This document shows positions 1 through 64,000 of a stretch of 64,000 nt of DNA, in pieces. A model generated the notes under the pieces. It was not told the DNA's origin. It saw only the letters and a list, made by a program, of their open reading frames with translations, and ran no database searches. Numbering within the stretch: position 1 is the stretch's first letter; every line of letters starts with the position of its first letter. Source of the stretch: Corynebacterium haematomassiliense (lineage in GTDB: Bacteria; Actinomycetota; Actinomycetes; Mycobacteriales; Mycobacteriaceae); the NCBI RefSeq assembly GCF_013978595.1, contig NZ_JACDTZ010000001.1, positions 1,674,001-1,738,000 on the forward strand, written 5' to 3'. The position numbers and the translations under genes are program-made.

Positions 1-1495
1 CCAGCACGCGGGACTGGTACTGGCCCAACACGATGCCCTCGTAGGGCTGGCCGCCGTTTTCGCGCAGGGTCACCGGGATGCCGGGGATGGACTTGGCCAC
101 GCCCAGGGCGTGCGCCATGTCGGCGGTGTCCTGCGTGGTGTTGTCCAGCTCGTCCTGGATGCGCATGAAGGCGGTGTTGGAGGACACGGTGGTCGCCTGA
201 GTCATGGACAGCATGCCGCCGCCGCCACCGTCCCAGTTCGTCACAGTGATGTTGCCGGGCAGGTGTACCGGGGAGGAGTCGAACTGGGCGGTCAGCGGGA
301 TGCCCTGCTGCAGCGCGGCTGCGAGGGCGAAGATCTTGAACGTCGAGCCCGTTTGCAGGCCGGCGTTGGCGTAGTCCCAGCCGGAGGGGTCGTCGCCGCC
401 GTAGTACGCGCGCACTGCGCCTGTCGACGGATCCACGGCCACCGCACCAGTGCGCGCGTCCTCCTGCAGGTTGGTCAGGCGCTCGCGTGCGATGCGCTCC
501 ATGTTGGCCTGGGAGGCGGCGTCGATGGTGGTGGTGATTTGCAGGCCGCGGTTGGTCAAGTCGCTTTCGGTGATGCCCAGTGCCTCGAGCTCCTGGATCA
601 CCTGGTTCTTGATCAGGCCGTTCGGGCCGGTGGCTTCGGTGTATGCGGAGTAGGAAGCCGGGTCGCGGGTCTCCGGGTACACCATCCCGGCGCGCTGCTC
701 CGGGGTGACCTTGCCCATCTCGACGAGGCCGTCCATGACGTAGTTCCAGCGCTGCTCCGCCGCCTCGCGGTTCGTCCACGGATCCAGCTCGCTGGGCAGC
801 TGGATGGAGGCGGCCAGCACGCCGCCCTCCTCGAGGGTGAGCTGGGACGCCGGCTTGTCAAAGAAGGCGTGCGCGGCGGCCTCGACGCCGTAGGCGTTGC
901 GGCCGAAGTACACAGTGTTCAAGTAGGCGCGGAGGATGTCCTCCTTGGACCACTGGTTGGTCATCTTCACGGAGTAGACCAGCTCATTGGCCTTGCGCTC
1001 GTAGGAGTGCTCGTTGCCCACCAGCGCGTTCTTCACGTACTGCTGGGTGATGGTGGAGCCGCCGCCTGCAGAGGTGTTGCCGGTGATCTGCCCCAGCGCC
1101 GCGCGGGCGAAACCGGTCGGCGAGAAGCCCGAGTTGGTCCAGAAGTCGCGGTCCTCCGCGGCCAGCACAGCATTCTGCACCTCCTCGGGCACAGATTCGA
1201 GGGGCACCTGCTCACGGTTGCCCTCGGGCGGCACGAGGCGGGCGAGCTCGTTTTCGCCGTCGTTGAAGTAGATCGAGGAGATCTGCGCCGTCTCAATCTC
1301 GCCTGGTTCCGGGACCTCGGCCTTGGAGTACTTCCACATAAACCAGCCGACCGGCACGCAGGCGAGCAGGAGGAGGAACAGCAAGAAGGCAAGCACCCAC
1401 TGCCACGCGCGGGACTTCTTCTTTTTCTTCACGGCCGTGGTGCCGCTGGAGCCCTTCGCCTTCGCCGTATTCTTTTCAGCGCTCTGTTCAGTCAC
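1..1495 (-). CDS. Class A penicillin-binding protein (transglycosylase/transpeptidase), C-terminus cut by window edge
   Basis: This is a bifunctional peptidoglycan synthase: an N-terminal family 51 glycosyltransferase polymerises lipid II and the C-terminal transpeptidase cross-links it outside the membrane. The GTG start at 1495 gives a short Lys-rich cytoplasmic tail (KKKKKSRAW), one membrane anchor at about residues 30-50, then the GT51 EDRDF motif near residue 112. Here Asn replaces the usual His in EDxxFxxHxG. The transpeptidase SxxK motif is GSTFK with nucleophile Ser384, followed by SSN. The KTG box and C-terminus lie beyond position 1. An AGGGAA ribosome site precedes the GTG. The DUF5318 gene upstream on the same strand and the divergent MarR gene match a known corynebacterial arrangement. 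Seen: motifs and truncation. Known: family function. The exact paralogue (Pbp1a or Pbp1b) is not assigned. Confidence 0.93.
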   Translation of the reverse strand, partial: MTEQSAEKNTAKAKGSSGTTAVKKKKKSRAWQWVLAFLLFLLLLACVPVGWFMWKYSKAEVPEPGEIETAQISSIYFNDGENELARLVPPEGNREQVPLESVPEEVQNAVLAAEDRDFWTNSGFSPTGFARAALGQITGNTSAGGGSTITQQYVKNALVGNEHSYERKANELVYSVKMTNQWSKEDILRAYLNTVYFGRNAYGVEAAAHAFFDKPASQLTLEEGGVLAASIQLPSELDPWTNREAAEQRWNYVMDGLVEMGKVTPEQRAGMVYPETRDPASYSAYTEATGPNGLIKNQVIQELEALGITESDLTNRGLQITTTIDAASQANMERIARERLTNLQEDARTGAVAVDPSTGAVRAYYGGDDPSGWDYANAGLQTGSTFKIFALAAALQQGIPLTAQFDSSPVHLPGNITVTNWDGGGGGMLSMTQATTVSSNTAFMRIQDELDNTTQDTADMAHALGVAKSIPGIPVTLRENGGQPYEGIVLGQYQSRVL

Positions 1496-1597
1496 ACGTT
1501 TTCCCTGCACAATTGCACCCGCCGCGCCCGCGGGGAGGGCAAACGGGCGAGCTACCTACTACATTCCTACCGGACACCCTACCTGCCCAGTTCGGAT

Positions 1598-1972
1598 TCA
1601 CACTACTGGTACGGCTGTGACTTCTTGTAACAGATGGTTCCACTTGCACGACGGGCAGACCTCCACCACGTGGACGGTCAGCGGCCCCACCTCAGCCGCA
1701 AGCCGGTCTATCTCCTCCTCGCTGCGCGCGGTGCCTGTGCGCCTGCCCAACTTTTCGGAGTAGACCCAGCGCACGTCACGCATCACTTCGCCGCACACGG
1801 GGCAGGGCCGGGCGGAATCCTCGCCGTGGTGCTGCGCGGCGGCGCGGAGCAGGAAGTCGGCGTCGCACACCTCGTCGATAGGCAAATGCCCCCGCTTGAG
1901 CTCGCGCAGCGTCTGGCGGCGCTGCCACTCGTGGGACACCTCGTGCTCGTACGTGAACATCCCGGCCATCAT
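1598..1972 (-). CDS. DUF5318 family protein, probable zinc ribbon
   Basis: A 124-residue soluble protein (123 if the second ATG at 1969 is used) of the actinobacterial DUF5318 family. Function is unknown. Four cysteines form two CPxC knuckles (CPVC near residue 57 and CPSC near residue 106), so a structural zinc site is likely. It lies upstream of the class A PBP gene on the same strand with about 100 nt between them, and is divergent from the MarR gene, with which it shares a 55-nt promoter region. The open frame extends further upstream, but that extension would run through the MarR gene and has no corynebacterial-looking protein, so the ATG pair at 1967-1972 is preferred. The role in envelope biology is inference from position only. 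Confidence 0.8.
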   Translation of the reverse strand: MMAGMFTYEHEVSHEWQRRQTLRELKRGHLPIDEVCDADFLLRAAAQHHGEDSARPCPVCGEVMRDVRWVYSEKLGRRTGTARSEEEIDRLAAEVGPLTVHVVEVCPSCKWNHLLQEVTAVPVV

Positions 1973-2027
1973 AACCCCAGTCCTTGCTGCTAAATTTTGA
2001 AAAGTACTTGGAAGAAAGAGGTGCACA

Positions 2028-2492
2028 GTGGCGGCGCACGACGAACCCTCCGCGGAAGCCATGCGGATCGCGGCGGACATCCGCCCCGCGATGACCAGCC
2101 TGTACGTGGCGTACTTCCGCAACGCGGAGAACTCCGACCTCACCGGCCCGCAGCTGTCCGTGCTGCACAGACTGGGTTTCAGCGGGCCCACGCGCATTAG
2201 CAAGCTGGCCGCAGAGGAGGGCGTGCGCCTGCCCACCGCTTCCAACACCGTCAACCAGCTGGAAAAGCGCGAGCTCGTGCGGCGCGTGCGCTCGGTGGAC
2301 GACCGCCGCGGGGTGTCGGTGGAGCTGACCGATTTCGGCCGCGACGAACTGGAGCGCGTCGGCGCCGAGCGCACCCGCTCCCTCGCGCAGATGCTCAGCG
2401 CGCTCGACGCGGAGGCGCTGGAGAAGCTGGACTCGCTGACCGAGGTCCTCAACGACCTAGCCCGCGCATACGCCACGGGGTCCGCGGACTAG
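2028..2492 (+). CDS. MarR-family transcriptional regulator
   Basis: A 154-residue MarR-type winged-helix repressor. The central recognition region contains ISKLAAEEGVRLPTASNTVN at about residues 57-76, followed by the wing DDRRGVSVELT. Helices at both ends provide the dimer interface. The GTG start follows GAAGAAAGAGG. It faces the DUF5318-PBP pair and is followed by a universal stress protein gene. The arrangement PBP / MarR / Usp resembles the C. glutamicum neighbourhood of MalR, a MarR regulator linked to cell-envelope stress. Orthology is inferred from synteny, not shown. MarR proteins usually bind their own promoter; the ligand cannot be read from the sequence. Confidence 0.9.
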   Translation: MAAHDEPSAEAMRIAADIRPAMTSLYVAYFRNAENSDLTGPQLSVLHRLGFSGPTRISKLAAEEGVRLPTASNTVNQLEKRELVRRVRSVDDRRGVSVELTDFGRDELERVGAERTRSLAQMLSALDAEALEKLDSLTEVLNDLARAYATGSAD

Positions 2493-2521
2493 CCCCTTTT
2501 CCCGTGGCAGGGGCACATGTT

Positions 2522-2527
2522 TATGAT
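2522..2527 (+). promoter_or_regulatory. Candidate -10 element of the universal stress protein gene
   Basis: TATGAT at 2522-2527 is a near-consensus sigma-A -10 hexamer, about 40 nt upstream of the Usp coding region and just after the MarR stop. No clear -35 box is seen 17 nt upstream (TTTTCC at best), so an activator or a weak promoter is possible. Confidence 0.45.
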
Positions 2528-2562
2528 GTGTTCATTACCCGAAAACTCGCATACGCGGACAC

Positions 2563-3537
2563 GTGCCAAGGAGGAAGGCCCTGAGCAGCTCCCCAAGCGC
2601 TGACAGCGCCCATCTTGCGGACCTTGCCTTTCCCCTGCGCGTGCTTGTGGGCTGGGACGTGGCAAACACCGAGGCAGTGGAATTCGCCGCCTGGCTCGGC
2701 CGCTCGCTGCCGGTGACCGTGCAGGTGATGTCCAGCACCCAGTCCAAATGGACAAAATCCCTGGCCAACGCCACCAAAGGCCGCAAGAAGCGCATGAAGG
2801 AGGCGCAGGCCACCTTCGACTCCCGCGTGGAGAAGGCGCTGACGGAGCACATCCCGCGCGAGCAGTGGTCAAAGGACGTTTCCCGCCTCGTGGACAGCAA
2901 GGACAGGGTGCGCTCCCTGTACGAGACCGCGAAGGACTTCGGCGCGGACCTGATCCTGATGGGCTCTCGCGCGAAGACACCGAAGGGCCGGTTCCGCCCG
3001 TCCAGCGTTGCGGACGAGATGATGCGCTCCTGCCCCGTCCCGCTGGGGCTTGCGCCACGCGGGGTGAAGCTCTCCAAGAAGGGCATCACCCGCGTGACGT
3101 ACGCGATCGTGGCGGAGGACGACCCAGCTGAGCCGGAGTTTTCCGGCCTGGACTACGCCACCGCTCTGGCCTGCAAGTTGGGGCTGCCGCTGCGCATTAT
3201 CGCGTTTTCCCCCACCGCCTACGAGAAGCACACGTCCACCTGGAACGAGCAGACGCTGGGCATGCTCGACCACGCCCGCGACTACGCGTGGGCGCTGGCG
3301 GCGGAGGTCGCGCCGGACGTGTGCGACACCTTCCACGTCACCAGCTCCGTCTCGGCGGCGAAGAGCTGGAAGCGCTCCATTGATTCGGTGAAGTGGAAAA
3401 AGGGCGACATCATGTTCCTGGGGACCCATCCGTCGCCCCAGTTCACCAGCGTGTTTGTGGGCACGCTGGAAGGCGAGTTCATCCGCTACGCCTCGGTGCC
3501 TGTGGTGGTGTGCCCGCACTCCCCGAAGGCGCAGTAG
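2563..3537 (+). CDS. Universal stress protein, two tandem UspA domains
   Basis: A 324-residue cytoplasmic protein with two UspA-type nucleotide-binding folds. The first runs from about residues 25 to 165 (LRVLVGWDV strand, then DLILMGSRAKTPKGRF, the Gly-rich loop region). The second runs from about 175 to 320 and ends FVGTLEGEFIRYASVPVVVC. The start is uncertain. GTG at 2563 is the first usual start codon, but a perfect AAGGAGG Shine-Dalgarno at 2568-2574 lies inside it, and an in-frame CTG at 2581 sits 6 nt downstream of that site. Translation may therefore begin at CTG, giving a protein 6 residues shorter. Usp proteins act in starvation and stress survival. The target here is unknown. Confidence 0.88.
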   Translation: MPRRKALSSSPSADSAHLADLAFPLRVLVGWDVANTEAVEFAAWLGRSLPVTVQVMSSTQSKWTKSLANATKGRKKRMKEAQATFDSRVEKALTEHIPREQWSKDVSRLVDSKDRVRSLYETAKDFGADLILMGSRAKTPKGRFRPSSVADEMMRSCPVPLGLAPRGVKLSKKGITRVTYAIVAEDDPAEPEFSGLDYATALACKLGLPLRIIAFSPTAYEKHTSTWNEQTLGMLDHARDYAWALAAEVAPDVCDTFHVTSSVSAAKSWKRSIDSVKWKKGDIMFLGTHPSPQFTSVFVGTLEGEFIRYASVPVVVCPHSPKAQ

Positions 3538-3547
3538 GTTGGGCTCC

Positions 3548-4006
3548 ATGGAGCACCCGGAGAACGACCTTCACTCCCCCGCCGACCGTTTCTCGCGTAT
3601 GCGGCCCGAGCCGCGCTCCTTCGACGAGCTCGCGGACCAGCCGGATCCGCTGGAGGTGGACCGGAAAAACCGCCGCTCCACCCGCCAGGCGATCACGTTC
3701 GCGATGAGCACGGTAGCCGTGACCCTACTGCTGGCGTTCATTCTTGCGGTGATCTCGCGCGCGCAGGGCGGTCCGCTTTGCGACGGCAGCTCCGCCTGGC
3801 TCTGCACCGAGTCCTGGCGCACGTGGTGGGCCGTGACCACCTCGATCCCGCCGGTGGTGGGGCTACTGACCTGCGCGGTGATCACCGTGCGCAAGCTCAA
3901 CCGCTACGAACGCTGGATCCCCTGGATCGGCGTGTTCTGGATCCCGCTGGTGCCCTTCACCATGGCGTGGTTGATTATCACGCTGGGGATCTTGGCTACG
4001 CAGTAG
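3548..4006 (+). CDS. Small membrane protein with three predicted helices, function unknown
   Basis: A 152-residue protein. A charged N-terminal half (about residues 1-50, rich in Asp, Arg and Pro) is followed by three hydrophobic segments at about 55-77, 96-118 and 126-150. The chosen ATG lies 10 nt after the Usp stop codon with only a weak GGTTGGG ribosome site, which suggests co-transcription with the stress protein. Its 3' end overlaps the convergent trhO gene by 11 nt. No family was recognised. It resembles unnamed corynebacterial membrane proteins. Confidence 0.75.
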
Positions 4007-4886
4007 CGCGCTGGGCGCACTCCCCGCAGTACGGGTTGTTTTCGCGGCAGTCCTCGCAGCTCAAGTACTGGCGGCGGCACTCCGGCTCGTTGGCGCAGTT
4101 GTAGAACTGGTTCGTGGCCGCGCCGCAGTGCACGCAGTGGCCGAGCTGCACGTAGTCCGGGTCGCCCGGCGCGCCGAACTCGGTGTGCATGCGGTCGTCG
4201 AAGACGTACAGCGAGCCCTCCCACAGCCCCGAGTTGCCGAACTTTTCGCCGTAGCGGACGATGCCGCCGTCGATTTGGTAGACCTCCTTGAACCCGCGGT
4301 TGATCATGAGGCTGGAGAGCACCTCGCAGCGGATCCCGCCGGTGCAGTACGAGATGACGGGCTTGTCCTTCATCCAGTCGTACTTGCCGGAGTCCAGCTC
4401 TTTGATGAAGTCGTGGGTGGTTTCCACATCCGGCACCACCGCGCCTTTGAACCTGCCGATCTCTGCTTCGCGGGCGTTGCGGCCGTCGAAGAACACGGCC
4501 TCGGGGTTGTCGGCCACCAGCTCGTTGACCTGTTCCGGGCTGAGGTGCACTCCCCCGCCGACCACGCCGTTTTCGTCCACCTTCAGCTCGCCCGGCGCGC
4601 CGAAGGAGACGATCTCCTCGCGGGCCTTGACGCTGAGCTTGGGAAAGTCTTCCGCCCCGCCCTCGGACCACTTGAACTCGATGCCCTTGAAGTACTCGCG
4701 GGTTTTCTTGGCGTAGGTCTTGCAGGCGCGGATGTCGCCGCCGACAGTGCCGTTGATGCCGTCCTTGGACACGATAATGCGCCCAGTCAGCCCCAGGCCT
4801 TCACACAGGTCCCGCTGCCACAGGCGCACCGCGTCCGGGTCGGCGATGGGCTGGAACTTGTAGTAGAGCAGGATCTTGCTGGTCAT
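3996..4886 (-). CDS. trhO: tRNA uridine(34) hydroxylase, rhodanese-type (TrhO/YceA)
   Basis: A 296-residue oxygen-dependent tRNA hydroxylase that forms 5-hydroxyuridine at wobble position 34 in several tRNAs. The N-terminal acylphosphatase-like domain (about 1-95) contains [16 protein letters not shown]. The rhodanese domain carries the active-site loop CTGGIRC with Cys181 and Cys187. The C-terminal tail is Cys-rich (CVHCG, CANEPEC, CEDC, CGEC), consistent with zinc binding as in longer actinobacterial members. The ATG at 4886 was chosen because the conserved [11 protein letters not shown] opening starts there; a longer open frame upstream is unrelated. It is convergent with the membrane protein before it, with an 11-nt overlap. 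Confidence 0.93.
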
Positions 4887-4924
4887 GCCTGGCAGTCTAT
4901 GTCCACCCAGGCCAGCGGGGAAAG

Positions 4925-5623
4925 TTAGAGGTCGAAGGCTTTGAACGCGATAGCCAGCGGCACTCCCAGCGCTTCCCCGCCCTGCGTGGCCGCCCCGCCG
5001 ACGATCTCCGCGCCGCTGGGGTGGTCCGGTAGCGCCTGGAAGTACGCCTCGTGGGCGTCCAGCGACTGTGCGCCTTTCTCCACGTGCCGCTGCTCCACCA
5101 CCACCGCGACGTCCGGCTCGTGGGCGCCGCTGACCAGCAGTGTTTCCGCCTGGTGGCGCGGGCCCAGCTCCGGGAAGAGGAACTCGTTTCCGGCGTCGCG
5201 CGCGGCGTCCACCGCCGCCATGCCCGCCACCCGGTGGTCCGCCTGGTTCAGGCCCCACGGGGCGACAACGCTCCAGTCCTGGGTGAGCACCACGGTGGGT
5301 TTGAAGGTGCGGATCTTTCCGGCGATTGCCTTGCGCAGCTCGAGGGTGTGCTCGAGCAGGCCGTCGGTGAAGTCGAGCATCTCCAGTTCCCCTGCGCCGA
5401 CGATGTCGCAGGCGCGGCGCTGCTCTTTTGCGCGGATCTCGCGCACCTGCACAGGATCCCCGCCCGCGATGCCGTGCTCGCCGTGTGTGAGCAGCAGGTA
5501 CGCCACCTCAATACCGTCTTCGGCCCATTTGGCCACGGCGGCCGAGGCGCCGTACTCCATGTCGTCGGGGTGGGCGACGACGGCGAGGACGCGTGCGCCG
5601 TCGCTAAGCGAAAGCTCCCGCAC
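4925..5623 (-). CDS. PIG-L family zinc deacetylase
   Basis: A 232-residue member of the PIG-L (LmbE) family, zinc enzymes that N-deacetylate glucosamine conjugates, as MshB does in mycothiol synthesis. The metal and catalytic motif AHPDDMEYG is at about residues 17-25, LLLTHGEHG follows, and the distal metal-ligand region is NQADHRVAG. The GTG start at 5623 lies 1 nt beyond the TAA of the upstream HTH gene, so translation is probably coupled. No substrate can be assigned. A mycothiol or bacillithiol-conjugate amidase is possible, but the specificity residues were not checked. Confidence 0.88.
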
Positions 5624-5624
5624 C

Positions 5625-5960
5625 TTAACCCCGCTTTTCCTTGAACGCGTGGGCGTCGCGCGTGTACACGCGGCGGTGGGTGCCCACCTTGTGGCCGGGC
5701 AGCTTGCCGTCGTCAATGAGCTTGACCACGAACGGGCGCGAGACGCCGAGCAGGTTGGCCACCTGCTGGGTGGTCATCTCCTCGTCCGGTTCGGGCGGGC
5801 GCACCAGGCGGCCCTCCGCGAGGTCCTCGAGCAGGTCACGGACCCACACGGCGGTCTGTTTCGGCAGCGTGACGTGGTCTTCTGCGCGCGTGCGCGCCAC
5901 GGCAAGGTTGTTGTTGAGCTCGGCTAATGCGTCTTCCACCGGCGATTGCTGTTCCCGCAT
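5625..5960 (-). CDS. Excisionase-type helix-turn-helix protein
   Basis: A 111-residue protein ending in a MerR/excisionase-like HTH_17 domain: MTTQQVANLLGVSRPFVVKL then GKLPGHKVGTHRRVYTRD. The N-terminal half (about 1-60) is helical. Such proteins are often annotated as antitoxins or phage-type regulators, but no toxin gene adjoins; the downstream partner is the PIG-L deacetylase. It shares its layout with the gene at 34,805-35,230. The ATG at 5960 was taken because a candidate promoter ends just upstream, which would make the mRNA nearly leaderless. No usual ribosome site is seen. Confidence 0.8.
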   Translation of the reverse strand: MREQQSPVEDALAELNNNLAVARTRAEDHVTLPKQTAVWVRDLLEDLAEGRLVRPPEPDEEMTTQQVANLLGVSRPFVVKLIDDGKLPGHKVGTHRRVYTRDAHAFKEKRG

Positions 5961-5967
5961 GCGCTCG

Positions 5968-5996
5968 ACAATAAACCATAACCGAAACGAGCGCAA
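5968..5996 (-). promoter_or_regulatory. Sigma-A-like promoter of the HTH / PIG-L pair
   Basis: On the minus strand TTGCGC (5991-5996) and TATTGT (5968-5973) are separated by exactly 17 nt. Transcription would begin about at 5961, one base before the ATG at 5960, giving a leaderless or almost leaderless mRNA. Confidence 0.45.
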
Positions 5997-6014
5997 TAGT
6001 TAGTATTGGAAAAC

Positions 6015-7508
6015 TTAGCGCTTGTGGTACAGCGCCTTGCGCCAGTACTGCGGCTCCGAGGTGGCCAGCACGCCCAGGTTGCGGAAGATGCCCTCGTCCA
6101 CGGACCCCAGGATGGTGGTGATGTGCGCGTCGCACCCGCGCAAACTGCGCAAATGCTCCAGCGCCAGCGCCGCGTCCGGGTTGCCGGACGCCGACACGGA
6201 CAGCGCGATGAGCACCTCGTCGGTGTGCAGACGCGGGTTCACCGAGCCCAGGTGGCGGGTCTTCAGCGTCTGGATCGGCTCGATGGAATCGGGGGAGAGC
6301 AGGTGCACGTCGTCGTCGATGCCGGCCAGCAGCTTTAAGGCGTTGAGCAGCACCGCGGCGGACGGTCCGAGCAGGTCGGAGGTCTTTCCGGTGACGATGC
6401 GCCCGTCCGGCAGCTCCAGCGCCGCGCCCGGCTTGCCGGTGCGCTCCGCCACCTCGAGAGCGGGCGCGACCACCACGCGGTCCTCCACGGAAAGGTCCGC
6501 CTTGCGCATGACGTTGAGGTTGCGGTCGGAGATAGTGGAGTCGGCGTCGGCGCGGCGTTCGTCCACAAGCGCCGCGTAGTAGCGGCGGATGATCTCCTGC
6601 TCGGCGGCGTGGCGGCACGCGGCGTCGTCGGAGATGCAGTAGCCCGCCATGTTCACGCCCATGTCGGTCGGCGACTGGTACGGGTCCGCGCCGGTGGCCT
6701 CCCGCAGCAGCGTTTTCAGCAACGGGAAAACCTCGATATCGCGGTTATAGGAGGAGACCTTCTCCCCGTAGGCGTCCAGGTGGTACTGGTCGATGACGTT
6801 GATGTCGTCCAGGTCCGTCGTGGCGGCCTCGTACGCCAGGTTCACCGGGTGCGACAGCGGCAGGTTCCAGATGGGGAACGTCTCAAACTTGGCGTAACCA
6901 GCGTCGATGCCGCGTTTGTGCTCGTGGTACACCTGGGAAAGGCAGGTTGCCAGCTTGCCGGAACCGGGCCCCGGCGCGGTCATGACCACCAGGTCGCGGG
7001 AGGTTTCCACGTAGTCGTTGCGGCCGAAGCCTTCCTCGCTGACCACCTTCGCGGTGTCGTTCGGGTAGCCCGGGATCATGTAGTGGCGCGCCACCTTCAG
7101 CCCCAGCCGGCCCAGGCGCTCCACAAAGGCCTCCACGTTCTGGTTGTGGCCCTCCAGCTGCGTGACCACAACGTTTTCCACCAAAAATCCGCGGTCCCGG
7201 AACACGTCCACGAGCCGTAGCACGTCGTCTTCGTAGCTGATGCCCAGGTCAGCGCGCATCTTCTGGCGCACCACGTCGCCGGCGTTGAAGCAGATGACAA
7301 TCTCCACTTCGTCCTTGATCCGGTCCAGCATGGCGATCTTGTTGTCGGGCGTGAATCCGGGCAGGACGCGGGAGGCGTGGTTGTCGTCGAAAAGCTTGCC
7401 GCCCATTTCCAGGTACAGCTTGCCGCCCACCTCCGCGCGCCGTTCCTGGATGTGCTCGGACTGCATTTGGATGTATTTTTCGCGGTCGAACCCGATCTCA
7501 TACGGCAT
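6015..7508 (-). CDS. DUF1846 (UPF0371) family protein
   Basis: A 497-residue cytoplasmic protein that matches the DUF1846 family over its full length. It contains a phosphate-loop-like segment APGPGSGK at residues 178-185, the conserved opening [16 protein letters not shown], and [18 protein letters not shown]. The biochemical activity is not established; structures in this family suggest a nucleotide or phosphate-binding fold. The gene is divergent from the DNA glycosylase gene with only 25 nt between starts, so the two promoters must overlap. Confidence 0.9.
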
Positions 7509-7533
7509 GGGTGCAATAGTACAGTCAGCGACC

Positions 7534-8340
7534 GTGCCTGAGGGTCATGTCATTCACCGGCTTGCGCGCCGCTTCAACACGGATTTCCGCCCCGCGCCGG
7601 TCTCCGCGAGCTCCCCGCAGGGGCGCTTCGAGCCTTCGCTTATCGACGGCACTCCGCTCACCCACGCTGCAGCCCACGGAAAGCACCTGTTTCTGCAGTT
7701 CACGGACGCGATCGTGCACGTGCACCTGGGTCTGATCGGGAAGTTCTCCTTTGAGCCCGCCGACACGCTGCGCGGCCAGATCCGACTGCGGCTCGTGCCG
7801 GACGGGGGAGCAGGGGATATAGCCGCCCACCTGCGCGGACCACAGACATGCGCCTACATCACCCCGGCGGAGCAGCAGGCGATTCTGGACGCCGCCGGCG
7901 AGGACCCGCTTTCTCCCGCCGCAGACCCGGACGCACTGTTCGAGCGGGTGCGGCGCTCCCGGCGCGCCATTGGCTCGCTGATGATGGACCAGGCGTACTT
8001 CGCCGGGGTGGGCAACATCTACCGGGCCGAGCCGCTGTTTCGCCAGGGCATCTCCCCGTTCACCCCTGGCCGGGAGCTGGGCCGTGAGCGTTTCGACGCC
8101 ATCTGGGCCGACCTGGTCGCGCTCATGGCCGACGGGGTGGCCACCGGGCGCATCGACACAGTGCGCCCCGAGCACTTGCCCGAGGCGATGGAGCGCGCCC
8201 CGCGGGAGGACGACCACGGGGGAGAGGTCTACGTCTACCGCCGCACCGGCGAGCCTTGCCACGTGTGCGGGCACCCGGTGGACAAGCAGCAGTTTGAGGG
8301 CCGCAACCTGTTCTTTTGTCCGTCCTGCCAGGCACTTTAG
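7534..8340 (+). CDS. Fpg/Nei-family DNA glycosylase, endonuclease VIII-like
   Basis: A 268-residue base-excision repair glycosylase/AP lyase that removes oxidised bases. The start is GTG and gives PEGH immediately after the initiator, supplying the catalytic N-terminal Pro and Glu (PE) of the family. The following [10 protein letters not shown] is typical of the mycobacterial Nei2 group. The helix-two-turn-helix contains [12 protein letters not shown]. The C-terminal zinc finger has CHVCG and CPSCQ. A longer upstream open frame runs through the divergent DUF1846 gene and is not supported. One copy of the TATCGACG motif lies inside the gene at 7641-7648. Confidence 0.92.
7638..7648 (+). repeat. 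Over-represented 11-mer GCTTATCGACG (entry stands for nine copies)
   Basis: Hand reading finds the exact 11-mer at 7638, 26479, 29529, 32525, 44169, 50609 and 62809 on the plus strand, and at 38852 and 49525 on the minus strand (lowest coordinate given). The core TATCGACG has eighteen copies in all. The further ones are at 1873, 29341, 42901 and 45439 (minus) and at 38621, 42079, 51615, 56540 and 59778 (plus). Most lie in coding sequence; the one at 62809 is intergenic. A rough base-composition estimate predicts about one to two cores in 64 kb on both strands. Function unknown; see findings. Confidence 0.8.
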
Positions 8341-8361
8341 GGCGCGGGTAGTGTGGTGCGC

Positions 8362-9933
8362 ATGCACGCCACGACTTTCACCGCAGACCAGGTCCGGGCC
8401 GCGGAAGCACCGTTGCTGGATTCCCAGTCGCACCCCGACGAGCTCATGCAGTCGGCGGCGCACGCGGTGTTCGAGGCGGCGAAGGCGATGCTTGCGGACG
8501 GCACGGGCGGCCGCACGCTCGTGCTCGCCGGGCCGGGCGGCAACGGCGGCGACGCGCTCTACGCCGGCGCTGAGCTGCTGCTCGCCGGCCACAACGTGGA
8601 TGCGTTGCTGACTGCCGGACACGCCCAAGAGCGGGCCCTTTCGGCGTTCACCAACGCCGGCGGCACCGTGCTGGAACGGCTGCCGGAAGGTTCCGCGGAA
8701 TACGCCCTTGCCATCGACGGCATCACCGGCATCGGCGGATCCGGCGGGCTGCGCGGGGAACTCGCAGACGTGGTTGCATGGCTTCAGGGCGTAAAGGTTT
8801 TGGCCGTGGACGTGCCCTCTGGCGTTGACGCGGACACCGGCGAGGCTGGCGAGCTGCACGTCGCCGCCGACGCCACCGTCACGTTCGGCGGGTGGCGACG
8901 CGCACACGCGCTTGCCCCGGAGTGCGGGGTGCAGCTACTCGCGGACATCGGCCTGCCGGGGCGCCCGCTGCACAGTGCGCTGTTGGAAACCCTGCCGGAA
9001 TGGGCGCATGAGGGCCCTGAGCTCGTGCTTGCCAACCGGGCCGTGCCAGGCCCCGGCCAGTGGCCTAGCTCCCTGATTCCGCTGCCAGCCGCGCCAGTCC
9101 AACCCGTCGAGCCAGGTCCGTACGACGACAAGTACAGCGGGGGAGTAGTGGGCGTCCGCGCAGGTAGTGACGGATATCCGGGTGCCGCGCTACTCGCCGT
9201 GTCTGGTGCTGTACACGCCTCGCCGGCAATGGTGCGCTACGCCGGTCCGCAGGCCGCTGAGGTGGTGCGGGCACATCCGGAGGTCGTCGTCACGCAAACG
9301 CTCGAGGATGCGGGACGGGTGCAGGCCTGGGTGTTCGGCCCTGGCGCCGGCACCGACAAGGCGGCCGCCGCTGAGCTCTCCTGGATCTTGCGCCAGGAGG
9401 TGCCAGTGCTCATCGACGCCGACGGCCTCACCCTCCTCGCCGAACACCCTGACCTGCGCCAACAGGTGGCCAAACGGCAGCAGACTACAGTGCTCACGCC
9501 CCACGACGGCGAGTTCGCGCGCCTCCAGAAAGCGGCCGGAGTTGCCGCGGGAATCCGCTTCGAAGAGACACTCGCCCTCGCTGCAACGCTGTGCGCGACC
9601 ATCGTGCGCAAGGGCCGAATCACCCTGGTCGCGCCGGAGGACGAGCCGCACCTGATCCACGCCGTCGACGCCGGCCATTCTTGGGCTGCGACACCCGGCT
9701 CCGGCGACGTGCTCGCTGGCATCATGGGTGCGCACCTGGCGCTGGCTGCGGCACGCACCCCATACGCCGACGCCGCCATAGCCGCCACAACCACCGGGGC
9801 GGTGACCGTCCACGCGCTCGCAGCGTCACTCGCCGCCGAGACCCCGTTCGGCCCCGCCACCGCGCCGGCTAGCCGCATCGCCGAATTTGTCCGCCCCGCG
9901 ACCGCGCTATGCACCCGGGACACCCATGCTTGA
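8362..9933 (+). CDS. nnr: Bifunctional NAD(P)H-hydrate epimerase / ADP-dependent dehydratase
   Basis: A 523-residue fusion enzyme that repairs hydrated NADH and NADPH. The N-terminal YjeF domain (about 1-210) epimerises the S/R forms and contains GPGGNGGDA at about residues 57-65 and the acidic DVPSGVDADTG loop. The C-terminal ribokinase-like domain (about 240-515) is the dehydratase, with VLTPHDGEF and the ATPGSGDVLAGI nucleotide-binding loop. The ATG at 8362 starts MHATTFTADQVRAAEA, the usual family opening; a GTG three codons earlier is an alternative. It lies 21 nt after the glycosylase and overlaps the next gene by 8 nt, so the three are probably one transcript. Confidence 0.93.
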   Translation: MHATTFTADQVRAAEAPLLDSQSHPDELMQSAAHAVFEAAKAMLADGTGGRTLVLAGPGGNGGDALYAGAELLLAGHNVDALLTAGHAQERALSAFTNAGGTVLERLPEGSAEYALAIDGITGIGGSGGLRGELADVVAWLQGVKVLAVDVPSGVDADTGEAGELHVAADATVTFGGWRRAHALAPECGVQLLADIGLPGRPLHSALLETLPEWAHEGPELVLANRAVPGPGQWPSSLIPLPAAPVQPVEPGPYDDKYSGGVVGVRAGSDGYPGAALLAVSGAVHASPAMVRYAGPQAAEVVRAHPEVVVTQTLEDAGRVQAWVFGPGAGTDKAAAAELSWILRQEVPVLIDADGLTLLAEHPDLRQQVAKRQQTTVLTPHDGEFARLQKAAGVAAGIRFEETLALAATLCATIVRKGRITLVAPEDEPHLIHAVDAGHSWAATPGSGDVLAGIMGAHLALAAARTPYADAAIAATTTGAVTVHALAASLAAETPFGPATAPASRIAEFVRPATALCTRDTHA

Positions 9934-10882
9934 CGCCGTCGTTGTCGGCGCCGGCCAGTCCGGCCTGGCCGTGTCGTACTACCTGCGTAAATATGGCGCT
10001 TCGTTTGTTGTTCTCGACGCCTCCGATGAGCCCGGCGGGGCATGGCCGCACTACTGGGACGCACTGACTCTGTTCTCCCGCGCGGAGTTTTCTAACCTGC
10101 CCGGCTGGCCCATGCCCCACTACGACGGCTACCCGCCGCGCGATCACGTCGTTGAGTATTTGTCCGACTACGAGCAGCGCTACGACCTGCCCATCCGACG
10201 AGGTGAGCGCGTCAAACACGTGCTTCACGACGGCTCCGCTTTCCACCTCAACGGCCACTCCACCCGCAATGTGGTGATGGCCACCGGCATCTGGTCCGCA
10301 CCGTTTGTGCCCTTCATCCCCGGGTCGTTCGCGGGGGAGCAGGGGCACTCGGCTCAGTATCGGCGGCCGGAGGATTTCGCCGGGCAGCGCGTCGCTGTCG
10401 TCGGGGGCGGAAACTCCGGTGCGCAGATCGTCGCGGACCTCGCACTCGGCGGGGTGGACGTGCAATGGTTCACCCGCCGACCGCCCGCGTTCATGCCGGA
10501 GGATGTCGACGGCGAGCAGCTTTTCCGCCGTAACCGCGAGCGCTTCGTCGCCATCTCACGCGGCGAGGACGATCCCGGAGGCGCCGATTTCGGCGGCGAC
10601 ATCGTCCTCGTCCCCGAAGTCCGCCGGGCCCGATCACTCGATCTGCTGGACGCCGAACCCATGGTCGAGTCGTTGGACGAGCTCTCGGATTTCGACGCCC
10701 TGATCTGGGCCACCGGCTTCCGCCCCGCACTGTCTCCCGTGCGGGGGTTGGAGCGCGGCCTGGACACGCCCGGCCTGTTCGTCCTGGGCTTCGACTCGCT
10801 CAACGGCCCCGGCGCCGGGACCATCGGCGGTGTGAGCCCCTTCGCCCGCAACATCGCCCGGCGCATCGCGAGCAAGGGCTAG
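9926..10882 (+). CDS. FAD/NAD(P)H-dependent flavoprotein monooxygenase (ArsO-like)
   Basis: A 318-residue group B-type flavin monooxygenase. The FAD-binding Rossmann motif VVGAGQSGLA is at about residues 5-14 and a second dinucleotide motif VVGGGNSGAQ is near 158-167. The sequence ends with an ATG box-like stretch LIWATGFRP. Similar proteins are called ArsO when next to arsenic genes, but no arsenic genes adjoin here, so the substrate is unknown. The ATG overlaps the last 8 nt of the NAD(P)H-hydrate repair gene, showing translational coupling. It is the last gene before the repeat-rich spacer that borders the copper island. Confidence 0.85.
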   Translation: MLDAVVVGAGQSGLAVSYYLRKYGASFVVLDASDEPGGAWPHYWDALTLFSRAEFSNLPGWPMPHYDGYPPRDHVVEYLSDYEQRYDLPIRRGERVKHVLHDGSAFHLNGHSTRNVVMATGIWSAPFVPFIPGSFAGEQGHSAQYRRPEDFAGQRVAVVGGGNSGAQIVADLALGGVDVQWFTRRPPAFMPEDVDGEQLFRRNRERFVAISRGEDDPGGADFGGDIVLVPEVRRARSLDLLDAEPMVESLDELSDFDALIWATGFRPALSPVRGLERGLDTPGLFVLGFDSLNGPGAGTIGGVSPFARNIARRIASKG

Positions 10883-10934
10883 CGCGTCCGCCCCATAACC
10901 GCGGATCCAGTTATCAGGTCCTCAACAATCGCTG

Positions 10935-10975
10935 TTTTACGCCGAATAGCTGGGCCCTTGTAGCTGGAAACAGCC
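10935..10975 (+). repeat. Repeat D, copy 1
   Basis: This 41-bp block matches 11176-11216 at 37 of 41 positions. It contains GCCGAATAGCTGG followed by CTTGTAGCTGG and ends ACAGCC. It shares the core AATAGYTGG with the other repeat type in this spacer. Confidence 0.75.
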
Positions 10976-11013
10976 CACCGACCCAGACATCCCGGCTCGA
11001 ATTTGGTGGGTGC

Positions 11014-11056
11014 GGACCAATAGTTGGTCCCTGCTTGATTGTCCACAATGCGGAGT
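11014..11056 (+). repeat. Repeat A: hairpin GGACCAA-TAG-TTGGTCC plus TTGTCC element
   Basis: A perfect 7-bp inverted repeat around a TAG centre is followed after 8 nt by ATTGTCCACAATGCGGAGT. The same two-part layout recurs at 43776-43818 downstream of leuS, and in part at 11138-11170. Confidence 0.7.
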
Positions 11057-11137
11057 TGTGGAGTCCGCAAGCTCAGCACCGATGACACCAACATCGAAAC
11101 CGCCATCCGCGCCTTGCTCCTCAAATCGTTTGTCCGC

Positions 11138-11170
11138 AACCAATAGTTGGCCCACCTCCAGTTGTCCGCA
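11138..11170 (+). repeat. Repeat A-type, partial copy
   Basis: Contains AACCAATAGTTGGCCCACC followed by AGTTGTCCGCA. The palindromic arms are shorter (CCAA/TTGG) than in the copy at 11014, but spacing and order of the two elements are kept. Confidence 0.6.
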
Positions 11171-11175
11171 TCCCC

Positions 11176-11216
11176 TTTTATGCCGAATAGCTGGAACCTT
11201 GTAGCTGGGAACAGCC
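11176..11216 (+). repeat. Repeat D, copy 2
   Basis: Same orientation as 10935-10975, with four differences in 41 bp. Together the two copies bracket the A-type copies. Confidence 0.75.
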
Positions 11217-11412
11217 GACTGGACCTCGGCCCCCACAGTAGCCGGGCCCCCCGGCCGCGGCCTGCAAGCGCACGCCGTGGGCGCCGGCTCGCCTGGCCCG
11301 TTGAGCGAAAGTGGGCGCATCGCGGGCGGACGGCGTGTCGGTGAGGATCAGGCGTGGAGGGCGTCGTGAGGGCTTCCCGCCGTGTCCTGGAACGCGGCCT
11401 CGGGGTCCGGGA

Positions 11413-11718
11413 TTAGGAGCGGACGAGTCGGTTGATGGCGTCGGTGGCTTCCTGTATCTTCTCGACGGCCGCCTCGTCGCTGAGCTTCGCTGCGTCGAGC
11501 ACACAGTGCTTGAGATGATCGTCGAGTAGACCGGTCGCGACCCCCTGGAGGGCGCGGGTCAGGGCGGATACCTGGGTGAGGATGTCGATGCAGTATTTCT
11601 CTTCATCGATCATCTTCGCGATCCCTCGGGCTTGACCCTCAATGCGCTTCATACGGCCGAGGTAGCGCTCCTTGTCGTTGATGTATCCGTGCTGATGAGA
11701 ATCGGTGTCGACAGACAT
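11413..11718 (-). CDS. csoR: CsoR-type copper-sensing repressor (first copy)
   Basis: A 101-residue all-helical metal-sensing repressor of the CsoR/RcnR family. The Cu(I) ligand set Cys-His-Cys is complete: Cys43 (KYCIDIL), His68 and Cys72 (DDHLKHC). These proteins bind GC-rich inverted repeats and leave DNA when Cu(I) binds. ATG 11718 is preferred because the AAGG site is then 8 nt away; ATG 11724 is also possible. It starts about 10 nt after the CopB-type ATPase and is the last gene of the YdhK-copB-csoR operon, so it probably represses its own operon through the operator at 14668-14685. Confidence 0.92.
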   Translation of the reverse strand: MSVDTDSHQHGYINDKERYLGRMKRIEGQARGIAKMIDEEKYCIDILTQVSALTRALQGVATGLLDDHLKHCVLDAAKLSDEAAVEKIQEATDAINRLVRS

Positions 11719-11728
11719 GGGCATGTCC

Positions 11729-13966
11729 TTACTTCTGGCGTTCCAGGACGGAACGCGTGCTGGCTTCGGGTGTGAGGTCGATGCGCCGCAGGAGTTGGGC
11801 GTTGAGCGCGACGACCACGGTGGAGGCCGACATCAGGATCGCGCCGATCGACATTGGCAGGACGAATCCCACCGGTGCCAGGATGCCGGCCGCAAGCGGC
11901 ACGGAGATGAGGTTGTATCCGGCGGCCCACCACAGGTTCTGCTTCATCTTACCGTATGCGCGTCGTGAGAGCTGGATGATGGAGAGCACCGACCGGGGGT
12001 CGGAGCTGGCCAGGATCACCCCGGCCGAGGCGATGGCGACATCGGTGCCGGCGCCGATCGCGATGCCGACGTCGGCCTGGGCCAGTGCCGGGGCGTCGTT
12101 GACGCCGTCGCCGACCATGGCGACCTTCTTGCCCTCGTGCTGCAGTTGGGCGACCTTGGCGGACTTGTCCTCGGGGCGGACGCCGGCGAAGACGCGGTCG
12201 ATGCCGAGCTCCCGTCCGACCTCGTTCGCCACGGCCTCGGCGTCGCCGGTGATCATGACGACCTCGACGCTCAGGGCGTGGAGGGCGTCGACGGCGTTGC
12301 GGGATTCGGGGCGGATCTCGTCGGCGAGCTTGAGGCCGCCGACCACCTGGCCGTCGCGGAGGACGTGCAGGATGATCGCGCCCTCAGAACGCCATTCCTC
12401 GGCTGTGCCGACCTCGTGCTGGCCGGTCTCCTCAAGCAGCCGGGGGCCGCCGACGCGGACCTCCTGGCCGGCGACAGTCGCGGTGACTCCGACGGCGGGC
12501 GAGGATGAGAAGCCGCTGGCCTGCTGAAGGGCGAGGCCCTTGTCCTTGGCGGCGGCGACGATGGCCTTGGCGAGCGGGTGCTCGCTGTCGGCCTCGGCCG
12601 AGGCCGCGAGGGCGAGGACCTGGTCGGCGTCGAGGTCGCCGGTCGGTTCGACGCCGGTGACGGTGGGCTCGCCCTTGGTCAGTGTGCCGGTCTTGTCGAA
12701 GAGCACTGCGTCGACCTGCCGCATCGACTCCAGGGCGAGGCGGTCCTTGACCAGCACGCCGCCGCGGGCGGCGCGCTCGGTGGCGATGGAGACCACGAGC
12801 GGGATCGCCAGGCCGAGGGCGTGGGGGCAGGCGATGACGAGTACGGTGATGGTACGGACCACGGCCTCGTCGGGCATGCCGATGAGCGTCCAGACGACAG
12901 CGGTGACCAGCGCCGCGCCGAGAGCGAACCAGAACAGCCAGGCCGCGGCCTTGTCGGCGATCCGCTGGGCGCGGGAGGAGGAGTTCTGGGCCTCGGTGAC
13001 GAGCCGGTTGATCCCGGCCAGGGCGGTGTCGTCGCCGGTGGCGGTGATTTTCACCCGCAGGCCGGAGTCGGTGGCGACGGTGCCGGCGGTAGCTGTCTCG
13101 CCCTCGCCCCGAGAGACCGGGCGGGACTCGCCGGTGATCATGGACTCGTCCATGTCGGCGCGGCCGTCGACGATGGTGCCGTCGGCCGGAACGCTGCCGC
13201 CGGGGCGCACGATCACGACGTCACCCACAACGAGGTCGGCTGGGGCCACCTTAACGACGTTCTCGCCCTCGACGCGCTCGGCCTCGTCGGGCAGCAGTGC
13301 AGCCAACGAGTCGAGCGCCGAGGTGGTCTGGGCCAGGGAGCGCATCTCGATCCAGTGGCCCAGCAGCATGATCACGATCAGCAGCGCCAGCTCCCACCAG
13401 AACTCCAGCTCGTGATGGACAAGCCCGAGGGTCGCGGCCCAGGAGGCGAAGAAGGCCACCGTGATCGCCAGAGCGATGAGCAGCATCATCCCGGGCTTGC
13501 GGGACTTCAACTCGCTGACGGCGCCGGTGAGGAAGGGCCTGCCGCCCCAGACGTACATGACGGTGCCCAGTACCGCGGCGACCCAGCCCGCCCAGCCGGG
13601 GACCTCGTAGCCCAGCAGCATGGAGAACATCGGCGAGAGGGTGACCGCGGGGATGGCGATGACGAGGTTGATCCAAAACAGCCGGCGGAACTGGCCAACG
13701 TGGTCCCCGTGGCCGCCATGGCCGCTGTGATCTCCGTGGCCGCCATGGCCGCTGTGATCTCCGTGGACACCGTTCTCATCGAGGCCCGTGTGGTCTGAGT
13801 GCTGCCCGTGGTTCATGGCGTGGCCCTGGTGTCCAGTGTGCTGGCCCTCGTGCGTGCCGTGCGCCTCCGCCGAGGCGTGTGCGGACACAGACCCGTGGTG
13901 ATGCTCGCCGTGAGCGGGTGCATCGGTTCCGTGACCGTGGTGCTGGTGTGAGTTCGGGTCCGTCAT
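11729..13966 (-). CDS. copB: P1B-type heavy-metal ATPase, CopB class (CPH)
   Basis: A 745-residue copper-translocating ATPase. The first 90 or so residues are extremely His-rich and contain no CxxC metal domain. The transmembrane metal site is Cys-Pro-His (residues 380-382), the signature of the P1B-3 group that exports Cu(II) or Cu(I)/Ag(I). The phosphorylated residue is Asp424 in DKTGT, with TGES in the actuator domain, SEHPLAKAI in the nucleotide domain and [12 protein letters not shown] in the hinge. The His tail includes a duplicated HGDHSGHGG unit encoded by a 27-bp tandem repeat. It lies 63 nt downstream of the YdhK-type lipoprotein gene and just upstream of csoR, in one operon. Confidence 0.94.
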   Translation of the reverse strand: MTDPNSHQHHGHGTDAPAHGEHHHGSVSAHASAEAHGTHEGQHTGHQGHAMNHGQHSDHTGLDENGVHGDHSGHGGHGDHSGHGGHGDHVGQFRRLFWINLVIAIPAVTLSPMFSMLLGYEVPGWAGWVAAVLGTVMYVWGGRPFLTGAVSELKSRKPGMMLLIALAITVAFFASWAATLGLVHHELEFWWELALLIVIMLLGHWIEMRSLAQTTSALDSLAALLPDEAERVEGENVVKVAPADLVVGDVVIVRPGGSVPADGTIVDGRADMDESMITGESRPVSRGEGETATAGTVATDSGLRVKITATGDDTALAGINRLVTEAQNSSSRAQRIADKAAAWLFWFALGAALVTAVVWTLIGMPDEAVVRTITVLVIACPHALGLAIPLVVSIATERAARGGVLVKDRLALESMRQVDAVLFDKTGTLTKGEPTVTGVEPTGDLDADQVLALAASAEADSEHPLAKAIVAAAKDKGLALQQASGFSSSPAVGVTATVAGQEVRVGGPRLLEETGQHEVGTAEEWRSEGAIILHVLRDGQVVGGLKLADEIRPESRNAVDALHALSVEVVMITGDAEAVANEVGRELGIDRVFAGVRPEDKSAKVAQLQHEGKKVAMVGDGVNDAPALAQADVGIAIGAGTDVAIASAGVILASSDPRSVLSIIQLSRRAYGKMKQNLWWAAGYNLISVPLAAGILAPVGFVLPMSIGAILMSASTVVVALNAQLLRRIDLTPEASTRSVLERQK
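13708..13761 (-). repeat. 27-bp perfect tandem duplication in copB
   Basis: Two identical 27-bp units (13708-13734 and 13735-13761) encode the nine-residue unit HGDHSGHGG twice. It is an in-frame expansion of the His-rich metal-binding tail and probably varies in copy number between strains. Confidence 0.9.
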
Positions 13967-14029
13967 CGTTCTTCTCCTTCGTCATCGAGCCATGCCGCTC
14001 ACCCGGTCGCCGGGCAAGCGAACGTCGGC

Positions 14030-14638
14030 TCAGGGCGCTGGTTGGATCTCGCTCTCGACGACCCACTTGTGGTTCGTCATCTTCATGCCGTCCGTCTCGT
14101 AGTCGACCATGTAGACCGTCTCATCGGTGGACGAAGCGATGGTGGCCCTCGCGCCCTCCATGCCCTCCATGTGCTTGGCGAGCAGCGTCACCGCTGTGCC
14201 ATCGGTCAGGCGCTCGTCGCCGGCATCCTCGATTTCTTCCTGCACGACCCACTTGTGGTCCGTGACGGGGTCGCCGCCACCTGCGTTAGTGTAGTTCACG
14301 GAGTACGTGTACGTGTCGAATGCGCCGGAGATCGTCGCTGTCGCACCGTCCATGCCTTCCATGTGGTCGGCCGTGAGCTGTACCTCTGTGCCGACCGGGT
14401 ATGTGGGGTCACTGGCTTCGGCGATACCCTCGGGTGCCGGTCCGCCGTCCATCGGGTGCTCCATCGAGTGATCCATTTCCTCATCTCCGCTTTCTGCATT
14501 GTCGCCGCCGTGGCCCTGCTCCTCAGTAGCCGAAGGGTCGGTCTGCTGGTCTTCGTCTGCTCCGCTGCTGCAACCGGCGAGCACGAGTGTCACTCCGAGC
14601 ACTCCTGCTGCCAGCCCTGCTCGCAGTCTCCTCTGCAT
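14030..14638 (-). CDS. YdhK-family lipoprotein (DUF1541 repeats)
   Basis: A 202-residue secreted lipoprotein. It has a signal peptide with lipobox LAGC (Cys23), then an acidic Met/His-rich stretch (about 45-65, with MDHSMEHPMD), then two copies of the YdhK/DUF1541 unit at about 80-137 and 145-200. Each unit carries HMEGM and ends HKWVV. Members of this family often accompany copper-efflux genes and may bind copper outside the membrane through Met/His residues. ATG 14638 follows AAAGGAGC. It is the first gene of the YdhK-copB-csoR operon behind a promoter containing a CsoR-like operator. Confidence 0.88.
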   Translation of the reverse strand: MQRRLRAGLAAGVLGVTLVLAGCSSGADEDQQTDPSATEEQGHGGDNAESGDEEMDHSMEHPMDGGPAPEGIAEASDPTYPVGTEVQLTADHMEGMDGATATISGAFDTYTYSVNYTNAGGGDPVTDHKWVVQEEIEDAGDERLTDGTAVTLLAKHMEGMEGARATIASSTDETVYMVDYETDGMKMTNHKWVVESEIQPAP

Positions 14639-14663
14639 GTCAGCTCCTTTCATCATGACACCT

Positions 14664-14692
14664 ACCCTATACCCCCCAGGGGTACTAGTCAA
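14664..14692 (-). promoter_or_regulatory. Promoter with CsoR-type operator for the YdhK-copB-csoR operon
   Basis: On the minus strand TTGACT (14687-14692) and TAGGGT (14664-14669) are 17 nt apart. The spacer holds the inverted repeat GTACCCC-TGG-GGGGTAT (14668-14685, extending into the -10 region). TACCCC/GGGGTA arms are the hallmark of CsoR operators. Repressor binding there would block polymerase. Seen: repeat and hexamers. Inferred: CsoR binding. Confidence 0.75.
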
Positions 14693-14735
14693 GGATTGCG
14701 CGTTGTACCGGCGTGAATCGATCGAATTGTCCTTC

Positions 14736-15065
14736 TCAGAGGGACTGCTCATGTTGGATGGGCAATGCGGCGATGAGGGGATGGTCGAAGCCCGCCGGTC
14801 CGATCTTCGCGGCTCCACCGGGAGAACCAAATTCGTCGAAGAACTCGACGTTGGCCTTGTAGTAGTCAGACCATTCGTCGGGCAGGTCGTCTTCGTAGTA
14901 GATGGCCTCGACGGGACAAACCGGTTCGCAGGCTCCGCAGTCAACGCATTCGTCGGGATGGATGTAGAGCGAGCGTTCGCCCTCGTAGATGCAGTCGACA
15001 GGACATTCGTCGATGCAGGCGCGGTCCTTGACGTCCGCGCAGGGAAGCGCGATCGCATAGGTCAT
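14736..15065 (-). CDS. fdxA: Ferredoxin, FdxA type (7Fe/8Fe)
   Basis: A 109-residue bacterial ferredoxin with two iron-sulphur cluster motifs. The first is built on Cys9, Cys17, Cys21 and Cys25 (CIDECPVDC). The second is [11 protein letters not shown] with Cys40, Cys43, Cys46 and Cys50. The C-terminal extension (about 60-109) is typical of actinobacterial FdxA. It transfers single electrons to partner enzymes such as cytochromes P450 or oxidoreductases. It lies last in the csoR2-oxidoreductase-MFS-fdxA array, 89 nt after the MFS gene. A chromosomal FdxA normally sits elsewhere in corynebacteria, so this copy probably came with the island. Confidence 0.92.
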
Positions 15066-15154
15066 GGCTGCTCTTCTTGGTCGGGTGCGGTTCGGCGGCG
15101 AGAGTCGGTGGGGAGTTCGGAGAAGTCGTCAGTCTCTGCCGGATCTGCGGCCGG

Positions 15155-16339
15155 CTAAGGAATGCGCAGGCGTAGGACGGTGGCTGCAAGGCTGAGGGCG
15201 ATGATGATCGCACCGAGGACTGTCATCGTTCCTGACAGGGTGAGTACCGGCACGAGCAACCCGGCGACGATGGTGGGCACGCCGAATGCCAGGTAGGCGA
15301 CCGTGTAGATCACAGCCATCACGGCGGCGCGTTCCGACGATGCCGTGTGGGGCATGAGTGTGCGCAGCACCCCGAGGAACGCTGTGCCGAACCCGGAACC
15401 GACGATCGCGACCGACACGACGTAGGCCGGGTAGGAACCGAGTGCGAGGGCGACGATGCTCGCTGCGGTGCCGAATGCCAGGGCGCTGGTCGCATACAGG
15501 CTGATGGTGCGGGCGGAACGCCGCTGCAGGACGGACGAGGCGGTGATTCCGGAGATCGCCAGTGCGAAGATGACGATGCCCGCGTGGGTGTGCGTGGAGC
15601 CCCCGAGCTCACTGCCGACGAGGCCGGCTCCGAGCGCGAGGAAGAGTCCGTTGGTCGCCCACCCGGCGATAATCGCGGGCACACCGGCGGTGAACATGCG
15701 GCGCAGGTGCAGTGGCACCATAAACCGCGGGCGGAGGTCGCCACGTCGTATCCGGGTCTTGGGGACCAGTTCCGGTGTGCTCCACACCGTCGCTGCCACG
15801 GTGAGGAAGGCGAGCACGAGCGGGCCGAAGACCGCAGCTGTCGGTTCGGGGGTGAGATCGAGGAGCAGCGCAGCACCGAGTGCCCCGGTCCCGAGACCGA
15901 TCATCGGCCCGATCGTGTTCCACAGGGCTGCGATGTTCGGATGCGACGGCGGCTCGAAGTCGATCATCATCGCCGACAGGGCCGGGATGAGCAGACCCGC
16001 TGCGAGTCCTTGCAGAGCGCGGGCGACCAGGAGTGTCGCGAGGCTGTCGGCGAACCAGAACATGGCCAGGCTGAGTGCCAGCGCCAGGGAACCGGCGGTT
16101 ACGACCGGACGTCGGCCGATGTGATCGGAGAGCGGTCCGAGGTAGAGCAGCGCGGCCAGGAGGGTGAAGGTGTAGACCGCGAATACGAGTGTGGTGGCGA
16201 CGGGGACGAGTCCGAGCTGTTCTGCGATCTGGGGGTAGAACAACGACGGCGCGCTGGCAGCCGCCATCATGAGAATGGTCGCTGCCATCGCGAGCGCGAA
16301 ACCCCGCCGCGGGATCTGCCTCGTATAGTCGCCCGCCAT
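15155..16339 (-). CDS. MFS transporter, DHA-type efflux
   Basis: A 394-residue membrane protein with about 12 predicted helices. It has the MFS motif A-like loop GPLSDHIGRRP between helices 2 and 3 (about residues 69-79), and an antiporter motif C-like Gly-rich helix 5 (GPMIGLGTGALGA). It resembles drug/proton antiporters. It starts 3 nt after the stop of the FAD oxidoreductase gene, so the two are translated together. The substrate is unknown. Its place in an array led by a CsoR-type repressor suggests export of a metal complex or a redox-active compound. Confidence 0.88.
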   Translation of the reverse strand: MAGDYTRQIPRRGFALAMAATILMMAAASAPSLFYPQIAEQLGLVPVATTLVFAVYTFTLLAALLYLGPLSDHIGRRPVVTAGSLALALSLAMFWFADSLATLLVARALQGLAAGLLIPALSAMMIDFEPPSHPNIAALWNTIGPMIGLGTGALGAALLLDLTPEPTAAVFGPLVLAFLTVAATVWSTPELVPKTRIRRGDLRPRFMVPLHLRRMFTAGVPAIIAGWATNGLFLALGAGLVGSELGGSTHTHAGIVIFALAISGITASSVLQRRSARTISLYATSALAFGTAASIVALALGSYPAYVVSVAIVGSGFGTAFLGVLRTLMPHTASSERAAVMAVIYTVAYLAFGVPTIVAGLLVPVLTLSGTMTVLGAIIIALSLAATVLRLRIP

Positions 16340-16342
16340 CGT

Positions 16343-17488
16343 CTATGCCTGCAGGCCGTGGAGCTGCTGACCCCACTGGTAGACGGTGCCGACCGCGTCG
16401 ATGCCGGTGACGCCGACGACGGTGCCGTCGGTCTCGTGGCGCACGATGAACTCCTCGCCGGCTTCCACCTGGGCGTCTGCACCAGCGGTGTACCCGACTC
16501 CGGAGATCATCTGACCGTAGACCAGCGCCATGTAGGGGCTGCGCGGCAGGTAGGTGCCCGGATCGTCGCTGATGTCGAGGTCGTGCAGTGCGGCCTGTGC
16601 GGCGTGCGTGCCCTGCGCGGCGGCGTCTTCCCAATGGTCGATGCGCCAGACGCCCAGTGCTTCGTCGTGATGCGTAGCTACACCTCCGGCGGCGTAGACG
16701 TGGTCTGCTGCGGCACGGAGGCGATCATCGACGTCGATGCCGTTCGTCCACGGCGACGGGGCTGCGGGCGTCGTGCCGAGCGCAACGAGGAGTAAGTCGG
16801 CCACGATGCGTTGATCGTCGTCGAGGGTGATGGCAACACCGGATTCTGTTTCGTCGACATGCTGGAGAGTGCGACCGAATCGAGTCTGCACCTTGGCGGC
16901 ATGGTCAGCGGCGAGGCGCTCAGCCACCGGCGCCCCAAACGCTCCGATGCCGGGAACAGAACTGCGAGAGACCAGCATGACCATGTGTCCGTCGGCTTGC
17001 AGCGACGAAGCGGTCTCGGCTGCGATGATTCCGCCGCCATAGATCGTCACTCGCGCCGGCCGTGCCAGGCTGGTCAGCAGATCGCGGATACCCATGGCAT
17101 CTTCCAAGGAGTGCAGAGCAGTGACCCGGCCTTGTCCGACGTCGTCGCCTTCGAGTACACCCGCGGGCAGAGAGCGGGGCACGCTCCCTGTCGCGACAAT
17201 GAGCGCGTCGTAGGAGACCTGCGCGCCGGAGGTCAGTTGGACCCGCTTCGCCGTAGTATCGACATCGAGCACGGTGTCGGCGATGACCTCAATCTGAGGT
17301 AGCGGGAGCTTGATCATCTCCGGCGGGGTCGGGCCGAACGCGATTCCTTTGATGAGCATTCGCGTGTAAGGCGTCTCCCCGGTGCGGGTCACCATCGTCA
17401 CCCGGACGTCGTCACGTGTGGCGAGAGTGCGGGCGGCTGCGGCTCCGGCTGCTCCTGAACCGAGGATGAGGACGTGTTGTGTGGTCAT
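16343..17488 (-). CDS. FAD-dependent pyridine nucleotide-disulphide-type oxidoreductase (ferredoxin reductase-like)
   Basis: A 381-residue flavoprotein. The FAD motif LILGSGAAGAAAA is at about residues 7-19, the NAD(P)H motif IYGGGIIAAETA is near 150-161, and a flavin contact follows at HVYAAGGVA. No CxxxxC redox disulphide is visible, so it is closer to ferredoxin or rubredoxin reductases than to disulphide reductases. The ATG at 17488 follows AGGAG with 7-nt spacing; a longer frame upstream overlaps csoR2 and is rejected. It starts 47 nt after csoR2 and precedes an MFS gene and fdxA. It may supply electrons to that ferredoxin (inference). Confidence 0.85.
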   Translation of the reverse strand: MTTQHVLILGSGAAGAAAARTLATRDDVRVTMVTRTGETPYTRMLIKGIAFGPTPPEMIKLPLPQIEVIADTVLDVDTTAKRVQLTSGAQVSYDALIVATGSVPRSLPAGVLEGDDVGQGRVTALHSLEDAMGIRDLLTSLARPARVTIYGGGIIAAETASSLQADGHMVMLVSRSSVPGIGAFGAPVAERLAADHAAKVQTRFGRTLQHVDETESGVAITLDDDQRIVADLLLVALGTTPAAPSPWTNGIDVDDRLRAAADHVYAAGGVATHHDEALGVWRIDHWEDAAAQGTHAAQAALHDLDISDDPGTYLPRSPYMALVYGQMISGVGYTAGADAQVEAGEEFIVRHETDGTVVGVTGIDAVGTVYQWGQQLHGLQA

Positions 17489-17535
17489 AGGGAAACTCCT
17501 GGGCTGCAGGTCGTGATCGATTTGGTGTGCGGGCG

Positions 17536-17889
17536 TCAGGAGCGAACGAGACGGGCGATGGCCTCGGATGCCTCGCCGAGCCTCTGCTCGCTGACTGGTC
17601 CACCGGCGAGGGCGGCGTCGAGGACGCAATGCTTGAGGTGATCGTCGAGCAGTCCGAGGGCGACGTTTTCGAGTGCCCTGGTGGCTGCGGAGATCTGGGT
17701 GAAGATGTCGATGCAGTAGCGGTCCTCATCGATCATCCGATCGATGCCGCGGATTTGGCCTTCGAGGCGCCGCAGGCGATTGCGGTACGTCGCCTTGTCG
17801 CTGATGTATCCGTGGACGGACGGATCGCCGTCGCCTCCCGCCGGGCAGGTGTCGATGTGAGGTTCGGTCATTGAGGTCGGGGTGGTCAT
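17536..17889 (-). CDS. CsoR-type metal-sensing repressor (second copy)
   Basis: A 117-residue CsoR-family protein with the Cu(I) triad Cys59 (RYCIDIF), His84 and Cys88 (DDHLKHC). The N-terminal extension carries an additional Cys15 and several His/Asp residues. It is clearly related to the CsoR at 11413-11718 but is not a recent duplicate: the C-termini differ. It heads the array oxidoreductase-MFS-fdxA. It may control that array or the copZ operon upstream, whose promoter has two CsoR-type boxes. Confidence 0.9.
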   Translation of the reverse strand: MTTPTSMTEPHIDTCPAGGDGDPSVHGYISDKATYRNRLRRLEGQIRGIDRMIDEDRYCIDIFTQISAATRALENVALGLLDDHLKHCVLDAALAGGPVSEQRLGEASEAIARLVRS

Positions 17890-17908
17890 GTCGGTTCGCT
17901 CCGATCAG

Positions 17909-17947
17909 GTGCCGGGGTGCCGCAGCGGTGCCGCGGCACCCCGGCAC
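17909..17947 (-). terminator. Perfect 15-bp stem between the YHS gene and csoR2
   Basis: GTGCCGGGGTGCCGC (17909-17923) pairs perfectly with 17933-17947 around a 9-nt loop. It begins 10 nt after the YHS-gene stop. There is no T-run, so it may act as a weak terminator, an mRNA stabiliser or a processing site that separates copA expression from the csoR2 array. Confidence 0.6.
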
Positions 17948-17956
17948 GCTGGTGGA

Positions 17957-18208
17957 TTACGCCATGTTGGCGGCGTATTTGGCGGGGTCCGAATCAAATG
18001 CGGGGCCGCAGCCGGCGCAGCAGAAGTAGTAGCGCTCGCCCTTGAAGTCGCGGTAGAGGCCGGCGGCCTCGGCGGTCTTCTTGCTGACCGGGGTGCCGAC
18101 CATGACCGGGCAGGTGGTCATGTCATCGGCGCCCCCGCCGAGCAGGTTCTCGCGTCCACCGTTCTCGGCGGCGGGGTTAGTCTCGTTCGTGCTACAGCAG
18201 TTGCTCAT
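17957..18208 (-). CDS. YHS/TRASH-domain metal-binding protein
   Basis: An 83-residue soluble protein. A Cys-Cys pair stands at the N-terminus (MSNCCSTNE). From about residue 32 the YHS-like domain has TCPVMVGTPVSK and YYFCCAGCGPAFDSDP. The cysteine pattern CP...CCxxC binds soft metals in YHS/TRASH proteins. It lies 83 nt downstream of copA in the same direction, so it is likely a cytoplasmic copper buffer or donor for that operon. The ATG at 18208 follows AAGGA. The in-frame sequence further upstream consists of a duplicated spacer, not protein. Confidence 0.87.
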   Translation of the reverse strand: MSNCCSTNETNPAAENGGRENLLGGGADDMTTCPVMVGTPVSKKTAEAAGLYRDFKGERYYFCCAGCGPAFDSDPAKYAANMA

Positions 18209-18223
18209 TTTCTGGTGTTCCTT

Positions 18224-18283
18224 CTGTATCGGATTCGTATGGATGGGTGGGTTCTGTATCGGATTGGTATGGATGGGTGGGTT
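18224..18283 (-). repeat. 30-bp tandem duplication between copA and the YHS gene
   Basis: Units 18224-18253 and 18254-18283 differ at one position (C/G). They fill most of the spacer after the copA stop. Read as RNA each unit is purine/pyrimidine-biased rather than self-complementary, so a recent slippage duplication is the simplest explanation. Confidence 0.85.
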
Positions 18284-18291
18284 CTCGTTCG

Positions 18292-20562
18292 TCACTTCGT
18301 GGCGACGCTCTTGAACCCGCGCAGGCGGAGGCTGTTGCCGACGACGAAGACGCTGGAGAACGCCATCGCCGCGCCTGCGAGCATGGGGTTGAGCATGCCC
18401 AGCGCTGCGACTGGGATCGCGGCGGTGTTATAGGCGAATGCCCAGAACAGGTTGGTCTTGATCGTCGAAAGTGTCTTCCGAGACAGACGGATCGCGTCGA
18501 CCGCGGCCCGCAGGTCGCCGCGGACCAGGGTGATGTCGGAGGCCTCGATCGCGACGTCCGTGCCGGTGCCCATCGCCAGGCCCAGATCGGCCTGCGCGAG
18601 CGCGGGGGCGTCGTTGACGCCGTCGCCGACCATCGCGACGATCTTGCCCTCGCCCTGGAGACGGGTGACGACGTCGACCTTGTCCTTGGGCAGCACCTCG
18701 GCGATGACCTCCTCGATGCCGACCTCGGCGGCGATCTGGCGGGCCACGGCCTCATTGTCACCGGTGAGCAGCACCGGGGTCAGGCCGATCTCCTTGAGCC
18801 CGCGGATCGCCTCCGCGCTCGTGGGCTTGACGGTGTCGGCGACGACGAGGATGCCGCGCGCAGCACCGTCCCAGCCGATCGCGACGACCGTCTTGCCTTC
18901 ACCCTCAGCTTGAGCCTTCGCCCGTGCGACCTCCGGAGAGAGCTTCTGTGACCAGTCGGCCAGCAGCGACTCGCGTCCGACGACGACCGGGGTGCCCTCG
19001 ACGATGCCCTGCACGCCCTTGCCTTCAACATTGGCGAAGTCCTCGGGCGTGGGCAACTGGCCGACTTCCTGGGTGGCGCCCTTGGCGATCGCCTGCGCGA
19101 TCGGGTGCTCCGAGGAGTCCTCCAACGCACCCGCGAAGCGCAGCAGCTCGGCACGGTCCACACCGGATTCGGTGATCACATCTGTCAGGGTCATCTTGCC
19201 GCTGGTGACGGTACCGGTCTTGTCGAGCACGACGGTATCGACCTTGCGGGTGGACTCCAGCACCTCTGGGCCCTTGATGAGGATGCCCATCTGCGCCCCG
19301 CGGCCGGTGCCGACCAGCAGCGCGGTCGGAGTCGCGAGTCCCAGCGCGCAGGGGCAGGCGATAACGAGCACGGCGACCGCTGCGGTGAACGCGGCGGCGA
19401 CGGGGAATCCGGCTCCCAGCCAGGCGCCGAGGGTGATGAACGCGACGACGATGACGATCGGCACGAACACGCCGGAGATCGTGTCAGCCAGACGCTGCAC
19501 CTCGGCCTTGCCAGTCTGCGCATCCTCGACGAGCTTCGCCATCTGCGCAAGCTGCGTGTCCGAACCGACACGGGTCGCCCGCACGACAAGGCGGCCGCCC
19601 GCGTTGACGGTGGCACCGGTGACCGAGTCGCCCTCGCGGACCTCGACCGGTACGGACTCGCCGGTGAGCATGGAGGCGTCCACCGCGGAGGAGCCGGAGA
19701 CCACGATGCCGTCGGTGGCGATCTTCTCACCCGGACGAACGATGAACTCGTCGCCGACCTGGAGGTCAGAGGTGGGGATCTTCACCTCAACGCCGTCGCG
19801 GAGCACGGCGACTTCCTTCGCGCCGAGCTCCAGGAGGGCGCGCAGCGCGGCCCCGGCCTGGCGTTTGGAGCGCTTCTCGAAGTAGCGGCCGGCGAGGATG
19901 AACATCGTCACGCCCGCGCCAACTTCGAGATAGATGTTCGCCGCGCCATCCGAGGGAGCGATCGTGAACTCGAACGGGTGCGTCATCCCGGGTGTGCCAG
20001 CGGTTCCGAAGAATAGTGCGTAGACGGACCACAGCAGTGCGACCGAGGTGCCCATCGAGATGAGTGTGTCCATCGTCGCGGTACCGTGCTTGAGGTTCGT
20101 CCATGCGGCCTTATGGAACGGCCAGGCTGCCCAGATGATCACCGGGGCGGCAAGCGCGAGTGAGGCCCACTGCCAATATACGAACTGCAGTGCGGGGATC
20201 ATGGCCATGGCGATCACGGGAACCGTGAGCACAATGGCGCCGACTAGCCGATGGCGCAGCGAGGTGAGCTCAGTGTCTTCCTCCTCCCCGGCCTCGGTCT
20301 CCGACGTGTTCGCCGTGGTGCCCTTGGGCTTGGGCAGCGCAGCCGTGTAGCCGGTCTTCTCGACCTCGGCGACCAGCAGGCCCGGATCGTAGCCGGCAGG
20401 CACGGTGACCTTGGCCTTCTCGGTGGCGTAGTTGACCGTGGCCGCGACGCCCTCGAGCTTGTTCAGCTTCTTCTCGATCCGGTTCGCACAGGAGGCGCAG
20501 GTCATCCCGCCGATCTCCAGCTCGATGTCCGGCCCACCGATGGGGGGCGCTAATGTACTCAT
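18292..20562 (-). CDS. copA: P1B-type copper ATPase CopA (CPC)
   Basis: A 756-residue Cu(I)-exporting ATPase. One N-terminal heavy-metal domain carries MTCASC with Cys22 and Cys25. The membrane metal site is Cys-Pro-Cys (403-405), the mark of the P1B-1 Cu(I)/Ag(I) group. Asp447 in DKTGT is phosphorylated; [14 protein letters not shown] and [12 protein letters not shown] complete the set. It takes Cu(I) from CopZ and moves it out of the cytoplasm. The operon order is copZ, secreted metal-binding protein, copA, YHS protein, behind two CsoR-like boxes. It is only distantly related to the CopB-type pump in the same island. Confidence 0.96.
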
Positions 20563-20609
20563 CCTCTTCCTTCTCTCTTCATCTCTCGTGCGACGCCAGG
20601 CCCTGCGGG

Positions 20610-21551
20610 TCAGTGGCCGCCGGTATGCGAATCGTCTGTCTGCGAGCCGTCACCATGCTCGGCGTCGATCACGAACTCGGCGGTGTGCACCTGCCCATCG
20701 ACCTGGAAGTCCAGGTAGAGCAGGTAACGGTCGGCGGTCGGGGCCTCCGCTGCGAATCCGATCTCGGGTCCGGCCGTGTCCCTGGCCTGGGGCTCGTCGC
20801 CCTCGGCGTGGACGTGCAAGTAGGCGAGGTCGCCTTCGCGCAGCGCCACCAGGTGGCCAAACGCGCCCAGGTAGGGCTCCAGCGTGGTCACCGGCTGACC
20901 GTCGCGCTCGACCGAGATGGTGAGCTCGCTTGAGGTGCCGGCGGTAAGGTCGCCATTCAGGGAGACGGTGTATCCGTCGACCTCGTCGGTGGTCTGTGAC
21001 TCGGTCTCAACAGGGGCGAAGTCGCCCGCCACCTCGACGGCGCGAGTCAGGGTGATCCCTTCGGCTCCCTCGCCCTCGGGTGTGAAGTCGGCGTACACGC
21101 GGTAGGTGCCCGCCTCGTCCCAGGTCCACGGCACCGACCAAGTGCCTGTGCTCGTGTCAAGCTCGGGGTGCACGTGCTGGAAACCAGTACCATCGGTGCG
21201 AACGGCGATCAGATGCAGGTCCTTCTCGTGCGCGGTAGTGTACTCGGTCACCGCTTCGCCGGACTCGTCGAGGATCTGGAAACTCAGGTCTCCATCCTCG
21301 CCTGCAGCCGTGGGAGCCTGGACTGGGGAAAGTACGAAGCCGTCCGCGCTTGCGGAGACCCCGTTCAGAGTGGGCTCCGCAGTTTCTTGCGCAGCGCCGC
21401 CGTGTCCTTCACCGTGTGTGTTCACGTCACTTCCTTCTGCCCATGCTGCTACGAAGCTGTCAGGAATGACGGCGCCGGCAAGGCCGAAGGCCCCGCCGAA
21501 CGCCACCACCAGCCCGGCCCCGTAGAGCGCAAGCCGTCCTCCGGCCTTCAT
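20610..21551 (-). CDS. Secreted heavy-metal-binding-domain protein of copper operons
   Basis: A 313-residue exported or membrane-anchored protein. It has an N-terminal signal/anchor segment (about 5-32), a His-rich patch (NTHGEGHGG, about 44-52), and two beta-sandwich-like repeats. Each repeat contains a metal-binding-looking HLIAVRTD...FQHVHPEL or [16 protein letters not shown] stretch. The C-terminus is again His-rich. Similar proteins sit between copZ and copA in many actinobacteria; their role is thought to be extracellular copper binding. The ATG overlaps the copZ stop (TGATG), so translation is coupled. Confidence 0.85.
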
Positions 21552-21760
21552 CAGACACGCACCGCCGAGTAGCCGGCCTCCTCGACCGCCGCGAGGACCT
21601 TGGCATCGTCAATCTCGCCCTCGGCGGTGACGTTAAGCTTGCCGGTCTGCGCGCTGACCTGGATGTCCTGGACGCCGGGGATCTCACCGACTTCCTCGCG
21701 GACCGACATCTCGCAGTGCCCGCAGGTCATGCCCGTCACCTGGTAATTGTTCGAAGCCAT
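21551..21760 (-). CDS. copZ: Copper chaperone CopZ
   Basis: A 69-residue heavy-metal-associated domain with the Cu(I) site MTCGHC (Cys13 and Cys16). The ferredoxin-like fold fills the whole protein. It carries Cu(I) to the N-terminal domain of CopA and buffers it in the cytoplasm. The ATG at 21760 follows a strong AAGGAGG. First gene of the copZ operon, transcribed from the promoter region with CsoR-type boxes at 21786-21836. Confidence 0.94.
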   Translation of the reverse strand: MASNNYQVTGMTCGHCEMSVREEVGEIPGVQDIQVSAQTGKLNVTAEGEIDDAKVLAAVEEAGYSAVRV

Positions 21761-21785
21761 TATGTATCCTCCTTGTGTCTCTGTA

Positions 21786-21836
21786 GTACCCCTACCGGGT
21801 ACCTGTACAAGTCAACAGTATACCCCTGGCAGGTAT
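21786..21836 (-). promoter_or_regulatory. Promoter region with two CsoR-type operators upstream of copZ
   Basis: Box 1 is GTACCC-N5-GGGTAC (21786-21802). Box 2 is TATACCCCTGGCAGGTAT (21819-21836). Between them TTGACT (minus strand, 21810-21815) is a consensus -35 element; the -10 element is unclear and falls within box 1. Repressor at box 1 would cover the start-site region, box 2 lies just upstream of -35. Confidence 0.7.
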
Positions 21837-22134
21837 TCCGCAAGAAGGGGGTGGTCGTATGAGCCACATCGCACGCGTGCTGCAGACGATGGCTGGAGCG
21901 TCCGACATGCGCCTCGTGGCGAAACGATGCTGCGGGGCGACCCGCTGGACGGTGTCGCTGCGCGTCGGAGAGTAGTGGTCCCGGTCTAATGAGAACCGTG
22001 GACTTCCTTGCCACGTCGGCGAAGGCAGTGACGACCGGTACGGGCCGGACACCACCAAACACCGATCAGTCGCTGGTGCTCATGGTACGAAGCCGGCCAT
22101 GTCAACTGGATTCGCAGGCGTTCGAGATTGGTGA
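21837..22134. other. Spacer at right edge of the copper island
   Basis: About 300 bp without a convincing gene. Short frames on both strands lack ribosome sites and family resemblance. GC content falls from here towards 23,000, marking the change from copper genes to the plasmid-like segment. Confidence 0.5.
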
Positions 22135-22404
22135 GTGGAACAGACGAATCCCAGCTGGAGTGCTCAGTTACGCCGGAGACAGTTAGCAGCCCCTGTGCAG
22201 GCATTAGTCAGGAAAAATAACCCCTCACAGGTTGCTGGCACTGACGCTTTTAAAAACAAAGGGTTCGGCGCACTCGTGCAGGCGGCCCGGGAGTCTCAGG
22301 AAGTCTTCGAAACCATCACGGCAGATCCAGGCAACCTCAATAAGTTCCTGGAGGTGCTAGCGCACATGATTGTCGCCGCCAAGGACGAGCAGCAGTCAAA
22401 GTAA
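22135..22404 (+). CDS. Unrecognised short protein, possibly the 3' fragment of a larger gene
   Basis: An 89-residue frame. The C-terminal 60 residues (from about NPSQVAGTDAFKNKGFG to the stop) have the composition of a real soluble helical protein, while the first 30 residues do not and may be read-through of an unrelated junction. No ribosome site precedes the ATG. No family was recognised. Its place beside the plasmid replicase fragment suggests a plasmid or phage remnant. Confidence 0.4.
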   Translation: MEQTNPSWSAQLRRRQLAAPVQALVRKNNPSQVAGTDAFKNKGFGALVQAARESQEVFETITADPGNLNKFLEVLAHMIVAAKDEQQSK

Positions 22405-22552
22405 TCATCACGATAGGCACCCTGTATTAGTGATTACCGGTAGGGGTGCCCTCATCTAGTAGTTACGTGGCGAGAACGGATGATTACCGTAGGAGTTGCA
22501 CTCTTAGTACTCTGAAGTGTTCGTATTCGATTGACTCAGAAATCATTAACGA

Positions 22553-22592
22553 GTTCTAGCCCTGCCTGAGGGGCGAGAGGCAGGGCTAGAAC
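22553..22592. terminator. Perfect 15-bp inverted repeat
   Basis: GTTCTAGCCCTGCCT (22553-22567) pairs with 22578-22592 around a 10-nt purine-rich loop. It is the strongest hairpin in the plasmid-like segment and may be a bidirectional terminator or part of a replication-control region. No T-run follows. Confidence 0.55.
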
Positions 22593-23017
22593 TTATACAT
22601 AGTGGCCGTTCGGGGGGAAGCAGCCTATAACCATTGTGCGGAGCTTCGACAAAAGTCACAAGGGATTGTTCACTCCAGTGAGCATTGGCAGTGAGGAAGA
22701 AAGTACTGGGGTTTATCTATGTGGTTTCTCTTTAAAGGCTCTTTGGTTATCTGTAGTCCTGGAGGCTGTGGTGCTTGGAGTAGTCCTGGTTGCCTCGGTG
22801 ACAACCAAGCCTTTGATTTGGACGGCAGTACACATGAGTACCGCTAACCCCTATGATCCATAGTCGATGTCTTGTATCTATGCAGGATACTCTGCGGTTT
22901 TAGCATTTGTTGCAATATATTTCAAACACTGTTACTGCAGGTAAAACATATCTTTATGTGTGTCTCGCACAAAATGACAGTCATGTGTTTTACAGTTGAG
23001 AGATACTAAAGACGAAA

Positions 23018-23073
23018 GAAGGCCACTCGGCGGCAACCAAGTGACCTTCGCTTATCACCCAGTAGTAGCTGGG
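23018..23073 (+). promoter_or_regulatory. Structured leader of the replicase gene
   Basis: Two hairpins can form before the start codon: GAAGGCCACT (23018-23027) with 23040-23049 (nine of ten pairs), and CCCAG (23058-23062) with CTGGG (23069-23073). The second includes the ribosome-site region GGGGG. Plasmids of this replicase type often regulate Rep through antisense RNA and leader structure; that role here is inference. Confidence 0.45.
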
Positions 23074-23080
23074 GGAAAGC

Positions 23081-23899
23081 ATGTGCATGATTCTATCTAA
23101 TGATTCCTCTCCGGGCACTTTGACCGGTGCGCGTGTTGGTACGCCATCTAGAGTGCGCCAGGATTGCGCAGGTCTAGATGATACTCCGGCAAGTCAGCTT
23201 GACCGGGAAAAACTTCTCCAGCATCTTGGGCGTGATGCGCTACACGGTTCTATCAGCCGTGACTTTCAAAGTGCTTACCGTGTCGTGGTAGATGAAGAAA
23301 CCGGTAAGAAGCGCAGCGTTCCGAGACTTTATCGCACTGATTCGGAGAAACTCGGTCGATGTGAATACGTCATGCTGACGAATAAGCAATATTCTGCGGT
23401 TATGGTTATTGATGTTGACCAGCCCGGAGAATCTGGAGGCCATCCAGTTCATCTCAATGCTTATGTTAAAAGCGTTATCTTCGCCCTTGTCCAGCGAGGC
23501 ATTGGGCCAGCATGGGCCGGGATTAATCCGCTAAGTGGTAAAGCTCAGTTTATTTGGCTGATTGACCCGGTGTATACCGGCAAAAATAAGCATTCCAGCA
23601 ATATGGAGCTGCTAAAAGCTACGAGCCAGGAGTTAGGCGCTCTTCTCGCACATGACCCGCACTTTGCGCACCGTTTTAGTCGTAGTCCTTTTTATACTGG
23701 TAAGTCAGTAGAGACCAGCTACCGCAAACAGCAGAAACCGCAAAAGAGAACGCCCCCCCCCGACAGCCACCCCAGACGCATAAAAAACGTCGATACCTTT
23801 GAATTACAAGCGTGTAACTTACCCACTGACAAGCGCAAATGCCCCTTAAAGGGCGTATCAAACCCCAAAACTTACCTTTTATTTTGCTTAGAAAGTTGA
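23081..23899 (+). CDS. repA: Plasmid replication initiator (ColE2/pfam Replicase type), C-terminally truncated
   Basis: A 272-residue frame. Up to about residue 215 it matches corynebacterial plasmid replicases of the Replicase family: the opening TPSRVRQDCAGL, CEYVMLTNKQYSAVMV, then IDVDQP, GIGPAWAGINP, FIWLIDPVY and HRFSRSPFYTGK. These proteins prime theta replication at the plasmid origin. After SYRKQQKPQKRTPPP, at a C-run near 23750, the sequence becomes unrelated and the usual C-terminal primase-CT and HTH part is missing. The gene is thus broken. Codon use and low GC differ from the flanking chromosome. It marks an integrated plasmid relic next to the copper island. Confidence 0.8.
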   Translation: MCMILSNDSSPGTLTGARVGTPSRVRQDCAGLDDTPASQLDREKLLQHLGRDALHGSISRDFQSAYRVVVDEETGKKRSVPRLYRTDSEKLGRCEYVMLTNKQYSAVMVIDVDQPGESGGHPVHLNAYVKSVIFALVQRGIGPAWAGINPLSGKAQFIWLIDPVYTGKNKHSSNMELLKATSQELGALLAHDPHFAHRFSRSPFYTGKSVETSYRKQQKPQKRTPPPDSHPRRIKNVDTFELQACNLPTDKRKCPLKGVSNPKTYLLFCLES

Positions 23900-23933
23900 G
23901 TTAACGTTCCGGTAACCTGCACTTTCCCCGAAT

Positions 23934-23955
23934 TTAAACGGGTCGAGCCGTTTAA
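23934..23955. terminator. 8-bp inverted repeat after the replicase fragment
   Basis: TTAAACGG (23934-23941) and CCGTTTAA (23948-23955) flank a 6-nt loop. It lies between the replicase remnant and the surface-protein gene. No T-run follows on the plus strand, so the terminator role is uncertain. Confidence 0.4.
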
Positions 23956-24017
23956 GAGAGCCACGTCACCCCTCTCTCGGATACTGAAATGTTGTTCCTC
24001 TGCGCTACGCTATCGGT

Positions 24018-25052
24018 ATGTTAAAAAATCGGAGGATAGCAGCGCTCACATGCGCAGTCGCAACTGCAGCGGCCGCGTTTGTCGTGCCTTCCGCCGGTGC
24101 AGCTACCGTGGGCGAACCCAGCGATGGCGTGTGCTCGCTGAAGGTGAATGACGCTGAACGTAAGTACATTGATTCGCTCGACCGCAGTGTCGGCGTCGGC
24201 GCATCTGATGAGCGGGCCCGCTGGGCGTCCGCGTTTGAGCAGTTGTACCCGGCTGCTCCGGACACCGTCGCACCGTTTTTGGAGTTGTTCACCGGCTCGT
24301 ACGTGACCTACTTCAACAGCAACCTTGAGGCCAACATCGAGAACTGGGCTCAGCGAGTCGCTGAGGACACTGGGGCGGACATCGATTCTTCCCGCGCGTA
24401 CTTCACGCAGGTGTGGAATTCGGCGGCGGTCAGCGACCACCAGGCGTTCGACATGACCAAGTACTGGAACATCATTGATACCGCTGTGAGCAACGGCGAG
24501 ATCACTGTGCCGGCTCGCGACGGCTTCGCGGAGTTCGCGTTGATCCCGGACCGCGAGGGGCTGGTTGAGCAGCAGTCTCGCGATTACCCGGCCATGCCGA
24601 AGGACCAGGTCGAGGCGTGGGTTGATGCGTATGAGCAGCTGCCGGACGTGAAGCAGGCTCGTCGTGTGGCAAGGTTGATGGTGGCGTTCGAGGAGGCTCG
24701 TCAGACTTGTGCCAAAGGTGGCGGCAACGCACTGCTGCCTACCGACGGCCCGAACCCGGACGCCCCGACCACCACGCCGACGACAAGCACCAACGCGGTT
24801 CCGAGTGGGCAGGAAGGCAAGAGCAGGGACACAGTGACTCACACGGTCACCAACGGCAACGTCACCACTTCGGTGACCACCGACACTTTGACCAGCCTGA
24901 CCGTATCCCAGACCACCCACAGGACTGAGCAGACCATGGAAGCCGCGTCCGGCGGCTCTTCCGCGAGCACGGGTACGATCATCGGTGTGATCGTGGCGAT
25001 CCTGGTGGCCCTTGGCGCCGCAGGCGCAGCGTTTGCGCTGTCTGACCAGTAG
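24018..25052 (+). CDS. Secreted cell-surface protein with C-terminal membrane anchor
   Basis: A 344-residue protein of a type common in corynebacteria. The signal peptide (LKNRR then a hydrophobic stretch) is probably cut after AGA near residue 28. A helical domain follows to about 238, then a Thr/Pro/Ser-rich linker (about 240-310, with TTTPTTST and repeated TVT units), then a C-terminal membrane segment (IIGVIVAILVALGAAGAAFA). No LPxTG motif is present. The ATG has no ribosome site and a TACGCT -10-like box ends just upstream, so the mRNA may be leaderless. Function unknown; a spacer linker with membrane anchor suggests an envelope-displayed domain. Confidence 0.8.
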   Translation: MLKNRRIAALTCAVATAAAAFVVPSAGAATVGEPSDGVCSLKVNDAERKYIDSLDRSVGVGASDERARWASAFEQLYPAAPDTVAPFLELFTGSYVTYFNSNLEANIENWAQRVAEDTGADIDSSRAYFTQVWNSAAVSDHQAFDMTKYWNIIDTAVSNGEITVPARDGFAEFALIPDREGLVEQQSRDYPAMPKDQVEAWVDAYEQLPDVKQARRVARLMVAFEEARQTCAKGGGNALLPTDGPNPDAPTTTPTTSTNAVPSGQEGKSRDTVTHTVTNGNVTTSVTTDTLTSLTVSQTTHRTEQTMEAASGGSSASTGTIIGVIVAILVALGAAGAAFALSDQ

Positions 25053-25067
25053 CCGTATCTTGGCTCG

Positions 25068-26243
25068 GTGCGAAACACGCAGCAATCTCCGCAGCAAGCA
25101 GCGAAGTTCCCCGTCGTCCCGCTGACGGCGATGAGCTTCGCTGCTTTCGTGTACGTCACGTTCGAGATGTTCGCCATCGGCCTGATTTCTCCGATGGCGC
25201 GGGACCTGAACGTCTCTGAGGGCCAGATTGGCCTGCTCATGAGCGTCTACGCCGGTCTGGTCGCGGTAGTGACCATTCCGCTGATGCACGTCACGCGGAA
25301 GGTGAACAGGCGCTACCTGCTCATCGCCACCCTGGTTTTCCTGCTGGGCGGCATTGTCCTGCAGGCCACGGCCACGAGCTACGCCACGCTGGTGGCGGGG
25401 CGTGTGACGGCGGCGTTTACCCACGGGTTGTTCTGGTCGCTGGTCAACCCGGTCGCCGCGCGTATTGCGCCGCCGGGGCAGATGGGCAAGGCGGTGGCTG
25501 CGGTGTCGTTCGGGTCCACCCTGTCGATGGTGGTCGGCTCGCCGCTGACCACGGCGATGGGCTCGGCGATCGGCTGGCGCGCTTCCACCTGGGTGCTCGG
25601 CGCCGCGGTGGTAGGCGCACTGGTCATGATGGTGATTTCCCTGCCCAGCCTGCCCGCGAAGCCGCCGGCCCAGCAGGCTGACGCGCAGGCGACGAAGTCG
25701 GCCATTCCGTCTCTGGTCATCTACCTAGTGCTGGCCGTGATGGCGATCTTTGTCACCTTTACGTACCTGGCCCTGCTCATTGAGGCCACGGCCGGCCACC
25801 AGTTCGTGCCCTACGGTGTGGCCATCTACGGCATCGCGGGCCTGGTCGGCGTGACCCTGTCCGGCCGCCTGGTGGATGCGCGCATGATCCGCCTCAACGG
25901 CATCGCCACTGCCACGCTGGTGGCCTCCGGCATCGCGGGCCTGCTCGCGCTGCACTACAACACGGGGATCGGCATGTTCGCGGTGATCGTAGTCTTCGGC
26001 ATCGCCGCGGGCGCGCTGCCCACGGTGGCCACAACGATCTTCCTGTTCGCCGGCCAGCGCAACCAGGATCTGGCCAGCTCGGTTTACGTGGTCACGTTCC
26101 AGGTGGGCATCGCCTCCGGCTCGGCGCTGGGCGCCGCCACCGTGGACCTGGGCTACTTGGGCGGCACGCTGCTGTCGACGGCGGTGCTCGGCGCGTTGGC
26201 GTTTACCGTCATGGCCACGCGTTCCCGGTCCCTCCTGCGGTAG
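25068..26243 (+). CDS. MFS transporter, AraJ/DHA1-like exporter
   Basis: A 391-residue membrane protein with about 12 helices. A cytoplasmic loop between halves is rich in Lys/Gln/Ala (about 197-215). It resembles sugar-efflux or drug-efflux MFS proteins such as AraJ or YdhP. The start is GTG, 15 nt after the surface-protein stop, so co-transcription is likely. The last 91 bp overlap the frame of the convergent hypothetical gene at 26153-26563. Substrate unknown. Confidence 0.87.
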   Translation: MRNTQQSPQQAAKFPVVPLTAMSFAAFVYVTFEMFAIGLISPMARDLNVSEGQIGLLMSVYAGLVAVVTIPLMHVTRKVNRRYLLIATLVFLLGGIVLQATATSYATLVAGRVTAAFTHGLFWSLVNPVAARIAPPGQMGKAVAAVSFGSTLSMVVGSPLTTAMGSAIGWRASTWVLGAAVVGALVMMVISLPSLPAKPPAQQADAQATKSAIPSLVIYLVLAVMAIFVTFTYLALLIEATAGHQFVPYGVAIYGIAGLVGVTLSGRLVDARMIRLNGIATATLVASGIAGLLALHYNTGIGMFAVIVVFGIAAGALPTVATTIFLFAGQRNQDLASSVYVVTFQVGIASGSALGAATVDLGYLGGTLLSTAVLGALAFTVMATRSRSLLR

Positions 26244-26563
26244 CGCGCGGGTTCCACGAACCGCCCGGCTGCCTCCAACTCCAGGTAGTCGCGGAAAAAC
26301 GTCGCGGTCTCGCCGGCGACATACGTGCGTTGGCCCCACTCGGGGACGCGGAAAATGCCGTGTGGCACGCGCACGAGGTCGCGGCCGCGCAGCATGGTCG
26401 CGCCGATTTCCTGCAGCGAGGTCACAATGAACGCCTCGCCCACCGCGTACGCGACCATGTTGCGGTCCAAAGCGCGAAGCTTATCGACGGCGCTCCGCCC
26501 CGCCAGCCAGTAGCCATCGCCGGCCACGAGGGCGTCGTCACGCAATTGCGGAAGAGTGCGCAC
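26153..26563 (-). CDS. Hypothetical protein downstream of hrtA, start unclear
   Basis: A 136-residue frame from GTG 26563 with no ribosome site. The same frame stays open upstream to the hrtA stop (26669-26671) and reads as plausible protein there (ALLAREIERRAG), but contains no ATG or GTG, so the real start may be a CTG/TTG, or hrtA may be followed by a read-through tail. The core (VAYAVGEAFIVTSLQEIGAT ... VPHGIFRVPEWGQRTYVAGE) looks like a folded domain; no family was recognised. The last 30 residues lie in the overlap with the MFS gene and may be spurious. One TATCGACG motif is at 26482. Confidence 0.45.
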   Translation of the reverse strand: MRTLPQLRDDALVAGDGYWLAGRSAVDKLRALDRNMVAYAVGEAFIVTSLQEIGATMLRGRDLVRVPHGIFRVPEWGQRTYVAGETATFFRDYLELEAAGRFVEPARYRRRDRERVAMTVNANAPSTAVDSSVPPK

Positions 26564-26668
26564 CTGGGGCCCGCACGACGAAAGCCCCGCCCTGCGCTCG
26601 ATCTCCCTGGCCAGCAGTGCGGGGTCGAGCGGGCGGGGCCGGGGGCGCAGTAGAACACCCGCGCCAGT

Positions 26669-27310
26669 TTAGACGTAGGCGGGGGCGTTGACGCCGAGTT
26701 CGAAGACTTCGTCGCTGCTCTCGATCAGCGACCGGTCGTGGGTGACAAAGCCGCAGGCGATGCCACGTTCCGTGGTGAGCTGGCGCAACAGTGCCACGAT
26801 CTCCTGGGAGCGGTCGGCGTCGAGGGCGGCGGTGGGCTCGTCCGCAAGCAGAAGCGACGGCTCGCCCATGAGCGCACGCGCGATGCCGACGCGCTGGCGC
26901 TGGCCGCCGGACATCTCGCCGATGCGGCGGTCGCCCAGACCCTCCAGGCCGACGGTGGCCAGCAGCTCCTCGGCCCGGCCGCGGCGGGGTTTGATGCCCC
27001 GGATGTGGTCGGTGACCAGCAGCTGGTCGCGCACGTTCAGCGCGGCGATGAGGTTTGCCTGCTGGAAGATCATGCCGATCTTGTCGCGGCGCACGTCGTT
27101 GTCCACGATCTGGCCGTTGAGCTTCGCGGTGCCGGAGTCCGGCTGAATCAGGCCGGCCGCCACGGAGAGCAGGGTGGACTTGCCGGAGCCGGACTCGCCC
27201 ACGATGAAGGTCATCTCGCCGGGCTTGGCGGTGAACTCCAGGTGGTCCAGCACGGTGCGCATTTCCTGGCCGTCCTTGAATGCGACGGTGACATCGTTGA
27301 GTTCGAGCAT
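26669..27310 (-). CDS. hrtA: Haem exporter ATPase HrtA-like (ABC, MacB type)
   Basis: A 213-residue ABC ATPase. Walker A is GESGSGKS at residues 38-45, followed by a Q-loop (FQQAN), the signature MSGGQRQRV and Walker B LLLADEPTA. The ATG shares one base with the hrtB stop (TAATG), so the two are translated together. With an FtsX-like permease and a divergent histidine kinase / LuxR regulator pair, the set matches the HrtBA exporter of corynebacteria, which removes toxic haem. The family assignment is firm; the haem substrate is inferred from gene order. Confidence 0.85.
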   Translation of the reverse strand: MLELNDVTVAFKDGQEMRTVLDHLEFTAKPGEMTFIVGESGSGKSTLLSVAAGLIQPDSGTAKLNGQIVDNDVRRDKIGMIFQQANLIAALNVRDQLLVTDHIRGIKPRRGRAEELLATVGLEGLGDRRIGEMSGGQRQRVGIARALMGEPSLLLADEPTAALDADRSQEIVALLRQLTTERGIACGFVTHDRSLIESSDEVFELGVNAPAYV

Positions 27311-28287
27311 TATGCGACACCTCCAAGAGCCGCCTGAGGGTTAACTTTCGTGATGGAACGGGTGGCGATCAGGGCGCCGACCATGCCCAGGGCCCAGATG
27401 GCCACCGGGGGAGCGACCGCCGTGAGCGCGGTCAGCGAGAACGGCGCGCCGCCCTGCATGAGCAGGCCCAGGCCGAAGGCGGCGACGCCGCCGATGAGCG
27501 CGCCGAGCCCCAAAATCACCGCGGCCTGGCCGAGGGCGTCCTTGAGCAGGTACGTGTTGGACGCGCCGATGGCCTTCAGGATGGCCAGGTCGCGGGTGCG
27601 CTGCATCGTCCACACGGTGAGGAAGGCGATGATCACCAGCGCGGCGATGGCATAGAGGAAGCCCTGGATGAGCTTCAGCGAGCCCTGCTCCGAGGAGTAG
27701 GCCGGCAGGCCGTCGAAGGCCTCCTTCAGGCCCACCCCGCCGTCGACCTCGTGGTCTGCCAGCAGAACTGAGCCGTCGGCGTCGGTGTGCATGGCCGCCT
27801 GCCAGAAGCCGGTGGGCACCCACAGGACGGGGGAGTGGGAGAACGCGAGGTCCTCGCCGATCGCGCCGACGGTGATCTCGTTGCCGGCGACGGTCACGGT
27901 CTCGCCCTCGCCGACGTCGAGGGAGGGTGCGGCCACGGCTTCGTCGGAAAGCGTCTGGCCCCCTGGAAGTTCGGTGCCCTTAGGCAGCGACAGGATGGCC
28001 ACGGCCGCGTCCTCGCCGTTGCCCTTGGTCATGAGCATCTGGCTGGCGCCGAGCGGGGTGAGCCCGTCGCGCGCCTCGACGCGGGAGGTGGTGAACGAGA
28101 TGTCCTCCGGGTCCTGGAAGACCACAGACTTCGGGTCCAGCGCCTCCAGCGCGGACGTGTTCTGCTTGCCCAAGCCGGCGGTCAGGCCAGTGAGCACGAC
28201 CACCAGCAGCGTAATCAGCGCCACGGTGCCTGCGATCAGCCCGAAGCGCCCCTTGGCTGACGTGATTTCTCTGATTCCTACGAACAT
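27310..28287 (-). CDS. hrtB: Haem exporter permease HrtB-like (FtsX/MacB fold)
   Basis: A 325-residue membrane protein. One helix is near residues 20-42, then a large outer domain (about 45-210), then three C-terminal helices (about 218-240, 265-290 and 295-318): the FtsX permease layout. ATG 28287 gives MFVGIREITSAKGRF and follows CAGGAT; a GTG nine codons earlier is less likely. First gene of hrtBA, divergent from the kinase gene across a 91-nt spacer containing a 16-bp palindrome. In C. diphtheriae and C. glutamicum the ChrSA system activates hrtBA in haem; the same is inferred here. Confidence 0.85.
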   Translation of the reverse strand: MFVGIREITSAKGRFGLIAGTVALITLLVVVLTGLTAGLGKQNTSALEALDPKSVVFQDPEDISFTTSRVEARDGLTPLGASQMLMTKGNGEDAAVAILSLPKGTELPGGQTLSDEAVAAPSLDVGEGETVTVAGNEITVGAIGEDLAFSHSPVLWVPTGFWQAAMHTDADGSVLLADHEVDGGVGLKEAFDGLPAYSSEQGSLKLIQGFLYAIAALVIIAFLTVWTMQRTRDLAILKAIGASNTYLLKDALGQAAVILGLGALIGGVAAFGLGLLMQGGAPFSLTALTAVAPPVAIWALGMVGALIATRSITKVNPQAALGGVA

Positions 28288-28347
28288 GGTGTAAATCCTG
28301 CCGTTGACCTGCACCTTGATACATCGCGCTGGCGGTTGAAATCCCGC

Positions 28348-28363
28348 TCAACCGATCGGTTGA
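28348..28363. promoter_or_regulatory. 16-bp perfect palindrome between hrtB and chrS, candidate ChrA operator
   Basis: TCAACCGATCGGTTGA is fully self-complementary and lies between the divergent starts, 60 nt from hrtB and 15 nt from chrS. NarL/LuxR-type regulators bind such palindromes as dimers. It is a good candidate for ChrA binding that activates hrtBA and represses chrSA. Confidence 0.6.
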
Positions 28364-28378
28364 TCTACGCTCAGACGC

Positions 28379-29515
28379 ATGTTGTCCACCACCCGCCTGC
28401 TCGATTTTCTGCGCGTGAGCCTGCACGTGCTCGTCGCCGTGCTGCTCGCGGTGGGGCTCGTGGGGCAATTGCGTAGCGACGCCCCCGTGACCGCCCTCGC
28501 CCTGCCCCTGGCGTTCGCCTGCGTGTACATGGCGGGCACCGTCTGGCACTTCCACGGCAAGGACTACCCGGCGTGGGCGCCCTACGCGTGGCTCGCGGTC
28601 GTGGCGGCGCTGTGGGTGGGGCTGGTGCAGATGTCCGAAGAGTTCGTCTGGCTGGAGTTCCCGCTGGTCATGCTGGCCTGCGTGCTGCTGCCCGCGTGGT
28701 GGGAGCTCGCGGCCGCGGCGGCGTTTCTGGCCGTGGCGCTTTCCGCCACCGCCCCCGGCGGCGGGCCCGGCGCGGTCATCGGCCCCACCATCGGCACCGT
28801 GCTGGCGGTGATCATCGTGCACGCCTACCAGGCGCTGCGCGCGGAGGCGGACCACTACCGGCAGATGGCCGAGGACCTCAAGGCCGCCCAGCGCGAGGCC
28901 GCGAAGGCCGAGCACGCGGCGGGCGTGGCGGAGGAGCGGGCGCGTCTGGCGCGCGAGGTGCACGACACCATGGCGCAGGGCTTGAGCTCCATCGTGCTGC
29001 TGGGCCGGGCGATGGACAAGCAGCTCGGCGAGGGCGACCCGGCGCGCGAGACGCTGGGCGTGATCCGCTCCACCGCCTCCGACAACCTGGCGGAGGCGCG
29101 TCGTTTCGTCGCGGAGAACTCCGCGCAGCCGCAGGCCCCGAAGCGCGAGACGCTGCCGGTGCGCCTTGAGCGCCTGGCGCGTCACGCCCAGGACCGCCAG
29201 CGCGCGCTCGGCGAGCAGCTCGGGGTCCGCGTCCAGGCCGTTGACCTGCCGGAACCGTGCGCGTCGGTGGCGGAGCGCGTTGTGCGGGAGGGCCTGAGCA
29301 ACATCGTGCGCCACGCGGGTGCCTCGTCGGCGGTGGTGACCGTCGATAGGCTTGGTGCGACCGCAACCATCGACGTCTTCGACAACGGCCGCGGCATCAC
29401 CGGGCCCGAGGGCTACGGCCTGAAAGGCCTGCGCGCCCGCGTCGAGGAGGTCGGCGGCGAGCTTACGGTGGAGGGCAACGTCCTCGCCGCAACCCTGCCT
29501 GTGGAGGAGAAATGA
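28379..29515 (+). CDS. chrS: Sensor histidine kinase, ChrS-like haem sensor
   Basis: A 378-residue membrane kinase. Six or so short helices fill about residues 10-155 with almost no extracellular loop, as in ChrS, which senses haem in the membrane. A coiled region follows, then the HisKA_3 box AREVHDTMAQGL near residue 196-207 with the phosphorylated His, and the ATPase domain with an N-box EGLSNIVRHA and GRGITGPEGYGLKGL. It overlaps chrA by 4 nt. Gene order with divergent hrtBA supports the name. Confidence 0.85.
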   Translation: MLSTTRLLDFLRVSLHVLVAVLLAVGLVGQLRSDAPVTALALPLAFACVYMAGTVWHFHGKDYPAWAPYAWLAVVAALWVGLVQMSEEFVWLEFPLVMLACVLLPAWWELAAAAAFLAVALSATAPGGGPGAVIGPTIGTVLAVIIVHAYQALRAEADHYRQMAEDLKAAQREAAKAEHAAGVAEERARLAREVHDTMAQGLSSIVLLGRAMDKQLGEGDPARETLGVIRSTASDNLAEARRFVAENSAQPQAPKRETLPVRLERLARHAQDRQRALGEQLGVRVQAVDLPEPCASVAERVVREGLSNIVRHAGASSAVVTVDRLGATATIDVFDNGRGITGPEGYGLKGLRARVEEVGGELTVEGNVLAATLPVEEK

Positions 29516-30114
29516 CGCTGAACGTCATGCTTATCGACGACCATCCGGTCGTCCGCGCCGGCCTGCGCGCCGTCCTCAATTCCTTCGACGGCGTGGAAGT
29601 CGTCGCCGAGGCCGCCGACGGCAACGCCGAGGTGCCCGAGGGGGTGGACGTGGTGGTCTCCGACATCCAGATGCCCGGCGCGGACGGCATCACGCTGACG
29701 CGCCGCCTGGTCGCCGCCGGCGGGCCGCCGGTGCTGATCCTGACCACCTACGACACCCAGGCCGACGTGGTCGCCGCGGTGGAGGCCGGCGCCATGGGCT
29801 ACCTGCTCAAGGACGCGCCGGAAGATGAGCTGTACGAGGCGGTGCGGAGCGCGTCGCAAGGCAAAAGGGTGCTCTCCCCGCAGGTGGCGAACGTGCTGGC
29901 GGACCGCCTGGTCAACCCGGCCGAGGCGCTGTCCGCGCGCGAGATTGAGCTACTGCGCGCGCTGCAGACCGGCGCCTCCAACAAGGAAATCGCCCAGCAG
30001 CTGTTCATCTCGCAGGCGACCGTGAAGACGCACCTGATCCACATCTACGCCAAACTCGGGGTAGACAACCGTACCGCGGCCGTGGAGGAAGCCCGGCAGC
30101 GCCGGATCATATAA
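29512..30114 (+). CDS. chrA: Response regulator, NarL/LuxR type, ChrA-like
   Basis: A 200-residue regulator. The receiver domain (about 3-120) has the acidic pair Asp9-Asp10 and the phosphorylated Asp51 (VVVSDIQMPG). The LuxR HTH is at about residues 138-190 (ALSAREIELLRALQTGASNK then QATVKTHLIHIYAKL). The start overlaps the kinase stop (ATGA). A GCTTATCGACG motif falls at codons 6-10 (MLIDD). In haem, ChrA phosphorylated by ChrS is known to induce hrtBA. Confidence 0.88.
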   Translation: MTLNVMLIDDHPVVRAGLRAVLNSFDGVEVVAEAADGNAEVPEGVDVVVSDIQMPGADGITLTRRLVAAGGPPVLILTTYDTQADVVAAVEAGAMGYLLKDAPEDELYEAVRSASQGKRVLSPQVANVLADRLVNPAEALSAREIELLRALQTGASNKEIAQQLFISQATVKTHLIHIYAKLGVDNRTAAVEEARQRRII

Positions 30115-30124
30115 GCTTGCCGCC

Positions 30125-30667
30125 ATGTCATTCATAGAGCTGAACGCGGGCCCCTGGCGCGGGGTCGCATTCCTCAGGGGCCTCGGCGGCCCCGACGACA
30201 CCCCCGCAGGCTGCAAATCCTTCGCGTGGCGGCACGACGGCACCGCGCGCCTCGGCGGCGTGCTCGAACGCGCGCAGGTGCAGGTGCTAATCGACGCTGA
30301 AGCGGTCCCCGACAAGATCCAGCGCGCCCAGCCGGACGCGTTCGGCCTGCGCAGCGTGACCACCGAGTCCGCTGGCGAGGCCTTCGTCTTCGCCGGGCGC
30401 ATGTTCGGCCGCACCGGTGCCGTGGAAACCGACGAGCCCTGCGTGGCGGCGCAGCTGACCATCGCGCCGGAGACCGAACTGGCGGTCACGGTCTACGAGG
30501 AGTTCGAGTACGCCGTGGTCGCCCCCGACGGGGACATCACCGTGAACAACACCCCGGTGCCGCCGCACTCCGCCGGCATGCTGGACGCCGGCCACCGCAC
30601 CCTGGGGCTGAAGAACCGCTCCGAGAACATCGCTCACGTGCTCATCCTGGGCGGGCAGCCGGCTTAG
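30125..30667 (+). CDS. Cupin-like protein with pirin-type C-terminal half, function unknown
   Basis: A 180-residue soluble protein. The C-terminal half (about 85-178) resembles the second cupin domain of pirin or quercetinase-like proteins (short beta strands: VAAQLTIAPETELAVTV and AHVLILGGQP). The N-terminal half is atypical for a cupin and lacks a visible metal-binding HxH motif. It begins 10 nt after chrA, so it may be transcribed with the two-component genes. No ribosome site is clear. Assignment rests on general resemblance. Confidence 0.5.
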   Translation: MSFIELNAGPWRGVAFLRGLGGPDDTPAGCKSFAWRHDGTARLGGVLERAQVQVLIDAEAVPDKIQRAQPDAFGLRSVTTESAGEAFVFAGRMFGRTGAVETDEPCVAAQLTIAPETELAVTVYEEFEYAVVAPDGDITVNNTPVPPHSAGMLDAGHRTLGLKNRSENIAHVLILGGQPA

Positions 30668-30753
30668 CGTTTGCGGCGGGTTTTCGCCGAGAGATTTGCC
30701 ACACCTTACGCATTCGCCCAGCGGGGTGTGGTTTCGCACTGCATAATCGCAGC

Positions 30754-32178
30754 GTGCTTTATATTTTCTTTGCCATTCTCGCCGTCATTGCCGTCGGCTA
30801 CTTCATTGCCAAGAAGGTCCACGCGGCCTCCTCCATTTTCGCTGTCGGCGTGCTGCTGCTGATGATCGCCGCAGCCACCGGGCGCATTGACCACTCCACC
30901 GCGGACATCGAGTCCTCCGGCAACGCGTTCTACGACGAGCTGCTGATCATCGAGTCCCTGTTCAAGTCCCGCTTCGCCGGCACCGGCATGGCGATCATGG
31001 TGCTGTTCGGCTTCGTCGGCTACATGCGCCACATCGGCGCCGACGCCAAGACGGTGGTGGCGCTGTCCAGCCCGCTGCGCCGCTTCCACGGCTCCTACTG
31101 GCTCGTGCCCATCGGGTTTGCCGTCGCTACGCTGTTGTCCTTCGTCGTGCCTTCTGCCAGTGCGTTGTCGCTGCTGCTCGTGGCCACGCTGATGCCGGCG
31201 CTGATCGCCGCGGGGCTGACGCCGCTGACCGTCGGCGCGATCGTGGCCACCGCCTCCACCATCGCGCCGTCGCCGCTGGAGGCCGGCCTGATCCAGGGCG
31301 CGGAGCTGACCGGCATGACCGTCACCGAGTTCACCTTCGGCAACGTGGCCAAAGCCACCATCCCCGCGCTGGTGGTCATCGCGTTTGTGCACATGTGGTG
31401 GCAGCGCCACTGCGACAAGAAAGACCTGGTCAAGTCCGGTGCCGGCGCGTCGGACGCCGAGCTTGAGGCGGCCAAGGACAGCGAGTCCGAGCGCCGCATC
31501 CGCGAAGCCGTCGAGCGCGCCGAGGGCCTGCCCGGCTTCTACGCCATCCTGCCGCTTCTGCCGCTGCTGTTGATCATCGTCTCCGCCGCCCTGAACCGCC
31601 TGGGCGTGGTTTCCTTCGAGGCCGGCATCCTGCCGGTGACCGTGGTCTCGCTGATGGTGACCATGATCATCGAGGCCATCCGCCTGCGCGACGTCAACTA
31701 CGCCACCGACTCCCTGCAGGAGTTCTTCAAGGGCCTGGGCGAGGGTGCCGCCGGCGTGGTCTCCCTGATCGTCGCCGCCGCCATCCTGGTGGAGGGCATC
31801 ACGCAGATGGGCGTGATCGAGGCCCTGACCAACCTGGCCCAGGCCTCCTCCGGCGCCGCCGTGCTGATGGTGCTGGTGTTCGTGCTCGCCACCGCCGCGA
31901 TGGCGCTGCTCACCGGCTCCGGCGTGGCGCCCTACTTCGCGTTCTCCGAGATGGTGCCGGGCATCGCGGCGGATTCCGCCGTGTCCGCCCCGCAGATGCT
32001 CACCTCCATCTGGGCCGCCTCCAACACCATGCGCCAGGCCTCCCCGGTCAACGCCGCGGTGCTCATCGTCGCGGGTGCGCTTCAGGTCAACCCGATTGAC
32101 GTGGTCCGCCGCACCGCCGTGCCGCTGACCGCGGGCGCGGTGACCGCCGTCGTGTGCGCCTTCCTGTTCGTGGTTTAG
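30754..32178 (+). CDS. DcuC-type C4-dicarboxylate transporter
   Basis: A 474-residue membrane protein with about 12 helices in two inverted halves. Two re-entrant-like stretches rich in Ser/Thr/Pro are visible: SFVVPSASALSLLLVATLMP and ATASTIAPSPLEAG in the first half, and TGSGVAPYFAF and SIWAASNTMRQASPV in the second. This fits the C4-dicarboxylate uptake/exchange family DcuC. A charged cytoplasmic loop (about 225-255) links the halves. The start is GTG. It may carry fumarate, succinate or related acids; the direction is not known. Confidence 0.85.
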   Translation: MLYIFFAILAVIAVGYFIAKKVHAASSIFAVGVLLLMIAAATGRIDHSTADIESSGNAFYDELLIIESLFKSRFAGTGMAIMVLFGFVGYMRHIGADAKTVVALSSPLRRFHGSYWLVPIGFAVATLLSFVVPSASALSLLLVATLMPALIAAGLTPLTVGAIVATASTIAPSPLEAGLIQGAELTGMTVTEFTFGNVAKATIPALVVIAFVHMWWQRHCDKKDLVKSGAGASDAELEAAKDSESERRIREAVERAEGLPGFYAILPLLPLLLIIVSAALNRLGVVSFEAGILPVTVVSLMVTMIIEAIRLRDVNYATDSLQEFFKGLGEGAAGVVSLIVAAAILVEGITQMGVIEALTNLAQASSGAAVLMVLVFVLATAAMALLTGSGVAPYFAFSEMVPGIAADSAVSAPQMLTSIWAASNTMRQASPVNAAVLIVAGALQVNPIDVVRRTAVPLTAGAVTAVVCAFLFVV

Positions 32179-32195
32179 GCCGTAAGGTTGCCGGT

Positions 32196-33482
32196 ATGAC
32201 CGTTTCAGTGCTCATGATCGTGGAGGGCACCTCGCCCGAAATTTCCCGCTGCGTAAACGTCGAAGAGACCATGACGCTGGGCGAACTCTCCCAGATCATC
32301 GACGCGTCCCTCGGTTTCACCGGCGCCGCCACCCACCTCTACGTCAGCCAGGAGGGCACGCAGCGCTCCGTCTTTACTGCCGTGCCCGGCCCCGGCGAGC
32401 ACCAGGAAAACGAGCTCACAGTCGCCGAGATGCGGCCCATGACCTACGTCTACGACCCAGCCGCCAACTGGAACATCCACGTCGAGGTCCTCGGCCCCTC
32501 CAACATCGAGGGGCCTACGCCCATGCTTATCGACGCCGCCGGGCCCGACGTCGTCGAAGCCTGCTCGGGACCAGAGCTGATGACCACCTTCCGCAACCAA
32601 GCCCGCCTGCTGGCCGCCGGCATCGAGCCGGACTTAGAGACCATCACCCTGATGTTCTCCTACCTGCCCGTCATGCCGCCGGAGCGGATGCTCGACCGCA
32701 TGACGCAGGCCGACCCGGTGTCCGTGGCCACCCGCATCGGCAACGTCGCCGAGGAGATGTTCTTCGACGAGGTCGCCGCCGCCGACGAGCACGGCGACGG
32801 CCCCGGCCTGGCCCAGCACTTCGACGACTTCCTCCAGTCCCGCCCCGACCTGCTCCAGATCATCGACATGGACCCGCACCCGGAGCGCAACCCCACCATG
32901 ATCAACGCCGTGACCGAGTTCTTCGGCGACATGCTTGGCGGGCCGGGCGGGGTAGAGGTGCCGGGCTCCTTCGACGATTTGCCCCCGCTCACCCTCACCG
33001 GTGTAGTCGAGCAGCTCGTGGAGCTGTTCGCCGACGGCGTCACGCTGAAAAGGGGACTCCTGCCGCTTGAGACTGCGCGCGGGATCGTCGCGATCACCGA
33101 GCTACGGGACCCCGACGAGGTCTCGGACGTGCTCGTGGAATCCGGGCTGCTGAAAAAGCGCAAGGGCGTCATCACCCTCACCAAGGCGGGCGAACAGTTC
33201 CTGGCTGACGATTCCACCCACAGGTTCTACGTCGAGCACTCGCTCCGCCTGTTCGAAGCACTGGTGGGGTGGGAGCTTTGGGAAGCCACCATCGAATGGT
33301 TCATCGGCGACGGCGGCGCCACGCCACCCGAGTCAATGGACTTCCTCATCCCCTGGCTCTACGCCTTCAACGTCGTGGAGGAAACCTCCCCCGGACACTC
33401 CCACCTTTCCGACCAGGGCCGCGCGATGATGCGCGTCCACCGCAATAACTACCAGCAGACAAAACGCTTCCGTAACGGCTAA
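32196..33482 (+). CDS. Hypothetical protein with pRiA4b ORF-3-like N-terminal domain
   Basis: A 428-residue soluble protein. The first 100 or so residues resemble the plasmid pRiA4b ORF-3 domain (TLGELSQIIDASLGF then VYDPAANWNIHVEV in place of the usual YDFGDxWEHxIxV). The remaining 300 residues are helical and acidic, with a winged-helix-like ending (GLLKKRKGVITLTKAGEQFL). No catalytic motif was found. ATG 32196 lies 17 nt after the transporter stop. A GCTTATCGACG motif encodes MLID at 32525-32535. Confidence 0.6.
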   Translation: MTVSVLMIVEGTSPEISRCVNVEETMTLGELSQIIDASLGFTGAATHLYVSQEGTQRSVFTAVPGPGEHQENELTVAEMRPMTYVYDPAANWNIHVEVLGPSNIEGPTPMLIDAAGPDVVEACSGPELMTTFRNQARLLAAGIEPDLETITLMFSYLPVMPPERMLDRMTQADPVSVATRIGNVAEEMFFDEVAAADEHGDGPGLAQHFDDFLQSRPDLLQIIDMDPHPERNPTMINAVTEFFGDMLGGPGGVEVPGSFDDLPPLTLTGVVEQLVELFADGVTLKRGLLPLETARGIVAITELRDPDEVSDVLVESGLLKKRKGVITLTKAGEQFLADDSTHRFYVEHSLRLFEALVGWELWEATIEWFIGDGGATPPESMDFLIPWLYAFNVVEETSPGHSHLSDQGRAMMRVHRNNYQQTKRFRNG

Positions 33483-33498
33483 CCGCGCGGCCCGCCCC

Positions 33499-33813
33499 TC
33501 ACCCCACCACCAGGTACAGCCCCAGCCCGCCGGTGCCGAGCATCATCGCGGTCAGCAAAAACACGGCGGCGGCGTTGGGGGCGCTGCGCTCGTCGGCAAG
33601 CGCGGAGGCTTCGAAGCGGTACGCGCGCCGGTTCAGCGCCACGATCACCAGCGCGCCCGCCGCCAGCACCACCGACGCCACCACGATCAGCGCCGGGTAA
33701 GCACCGGCCCACCGCAGCAGCGTGGCCGCGCAGACGAGCATGGCCAGCGCGGTGCGCGTCCAGCTCATGGCGGTGCGCTCCGGCTGCAGGCCGGGGTCGG
33801 CGACGGCGATCAT
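33499..33813 (-). CDS. DUF202 membrane protein (second of pair)
   Basis: A 104-residue protein with three predicted helices and the DUF202 signature ERTAMSWTRTALAML at about residues 12-26. The start ATG overlaps the stop of the preceding DUF202 gene by 4 nt. Function of the family is unknown; pairs of DUF202 proteins like this often occur together. Confidence 0.85.
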   Translation of the reverse strand: MIAVADPGLQPERTAMSWTRTALAMLVCAATLLRWAGAYPALIVVASVVLAAGALVIVALNRRAYRFEASALADERSAPNAAAVFLLTAMMLGTGGLGLYLVVG

Positions 33814-34175
33814 GCGAGCAGGCTCACCGCCACAACCATCGCCGCGACGAACACCACCACGCACAAGACGGGGATGATGGCGGGGGCGGGCAGCGGCTCG
33901 TCGTGACGCAAGGCCCGCTCGATGCGCACCCACCGCACCGCCGCACCTGCGGAAATGGCCATGGCGATCAGAATGACCGCAGCGGCCGCGACCTTGCGCA
34001 CGCCGGGTTCGATGCCGGGCAGCTCAAACGCCTCGAGCGCGATCCCGCCCGCGAGAAACGCCAGCGCGGTGCGGGTCCAGGCGAGGAAGGTGCGCTCGTT
34101 GGCCAGGGTGAAGCGCGGGTCGGGCTCCCCGCCGTCGGGGAAGACCCGCCTGGTAAACCATCCGCGCTCACTCAT
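33810..34175 (-). CDS. YidH/DUF202 membrane protein (first of pair)
   Basis: A 121-residue protein with three helices and the signature NERTFLAWTRTALAFLAGG at about residues 26-44. It overlaps both neighbours by 4 nt (VanZ-like upstream, DUF202 downstream), so three small membrane proteins form one operon. The N-terminal DGGEPDPRF segment is typical of the YidH type. Confidence 0.87.
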   Translation of the reverse strand: MSERGWFTRRVFPDGGEPDPRFTLANERTFLAWTRTALAFLAGGIALEAFELPGIEPGVRKVAAAAVILIAMAISAGAAVRWVRIERALRHDEPLPAPAIIPVLCVVVFVAAMVVAVSLLA

Positions 34176-34675
34176 GCGCTCAACCCTAGCGCCGCCCACA
34201 CAACCAGCACGACCGCACCGGCCGCGGCGATGCACCACAGCACCGTTGCGCGATTGCCTCTCGACGTCCCTCCGGCCGCCCCCGCCCCCAGCCACGCACC
34301 CACGACGTTGCAGAGCACGTCGTCAGTGTCGCTGTAGCCCCACGAGAACACGTACTGGGCAACCTCGATGCCGAGGCTGCACACCAGGCCGAACAGTACC
34401 GCCCGCCCCACCGACCCCCGGTACGCGACGAAGCCGACCGGCAGAAACAGCGCAATGTTGCCGAACAGGTTCAACCACGGGCCCCACCACACGCGCGCGT
34501 ACTCGAAGGTCTCCAGCGGGTTCAGGCGGATCTGGCTGACCTGGTGCGACTCCGCCGACCACAACCCTGGGATGGACACGAACGCCTTGCCCACCGTGAA
34601 CGCGAGCACGACCAGCGCGGTCACCACCGCCGCGACGTGGGTAGCGGCGTCGTTGGTTTTGCTCGTTGATTTCAC
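34172..34675 (-). CDS. VanZ-like membrane protein
   Basis: A 167-residue protein with four or five helices. It has the VanZ-family core: NLFGNIALFLPVGF, then LGIEVAQYVF and the acidic SDTDDVLCNVVGAWLG. VanZ itself gives low-level teicoplanin resistance, but most VanZ-like proteins have no known role. The GTG start at 34675 is chosen because upstream frame sequence is not conserved in character. First gene of a three-gene operon with the DUF202 pair. Confidence 0.82.
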   Translation of the reverse strand: MKSTSKTNDAATHVAAVVTALVVLAFTVGKAFVSIPGLWSAESHQVSQIRLNPLETFEYARVWWGPWLNLFGNIALFLPVGFVAYRGSVGRAVLFGLVCSLGIEVAQYVFSWGYSDTDDVLCNVVGAWLGAGAAGGTSRGNRATVLWCIAAAGAVVLVVWAALGLSA

Positions 34676-34804
34676 CCGGCCCACCGTAGGCGCAGATTCT
34701 GCTTGCGGCTTGGATGGTGCATATGAAGTGGATAACCGTGGGGTTGCACTTCCCGCCGGCCCGCAGTTACAGTTATTACAGATGAACGATGGAAGGAGGA
34801 CCCC

Positions 34805-35230
34805 ATGTCCAACGCACTGCTTGGTCAGTTGGAGGGGAATTCGCTCGGCGAGGCGGAACTTGAGCGTCTGCGCGAATTCATACGCAAGGAACAAGATTCC
34901 CCGCTGGGTGTCCTTCTTCAGCGGGTCGCGGAGGCAAACGAAGACGGCATCACCGTGAACTTGCTTGCCGACGATGCGGAGCTCTCCCCGAACCAGGCTG
35001 CAAAGCTCATGAAAATGAGCCGCCCGCACCTGCTAAAGTTTATGAGGGACGGTGACCTTCCCTTCCACCTCGTGGGCAGCCACCAGCGCCTAAAGATGTC
35101 CGATCTCCGCGATTTCATGGCGACTCGTGAGGCTGGGGCGGAGTTCGTCGCCAACGCGTTGCACGACACCCATGATTCTGCGCATTCCAAATACTCGGGC
35201 GATGCCCTGTCGGAGCTGGAGGACCTCTAG
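34805..35230 (+). CDS. Excisionase-type helix-turn-helix protein, antitoxin-like
   Basis: A 141-residue protein. Its central HTH_17 domain contains LSPNQAAKLMKMSRPHLLKF and DGDLPFHLVGSHQRLKMSDL at about residues 60-100. The C-terminal tail is acidic. Proteins of this kind in corynebacteria are commonly the first gene of a pair with a PIN-domain toxin. Here the 236 bp that follow contain no intact toxin; next comes the TIR operon. The AAGGAGG ribosome site is perfect. It may be an orphan antitoxin or a regulator of the TIR operon. Confidence 0.8.
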   Translation: MSNALLGQLEGNSLGEAELERLREFIRKEQDSPLGVLLQRVAEANEDGITVNLLADDAELSPNQAAKLMKMSRPHLLKFMRDGDLPFHLVGSHQRLKMSDLRDFMATREAGAEFVANALHDTHDSAHSKYSGDALSELEDL

Positions 35231-35466
35231 GTGTACTGACCGAAGACGTTGGTCGAAAACTGGCGGCCTTGGGTGCGTTGGGTCTCAGGTCTAGTCTTCT
35301 AGCAGTGCCACCGGAGCGGGAACACCGCTGCGCCTGTCAACCAGTCAAGGCAGTCTTCGCGTTTGCAGCAGTTCGAAGACGGTTCGGGCGAAGTGTCAGA
35401 CGGAGCTGATAAGCATGGCTCGTCCGGGACGCTCTGGCCGCAGGGAAAGGAAGGCGCTCGGGAATC

Positions 35467-35940
35467 ATGGCTAAGTCCGTCTTCTACTCGTTCCACTATC
35501 TCCGCGACGTTCACCGCGTCCAGTTGGTGCGCAACATCAACGCCTTGGAGGGGCAGCCACTGCTGAACGCTCAGGGATGGGAATCAGTTCGCCGTCAGGG
35601 CGATCAGGCGATCAAGAACTGGATCCAGAAGGAGATGGCATACAAGAAGGCAGTGATCGTGCTCATCGGTCAAGAGACAGCCAGTCGCCCCTGGGTCAAG
35701 TACGAGATCAAGAAGGCATGGGCCGACAGGAAACCCCTTCTTGGCGTCCATATCCACGGACTGTCCTCGATGGGAAGCGTGGATTCCCTGGGGCGGAGTC
35801 CCTTCAATCCCGCTGCTGGCATCCCGGTCTTCGATCCGACCGTCCTGAGTTGGACCGGTGGCATCGATTCGAAGGCCACGTACGGCAAGTTGGTCGACAA
35901 CTTGGAACGGTGGTCTGCGCAGGGGGTTGTGCGGCCATGA
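35467..35940 (+). CDS. TIR-like (MTH538/ThsB-type) domain protein
   Basis: A 157-residue protein made up of a single TIR-like domain of the DUF1863/MTH538 class, the class to which Thoeris ThsB belongs. Seen: the opening SVFYSFHYLRDVHRVQLVRN (residues 4-23), then WIQKEM, then AVIVLIGQETASRPWVKYEI (62-81), and LLGVHIHGL. Glu80 in WVKYEI is at the place of the catalytic Glu of NAD-consuming TIR enzymes (known family feature; activity not shown). The ATG follows GGAAAGGAAGG. It overlaps the HIT gene by 4 nt and leads a three-gene operon with a membrane protein. In Thoeris, TIR proteins make cyclic ADP-ribose signals after phage infection. Confidence 0.88.
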   Translation: MAKSVFYSFHYLRDVHRVQLVRNINALEGQPLLNAQGWESVRRQGDQAIKNWIQKEMAYKKAVIVLIGQETASRPWVKYEIKKAWADRKPLLGVHIHGLSSMGSVDSLGRSPFNPAAGIPVFDPTVLSWTGGIDSKATYGKLVDNLERWSAQGVVRP

Positions 35941-36380
35941 TCGACGTTCAAGAGTGTCCCTTCTGCGAGATCGTGCAGCGGGAGGATCCGGATGCGCGGG
36001 AGGTGTATCGAGACGAACACGTAGTTGCCTTCTTCCCGCTGGAGCCTGCCACACTGGGGCACACCTTGGTGGTTCCCCGGCACCATATCTCGGACATCTG
36101 GAGTCTCGACGACGAGCTCGCGCGGCACCTAGGCGTTGCGACCACCCGATTGTCTCAAGTGGTCAAGCACGTGCTGCGTCCTGAGGGCCTCAACGTCATC
36201 CAGTCGAATGGGAGAGCTGCCACGCAAACTGTGTTCCACCTCCACGTTCACATCGTCCCTCGATGGAGCAACGACTCCGTTGGTCGCATCTGGCCGCCAA
36301 TAACGAACTACACCGAGGAGCAGAAGGACGCTGCATGGGAGAAGCTGCGAATCGCTTGTCGACAGGTGCCGCCCTCATGA
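35937..36380 (+). CDS. HIT-family nucleotide hydrolase/transferase in the TIR operon
   Basis: A 147-residue histidine-triad protein. The N-terminal zinc-type knuckle CPFC is at residues 7-10 and the catalytic triad HLHVHIVPRW has His101, His103 and His105. HIT enzymes cleave nucleotide phosphoramidates, dinucleoside polyphosphates and similar bonds. Start and stop overlap both neighbours by 4 nt (ATGA), so expression is tied to the TIR gene before and the membrane protein after. It could mature, bind or degrade the TIR-made nucleotide (inference). A general housekeeping HIT protein caught in the operon is less likely given the overlaps. Confidence 0.9.
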   Translation: MIDVQECPFCEIVQREDPDAREVYRDEHVVAFFPLEPATLGHTLVVPRHHISDIWSLDDELARHLGVATTRLSQVVKHVLRPEGLNVIQSNGRAATQTVFHLHVHIVPRWSNDSVGRIWPPITNYTEEQKDAAWEKLRIACRQVPPS

Positions 36381-36853
36381 CGGCCGCCGAAGGTGGTTCT
36401 GCGAAGGCCGAGGACGTGCGCAAGCACCTCGACTTCATCCAGGCGGTGGTCACCAGGATGTCAGCCGCCTCCGCGAATGCCAAGGCGTGGCTTCTCCCTA
36501 TTGTGACTGCGACATATGGCTACGCGTTGACTCAACATGCAGGAACTGTCGCGCTCTTGGGGGTATTGGCGGCTGGACTATTCGGCTTCCTCGACGCGAA
36601 CTACCTCCGGCAGGAGCAGGCGTATCGCGCGCTCTACGACGCGGTGGCAAATGGAACTCGCGATGTACCGCTCTTCTCCTTGGATGTTGCGCACGCTTCC
36701 GATCCGACTCCTGAGCCCGTTACCCGATGGGAACGCACCTTGGCGCGGCTCCACTGCTGGATCCCTCGCGGGCGCGTGTGGGCTTCATGGTCGATTGCAC
36801 CCTTCTACGGGGTCCTTCTCCTGGTCGGCATGGCGATCTTCATGGCTGCCTAG
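36377..36853 (+). CDS. Small membrane protein of the TIR operon, putative effector
   Basis: A 158-residue protein. A cytoplasmic helix (VRKHLDFIQAVVTRMSAASA) precedes two close hydrophobic segments at about residues 38-54 and 58-75. A loop with FLDANYLRQEQAYRALYDAV follows, and a third hydrophobic segment sits at the C-terminus (about 140-158). Proteins with this layout accompany TIR-like genes in other bacteria and are likely pore-forming or membrane-disturbing effectors; this is memory of genomic association and not proof. The ATG is chosen for the ATGA overlap with the HIT stop. Its last 14 bp overlap the IS481 remnant. Confidence 0.8.
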   Translation: MTAAEGGSAKAEDVRKHLDFIQAVVTRMSAASANAKAWLLPIVTATYGYALTQHAGTVALLGVLAAGLFGFLDANYLRQEQAYRALYDAVANGTRDVPLFSLDVAHASDPTPEPVTRWERTLARLHCWIPRGRVWASWSIAPFYGVLLLVGMAIFMAA

Positions 36854-37091
36854 CAGTTGACTTGGCCTCAATGCCCGTCAATCGTGAGAAGGGTGGCTGG
36901 TTGCCGCAGGCGGTGTGGGGGCGGTGGTGGTTGTAGTAGTGGAGCCAGCCGTCGAGCTCTCCGCGGCGCTCGGCCTCGGAGGTGTAGCAGCGTGCGTAGG
37001 CCCAGCCATCGGCCAGGGTGCGGTGGAAGCGTTCGATCTTCCCGTTGGTCTGGGGTCTGTAGGGCCGGGTCCGCTTGTGTTTGATGTTCTT
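36840..37091 (-). pseudogene. IS481-family transposase, C-terminal remnant
   Basis: The last 80 or so residues of a DDE transposase remain. Visible are KHKRTRPYRPQTNGKIERFH with the conserved Glu of the catalytic triad, then WLHYYNHHRPHTACG and QPPFSRL before the stop. The N-terminal HTH and the first two catalytic Asp residues are gone, and the frame upstream of about 37091 is unrelated. It abuts the end of the TIR operon, showing past transposition at this place. No intact terminal repeats were recognised. Confidence 0.85.
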
Positions 37092-37262
37092 CACCAGCCC
37101 AACCCGGTCAGCGTGTCGCAACCCGGCTACCACACTTGGTGAGGAAGAGCTGCTAAAGTGGTTCGGCGATGGCCCGAGCACGTCCTTGTTCCTAACCGTC
37201 GTGCGCTGGGGTCCGCGTGGACCGCTCGGCCAGCGTCCATCCAGTCAGGAGGCAGTCAGCAG

Positions 37263-37661
37263 ATGTTCGACGACAACGGCTCATTCCTACTCGCCATGTT
37301 CGAGTTCTTCATCTTCTTCGCATGGCTCATGTCCCTGTGGTGGATCTTCGGAGATCTCTTCCGCAGCAAGGACCTCGGCGGCTTCGCGAAGGCGCTGTGG
37401 GTGGTGTTCATCATCGTGCTGCCGTTCATCGGAATGCTCGCGTACCTGCTTGTTCGAGGTCGGGGGATGACCGACCGCGCGGTCGAGGCGCGCCAGGAGC
37501 TCCAGCAGCGGCAGGATGAGTACATCAAGTCCGTCGCCGGCGGCTCCGCCGGATCGAGCCCGACCGATGAGATCGCCTCGGCGAAGGCCCTTCTCGACTC
37601 GGGAGCGATTACCCAGCAGGAGTTCGACCAGATCAAGGCAAGGGCGCTCTCCTCGGTCTGA
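37263..37661 (+). CDS. PLDc_N plus SHOCT-domain small membrane protein
   Basis: A 132-residue protein. Two helices near the N-terminus (about 8-30 and 41-63) with WWIFGDLFRS and WVVFIIVLPFIGMLAYLLVRG match the PLDc_N membrane unit. A coiled linker (RQELQQRQDEYI) leads to a C-terminal SHOCT domain (SAKALLDSGAITQQEFDQIK). Such proteins are common in actinobacteria and may act in envelope stress; no activity is known. The ATG at 37263 fits the family opening; the frame upstream crosses a promoter region. Confidence 0.83.
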   Translation: MFDDNGSFLLAMFEFFIFFAWLMSLWWIFGDLFRSKDLGGFAKALWVVFIIVLPFIGMLAYLLVRGRGMTDRAVEARQELQQRQDEYIKSVAGGSAGSSPTDEIASAKALLDSGAITQQEFDQIKARALSSV

Positions 37662-37854
37662 CCCTGGTCCGCTCCCTCGCCAGCCGCAGCGTCGCGGTCC
37701 GAGGGCGACCATCCGGCGCGGCCTTGTCGCGGGGCGAATTCGCGGTTCGCCGGACGCTGGCCAGCTTGGCTCCTAGGCTCCGGGTGCCGCGCCGCCATCG
37801 AGGGGGCGCCACCTGACCTTGGGGGTCACTCGATGGCTCTGGTTGTGCACCGGT

Positions 37855-38291
37855 TCACAGCGTAAGGTCGCGCCCGCCACCCGCGGCGCCGCTTGGTCCA
37901 AGTGTGCCGGCCCGCCGCATACCTTGCAATGCAGCTTTCACTTCCGAGTGGAAGTGGTCGTGGATTGCCACATAGACAAGCCAGGCATACTCGCCTCCCG
38001 CGTGCACTACAGCGCCGCGCCAGCTGGCCGCGCCGTGTCGCGCGACTCGAAGATGGGATCCGCGAAACTGCGGTGCCGTTCGAAGATGCCCTGGTCGAAT
38101 CTCTTCTGAATGTAGGTGGCTAATGCGAGCTCCTCTTGGGCGTGTGAAACCGCCTCCCGCAGGTAGTTGACCTGCGTATCTGGATCGTCGACTCGCGTTG
38201 CACATCGGTACGCCGCGGCAGTTCGCGGGGGAAGTTTGTCAGATCCGTTGAGCGTCTTCAGCACCCTAGTCGTCGGCCGCACGGAAACCAT
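37855..38291 (-). pseudogene. Possible frameshifted small gene
   Basis: Frame 1 from ATG 38291 to 38007 encodes 94 residues (TQVNYLREAVSHAQEELALA, then TYIQKRFDQGIFERH). After a shift near 38010-38040 the next frame reads EYAWLVYVAIHDHFHSEVKA and continues to 37855. The two halves together look like one helical protein of about 145 residues broken by one frameshift. No family recognised. The rest of the 37662-38345 interval has no supported gene. Confidence 0.3.
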
Positions 38292-38345
38292 GACACCAGA
38301 TTAAACTGTCCGCAGACATCAGCCTGTGCGCCTATGCTGGCGGCC

Positions 38346-39284
38346 ATGAATCGCAGCTTGATTGTCACTGAAAATGGACCGGAGATCATAGAGCCGCAAG
38401 CGGCGTTCGCGGGTGAGGGCGACACCCTGATCAACGTGAGCCACTCGTCGGTGAACTACAAGGACGCGATGGCGCTGTCCGGCAACCGCGGCATCCTGCG
38501 CGAACTGCCGACGGTGCCGGGCATCGACGCGGTGGGCACCCTCGAGGACGGCACGCTGGTCACCGTCAACGGCCGCGGCATCGGTGAGCGCCGCCACGGC
38601 GGCTACACCCCGCAGATGCGTATCGACGCTAAAGACATCACCCGCGTGCCCGAGCGCTTCTCCGCGTTCGAGGCGGCCGCGATCGGCACCGCGGGCTACA
38701 CCGCAGCACTTTCGGTCGCAGGTCTGGAGCGCGTCGCGCTTTCGCCTCTCGACGGCCCCGTGCTCGTCACCGGCGCCACCGGCGGCGTCGGATCTATCGC
38801 GGTGCAGCTCCTGGCGGCGCGGGGGTATGAGGTGTGGGCGTTGACGGGGCGCGTCGATAAGCATGGCGCCTGGCTGAAGGAGCTCGGCGCCGCTGAGGTT
38901 GTGGACCGCGCCGAGTTCGCCGAGGCCGGCAAGCCGCTGCAGAAGGCTCGCCTGGCCGGCGTGGTGGACACCGTCGGCTCCCCCGTTTTGGCCAACGCGC
39001 TGTCGCAGCTGCAGTGGGGCGGCGTGGCCACCGCCTGCGGCATGGCCGCCGGCAACGACCTGCCCGCCAGCGTCCTGCCGTTCATCCTGCGCGGGGTGCA
39101 GCTGGTGGGCATCAACTCCGTCGACGCGCCGAACAAGCTTCGCGACGAGGCGTGGTCGCTCCTCGACGAATCCGTAGACACCAACGCCATCCGCACCGAA
39201 GAAGTCGGATTGGACGGCGTTAAAGAAGTTGGGCGTTCGCTGCTCGATGGTGGGTGGAGCGGACGCGCCGTCGTTACGCTGTAG
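38346..39284 (+). CDS. Medium-chain quinone oxidoreductase, AcuI/YhdH type
   Basis: A 312-residue zinc-independent medium-chain reductase. The N-terminal GroES-like part holds NYKDAMALSG and VPGIDAVGTL. The nucleotide motif VTGATGGVGSIAVQLL is at about residues 140-155. It resembles AcuI/YhdH enzymes, NADPH-dependent acrylyl-CoA reductases. Two TATCGACG motifs fall in the gene (38621 and, on the other strand, 38852). The ATG at 38346 is preferred to an ATG four codons earlier. Its end overlaps the convergent membrane-protein gene by 11 nt. Confidence 0.88.
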   Translation: MNRSLIVTENGPEIIEPQAAFAGEGDTLINVSHSSVNYKDAMALSGNRGILRELPTVPGIDAVGTLEDGTLVTVNGRGIGERRHGGYTPQMRIDAKDITRVPERFSAFEAAAIGTAGYTAALSVAGLERVALSPLDGPVLVTGATGGVGSIAVQLLAARGYEVWALTGRVDKHGAWLKELGAAEVVDRAEFAEAGKPLQKARLAGVVDTVGSPVLANALSQLQWGGVATACGMAAGNDLPASVLPFILRGVQLVGINSVDAPNKLRDEAWSLLDESVDTNAIRTEEVGLDGVKEVGRSLLDGGWSGRAVVTL

Positions 39285-40296
39285 CTTCCTTGGGCACCGG
39301 ACCGCCGGAGATCTGGCGGTACGCGTGCGCCGCGGCGAGCATGGTGCCGGGCATCGTGACAATCAGGCCGACGAAGAACAGCGCCGCACCAACGATGTTG
39401 ATCAACCCGGCGAGCACCACGAAGCCCAGGATCTTCAGGTAATTCGACGCGCCAGCCTTGAACCCGGCGGAAATAGCGTTGCCGAACGAGCCGTTATTAT
39501 CCGCCGCGTACCACGCCTGGAACGTGAAAAACGGCAGCACCAGCAGGCCAATCACACCCGTGACGGCCAACGCGCCCAGAATCGGGCGGACGATGTTCCA
39601 CATCTCCTCCGGGGTGAGGTTTTCCAGGTTATCCGGCAGCGTGGACGGGTCGATGGTGGTCAGCGCGCCGAACGCGAGCACCATGAGCAGGATCATGGAG
39701 ACGATAAAGGCCAGCACGCCGAGCAGCGCCGTCACGCCCAGCGTCTTGCCGTACGCCGGCGCCTTCGCCTCGTTGTACGTGAACTGCTTCACCAGCGTCT
39801 GCTGCAACGCCACGCCAACCATCCACGGCGCGAGCAGCAGCATGCCGATCGAGCCGATGGCTGCACCCGCGCCCGGCAAGAACTGGCCCAGCACCGCGAG
39901 CACCGTGCAGGCCACGCCCAGCGGGATCCACAGCTTGGCGTTGGCGAACAGCGCCTTGCCGCCCCAGCTCAGCGCCTCCATGACCTCGAGCTTGCCGGTG
40001 CCCTTCACGTGGAACCAGCCGTTCGACGCCGGGTCGTTGATCGGGTGCGGGGACACGCCGTCGCCGGGGGCGTTGTCAGTGAGCTGCTGGCCGTGGAAGC
40101 GCAACGCGGAGGCGCCGGCCATCGACGCCGCCGAGTTCACCTCGAACGCGTCGTAGGTGCTTTCGGTGTTCGGGCTGCTGTAGGCCGGGTAGTCGCCGGC
40201 CCGGTCGCCGGTGTCGCCGGTGCCGTTTTCCGGGTGGCTGCCTTCCGGGTGCTCCGGGTACGGCTCGTACCCGCCGCCGTTATAAGGGGTGGACAT
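39274..40296 (-). CDS. Multi-spanning membrane protein, function unknown
   Basis: A 340-residue protein. A hydrophilic Pro/Gly/Ser/Tyr-rich N-terminus (about 1-90) is followed by a domain with about six helices (from residue 115 on: LWIPLGVACTVLAVLGQFLP, LLGVLAFIVSMILLMVL, ILGALAVTGVIGLLVLPFF, LVFVGLIVTMPG-like). It resembles corynebacterial proteins with a proline-rich tail and a glycerophosphoryl-diesterase-membrane-like or DUF975-like helix bundle, but no definite family was fixed. It stands alone between the reductase and leuS. Confidence 0.7.
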   Translation of the reverse strand: MSTPYNGGGYEPYPEHPEGSHPENGTGDTGDRAGDYPAYSSPNTESTYDAFEVNSAASMAGASALRFHGQQLTDNAPGDGVSPHPINDPASNGWFHVKGTGKLEVMEALSWGGKALFANAKLWIPLGVACTVLAVLGQFLPGAGAAIGSIGMLLLAPWMVGVALQQTLVKQFTYNEAKAPAYGKTLGVTALLGVLAFIVSMILLMVLAFGALTTIDPSTLPDNLENLTPEEMWNIVRPILGALAVTGVIGLLVLPFFTFQAWYAADNNGSFGNAISAGFKAGASNYLKILGFVVLAGLINIVGAALFFVGLIVTMPGTMLAAAHAYRQISGGPVPKEATA

Positions 40297-40696
40297 GCAC
40301 TCATCCTTCGTGATCGTGGGTTCCGTTCACTTGGGACTTTATCAGTCACACCAGTCACAGACCCGGGCGGCAGGCGGGGCCGGGCCGGCCGGGCTCCTGA
40401 CACATCACGGCAGCCGTTTGCGCCGACCTGGGGGTTTGCGGGCCGCCTGACAGATTCGGCCGCGATGTGTCGGGAGGGGTCGCGGGGCAGGGCCCGGCCC
40501 GCCCGACTTTCGCCGCCCGGGCAAATTCATTCACCGCGCGATGAATAGATCACTCTCGTGGGCGTAGCGACCTGGGGAAAATGAACAATTCAACCACTCA
40601 AAAAGGGATTTGTTCACCGAGGAGGCCCCGGCGGGTGAATAAATTGGGGTCGGGCGGGCCGGGGCCGGGCGGCCCCCGCCCCAAAGCCCAAGCCCC
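40297..40696. other. 400-bp spacer with inverted repeats between leuS and the membrane protein
   Basis: No gene supported. Contains GACACATC (40399-40406) with its complement at 40464-40471, AATTCATTCACC (40524-40535) with an 11-of-12 complement at 40632-40643, and a very GC-rich hairpin at about 40644-40682. Upstream elements for the membrane-protein gene and the leuS terminator must lie here. Confidence 0.6.
40644..40682 (-). terminator. Candidate leuS terminator
   Basis: On the minus strand GGGGCGGG pairs with CCCGCCC around a GGCC-rich centre, starting about 15 nt after the leuS stop, and is followed by the T-rich AATTTATT. GC-rich stem plus short T-rich tail fits a weak intrinsic terminator. 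Confidence 0.4.
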
Positions 40697-43525
<2,829 letters not shown>

Positions 43526-43866
43526 GGTTATGCAGTGTAGTTAAGGGCGTTTGGATGCAGGCGCCCGGCGCGGGGCCCGGGGCGGAGCAGGTTCTGGGTG
43601 GGCTCTCGGTGGGGGCGGGTTCTAGGTGGTTTTGTACGAATCGACAATTAAGACGAGCGTCCAGATTTAACACCGCAGGTAGCGAGCTTATGCACTGTTT
43701 CGCATGTAAACTTTTACAAAATCACAGTTCCTGCCGCTCGAGTTCCGACAGTCTCGACCCACTTTTCGTTGGCAATTACCAATAGTTGGTCCACCCGAAA
43801 TTGTCCGCAATGCGGAGTCCGCAACCGCGCCAACGTACCGCGAGCCGCACCGCTATGGTCGCAAAC
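43526..43866. other. 340-bp spacer upstream of leuS with one interspersed repeat
   Basis: No supported gene. Holds the leuS promoter region and an A-type repeat at 43776-43818. Short frames on both strands are not convincing. Confidence 0.55.
43776..43818 (+). repeat. Repeat A-type copy downstream of the leuS start
   Basis: Contains TTACCAATAGTTGGTCCACC followed by AATTGTCCGCAATGCGGAGT. It matches the copy at 11014-11056 in both parts and in their spacing. TCCGCA-A-TGCGGA forms a second small inverted repeat. Confidence 0.7.
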
Positions 43867-44283
43867 ATGCAGCTCTACACCATCGGTTACAGCAAGAAGA
43901 CCGCGGAGGAATTCTTCAGCATTCTCCGGGACAATGGCGTGAAGCAGGTCGTGGATATCCGGCGGCACAACACAAACCAGCTCGCCGGCTTTACCAAGGA
44001 GTCGGATTTGCCGTGGTTCCTCGACACCATCGCGGGCATCGGCTACTCCCACGAGCTAGCACTCGCGCCCAGCGAGGACCTCATGCGCGCGTACCGCAAG
44101 GAGGGCTTGCCGTTCGACGAGTTTGCGAAGCAGTTGCGCGCCGAATATGCCAAGCGCACAATGCCCAAGCTTATCGACGGCTCCGCCTTCCTCTGCTCAG
44201 AGCCCGACCCCGGAGTTTGCCACCGCTCCGTGGCGGCGGAGTACCTCGCCGAGCACGGCGACTTCGAAGTCGTGCACCTCTAG
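43867..44283 (+). CDS. DUF488 family protein
   Basis: A 138-residue soluble protein of the DUF488 family: opening LYTIGYSKKTAEEFFSIL, then QVVDIRRHN, and near the end FLCSEPDPGVCHRSVAAEYL with the conserved Cys-His-Arg. The biochemical function is unknown. ATG 43867 was chosen from the conserved start. A GCTTATCGACG motif encodes KLIDG at 44169-44179. It converges on the permease gene with 4 nt between stops. Confidence 0.88.
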   Translation: MQLYTIGYSKKTAEEFFSILRDNGVKQVVDIRRHNTNQLAGFTKESDLPWFLDTIAGIGYSHELALAPSEDLMRAYRKEGLPFDEFAKQLRAEYAKRTMPKLIDGSAFLCSEPDPGVCHRSVAAEYLAEHGDFEVVHL

Positions 44284-44287
44284 GTGA

Positions 44288-45607
44288 TTACCCCGCGAAC
44301 ATCTGCCAGATGGCCACGCCCATGATCACCACGCCCAGCACGAACACGAACCAGGTTTCGGGTTTGTTGGCGTAGCGCTGGTAGTCCTTGGCGTAGCGGA
44401 ATAGCAGCATCGGCACGATGTACACCAGGAAGGTGATGAACACGCCGCCGACCACGGAGATGAGGTCCAGGATCGAAGGGTTGAGGATGCCGGCGATCAC
44501 CGTGGTGACAAAAATGAAGACGTAGATGCCCCAGCGCAGCTTCTTCGGGTCCATACGCTCAGCGACGCCAGGGGCCACGGCACGCACCAGGTACGTGGTG
44601 CCTTCCTCGGCGCCCATGACGTGGCCGAAGTAGGACGACGCAATCGCGCAGAGGGCAACGATCGGGGAGAGGATCGCCAGGAACGGCGTGTGGGTCTCGT
44701 TGGCCAGGTAGGACAGCACGGGGATGTTCTGCTCACGGGCGGCGTCCATGCCGTCGGCGCCCAGCGCCAGGGTGCAGGACCACACGAAAAACATGGTGAA
44801 CACCACCAGCAGGCCGGTGGTGATGAGCTCGGTCTTCGCCACGGCCTTCTTGGTGGACTCCAGGTCATCCGGGTACTTCTTCTGCACGTCCAGAGCGAAC
44901 TGGGACATCGCCGGCATGTGGTTGAAGGAGAACACGAACACCGGCAGGATCAGCAGCATCGCCTTCCAGAACGGCACGTCGGACTCGTAGGAGCGGAAGC
45001 TGGCCAGGTCCCACTGGGGGATGAGGTAGAACGACACCGCGGCCAGCGCGATGATCAGGGGGTAGACCAGCAGGTTCGCAAAGGCCAGGGTGGCCTTCTT
45101 GCCCAAGGCGTAGGCGCCGGTGAGCACGCCGACGCACAGGATGGCCATGAGCCAGCGCGGTACCTCGGGGCCGTGGAGCTGATTGACCACGAAGCTGTCC
45201 ATCGTGTTGGTGATACTCACGCCATAGATGAGCACGATGGGGTAGATGGACAGCCAGTACATCAGGCCCGTCATCAGGCCGCGGTTGCGGCCGGCGAGCG
45301 CGGTGACCACCTGCAGCACGTCCAGGCCCTTGACCGGGGAAGCGGCCACGATGCGGGCGTAGGTGCGGTGCGAGAAGAACACCATCGGGCCGATGAACAG
45401 GGTGATCAGCAGTAGGGGGACGAAGCCGAAACTGCCGGCGTCGATAGGGAGGAACAGGATGCCGGCGCCGACAGCGGTGCCGAACAGGGTGATAGCCCAG
45501 GACAGGGTGCCGCCGTCGGGGACGGCGCCGGACCGGTTTTCCTCTACCTGCCGTTTGTCGGCGACGGTGAGGTGGTCCAAATTGAACTCTTTGCCCGCTG
45601 TGGTCAA
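44288..45607 (-). CDS. Amino-acid permease, HAAAP/SdaC type (first paralogue)
   Basis: A 439-residue membrane protein with 11 helices of the hydroxy/aromatic amino-acid permease family. Seen: SWAITLFGTAVGAGILFLPI in helix 1, FSFNHMPAMSQFALDVQKKY in the middle and CAIASSYFGHVMGAEEG. The start codon is TTG with a strong AAGGAG 5 nt upstream. It is closely similar to the permease at 47350-48741; the two flank an aminotransferase gene. Likely substrate: serine, threonine or an aromatic amino acid taken up with a proton or sodium ion. Confidence 0.9.
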   Translation of the reverse strand: MTTAGKEFNLDHLTVADKRQVEENRSGAVPDGGTLSWAITLFGTAVGAGILFLPIDAGSFGFVPLLLITLFIGPMVFFSHRTYARIVAASPVKGLDVLQVVTALAGRNRGLMTGLMYWLSIYPIVLIYGVSITNTMDSFVVNQLHGPEVPRWLMAILCVGVLTGAYALGKKATLAFANLLVYPLIIALAAVSFYLIPQWDLASFRSYESDVPFWKAMLLILPVFVFSFNHMPAMSQFALDVQKKYPDDLESTKKAVAKTELITTGLLVVFTMFFVWSCTLALGADGMDAAREQNIPVLSYLANETHTPFLAILSPIVALCAIASSYFGHVMGAEEGTTYLVRAVAPGVAERMDPKKLRWGIYVFIFVTTVIAGILNPSILDLISVVGGVFITFLVYIVPMLLFRYAKDYQRYANKPETWFVFVLGVVIMGVAIWQMFAG

Positions 45608-45778
45608 AGGTACTCCTTAAGATGTGAGTGGTTTAAGCCACACGGAATCATAAAACACCACGACTCGCAGCAATAACTGGGGAGACCACGGGTGTACACC
45701 ACGGCCTCTTGCGGACAGCCGTCTCGGCGCAGGATATATTGACTATTGTTGTTTCCCGCCCCTGAACAGGAGTTTCCC

Positions 45779-46231
45779 ATGAAGAAGTTCACCGCCGCTG
45801 CGGTTGCCGCCACGATGGCCGTTTCCCTGGCGGCCGGCCCCGCAGACGCCGCGTCCAACACCATGGCCGGCAGCAAGAACACTCCGGTGTGCAAGCTTGA
45901 GCTCGACGGCATCGGCTCCAAGAGCGTCACCCAGGAAATCGTGGCGGAGAAGGGGATCGAGGGCGTGGAGCTGAACAAGCTCACCGGCATCCAGCGCACC
46001 GCCGCGGCCGTCGGCGAGGCATTCGGTTCCACCGACACCGCGGCGCAGCAGAAGGCGAACAACGCCCAGGCTGTACAGGCGTGCCTGGACGGCGAGGACT
46101 ACAAGTCCGAGCCGCTGGAGGCGGGCATCAAGGGCGGCATCATCGCCACTGTTGTGCTCGCGGTGCTCGGCCTAATCGCGAACTTCGCGCTGCAGTCCGG
46201 CGCAATCCAGCTGCCGAAGCTCGGCCGCTAA
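45779..46231 (+). CDS. Small secreted protein with C-terminal hydrophobic segment
   Basis: A 150-residue exported protein. The signal peptide (KKFTAAAVAATMAVSLAAGP) is probably cut after ADA near residue 25. A short helical domain with two cysteines (Cys38 and Cys102) follows, then a C-terminal membrane segment (GGIIATVVLAVLGLIANFAL, about 119-138) and a short tail. It is related in design to the surface protein at 24018 (signal, domain, terminal anchor). AGGAG lies 6 nt before the ATG. Function unknown. Confidence 0.78.
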   Translation: MKKFTAAAVAATMAVSLAAGPADAASNTMAGSKNTPVCKLELDGIGSKSVTQEIVAEKGIEGVELNKLTGIQRTAAAVGEAFGSTDTAAQQKANNAQAVQACLDGEDYKSEPLEAGIKGGIIATVVLAVLGLIANFALQSGAIQLPKLGR

Positions 46232-46298
46232 TACGTGGTGTAGAAGACGCTGGTCATAGCGCTATTTTACGGCAGGAACGGGCGAACAGCAGGCTGTC

Positions 46299-47336
46299 TT
46301 ACGTGCTAACAGGCAGTCCCGCGCGCCGCCATGCGGTAAGGAACTGATCAGTCTCTGCCTCGTCGGTAATGCTCACGCGCGCTCCCGAATCTGGGTAGCT
46401 GCGGATGATGATGCCCTCGGCACTGATCTTCTGCTCAATCTCAGCGCCGTTCACGCCTGGAATCCAGACGAAGTTTCCGTGAGAACGCTGTACGCCGAGC
46501 TCCTCAGAGACCCGGTCGCGCTGGGCTTGAGTCTCTTTAACTCGCACCATGAGTTCATCATGCGCCTCCAGCGACGCGACGGCTGCAAGCTCCGAAAGTT
46601 CGGTGACAGTGAGCGGAAGCGCAACTAGACCGAGCGAGCGAATCAGCTCCGGGTTGCCGAAGCCGTAGCCGACACGCAACCCCGCCAAACCGTAGGCCTT
46701 AGAGAAGGTACGCGCACCGATAAGGTTTGGATACTTCGCGATTTCCTCGACGCCGTCCGGAGTGTCCTTGGCATCGTTGAACTCGTAATACGCCTCATCC
46801 AACACCACCACGATGTCTTCCGGAACCCGCCGCATGAATTCAGTGAACTCGTCTTTGGTGATGGTCAGGCCGGTGGGGTTATTCGGGTTGCAAATGATGA
46901 TGAGGCGGGTGCGGTCTGTGATTGCGTCTGCAACCGCATCCAAATCAATCGCCTCATCCTCGCCGAGTGGGACCTGGACCGGGGTGGCCCCGCCGACGCG
47001 AGCGTAGAGCGGGTATGCCTCGAAGCTGCGCCAGGGAAAGAGGACCTCATCGCCTGCCGCACACGTCATCAGTACGGCCTGCTGGATCACCGCCGACGCC
47101 CCGGGCGCGACCGCAACCTGCTCTTCCGATAGACCTAGGCGATCAGCCAACGCCTTTCGCAACACCGGCGAGCCGGAGATGGGGTACCGGTTCGCCCGCA
47201 ACGCCGATTCACGGATCGCTTCTAGCGCGGTAGGCAGGGGCCCGAAGTTCGCCTCGTTGGCGGACAACTTCAATTTTGTTTCGTCGGACTTTCCGGGCTT
47301 GTAGTCCGGGAAGAGGGAAAGATCTGCACGAAGCAC
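46299..47336 (-). CDS. PLP aminotransferase, HisC/Pat-like
   Basis: A 345-residue class I/II aminotransferase. The PLP lysine is Lys213 in TFSKAYGLAGLRVGYG, with ICNPNNPTG (about 148-156) and DEAYYEF (180-186). It resembles histidinol-phosphate or aromatic aminotransferases (HisC2/Pat). The GTG start follows AAAGGA. Because it lies between two amino-acid permease genes on the same strand (13 nt after the second), it probably transaminates the amino acid that they import. A biosynthetic hisC would instead lie in a his operon. Confidence 0.85.
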   Translation of the reverse strand: MLRADLSLFPDYKPGKSDETKLKLSANEANFGPLPTALEAIRESALRANRYPISGSPVLRKALADRLGLSEEQVAVAPGASAVIQQAVLMTCAAGDEVLFPWRSFEAYPLYARVGGATPVQVPLGEDEAIDLDAVADAITDRTRLIIICNPNNPTGLTITKDEFTEFMRRVPEDIVVVLDEAYYEFNDAKDTPDGVEEIAKYPNLIGARTFSKAYGLAGLRVGYGFGNPELIRSLGLVALPLTVTELSELAAVASLEAHDELMVRVKETQAQRDRVSEELGVQRSHGNFVWIPGVNGAEIEQKISAEGIIIRSYPDSGARVSITDEAETDQFLTAWRRAGLPVST

Positions 47337-47349
47337 AAGCGGTCCTTTC

Positions 47350-48741
47350 TTAGAACATTTGCCAGATAGTCACGCCCATGATGATCAATCCCATGATGAG
47401 GACGAAAATCGTGTCTGGACGGCGAGCGTAATGCTTGAACGCGGTGGCCTTGTTAAACAGCAGGTTGGGCACGATGTAGACGAGGAAGGCGACGAAGATG
47501 CCGCCGACCGCGGAAATCAGCGTCAGAATCGACGGGTTGAGCACTGCCACCAGAACCGTAGTCACGAACACGAAGACGTAGATGCACCAGCGCAACGCCT
47601 GCGGGTTAATCCTGTCCGCTACGCTCGGAGCCGCCACGCGGATGAGGTAGGACGTTCCTTCCTCGGTGCCCAGCATGTGGCCGAAGTAGGAAGATGCGAT
47701 CGCGCAGATGGCGATCACCGGGCTGATCACCGCCATGAACGGGGTGTTGGTGACATTGGCGAAGTAGGACAGGATCGGGATGTTCTGCGCGCGGGCCTCA
47801 TCCATGCCCTCCGCACCGAGGGTGAGCGAGCAGGACCACACGAAGAACATGGTGAAGAACACGAGCATGATCGCGGTGATCAGCTCAATCTTGGACACTT
47901 CGCGCTCGGTGGCCGCGACGTCGCCCTTCTTCTTCTTTTGCACGTCGAGGGCGAACTGGGACAGCGCCGCCATGTGGCTGAAGGAGAACACCATCACCGG
48001 CAGAAGCAGCAGCATGGACTTCCACAGCGGAGTGCCAGATTCGTACTCCATGAAGCCGGCGAGGTCCCATTTAGGAATGAGGTAGATGGACACCGCGGCG
48101 AGGGCGATGATGAGGGGGTAGACAAGGATGTTGGCCAGCCACAGGGTTGCTTTCTTGCCCAGGGCGAACGCACCCGTCATCAGGCCCACGCAAATCGTGG
48201 CGAGCACGACACGGTTCACGTGCGGCCCGTTGAGTTGGTTGACGATCATGCTGTCCACCGTGTTGGTGATGGAGATGCCGTAGATCAGCACCGTCGGGTA
48301 GATGGCGAGCCAGTAGAGGATGGCTGTAGCCAGGCCGCGCTTGCGCCCGGTTAAGGCTGTGACGACCTGCAAGACATCCAGCCCTTTTTCCGGGGACGCG
48401 GACACAATGCGCGCATACGTGCGGTGGGAGAAAAACACGAGCGGCAGGACAAGGAACGTGGCGAAAAGTAGCGGCCAGAAGCCGAAACTTCCGGCATCAA
48501 TGGGCAAGAACAGAATGCCGGCGCCGACAGCGGTGCCGAACAGTGTGATGGCCCAGGACAAGAAGTTTCCGTCTGGTACGTCACCGGCCCGGTTTTCTTT
48601 GATCACCTCAGCGTCAGCCGCTGAGAGCTGGTCCATCTGGAACTCGGCGCGGGACTGCGCGATGTGTTCGTCGCTGTGCAGCTCAGGCAGACCGCCATGT
48701 ATCTTTTCGCCGGAAGAAGACCGGCTAAACGTAGTGGACAT
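47350..48741 (-). CDS. Amino-acid permease, HAAAP/SdaC type (second paralogue)
   Basis: A 463-residue membrane protein, highly similar along its full length to the permease at 44288-45607 and with a 23-residue longer N-terminus. Helix 1 is SWAITLFGTAVGAGILFLPI, identical to the paralogue, and FSFSHMAALSQFALDVQKKK differs only slightly. ATG 48741 follows AAGGATC. It starts the array permease-aminotransferase. The duplicate pair around one enzyme points to a local duplication, with the aminotransferase caught or inserted between. Confidence 0.9.
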   Translation of the reverse strand: MSTTFSRSSSGEKIHGGLPELHSDEHIAQSRAEFQMDQLSAADAEVIKENRAGDVPDGNFLSWAITLFGTAVGAGILFLPIDAGSFGFWPLLFATFLVLPLVFFSHRTYARIVSASPEKGLDVLQVVTALTGRKRGLATAILYWLAIYPTVLIYGISITNTVDSMIVNQLNGPHVNRVVLATICVGLMTGAFALGKKATLWLANILVYPLIIALAAVSIYLIPKWDLAGFMEYESGTPLWKSMLLLLPVMVFSFSHMAALSQFALDVQKKKKGDVAATEREVSKIELITAIMLVFFTMFFVWSCSLTLGAEGMDEARAQNIPILSYFANVTNTPFMAVISPVIAICAIASSYFGHMLGTEEGTSYLIRVAAPSVADRINPQALRWCIYVFVFVTTVLVAVLNPSILTLISAVGGIFVAFLVYIVPNLLFNKATAFKHYARRPDTIFVLIMGLIIMGVTIWQMF

Positions 48742-48805
48742 AAGTGTGGATCCTTTTCGTAGGGGCTATTGCCATCTGAATTGGTTGGTTTGAATCAGGT
48801 GAGCA

Positions 48806-50065
48806 TCAGCGTTCATCGGGTGCGAGCTTGCCAACCGCCAACTCTTCGACCACCCGGGTAAGCAAAGCCAGTCCGGTGAGGCAGTCTTCATCCGTGGTGT
48901 ACTCGGCCTCGTTGTGGGAAATGCCGTCGACGCTGGGGATGAACAGCATGACGGTGGGGTAGTGCTCCTTCATGTTCGTTGAGTCGTGGCCCGCCACCGT
49001 GAAGATCTCTTGGTGGGACAGTCCGAGTTCCTCTGCGCACGTGCGCGCCAGCTCTACGCCGGCCTCGGGGTAGGGGTTGAGCGCCCATTCGTGTGTGAGC
49101 TCGAGGTCGACATCGACCTTTGCCTCGTCGGAGGCGGCGGCAACGATCTCGTCCACACGCGCCCGCGCCTTCTCCAGCACCTGCGCGGAAGGGGAGCGCA
49201 GGTCGACGTTGAAGCGGACCTCGCGCGCGATGGTCACCGGCGAGTTGGGCTCCAGCGTGAGCTGCGAGACCGACGCCTGCAGCTGCCCTTCCTCAAACTC
49301 TTCTGTCAGGCGGCGCACGCCGGCAATCACCAACGAGGCGCCGAACAGGGCATCGCGGCGGTCCCGCATCATGGTGGATCCAGTGTGGCCCTGCTCGCCG
49401 CGAACTGTGGCGGCGAACTTGCTTGCGCCCCAGGTGGCGGTGACCAGGCCGATTTGGTTGCCGTTATCTTCCAGCTCCCGGCCTTGCTCGACGTGGATTT
49501 CGGCGTAGGTGGCTACCTTTGGGGCGTCGATAAGCGGCGCCCACTTCGCCGCATCAATGGCCTCGCCCGCTGTAACTCCCTGCAGGTCTGTGGCTTCACG
49601 CGCCACCCCGAGGTCGAGGAAGCCGGTGAAGACTGAGCTGCCCATCATCGACGGGGCGAAGCGGGAGCCTTCCTCGTTGAACCAATTCACCACCGCGAGG
49701 TTGAACCGGGGTGTCAGCTCGCCGCTTTTCGCTTTCGCGGCCACACGCGCGGCGGCGTGGGCACCGGCGAGCACGCCGTACGCGCCATCGAAGCGTCCTG
49801 CGAGTGGCTGCGAATCCAGGTGCGAGCCAACAGCGACGTAAGGGGCGCCCGGCACCAGCTCAAACAGGCCGTACTGGTTGCCAATCTCGTCGAAGCCGAC
49901 TTCCGCGCCGAAACCCTCGAGCACGCCGGTGAACCAGGCGCGGTTTTTCACGTCGCCCTCGCTTGCGGCCTGGCGCTCCACGCCGCCGCCGGGGGTTGCG
50001 CCGTTCTTGCTCATCGCCGCGAAATCCGAGAGGAACCGCTCATCTGTTGGCTGAATGGTCTGCAT
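48806..50065 (-). CDS. M20-family N-carbamoyl-amino-acid hydrolase / allantoate amidohydrolase
   Basis: A 419-residue dinuclear-metal amidase. Seen: VGSHLDSQPLAGRFDGAYGV (first metal ligands His and Asp), NEEGSRF (catalytic Glu and ligand Glu), AEIHVEQG, and late HDSTNMKEHYPT. The family hydrolyses N-carbamoyl amino acids, allantoate or ureido acids, releasing ammonia and carbon dioxide. ATG 50065 gives MQTIQPTDERF. It lies 17 nt after the YtcJ-type amidohydrolase, in one operon. One TATCGACG core lies at 49525 on the coding strand. Confidence 0.87.
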   Translation of the reverse strand: MQTIQPTDERFLSDFAAMSKNGATPGGGVERQAASEGDVKNRAWFTGVLEGFGAEVGFDEIGNQYGLFELVPGAPYVAVGSHLDSQPLAGRFDGAYGVLAGAHAAARVAAKAKSGELTPRFNLAVVNWFNEEGSRFAPSMMGSSVFTGFLDLGVAREATDLQGVTAGEAIDAAKWAPLIDAPKVATYAEIHVEQGRELEDNGNQIGLVTATWGASKFAATVRGEQGHTGSTMMRDRRDALFGASLVIAGVRRLTEEFEEGQLQASVSQLTLEPNSPVTIAREVRFNVDLRSPSAQVLEKARARVDEIVAAASDEAKVDVDLELTHEWALNPYPEAGVELARTCAEELGLSHQEIFTVAGHDSTNMKEHYPTVMLFIPSVDGISHNEAEYTTDEDCLTGLALLTRVVEELAVGKLAPDER

Positions 50066-50081
50066 TGTGTTCAAGTCCTTC

Positions 50082-51686
50082 CTAAAAGCTGCCGTGGACG
50101 AGTTGCCCGCCCAGCACAGTGGCCTCAACGGGGATGTCGCCGATCTGGCTGGCCGGCACTTCGGCTGGATCGGCTCCCAGGACCACAAGATCTGCGAGCT
50201 GGCCAGGCGCAATCTGCCCCTTTTTCCCAGCCCAGCCTGTCGCCGCGGCGGATCCCGCGGTGTAGGCGTACAGCGCCTCGTCGACGGTGATCCGGTCCTC
50301 CGGCCCGTACTCTTTGCCCGCGGCCGTGGTGCGTTCGACAAAGCTCTGCACCACGGCGAGCGGGGTGCCCGTGGCCACTGGCCTGTCGGAGCTGCCCGGC
50401 AGCACCACGCCGCGCTGGAGCAGCCGCTTCGCCGGGTAGGAAAGTGCTGCCCGTTCGGCGCCGATCGCCTCTGCCATCGCGTCTCCGAATTCCGCGATGA
50501 AGCGCGGCTGTGGCACGAGCACGACTCCGGTCTTGGCCATGCGCTCGATTTGGTCGTTCCGCACCACTCCGCCGTGCTCGATGCGGTGCGGGACCGTGCG
50601 GGGCCCATGCTTATCGACGGCTTCGCTGATCACGTCCAGCGCAAAATCCACCGCTTTGTCTCCGATCGCGTGCAATGCCAGCGACCACCCGCCGGCCGCT
50701 GCCGCGAGCGCACGCGAACGCATCGTTTCGGTGTCGCCTTGGAAGTACCCGGCGTGGCAGCAGCAGGCGTAGTCCTCGGTCATGGCCGCTGTCTTTCCCA
50801 GCAAGGATCCGTCGGTGAAAATCTTCACTGGCCCGATCTGCAGCAGATCGTCTCCAAGTCCAGTGCGGATGCCGGCGTCGAGGCCGTGCACCTCCGGGTC
50901 GCCCTCGTGGCCGTCGATGCCGTGCAGCGCGTCGAGAGTGATCATCGCCTGCGTACGCACGTGGAGCTTTCCCATCTCGCGCGCCCGCTGGTAGAAGCCG
51001 AACTCCTGGGGGCTGTGTCCGATCCAGCCGCCTGCGACGCCTGCGTCCGTCACCGAGGTGATGCCCTCGCCGAGGTAGTGCCGCCCGGCGCGGTCAAGCG
51101 CGTCGGTGATGTTGCTTTCGCTTTCCGGCTGCAGCACATCGTTGATCGGGCGCATGGCGTTTTCGTCCAGCAACCCAGTGGCGTTGCCGGTGTCGTCCAC
51201 GACCACTTCTCCGCCTTCTATCTGCGGCGGGTTCGCCGGATCGATTCCGGCTCGGCGCAGCGCCTCGCTGTTGACCGTGTATGCGTGCCCGGAATTGTGC
51301 TTGATCAACAGCGGTTTGCCCGCGGTTGCGTGATCGAAGTCGGCGATCGGCACCGGCCCGTCTGTGAGCAGGTTCGGATTGAATCCGCTGGCTACGACCC
51401 AGTCGCCAGTGCTTCCCGTCCGCAGTGCCGCCAGCACGTCGCCACGCGTGCGCGCGCCACCGAGGTTGATTTCCCGCAGTGTCTGGCCGAACCACACGCT
51501 GTGCGCGTGGGCGTCGTTGAACCCCGGGATGACGGTGCGGCCGCGTGCATCGATCACCGTGTCGCCGGGCGCTGGCTCGCTGTCCACCTCCAGGATGCGG
51601 CCGAAGCCCATGCGTATCGACGTCGCGGTGCCGCCCGCCCCGTCCATAGTTTTTGCGCGCGCGTTGATGATGGTGGTTGCGTTCAT
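50082..51686 (-). CDS. YtcJ-like amidohydrolase family protein
   Basis: A 534-residue metal-dependent hydrolase of the amidohydrolase_3 type. The N-terminal HxH motif is FNDAHAHSVW (about 54-63), with further ligands in SLALHAIGDKAVDFAL and HRIEHGG, and a late SDRPVATGTP. A small beta domain is formed by both termini. ATG 51686 follows GGAGG. The substrate is unknown; together with the M20 amidase and the PucR-type regulator divergent from it, a role in degrading an amide or ureide nitrogen source is likely. Confidence 0.85.
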   Translation of the reverse strand: MNATTIINARAKTMDGAGGTATSIRMGFGRILEVDSEPAPGDTVIDARGRTVIPGFNDAHAHSVWFGQTLREINLGGARTRGDVLAALRTGSTGDWVVASGFNPNLLTDGPVPIADFDHATAGKPLLIKHNSGHAYTVNSEALRRAGIDPANPPQIEGGEVVVDDTGNATGLLDENAMRPINDVLQPESESNITDALDRAGRHYLGEGITSVTDAGVAGGWIGHSPQEFGFYQRAREMGKLHVRTQAMITLDALHGIDGHEGDPEVHGLDAGIRTGLGDDLLQIGPVKIFTDGSLLGKTAAMTEDYACCCHAGYFQGDTETMRSRALAAAAGGWSLALHAIGDKAVDFALDVISEAVDKHGPRTVPHRIEHGGVVRNDQIERMAKTGVVLVPQPRFIAEFGDAMAEAIGAERAALSYPAKRLLQRGVVLPGSSDRPVATGTPLAVVQSFVERTTAAGKEYGPEDRITVDEALYAYTAGSAAATGWAGKKGQIAPGQLADLVVLGADPAEVPASQIGDIPVEATVLGGQLVHGSF

Positions 51687-51809
51687 AAGCCCGCCTCCTC
51701 CGTGCAGCTCTAAATTGTGTCCCCTGACACTATTGGGTAACCGCCGTGATCGGCACCTCTTTGCGGACATCTGGCACATCTCATAACCCGCGCTTGTAAC
51801 GTTGTGCAC

Positions 51810-52985
51810 ATGCACACTGATTCGACGGACGGCTGGAACGACATTGTCCAGCAGGTTCGTGAGGACTTACCCGAGCTCGTCGATGCTTTCCTCGAGCAGT
51901 TCCACGACTTGGGCTACTACCGCGAGGACATCGTGGACGACGCCGAGCTCCGCTCGACAGCCTCCAGCATCCTGGGGCTTTTCCTGGTGCAGCTCGAATA
52001 CGGGATGGATGAAGACTCACTCGCAGCGCACGCCCGCCAGCTGGGCACCAAACGAGCGCACCAGGGCGTGCGCCTGTCCGCGCTGGTAGATGCCATCCAG
52101 ATCGACTTCACTGTGTTGTGGGACCACTTCCGCGCAACGGTTTCCCCGGAACAGCTGCCTGTGCTGGTGGAGCACGTGGCGGACATTCAGAAGCTGGTGT
52201 CGCGCTACACGGTGCATATCCGCGGCGCGTATGCGGCCGAGCAGGCGCGGGCGCGGCACGACGCCCGTTTCGCCCACGCCCGCCACATTGAGCGGCTCTT
52301 TTCCGCCGAGCATTTGGGGGAGCAGGCCATGGGGGCCATCTCCAGGGCACTGGGGATTGCGGAGGGCACCGCCATCGACCTCGTGGTGTTCCACCCCAGC
52401 GAGTGGGCCCCGGCCCAAACCGTGCTGGAGCCTCTCGCCGCCCGCGGGGAAATCTTCGGCCACGGATACCACGGCCTGTACGCGGCCTTCTTTCCCGCCA
52501 GCACACAAGCCCAGGATTTCATCCGGGATCACACAGACCACCTCGGTGCGGTGACGTTCAACCAGCTCCCAAACTTGGCGGCGGTGCGAGCCGCTGTGCG
52601 TGCGAGCGTGAGCATGTTCGACGCCGCGGAAAACCCCGGCCGCCTCATCCCTGTGCAGGACGTGGCCTGGGCGTTAGCGGCGCAGCAGATCCGCCCGTTG
52701 CTTCCTGTGCAGCTTCACGCTGCGCACGCCGGGGTGGTGGAGCTGCGCAAGAGTGCGCCGGATGTGGTGGATACCGTGGAGGCGTACCTGAAAAGTGGAT
52801 CCACCAAAGATGTGGCAGCGCTGCTGCACTGCCACCGGAACACGGTGGTCAACCGCCTGCAGTCCTTCAAGGCGCACACCGGCCTGGACGTCACCGTCCC
52901 GTCGCAGGCGGCGCTCGCGCTGGCCTCGCTACCGTGGAAGGGCGCTATTCCGGCAGCCCCAGCTCCTGCGCCACAATCACATTGA
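51810..52985 (+). CDS. PucR/CdaR-type transcriptional regulator of the amidase genes
   Basis: A 391-residue regulator. The C-terminal HTH_30 domain (about 335-380) contains VEAYLKSGSTKDVAALLHCH then RNTVVNRLQSF. A central domain (about 150-300) is of the GGDEF-like CdaR type. The N-terminus is helical and sensor-like. It is divergent from the amidohydrolase gene with 123 nt between. Its 3' end overlaps the convergent TPP-enzyme gene by 41 nt. PucR-type proteins usually activate purine, ureide or amino-acid catabolism. ATG 51810 or a GTG two codons earlier may be used. Confidence 0.85.
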   Translation: MHTDSTDGWNDIVQQVREDLPELVDAFLEQFHDLGYYREDIVDDAELRSTASSILGLFLVQLEYGMDEDSLAAHARQLGTKRAHQGVRLSALVDAIQIDFTVLWDHFRATVSPEQLPVLVEHVADIQKLVSRYTVHIRGAYAAEQARARHDARFAHARHIERLFSAEHLGEQAMGAISRALGIAEGTAIDLVVFHPSEWAPAQTVLEPLAARGEIFGHGYHGLYAAFFPASTQAQDFIRDHTDHLGAVTFNQLPNLAAVRAAVRASVSMFDAAENPGRLIPVQDVAWALAAQQIRPLLPVQLHAAHAGVVELRKSAPDVVDTVEAYLKSGSTKDVAALLHCHRNTVVNRLQSFKAHTGLDVTVPSQAALALASLPWKGAIPAAPAPAPQSH

Positions 52986-54582
52986 CGATGGCGGGCACGC
53001 GCTCCTCGCGCACCTTCCGCAGTGCCCGCTCGATGGCACCGGCGGCCTGGTCGTCTGCAGTGACCAGCTCGCCATGGCCGCCAAACGCTTTCGCCACCTC
53101 GGCAAAATCCGGATTGACCATCTGGGTTCCGCTCACCCTGCCCGGGAAGTACTTCTCCTGGTGCCCGCGGATAGTGGAGTACTGGCCGTTGGTCACCGTC
53201 ACCGCCAGGAACGCGGTGCCCTCCTGCACTGCGGTGGCGAACTCCTGGCCGTTCATCAGGTATTCGCCGTCGCCGGCGATCGTAACAACGGTGCGTTCCG
53301 GGAACTCCAGCGCGGCGGCAACCGCCGCAGGCACCGAGTACCCCATGGAGCCGTTGCGCATGCCCAGCTGGGAGGGGAACTGCTCGGTGCGCAGGAAACG
53401 CTGGGCCCAGATGCAGTGGTCGCCGGCGCCGAAGGTGTAGATCCCGTCGTTGCCAACCTGCTCCTGAAGCTGCCGGAACACCTCCTCAAGGTGGGCGGTG
53501 CCTTCAGGTGCTTTACGCCAGGTATCCGGCTGGCTGATCGCGGCAAAGTCGAGGTGCGCCTGGTGCGCGGCGGCGTAGCGCTGCTCGTCCGCCACCGGCA
53601 CGTCCAATGTGGCCAGCGCGTCCACGAACTCCGCTGGCGAGGCCACGATGTGTTCGGTCACCGCGCCGGAGTGGCCGCGCAGCGCTGTGTCCATCAGTGC
53701 GATGATGTTCACCGCGTCCGGGCTTTGGCGCAGGGTGTAACCGTCCGTCGGGACGTCGGTAAGCGCCGCGCCTACCTGCACCAACACATCGGCGTCGTCC
53801 AACAGGCGCGCGACGTTCTCGTCGCGGCCGTAGCCCAGCCAACCGGCGTTGGCGGCAGCGGAAAACGCGATGCGGTCCGTTGCGCGCCAGTCGTGCACCA
53901 CCGGAATGTTGTGGGCGTCCGCGAACTCGGCGAGTTTGCGCGAGGTCTCCTGGTCCCACCCGGGGCCACCTGCGTAGATCAGCGGCCGTTTCGCGGAAGC
54001 AAGCTGCTTTTCGACGGCGTCCCGTTGCCCCTGCGACGCCCCTCCCCGCGACACCGGGCGGGGAGGATACACAGTGCCTTCGAACTCTTCGTAGAGCACA
54101 TCTTCCGGCAGACCGACCACTACCGGTCCGGGGCGGCCGGTGGAAGCCTGGAAGAACGCGTCGGCCACGACGCGGGATGCGGAAGACGGGTCGTCCAAAA
54201 CGAACACCTGCTTGGCCTGCGTCCCAAACCACGCCTTCGGGTCGAACTCCTGGAAGGACTCGCGGTCCCGGTCCGAAAACGGGATCAGTCCGACAAACAG
54301 CACCATCGGGGTGCAGTCCTGCCATGCCGCATGAATGGCCACGAAAGCGTTGGACGCACCCGGGCCGCGGGTGACCATGGCAACGCCGGGCTTGCCCGTC
54401 GCCTTGCCCTGGGCTTCCGCCATGTAGGCGGCGCCGCCTTCCTGCCGGCAAACCACTGTGTCGATGGAAGAATCGTGCAGCCCGTCCAGCACCGGGAGGA
54501 AGCTTTCCCCAGGGACGATGAACGTGCGCTCGACGCCCTGCGCCTCCAGCGCGTTCACGATTTCCTTGCCGACATGGACCAT
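52945..54582 (-). CDS. TPP-dependent enzyme, acetolactate-synthase-like
   Basis: A 545-residue enzyme of the acetolactate synthase / benzoylformate decarboxylase superfamily. The activating Glu48 lies in CRQEGGAAYMA. The TPP-Mg motif is AGDGEYLMNGQEF in the C-terminal domain. GPGASNAFVAIHAAWQD matches the N-terminal part. It is probably not the biosynthetic IlvB, since no small subunit gene adjoins and the sequence is divergent, so a carbon-carbon lyase or decarboxylase for a keto acid made by the neighbouring aminotransferase is possible. The first ATG follows AAAGG. It overlaps the PucR-type gene tail-to-tail by 41 nt. Confidence 0.85.
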   Translation of the reverse strand: MVHVGKEIVNALEAQGVERTFIVPGESFLPVLDGLHDSSIDTVVCRQEGGAAYMAEAQGKATGKPGVAMVTRGPGASNAFVAIHAAWQDCTPMVLFVGLIPFSDRDRESFQEFDPKAWFGTQAKQVFVLDDPSSASRVVADAFFQASTGRPGPVVVGLPEDVLYEEFEGTVYPPRPVSRGGASQGQRDAVEKQLASAKRPLIYAGGPGWDQETSRKLAEFADAHNIPVVHDWRATDRIAFSAAANAGWLGYGRDENVARLLDDADVLVQVGAALTDVPTDGYTLRQSPDAVNIIALMDTALRGHSGAVTEHIVASPAEFVDALATLDVPVADEQRYAAAHQAHLDFAAISQPDTWRKAPEGTAHLEEVFRQLQEQVGNDGIYTFGAGDHCIWAQRFLRTEQFPSQLGMRNGSMGYSVPAAVAAALEFPERTVVTIAGDGEYLMNGQEFATAVQEGTAFLAVTVTNGQYSTIRGHQEKYFPGRVSGTQMVNPDFAEVAKAFGGHGELVTADDQAAGAIERALRKVREERVPAIVNVIVAQELGLPE

Positions 54583-54742
54583 GCGGGTGCCACCTTTCTC
54601 AATCGGTTATGCCTCCTCGGGAGCGTTTCCCCGAGCGTATTTGAGACGCCGCAGCCAAAAATGTGGTTGCGGAGATCCCGTGCGAAACGTCAACGGCTAT
54701 GTCAGGAGCGTATGCAAATGCACACTCACCCAGCACCGCCGT

Positions 54743-56113
54743 CTACTCGGCCACGTAGTAGAGCTGCTTGTTCACAAACTCATCCATGCCCACCGGGCCG
54801 AGTTCGCGGCCGTAGCCCGATTGCTTCACGCCGCCGAAGGGCAACTCAACCCCCTCGCCGGCGGGAGTGTTCACGTTGGCCATCCCAACCTCCAGACGGT
54901 CTGCGACGGCCTTTGCCCGGTCCTCGTCCGTGGAGAACACCGCACCACCGAGCCCGTATAGGGAGTCGTTTGCAAGGGCGACGGCTTCCTCGTCCGAGGA
55001 GACCTTGTACACCTCGGCGACGGGGCCGAAGAATTCCGCGTAGAAGGGCTCAGACCCCCGGGGGATGTCCGTGATTACAGCGGGGGAGACGTACGCGCCG
55101 GACTCGCTGAGCTCTCCGCCGACCCGCAGGTTGGCGCCGGCGGCAACGGCCTCGTCGAGCTGCTGGCGCAGCCCCTCTGCCGCGCCTCGCGACGACAGCG
55201 GGCAATACGTGCCCTCTTCCACCTTGTCCCAGGTCGTCGGCCGCATCGCCTTTGCCAGCTCTACCAGCTCAGCCACGAACTCGTCGTAAATATGCTCCAT
55301 CACAATCATGCGCTTGTTGGAATTGCACGCTTGGCCGGTGTTGATCATTCGGGTGGTGAAGGCCAGCTTCGCCGCCGCGGCCACATCGTCCGTATCCAGC
55401 AAGATGTAGGGGTCTGTGCCGCCAAGTTCCAGCACGACTTTCTTCAGCTTCTCGCCGGCTTGAGCCGCGACGGCCGCGCCGGCACGCCCGGAGCCAGTAA
55501 GAGAAATCCCCTGGATACGCCTATCCGCGATAATGTCCGAGACCTGTTCATGCGAGGCAAAGACGTTGACGTACACGCCGTCGGGGATCCCGGCCTCGCG
55601 CGTGAGTTCCTCGAATCGCAGTGCGCTGCGCGGGCAGATCTCCGCGTGCTTGAGCACGATGGTGTTGCCCAACATCAGGTTCGGGCCCACAAAGCGTGCG
55701 ACCTGGTAGTAAGGAAAGTTCCACGGCATGATGCCTAGCAAGGGTCCGAGGGGCAAGCGGCGCATCACCGCTGTGCCGCCTTCGGTTGGTAGCTGCTGTT
55801 CCGCCGCGAATTTCTCGCCGTTGTCTGCGTAATAGTCGATGATATCGGCGGAAAACTCGATCTCCGCCACCATCTCCTGCAACGGCTTGCCCATCTCTGT
55901 GCACGACACTTCTGCGAGCTCGCGGCTGTTGCCGCGGAGAAGCTCCGCGAGCGTTTTCAAGCGCTCCGCACGGTAGCTGTACGGTTGCGCGGACCAGCCG
56001 GCAAAAGCGGCGGCGCTCGCTGCGATCGCGTCCTGGACCTGCTGATCAGTAGCGCCAGTGAAGGTCTCCACGACTTCGCCGGTAGCCGGGTTGGTTACTG
56101 CGTATTGGGACAT
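54743..56113 (-). CDS. gabD: NAD(P)-dependent succinate-semialdehyde dehydrogenase (second of tandem pair)
   Basis: A 456-residue aldehyde dehydrogenase. The catalytic Cys lies in INTGQACNSNKR, the general-base Glu in VLELGGTDPY, and the cofactor loop in SLTGSGRAGAAVA. It would oxidise succinate semialdehyde to succinate, the last step of GABA breakdown. It is only partly similar to the dehydrogenase just upstream (19 nt away), and lacks the usual MTKEMGKPL wording (here CTEMGKPLQEM). Two such genes in one operon is unusual: normally gabT-gabD-gabP. This one may act on a related aldehyde. Confidence 0.87.
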   Translation of the reverse strand: MSQYAVTNPATGEVVETFTGATDQQVQDAIAASAAAFAGWSAQPYSYRAERLKTLAELLRGNSRELAEVSCTEMGKPLQEMVAEIEFSADIIDYYADNGEKFAAEQQLPTEGGTAVMRRLPLGPLLGIMPWNFPYYQVARFVGPNLMLGNTIVLKHAEICPRSALRFEELTREAGIPDGVYVNVFASHEQVSDIIADRRIQGISLTGSGRAGAAVAAQAGEKLKKVVLELGGTDPYILLDTDDVAAAAKLAFTTRMINTGQACNSNKRMIVMEHIYDEFVAELVELAKAMRPTTWDKVEEGTYCPLSSRGAAEGLRQQLDEAVAAGANLRVGGELSESGAYVSPAVITDIPRGSEPFYAEFFGPVAEVYKVSSDEEAVALANDSLYGLGGAVFSTDEDRAKAVADRLEVGMANVNTPAGEGVELPFGGVKQSGYGRELGPVGMDEFVNKQLYYVAE

Positions 56114-56132
56114 GGTTGTGATTCCTTTCTGG

Positions 56133-57521
56133 TTACAGCGCCAGGTACTTCACGTTGAGATACTCGTCGATGCCTTCGGCGCCGCCCTCCCGGCCGAAGC
56201 CGGATTGCTTGATACCACCGAAGGGGGCCGCGGCGTCCGAGATGGCGCCGCGGTTGATGCCCACCATGCCGGCCTTGAGCTCTTCGGCGAGACGGTGGCA
56301 GGTATGCACGTTCTCGCTGAATCCATACGCCGCCAGCCCGAACTCGGTGTCGTTGGCGGCAGCGATGCCCTCGTTGAGGTCGGCGAAGGTGGTCACGGTG
56401 GCCACCGGACCGAAGATCTCTTGGCGCAGGATGGGGGCGTCCGCAGGGACGTCGATGAGGACGGTGGCCGGGTAGAAATAGCCCTTGCCTTCGGGGACCT
56501 CGCCGCCGGTGGTGACGGTGGCTCCGGCCGCAACCGCCTTATCGACGAGCTCCGCTATCCCGTCGCGCTGCTTCGCGGTGATCATCGGGCCGAGCGTGAC
56601 GCCGTCGTCAAGGCCGTTGCCCATAGTCACCTCCGACATGCGCTGGGTGAGGCGCTCGGTGAACTCCCCGGCCAGAGACTCGTGGACGATAAAGCGGTTC
56701 GCCGCAATGCAGGCCTCGCCGCCGTTGCGCATCTTCGCCTGCATGGCGCACTCCACAACGAGATCCAGGTCCGCGTCCTCGCAGACCACAAACGGCGCGT
56801 TGCCGCCGAGCTCCATCGAGGTGCGCAGCAGATTGTCTGCAGACTGCTTGACCAGGATCTTGCCCACTGCGGTGGAGCCGGTGAAGGTGATCTTGCGCAA
56901 GCGCTCATCCGCCATCAGGGTCTCCGACAAGCCGGCGGAGTCGGTGGTGGTGAGAATCTGCACCAGGTCCTTCGGGCCGCCTGCCTCCGCAACCGCCTCG
57001 CCGATGACGTCTGCGACAAGCAACATTGTCAGCGGGGTCTCTGCGGCGGGCTTGACCACGATTGGGCACCCCGCCGCCATCGCCGGGGCGATCTTGCGGG
57101 TGGCCATGGCCAGCGGGAAGTTCCAGGGCGTAATCGCCAGCACGGGGCCAACCGGGACGCGCGTGACCGCAATGTCGCCGTTTCCCGCGGGTGCTCGGCC
57201 GAGGCGGCCGGGGATGCGCACCGCCTCTTCCGCAAACCAACGGAAGTACTCGGCACCGTAAGCAACCTCGCCCTTGGCTTCCGCCAGCGGTTTGCCCATC
57301 TCCTTGGTCATCGTGCGCGCGAACTCGTCGGTGCGCGCGGTGATCTTCTCGTACACAGCGCGCAGCACCTCAGCGCGTCCTCGCGGCGAGAACTCCGCCC
57401 ACGCCCGCTGCGCTTCAACCGCACGGCCGAGAGCCGCAAGCCACTCGTCCTTGCCTGTGTCCGGTACTTGGGCGATGACGTCCTCGGTGGCGGGGTTCAA
57501 TACGTCGAACTGTTTCGCCAT
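56133..57521 (-). CDS. gabD: Succinate-semialdehyde dehydrogenase GabD (first of tandem pair)
   Basis: A 462-residue aldehyde dehydrogenase with catalytic Cys in NGGEACIAANRF, Glu in SMELGGNAPFVV and cofactor loop FTGSTAVGKIL. It starts directly after the gabT stop (TAA-ATG, no gap), so translation is coupled. With GabT it turns GABA into succinate, feeding the citric-acid cycle. MTKEMGKPLAEAKGEV matches GabD sequences closely, so this copy is the better GabD candidate. One TATCGACG core lies at 56540. Confidence 0.92.
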   Translation of the reverse strand: MAKQFDVLNPATEDVIAQVPDTGKDEWLAALGRAVEAQRAWAEFSPRGRAEVLRAVYEKITARTDEFARTMTKEMGKPLAEAKGEVAYGAEYFRWFAEEAVRIPGRLGRAPAGNGDIAVTRVPVGPVLAITPWNFPLAMATRKIAPAMAAGCPIVVKPAAETPLTMLLVADVIGEAVAEAGGPKDLVQILTTTDSAGLSETLMADERLRKITFTGSTAVGKILVKQSADNLLRTSMELGGNAPFVVCEDADLDLVVECAMQAKMRNGGEACIAANRFIVHESLAGEFTERLTQRMSEVTMGNGLDDGVTLGPMITAKQRDGIAELVDKAVAAGATVTTGGEVPEGKGYFYPATVLIDVPADAPILRQEIFGPVATVTTFADLNEGIAAANDTEFGLAAYGFSENVHTCHRLAEELKAGMVGINRGAISDAAAPFGGIKQSGFGREGGAEGIDEYLNVKYLAL

Positions 57522-58835
57522 TTACGCCACACGCTCCTTAATCGCGCCAGCGAGGATCTCCAGCCCCTCAACAAGTAGGTTCTCGGGGATCACCAGCGAC
57601 GGCAGCAACCTGATCACGTTGCCGTCCATACCGCAGGTGAGAATCAGCACCCCCTGCTCCTTGCATGCGGAGGCAACGTCTGCGGTGGCCGCGCCGTCCT
57701 CAAGCTCCAGCGCGATCATCGCGCCACGGCCGCGCAGCTCCCGCACTCCGTCGAGCTCCGCCAAGGGTTCTAGGTGTGTGCGCACGATTTTCTCGATCTC
57801 GCGTGCGCGGCCCGGCAGGTCGTGCGTTTCCATCTCCTCGATGGCGGCCAAGGCGGCGGCACAGGCAACGGGGTTGCCACCGTAGGTGCCGCCAAGCGCG
57901 CCGGGAATGGGGGCATCGATGATTTCGGCGCGGCCCGTGACACCGGACAGCGGCAGGCCGCCGGCGATTCCCTTGGCCGTGGTGATCACGTCCGGCACCA
58001 CGCCCTCGTGGTTGACGGAGAACCACTCGCCGGTGCGGGCGAATCCGGCCTGGATCTCATCGGCGACGAAGACGACGTCGTTGTCGCGGCACCACTGCGC
58101 AATCGCCGGCAAGAACCCTTCCGCGGGGACGATGAAGCCTCCCTCGCCCTGAATCGGCTCGATGACCACGCAGGCGAGGTTTTCTGCGCCGACCTCCTGC
58201 TCGATGGTTTTGATTGCGCGGTCGGCGGCTTCTTGGCCCGTCAGGCCGTCGCGAAGCGGGTAGGAGCCCGGCACCCGGTGGACGTCAGAAGCGAAGGGGC
58301 CGAATTTGGTCTTGTACGGCTTGTTCTTCGCCGTCATGGCCATGGTGAGGTTGGTGCGTCCGTGGTAGCCGCGGTCGAACACCACTACCGCTGGTTTTCC
58401 GGTGTAGGAACGCGCCACCTTCACAGCGTTTTCCACCGCCTCTGCTCCGGAGTTGAGCAGGAAGGACTTCTTGGCAAAGTCGCCCGGGGTGAGCTCGTTG
58501 AGCTTCTCACACACGGCGACGTAGGACTCGTACGGCGAGACCATGAACGAGGTGTGGGTGAACTTCCCTGCCGCGTCTGCAACCGCCGCAGCAACCTTCT
58601 CGTTGGACGCGCCGACCGAGGTCACGGCGATGCCAGAGGCGAAGTCGATGAACGCATTGCCGTCCGCGTCCACGAGCACTCCACCGTCACCCTCGACCAC
58701 ATAGCCAGGCAGCCCGGGGGAGAGGGCGCGCGCCACAGCACTCTGGCGGCGAGCGTCCAAATCCTTGCTCTTTGGCCCCATCCCGTCGGTGCTCACGCGG
58801 CGTTCTTGGGGGAGGTGGTACTTCAGATCCTGCAT
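57522..58835 (-). CDS. gabT: 4-Aminobutyrate--2-oxoglutarate aminotransferase
   Basis: A 437-residue class III PLP aminotransferase. The PLP lysine is in VITTAKGIAGGLPLSGV. Other marks are SFLLNSGAEAVENAVKVARS, FDRGYHGRTNLTMAMTAK and VIEPIQGEGGFIVP. It transfers the amino group of GABA to 2-oxoglutarate, giving succinate semialdehyde. ATG 58835 follows AAGGAG; the frame open further upstream covers the promoter and is ignored. First gene of the operon gabT-gabD-gabD', divergent from the PucR-type regulator. Confidence 0.94.
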   Translation of the reverse strand: MQDLKYHLPQERRVSTDGMGPKSKDLDARRQSAVARALSPGLPGYVVEGDGGVLVDADGNAFIDFASGIAVTSVGASNEKVAAAVADAAGKFTHTSFMVSPYESYVAVCEKLNELTPGDFAKKSFLLNSGAEAVENAVKVARSYTGKPAVVVFDRGYHGRTNLTMAMTAKNKPYKTKFGPFASDVHRVPGSYPLRDGLTGQEAADRAIKTIEQEVGAENLACVVIEPIQGEGGFIVPAEGFLPAIAQWCRDNDVVFVADEIQAGFARTGEWFSVNHEGVVPDVITTAKGIAGGLPLSGVTGRAEIIDAPIPGALGGTYGGNPVACAAALAAIEEMETHDLPGRAREIEKIVRTHLEPLAELDGVRELRGRGAMIALELEDGAATADVASACKEQGVLILTCGMDGNVIRLLPSLVIPENLLVEGLEILAGAIKERVA

Positions 58836-58854
58836 GCTGTGCTCCTTGTCTCCT

Positions 58855-58880
58855 TGCAACCATCGTTTCAACGTGTTGCA
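58855..58880. promoter_or_regulatory. Candidate regulator-binding inverted repeat in the gabT/gabR spacer
   Basis: TGCAAC (58855-58860) and GTTGCA (58875-58880) are perfect complements 14 nt apart, 20-45 nt upstream of the gabT start and within the 127-nt divergent spacer. A site for the PucR-type regulator is inferred from position only. Confidence 0.4.
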
Positions 58881-58962
58881 GCACAGTATGGGGACTCGGT
58901 GTGACCGGCGCCATGTACAGTGTGGCGATATTGCATCGACGTGATGTACGGAATGGAGCCCA

Positions 58963-60402
58963 ATGGATCTGACCTTCACCTGGCTCACGCACAAACCAGA
59001 GCTGGCATTGCGCCAAGTTGTCGCCCCCTCTACCAGCGGCTTCGCGCTTGCGCAGACGAACGAACTCGAGGACGCCACCGAGTTCATCCAACCCGATTCG
59101 CTTGTGCTCACCGTGGGCATCGCCTTCAAGGACAACCAATCGGACCTGGGGCGCTACATCGACCACCTGGCGGACGCCGGGGCCGTGGCGATCGGCTTCG
59201 GCACCGGCCTGACGTTTACCACCATCCCCGAGCAGGTGGTCACCACGGCCCGGCGGCGCGGCATCGGACTGTTCGAGGTGCCGCGCCACATTCCGTTCAT
59301 TTCGATCCTGACGGCGATCCACCAGGAGCAGCGCCGCCGCGCCCAACTTGAGCAGCAACGCCTCATCGACGACCAGGAACGCCTCACCCGCGCCGCCATC
59401 CCAGGCTCGTTGGACATGCTGGTCAGCACGGCTGCTGAGCTGCTGGATGCCAGCGTGCGCATCAACGGGCCCGGCGCGGCGCCGGTGGCCGCCGCCGAGT
59501 CCGCCGGGTACACACGCGCCGTGGACGAGGGCGCGCGCCTGCGCAGCTCAACGCACCGCCTGGTGTCGGGGCCGAAGCGCCCGTACTCGCTGGAGGTTGC
59601 CTCGGCGCAGCGTCCCCCTGCCGCGCTGCTGCGCCACTGCGCTGGTCTGGCAGACATGCTGCTGGCACGCCCCGCGGAGCTGCGCGCGGCACGCAACGAG
59701 CTCAACGCTTTCGCACTTTCGGCACGCTTCGGACTCGGCGACGGGTCCACGCTGCTGCCCCGGGGCTTCGACACGCCTATCGACGACTCCGGTCTCACCC
59801 GCCCAGCCGTCATCACCGCCGATAGAACGCGTGCACTCGAACAGGCGCGCAACGCACTAGATACTGCGGCCGACGCACAAGGGCACTTTCTGTACGCGGC
59901 GCCCCTCGACCGGCTGAGCATGGTAGTGCTGGTCCACCCCGACCAAGACGGCGCGGACTTTCTCGCCGCTCTCGGCGCCACCGCTCAGCGCGTGCGCGTC
60001 GCCGTCAGCCGCCCGCTGCCTGCGGCAGATCTCGATGCAGCCCACATCCGTGCGTTGAAATCGCGGTGCGGGGTGCTCGCACTCGGCGACAGTTCTCTTC
60101 CCGGTTCTTCGCGCGCGAGCTGGCTGACCGAACCCGCGGTGGCGGAGGCTCTGCGAGCACAACGCAAGGAACTACTCGGCGTGCTTGAGACGGAGGACGC
60201 CGAGCGCCACACCGACTACGCCAGAACTCTGACCGTGTTCTTGCAGCACGGCGGGCAACTGGCCCAGACCGCAGAGGCGCTAGGCATCCACCGGCACACC
60301 GCCCGCTCCCGCATTGCACGGATCCAGGAGCTGTGCGGCATTGACCTTGCTGATCCAGCGACGTTCGCGGAGGCGTTCTTCGCCGCAACCAGCGAGGTCT
60401 AG
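58963..60402 (+). CDS. gabR: PucR-type regulator of GABA use
   Basis: A 479-residue activator. The N-terminal PucR ligand domain (about 5-125) has LVLTVGIAFKDNQSDLGRYI and GLFEVPRHIPFISI. The C-terminal HTH_30 domain (about 415-465) is FLQHGGQLAQTAEALGIHRH then TARSRIARIQELCGIDL. It is divergent from gabT. In C. glutamicum a PucR-type protein, GabR, activates the gab operon; same gene order supports the name. ATG 58963 is preceded by AATGGAG. One TATCGACG core is at 59778. Confidence 0.87.
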   Translation: MDLTFTWLTHKPELALRQVVAPSTSGFALAQTNELEDATEFIQPDSLVLTVGIAFKDNQSDLGRYIDHLADAGAVAIGFGTGLTFTTIPEQVVTTARRRGIGLFEVPRHIPFISILTAIHQEQRRRAQLEQQRLIDDQERLTRAAIPGSLDMLVSTAAELLDASVRINGPGAAPVAAAESAGYTRAVDEGARLRSSTHRLVSGPKRPYSLEVASAQRPPAALLRHCAGLADMLLARPAELRAARNELNAFALSARFGLGDGSTLLPRGFDTPIDDSGLTRPAVITADRTRALEQARNALDTAADAQGHFLYAAPLDRLSMVVLVHPDQDGADFLAALGATAQRVRVAVSRPLPAADLDAAHIRALKSRCGVLALGDSSLPGSSRASWLTEPAVAEALRAQRKELLGVLETEDAERHTDYARTLTVFLQHGGQLAQTAEALGIHRHTARSRIARIQELCGIDLADPATFAEAFFAATSEV

Positions 60403-60411
60403 GCCGCAAAC

Positions 60412-62718
60412 CTACATCTGAGGCAGGAACGGGCGCAGCTGGTCCACAATCCACTGGAGCGTTCCGCCCGCGCCGGCGAGCACCGCCACGAGCAGGCCGA
60501 GCACGCCCACCAGCACGCCGCCGGCGAAGGCGCCGACGCTGCTGCCCACGTTGGAGGAGCCGTCGCTGGAGGAGCTGTCGTCGGTAGGCTGCGGCTCGGC
60601 GGTGACAGTGGTCGGCACGGCCACGGTCGTGGTCGCGGTAGTCGGCGTGCCTGACACAGTGCTGGTGACGGTGGTCGGCACGGCCACGGTGGTCGTCACC
60701 GGAGCAGGCGCGGACGAAGGCGCAGCGGAAGAGGGAGCAGCGGTGGTGGTCGGCGCCGGGGCCTTGCCGCGGGCGGTCAGCCACTGGTCCGGGCCGATCG
60801 GGTGGTCCACCATGCGGATTTCGCCGATGTTGCCGAACCAGCCGTCGACCTTGTCGTTATCCCAGGCGGAGGTGCCCAGCAGCCACTTGTCGCCGTTGCC
60901 GCCCATGCCCAGCGGGCCGTAGCCGTCGCGCAGGATCGGGGAGCCGTCGACGTACATGGTCACGGACTTATCGGCCGGGTCGTTGACCACGGCGATGTGC
61001 ATCCACTTGCCCTTCGGCACCTCGTGGGTCCAGTTGGAGAAGCCCTCGCCGTTTTCGCCGTAGGAGTACCACCGCAGTTCGCGCAGGCTGGACACGCCGA
61101 GCATCTGGATCGGGTCGCCGTCCTCGTCCTCGGGGTGGGTGATGGTGCCGGAGGCGTCGCGGATCAGGGCGTTGGACCACTTGTTGTTGTCGGCGTTCCA
61201 GTCCTCGTCGAGTTTGAGGAACGCCTCCATGGTGTAGCCGTCCTTGAACTCCTCCGAGTTGATGTCCGCGCCGGTGGCGGTTTCGAACCAGGCGGTGGAG
61301 TGCTTGAACTTCGGGTCCTTCCAGCGCAGGGAGCCGCGGTCCGCGGACAGCGGGTGCTTGTCGTCGGAGAAGGTCACCGCGTCTGCGCCCGCCGCGATGC
61401 GGTGGCGTGCGCGGGTCATGTCGTCGCCGTTTGCGACGTCGGGGATGACGGCGCCGGCGGGGGCAGCTTCGCCGTCGTTAAGCAAAGTGCCCTCGACCTT
61501 CGTCTGGCCGGGGCGCCAGTGCACGACGGTGCCGTCCACGTACGCGTAGTCCTGCTCGTTTTTCGGCTCGTCCTTTTCGGTGACCTCGTAGGCCTTGTAG
61601 CCGTCGGTGATGGTCTGCTTCAGCGCCTCGTTGTAGTCCGGGTCGTTGGCGTCGCCGGCCGTGAAGTCCGGCGCGAACGCCTTGAAGCGCTCCGCGAAGT
61701 CCAGATCGATGGTGTAGGAATCGCCCTCGCCCTCCATGATCAAGTGGTCGAAGGAGGTGAGCTGCTCGTACTTCTTGGACTTCACCCACGGCGAGTACGC
61801 GAGCATCTCCAGCTGGTTGTTGGTCAGGTCGAACTGCAGCTGACCCATCAGACCGTTACCGCCCAGGTAGGCCATCTGGTAGTCCTGCAGGATGTTGATC
61901 ACGTCGTGGCCGGCATCGTTCTTCTCCACGTGGTAGCCCGCGCCGTGGTGGTGGCCGGCGATGGTGAGGAAGATCTGGTCGTTTTTACGGATCAGCTTGT
62001 CCCAGAGGTGCTCGCCGTACTCCTTGGTGAAGTAGGTGGAGCCATCACCGTTGATACCCGAGATCTCGTGCGTGGTGAGGATCACGGGCAGCTCCGGGTG
62101 CTTATCGATGACCTGCTGCGCCCACTCCAGCGTTTCATCGTTGGCGCGGAAACCGAGCGCGAGCACCAGGTACTTCTGCCCCTCGGCTTCGAAGATGTGG
62201 TACTCCGAGTCGACGCTCTGGCCCGGGAAGGCGTAGCCGTCGCCGCCGTTGTGGATCTCCGTGGAGGCGGTGCGGCCCATGTAGGTGGAGTTCTTCTTCG
62301 CGCGCTCCTCCGGGAAGTACTCGGTGAACGCGGATTTCCCGTCGAACATGGTCAGGTCGTGGTTGCCCGGCAGCACGGAGTAGTTCACTCCGGCGTCCTC
62401 GAGCTTTTTCATCGCGCGGTCCGCGATGTCCCAGCTGGCGCGGTCTTCCGGCTGGTCCACCACGTCGCCCAGGTGGGTGACAAACTGTGTGCCGAGCTTC
62501 TTGTGGTTTTCCGCCAGGAACTCGGTCTGCACATCGAACGGGTTGGTGCCGTAGCGGTCGCCGAAGATGTCGCCGGCGGCCTCGGTGCCGTAACGGGCGT
62601 AGAACTGGGTGTCCGGCATGACGCCGAGGGTGAAGCGGGAGGCGAGATCCTCCGCGTTGGCGACAGGAACTGGGGTGAGCAGGGCAAGGGCGGTGATTGC
62701 GGCTACGTGCTTGCGCAT
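60412..62718 (-). CDS. Secreted LamG-domain metallophosphoesterase with C-terminal anchor
   Basis: A 768-residue exported protein. A signal peptide (to about ANA near residue 22) is followed by a calcineurin-like phosphoesterase domain (about 28-330) with the metal motifs GVMPDTQFY, HLGDVVDQPED, LPGNHD, TTHEISG and GHHHGAGYH. A linker leads to a LamG/concanavalin-like lectin domain (about 470-645, WFETATGADINSEEF). Then comes a Thr/Val/Pro-rich stretch (TTVAVPTTVT repeated) and a final membrane segment (AGGVLVGVLGLLVAVLAGAG). It probably frees phosphate from phosphodiesters at the cell surface. A PHO-box-like triple repeat lies upstream (62773-62802). GAAGGA precedes the ATG. Confidence 0.9.
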   Translation of the reverse strand: MRKHVAAITALALLTPVPVANAEDLASRFTLGVMPDTQFYARYGTEAAGDIFGDRYGTNPFDVQTEFLAENHKKLGTQFVTHLGDVVDQPEDRASWDIADRAMKKLEDAGVNYSVLPGNHDLTMFDGKSAFTEYFPEERAKKNSTYMGRTASTEIHNGGDGYAFPGQSVDSEYHIFEAEGQKYLVLALGFRANDETLEWAQQVIDKHPELPVILTTHEISGINGDGSTYFTKEYGEHLWDKLIRKNDQIFLTIAGHHHGAGYHVEKNDAGHDVINILQDYQMAYLGGNGLMGQLQFDLTNNQLEMLAYSPWVKSKKYEQLTSFDHLIMEGEGDSYTIDLDFAERFKAFAPDFTAGDANDPDYNEALKQTITDGYKAYEVTEKDEPKNEQDYAYVDGTVVHWRPGQTKVEGTLLNDGEAAPAGAVIPDVANGDDMTRARHRIAAGADAVTFSDDKHPLSADRGSLRWKDPKFKHSTAWFETATGADINSEEFKDGYTMEAFLKLDEDWNADNNKWSNALIRDASGTITHPEDEDGDPIQMLGVSSLRELRWYSYGENGEGFSNWTHEVPKGKWMHIAVVNDPADKSVTMYVDGSPILRDGYGPLGMGGNGDKWLLGTSAWDNDKVDGWFGNIGEIRMVDHPIGPDQWLTARGKAPAPTTTAAPSSAAPSSAPAPVTTTVAVPTTVTSTVSGTPTTATTTVAVPTTVTAEPQPTDDSSSSDGSSNVGSSVGAFAGGVLVGVLGLLVAVLAGAGGTLQWIVDQLRPFLPQM

Positions 62719-62772
62719 GGCGGTCCTTCGTTTCAGGCAGTTGCGGTTGAGCAGTTAGAAACGTAGCGCCCT

Positions 62773-62802
62773 CAGGTTTCGCTGAGGTGAAATTCAGGTG
62801 AA
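62773..62802 (-). promoter_or_regulatory. PHO-box-like triple direct repeat
   Basis: Three 8-bp units stand at an exact 11-bp period: CAGGTTTC (62773-62780), GAGGTGAA (62784-62791) and CAGGTGAA (62795-62802). On the minus strand they read TTCACCTG, TTCACCTC and GAAACCTG, close to the TTCACC-type units bound by PhoP/PhoR-class regulators of phosphate starvation in actinobacteria. The array is 55 nt upstream of the phosphoesterase start. Confidence 0.65.
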
Positions 62803-62970
62803 ACTTAAGCTTATCGACGTTCAGCTCCGCCCTGCCGCCGTTTCCCGCCGTTTCCCCAGGGATTCTTTTCGGGACCGTTCTTCGGTTCCGAAAGATATAG
62901 GAAAGATATGGGGGGCGGTTTTTACTATTTTACCTGGTCAGCGAATTGTTCCGATATCTTTCTATATCTT

Positions 62971-64000
62971 TCACGCCCGGATCCAGCGGGTGCCGCGCCC
63001 ACGCGGGGGACCTTCAGGGTCAATCTGTGCGCGACCAAGGCTGCGCAGGTGGCGGAGAATCCGCCCCGCCTCGGCGACGCTGACGCCGGTTTGGTCTGCG
63101 ATATCGGCGGACCGGAGCGATTCGCCGTCGACAAGCTTTGCTTCTATCCACTCTTGGATGCTCACCGTTGCTAGGTCGCCTGCCCGCCCGCGCCCGAGCA
63201 GCTTGCGCGCTTCGCCGCTGAGCGTCCACTCGCTGGCGTCCGCTACCGAATCGAGTAGTCCAAGCTCGACGAGCACGCCCATGAGTTCTTCCACCTCGAG
63301 GGCAGTGAGCTGCGTTTTGTGGGCTGCAGTTGCCGCAGTGATCAGAGGCGCGGAATTGAGGTGCCAAAGCACGATCAGCGTTGCGACGCTGCCAATAACC
63401 GCCTCGCCGTAGAGTTCCGACAGTTTCCTGAGCCCCTTGATAAAGGTCGTGTCGGGCTGCTGCGCGGCCAGGACCACCTGGACATGGGACCCGGTGGCAA
63501 AAACCTCCGGGACGTTTCGCCCAGTGCGGATCATCGTGGCCCACATGCGGTCGAAACCGCGCGAGCTTTCCTCCGCCAGACCGAGCGTCCGCATCGCCGC
63601 CATGAGCCGGTTGTTCCTCGGAACAGATGTGGTGGTCAGCAGCTTATCCACCGACACTCCCGGCGGCAGGGGACCGGGCGAGGTGATCTTTAGCGTGCGG
63701 TAGGTCTGCTCAACCACAACCGGGCCGGGCAGCCGCCAATCGCGGTGAATGAACGCGTTGGAAACCACCTCATCTACAGCCTGCTCAGGGAAGCGGCTGA
63801 TGGCGATCTCTTCACCGCCGTCGAACTGCACCCGTTCGATCTCCCTGTCCCCATTTTCCGCAATCAGGCGCCGCAGGCGGGGCAACGCCAGCAAAACTGG
63901 ATCCGAAATCAGCGTGGCCTTCGGGTCTTCCCCCGGGATACTGCGCCACAGGTGCCGGACTACAACGTCTGTGGGGTCAGGATCGGCGAGGAGAATCTCA
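62971..64000 (-). CDS. Schlafen/AlbA-2-type ATP-binding transcriptional regulator, N-terminus cut by window edge
   Basis: At least 343 residues, open to the end of the window. The visible part begins with EILLADPDPTDVVVRHLWRS and includes FPEQAVDEVVSNAFIHRDW and then ITSPGPLPPGV and VPRNNRLMAAMRTLG: the GHKL-like half of AlbA-2 (divergent AAA_4) proteins. The C-terminal 130 residues hold two winged-helix-like units (TALEVEELMGVLVELGLL and SADIADQTGVSVAEAGRILR). Such proteins are often regulators or defence-associated; no partner is visible. The preceding 62,803-62,970 stretch is short and AT-rich. Confidence 0.78.
   Translation of the reverse strand, partial: EILLADPDPTDVVVRHLWRSIPGEDPKATLISDPVLLALPRLRRLIAENGDREIERVQFDGGEEIAISRFPEQAVDEVVSNAFIHRDWRLPGPVVVEQTYRTLKITSPGPLPPGVSVDKLLTTTSVPRNNRLMAAMRTLGLAEESSRGFDRMWATMIRTGRNVPEVFATGSHVQVVLAAQQPDTTFIKGLRKLSELYGEAVIGSVATLIVLWHLNSAPLITAATAAHKTQLTALEVEELMGVLVELGLLDSVADASEWTLSGEARKLLGRGRAGDLATVSIQEWIEAKLVDGESLRSADIADQTGVSVAEAGRILRHLRSLGRAQIDPEGPPRGRGTRWIRA

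Follow-up and report, generated by a model that had tools for sequence, protein, structure and literature searches.

A putative NADPH-dependent flavoprotein reductase linked to a mobile copper-export operon in actinobacteria

Copper export operons are usually described in terms of a sensor, a chaperone and pumps. In Streptomyces lividans, CsoR binding to the operators of the copZ-copA operons copZA1 and copZA2 is reported in the available part of the published work, and the available text on Staphylococcus aureus copXL describes horizontally transferred, mobile extra copper-export genes. The locus considered here lies in a window of 64,000 nucleotides (the whole stretch of DNA that was analysed) from Corynebacterium haematomassiliense. 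Compared with the S. lividans operons, as far as the available text describes them, it has the same operator type and the genes copZ and copA, to which p313, YHS, FADox, MFS and fdxA are added; it resembles copXL in carrying mobile copper-export genes, whereas gene set and hosts differ. Enzymes related to its flavoprotein, FADox, have also been described. RclA, an Escherichia coli Cu(II) reductase that according to the available text uses NAD(P)H to turn Cu(II) into Cu(I) (PMC7527725), and MerA belong to the same flavoprotein superfamily, and the oxygenase-coupled NADH-ferredoxin reductases have the FAD and NAD(P) Rossmann motifs in common with FADox. Among publications available mostly as titles and abstract openings, we found none on this flavoprotein in a copper operon.

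The full gene string, copZ-p313-copA-YHS-csoR2-FADox-MFS-fdxA, runs on the minus strand, as do the other window genes given below with coordinates. It begins with copZ (21551..21760), encoding a heavy-metal-associated copper chaperone, and p313 (20610..21551), encoding an exported His-rich protein that marks this type of copper cluster and gave zero matches in Pfam and NCBIfam scans. Family scans assigned copA (18292..20562) to the P-type ATPases with an HMA domain, and the small protein encoded at 17957..18208 to the YHS-domain proteins. Inside this string sit csoR2 (17536..17889), FADox (16343..17488), the MFS exporter gene (15155..16339) and fdxA (14736..15065), which the earlier note had picked out as four consecutive genes of one strand with 3 nt between the oxidoreductase and MFS genes. 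The reading frames lie where it had placed them and the gap is exactly 3 nt; the gene identities were borne out as well, with PF02583 for csoR2, Pyr_redox_2 for FADox, PF07690 (MFS_1) and, by alignment, a DHA-type motif for the exporter, and FdxA_Actino for fdxA. Family scans further identified the YdhK/DUF1541 lipoprotein gene ydhK (14030..14638), the His-rich P-type ATPase gene copB (11729..13966), whose start lies ∼50 codons later in RefSeq, and a second CsoR-type repressor gene, csoR1 (11413..11724). The claimed copper-island setting is thus real: besides copZ and YHS, it comprises a pair of P-type ATPases, a YdhK/DUF1541 gene and a pair of CsoR genes.

The description of the four genes as CsoR-led is unsupported, because a gap of 67 nt separates csoR2 from the YHS gene ahead of it, and a CsoR-type box is missing upstream of csoR2. 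The protein itself is a CsoR/RicR-type repressor, which scored 95 bits with PF02583 and 135.5 bits with the RicR model (under the cut-off of 175), and which by eye carries a Cys-His-Cys set (C in RYCIDI, H and C in DDHLKHC). In the CsoR family, Cys-His-Cys residues are the Cu(I) ligands. For the Rothia amarae copy of csoR2, RefSeq places the start six codons later. We considered csoR2 as the head of its own operon and rejected this, given the missing box and a distance of 20 nt between the start and the preceding hairpin; a promoter scan found no sigma-70-like site. The hairpin (17909..17947) is GC-rich, and the 67-nt gap folds at -50.7 kcal/mol. It has no T run, was not flagged by the terminator scan, and is likely an attenuator or the end of a copZ-YHS unit. 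Perfect stems of at least 10 pairs, beyond chance, were present behind YHS in 11/21 FADox loci and 3/10 others; elsewhere the hairpin is missing or imperfect, which complicates a simple story. The natural unit is not a CsoR-led ferredoxin/oxidoreductase module.

CsoR-type boxes were found in the window only ahead of copZ, at 21821..21835 (2 mismatches to TACCCCNNNGGGGTA) and 21787..21801 (1 mismatch), and ahead of ydhK, at 14670..14684 (0 mismatches). The correct pattern has a 3-base spacer, and a 4-base-spacer pattern gave 0 matches in the window. The 15-mer at 21787..21801 equals the core of the CsoR box quoted for Bradyrhizobium liaoningense in the available portion of that source, and the 15-mer TACCCCCTAGGGGTA, present in 7 loci, is that of the S. 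lividans copZA1/copZA2 operators. Across 27 FADox loci (416,986 bases) there were 34 perfect boxes, as compared with 0 in 5 Markov replicates, and a box lay within 70 nt of copZ in all 23 loci that contain copZ. Boxes also stand directly before FADox (L058, L061) and before an MFS-Usp-FADox string (L024), while L060 is without one. The operators predicted at these promoters match published ones and support copper regulation of FADox loci. The earlier note would have counted the lack of a copper response against its proposal; on this point the predicted boxes at copZ, ydhK and some FADox genes give a partial answer, in favour of such a response.

The structure model of FADox (pLDDT 91.4) best matched ferredoxin reductases, with Z 40.1 to 3lb8 (370 residues, 2.5 Å) and Z 39.5 to BphA4. 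Over its whole length it would have the same fold as BphA4, putidaredoxin reductase and toluene dioxygenase reductase (Z 39-40, rmsd 2.5-2.9), with two Rossmann domains and an interface domain of the BphA4/PdR type, as in ONFR enzymes. Reductase_C, which we take to be the C-terminal reductase domain of ONFR, is absent from the 12 families of the window FADox and from those listed (25 of 26) for the 24 members; the match of the FADox profile stops at profile position 304 with BphA4 but reaches 376 with 6tuk and 374 with 3lxd. The acidic residue with which the second NAD strand ends in NADH-preferring ONFR enzymes (E175 in BphA4) is absent: where BphA4 has E175-T176-Q177, the window protein has S-R-S and the consensus is A-R-S, with R at this place in 21/24 sequences and S in the rest. 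These NADPH-type residues sit where engineered NADPH mutants of BphA4 carry them. The GD-motif aspartate, present in BphA4, contacts the FAD ribityl chain, and it is missing from 24/24 FADox sequences (G in 20, A in 3, S in 1), so that even FAD binding is a prediction. RclA and MerA carry a CXXXXC pair, but no cysteine is conserved in FADox: none of the alignment columns of the 24 sequences contains more than 3, and a disulfide or mercuric-type reductase was rejected on this ground.

To follow its partners, we compared 27 FADox loci, namely 14 of a 24-locus set and 13 others (L050-L062), leaving out 10 near-copies (L005-L008, L010, L011, L013-L015, L023). The 27 are partly dependent, with the close pairs L050/L052, L053/L055 and L022/L027, and L053 and L009 look like separate islands within a single genome; in L059 and L026 FADox is in pieces. 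The comparison set comprised 38 of 42 genomes with p313 but without strong FADox, its flanks differing in length from those of the FADox loci. Three of these 38 (L108, L111, L114) contain weak relatives (32-37%), so "without FADox" there means without FADox at E≤1e-40. YHS follows copA in 22/23 FADox loci in which both are visible vs 11/38 comparison loci, and YHS-FADox-copB-csoR is contiguous in 5 loci. In the YHS protein, C33, C63, C64 and C67 do not vary among 11 aligned relatives. Among 396 genomes of one order, FADox (E≤1e-40) occurs in 14, p313 in 54 and both in 12, within 5 kb of each other in 12/12 (Fisher p 1e-9, uncorrected for kinship). These data support, at the sequence level, a tie of FADox to copZ-p313-copA-YHS and often to an MFS gene. 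Conserved co-occurrence, on which the earlier note had staked its proposal, was accordingly found for these genes, but for fdxA only in one branch. The gene order recurs in other actinobacteria, as that note had suggested checking, and is therefore not a chance string.

Taken together, the predicted FADox fold, its copA/YHS linkage and the CsoR-type boxes at operon promoters are best read as pointing to an NADPH reductase under CsoR that serves the CopZ/YHS/CopA route, with copper or a ferredoxin as substrate. Our main reading, to which we give a probability of roughly 40%, is that FADox is a copper-regulated NADPH-dependent reductase without redox cysteines and an accessory of the copZ-p313-copA-YHS export operon. 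Cu(I) would release CsoR, and transcription of the operon would continue past the hairpin that follows YHS; FADox would then take electrons from NADPH and keep copper, free or on YHS/CopZ, as Cu(I), the form exported by CopA. The MFS pump would be a separate arm, most likely expelling an organic compound that copper turns toxic, and in one branch fdxA would have been added beside the pump, where its product would serve as a reserve electron carrier and take the place of a copper-sensitive ferredoxin. Several points count against this reading: FADox has no recognisable copper-binding signature, its fold is that of enzymes with a small-protein acceptor and not a metal, no copA was seen in the available DNA of L024, L025 and L060, and in L061 copA is present but YHS is missing. 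Since copper in the cytosol is mostly Cu(I) already, a reductase would, moreover, be less needed. The earlier note had proposed three roles (re-reduction of a copper-damaged iron-sulphur protein, metal reduction before export and handling of a copper-binding compound); any of them may hold, the second fitting the YHS/copA linkage best and the third fitting the MFS linkage.

Iron-sulphur repair is a doubtful but credible alternative, in which electrons would pass from NADPH through FADox to a 7Fe ferredoxin, the island FdxA where present and the housekeeping one elsewhere, so that copper-damaged clusters are rebuilt; the island fdxA would be a stand-in for a copper-sensitive protein. The closest structural relatives of FADox are indeed ferredoxin reductases, and the island FdxA scored 185.9 bits with FdxA_Actino (cut-off 125) and has the 7Fe cysteine set. 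It thereby passes as an actinobacterial 7Fe FdxA, a family that includes M. smegmatis 2v2k, and differs from the typical case in being a second copy inside a copper operon; it is 75% identical to the other host copy, and all eight cysteines are common to both. fdxA belongs to the same operon and, in L009, L012, L014 and a Micrococcus luteus plasmid, shares 4 nt with the MFS gene (the window MFS stops 31 residues earlier than its counterparts in L009, L012 and L014), and between the window and L016 FdxA is 90% identical while FADox is 73%. In yeast, more of the ferredoxin Yah1 gives copper hyper-resistance, according to the available text (PMC5654725). Against this, fdxA is found in only 4/27 FADox loci, all of one branch, and in 0/38 comparison loci, so the electron-transfer pair of the earlier note is a one-branch feature; within that branch it is supported, and in general it is not. 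A motif scan gave no convincing ferredoxin near FADox elsewhere, further matches resembling chance reading frames, and unlike for the oxygenase-coupled reductases no oxygenase was seen nearby; a partner encoded farther away may exist. ONFR-type enzymes, too, usually serve non-7Fe ferredoxins. fdxA is best read as a later addition, either a reserve carrier or itself a copper target; YHS and copA are the stable partners of FADox, and the fdxA-oxidoreductase wording would have misled.

A bolder version of the main reading, which we regard as rather unlikely, makes FADox the founder of a cysteine-free class of NADPH-driven copper reductases, which would work with YHS by reducing Cu(II) bound to its cysteines and handing Cu(I) on to CopZ/CopA, with the ferredoxin later strengthening one branch. 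If true, a dedicated redox step would lie inside the copper-export operon of these actinobacterial islands.

It is unlikely that FADox instead reduces a copper-reactive quinone, ionophore or chelate that the MFS pump expels. Some MFS pump is present in 23/27 FADox loci vs 12/38 comparison loci, some of the latter matches being weak, and the pumps fall into three or four MFS types; FADox and MFS genes still adjoin in L060/L061, the relatives farthest away, in L051, L054, L056 and L057 a TetR-type gene and a pump gene diverge, with FADox behind the former, and DHA2 pumps have a CsoR-type box ahead in 7 loci. However, no MFS was seen in L018, L019, L020 and L062, and a DHA2 pump and TetR gene stand beside copZ without FADox in L096-L100 and L112. 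The MFS sequence also has no special site. Import or export of metal by the pump was rejected on sequence grounds, since neither His nor Cys is invariant and, by eye, its relatives elsewhere resemble ordinary DHA1 pumps beside regulator-like genes. That fdxA, MFS and FADox are mere passengers of a plasmid island, with no joint role in copper tolerance, is very improbable: the island does move between genera as a block, and near-identical copies therefore carry the same passengers, but the linkage is kept down to 40-55% identity in differing local arrangements, with boxes at separate promoters.

The block 11250..23713 matches plasmid NZ_CP062957.1 of Rothia amarae with 100% identity and has therefore been transferred recently; the island is found in Corynebacterium, Rothia, Micrococcus, Brachybacterium and other genera. 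This genus-crossing island is a current traffic route for copper tolerance. The association of FADox with copA, YHS and CsoR-type boxes in many actinobacterial genera suggests that copper export in these bacteria may include a redox step that lies outside the standard models.

The earlier note had read csoR2 (17536-17889), an FAD/NAD(P)H oxidoreductase gene (FADox, 16343-17488), an MFS exporter gene (15155-16339) and fdxA (14736-15065) as a CsoR-led redox module with an electron-transfer pair inside a copper island. The positions of all four on the minus strand, the 3-nt oxidoreductase-MFS spacing and, by family scans, their gene families were confirmed. They are part of a longer single-strand string that starts with copZ (21551-21760, minus strand), followed by p313 (20610-21551), the P-type ATPase gene copA (18292-20562) and a gene for a small YHS-domain protein (YHS, 17957-18208), and that ends after fdxA with ydhK (a YdhK/DUF1541 lipoprotein gene), copB (a P-type ATPase gene) and csoR1 (a second CsoR-type repressor gene), reaching down to 11413. 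The p313 protein is exported and His-rich, gave no Pfam or NCBIfam match, and was conserved adjoining copZ/copA in 54 of 396 genomes from one order. The copA-YHS gap contains two 30-nt repeats, head-to-tail (18222-18281). In the YHS-csoR2 gap lies a GC-rich hairpin (17909-17947; -50.7 kcal/mol, z -7.7, 0/200 shuffles as good); stems occur at this position in many, not all, relatives, with varying sequence and also without FADox downstream. The hairpin may be an attenuator or the end of a copZ-YHS unit, and csoR2-FADox-MFS-fdxA would be transcribed by read-through.

We set 27 FADox loci, not all of which are independent, against 38 loci that carry p313 but come from genomes lacking a strong FADox. 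YHS followed copA in 22 of the 23 FADox loci with copA and its downstream side in view (the exception was L061; L051, whose sequence ends too early, was outside this count), versus 11 of 38 p313 loci. Any MFS gene was present in 23/27 versus 12/38 loci, three of the latter resting on weak matches only (Fisher p 2e-5, kinship uncorrected). The window's MFS type was found in 9/27 and 0/38, the remaining MFS-bearing FADox loci holding DHA2-type or still other MFS genes. Among the 396 genomes, 14 had FADox (E<=1e-40), 54 had p313 and 12 had both (Fisher p 1e-9), always less than 5 kb apart. These counts indicate that FADox is nearly restricted to this kind of copper cluster. The interpretation in the earlier note is supported in part. 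The fdxA gene occurred in only 4/27 FADox loci (L004, L009, L012 and L016; 0/38 p313 loci), and no CsoR-type box was found upstream of csoR2 when the whole 64-kb window was searched with TACCCCNNNGGGGTA (<=2 mismatches). The constant neighbours of FADox are copA and YHS; the pump is frequent and the ferredoxin peripheral.

By family match and cysteines, FdxA is of the ordinary actinobacterial 7Fe type, and the island gene encodes the genome's second FdxA (75% identical to the other copy). In L009, L012 and L014 the two genes share 4 nt where MFS ends and fdxA begins; the window's MFS gene is 31 residues shorter at its end than in these loci, with an 89-90 nt gap to fdxA. Between the window and L016, FdxA is 90% and FADox 73% identical, which together with the overlap argues that fdxA is a kept operon member within its branch. 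In yeast, more of the ferredoxin Yah1 is reported to give copper hyper-resistance (PMC5654725), so a spare ferredoxin would be a sensible copper defence.

The box search returned three sites in the 64 kb, two upstream of copZ and one upstream of ydhK. The 15 bases of the box at 21787 are the core of a CsoR-box quoted for Bradyrhizobium liaoningense (PMC5057107). In S. lividans, CsoR is reported to bind the operators copZA1 and copZA2 (PMC3902906), both of which contain TACCCCCTAGGGGTA, a 15-mer present in seven compared loci (L012, L016, L024, L052, L053, L055 and L056). The 27 FADox loci (416,986 bases) held 34 perfect boxes versus 0 in every one of five Markov replicates, and a box lay <=70 nt from the copZ match in 23/23 copZ-holding FADox loci. 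FADox itself had a box 48 nt upstream in L058 and 67 nt upstream in L061, and none nearby in L060. An MFS-Usp-FADox string in L024 also has a perfect box before it, although the sequence examined there includes no copA.

The host genome measures 2.58 Mb. Window positions 11250-23713 (12,464 bp) show 100% identity with plasmid NZ_CP062957.1 of Rothia amarae. Copies of the block in Rothia terrae and three Corynebacterium records show at least 99.75% identity over the aligned length. Identical FADox proteins were found in 4/200 other genomes of the genus, and 88-91% identical ones in Brachybacterium, Janibacter, Brevibacterium, Micrococcus, Gulosibacter and others. The copper island is plasmid-linked and has moved recently. 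Identity to the Rothia plasmid breaks off at 23713, within a gene (23081-23899) whose plasmid annotation is replication initiation protein; the form in the window is therefore different or cut. GC is low at 22-24 kb. At its left boundary lie 44-nt direct repeats (10935-10978 and 11176-11219, 89% alike), and just beyond it an ArsO-like flavin monooxygenase (9887-10882; 354 bits, cut-off 425). On the Rothia plasmid the island is followed by carboxymuconolactone decarboxylase (CMD), CueP and thioredoxin genes (L154 1957-5191; L004 about 15049); CMD recurs beside several islands, preceded by a CsoR-type box in L004 and L021. In the Dermacoccus and Gulosibacter islands (L026 4931-13297; L013) copA, FADox or copB matches are fragmented.

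When the predicted FADox structure (pLDDT 91.4, pTM 0.90) was compared with known folds, putidaredoxin reductase, toluene dioxygenase reductase and BphA4 aligned over 360-370 residues at Z 39-40, and AIF scored about 37. Sequence similarity to BphA4 ends at profile position 304 but reaches 376 in 6tuk and 374 in 3lxd. Where BphA4 has E175-T176-Q177, the window FADox has S-R-S and its family mostly A-R-S. According to PDB titles, substitutions were engineered at the same strand end in BphA4 (E175A/T176R/Q177G) and in an NADPH oxidase (D177A/A178R/M179S), which makes NADPH the likely electron donor. In the alignment of 24 FADox sequences, the GD-motif aspartate is replaced by G, A or S in 24/24, H126, H285, H295 and W286 are invariant, and H273 is kept in 23/24. 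Taking these features together, we call FADox a distant relative of ferredoxin reductases, probably outside the oxygenase-coupled group.

Electrons would pass from NADPH to FAD and on to an acceptor. The sequence shows the gene linkage, the fold and the boxes; for the acceptor three candidates would fit, among which we narrowly place copper first. The YHS/copA linkage points to copper, and RclA is an earlier example of a flavoprotein that reduces Cu(II) (PMC7527725); however, RclA uses a cysteine pair, and no conserved cysteine was found in the alignment of 24 FADox relatives (<=3 cysteines per column). Ferredoxin would also fit, given the fold and the presence of fdxA in one branch, as would an organic compound that the pump then expels, a reading supported by the MFS linkage and TetR neighbours. 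We regard the operon as a new form of CsoR-controlled copper operon, distinguished by its uncharacterised redox arm.
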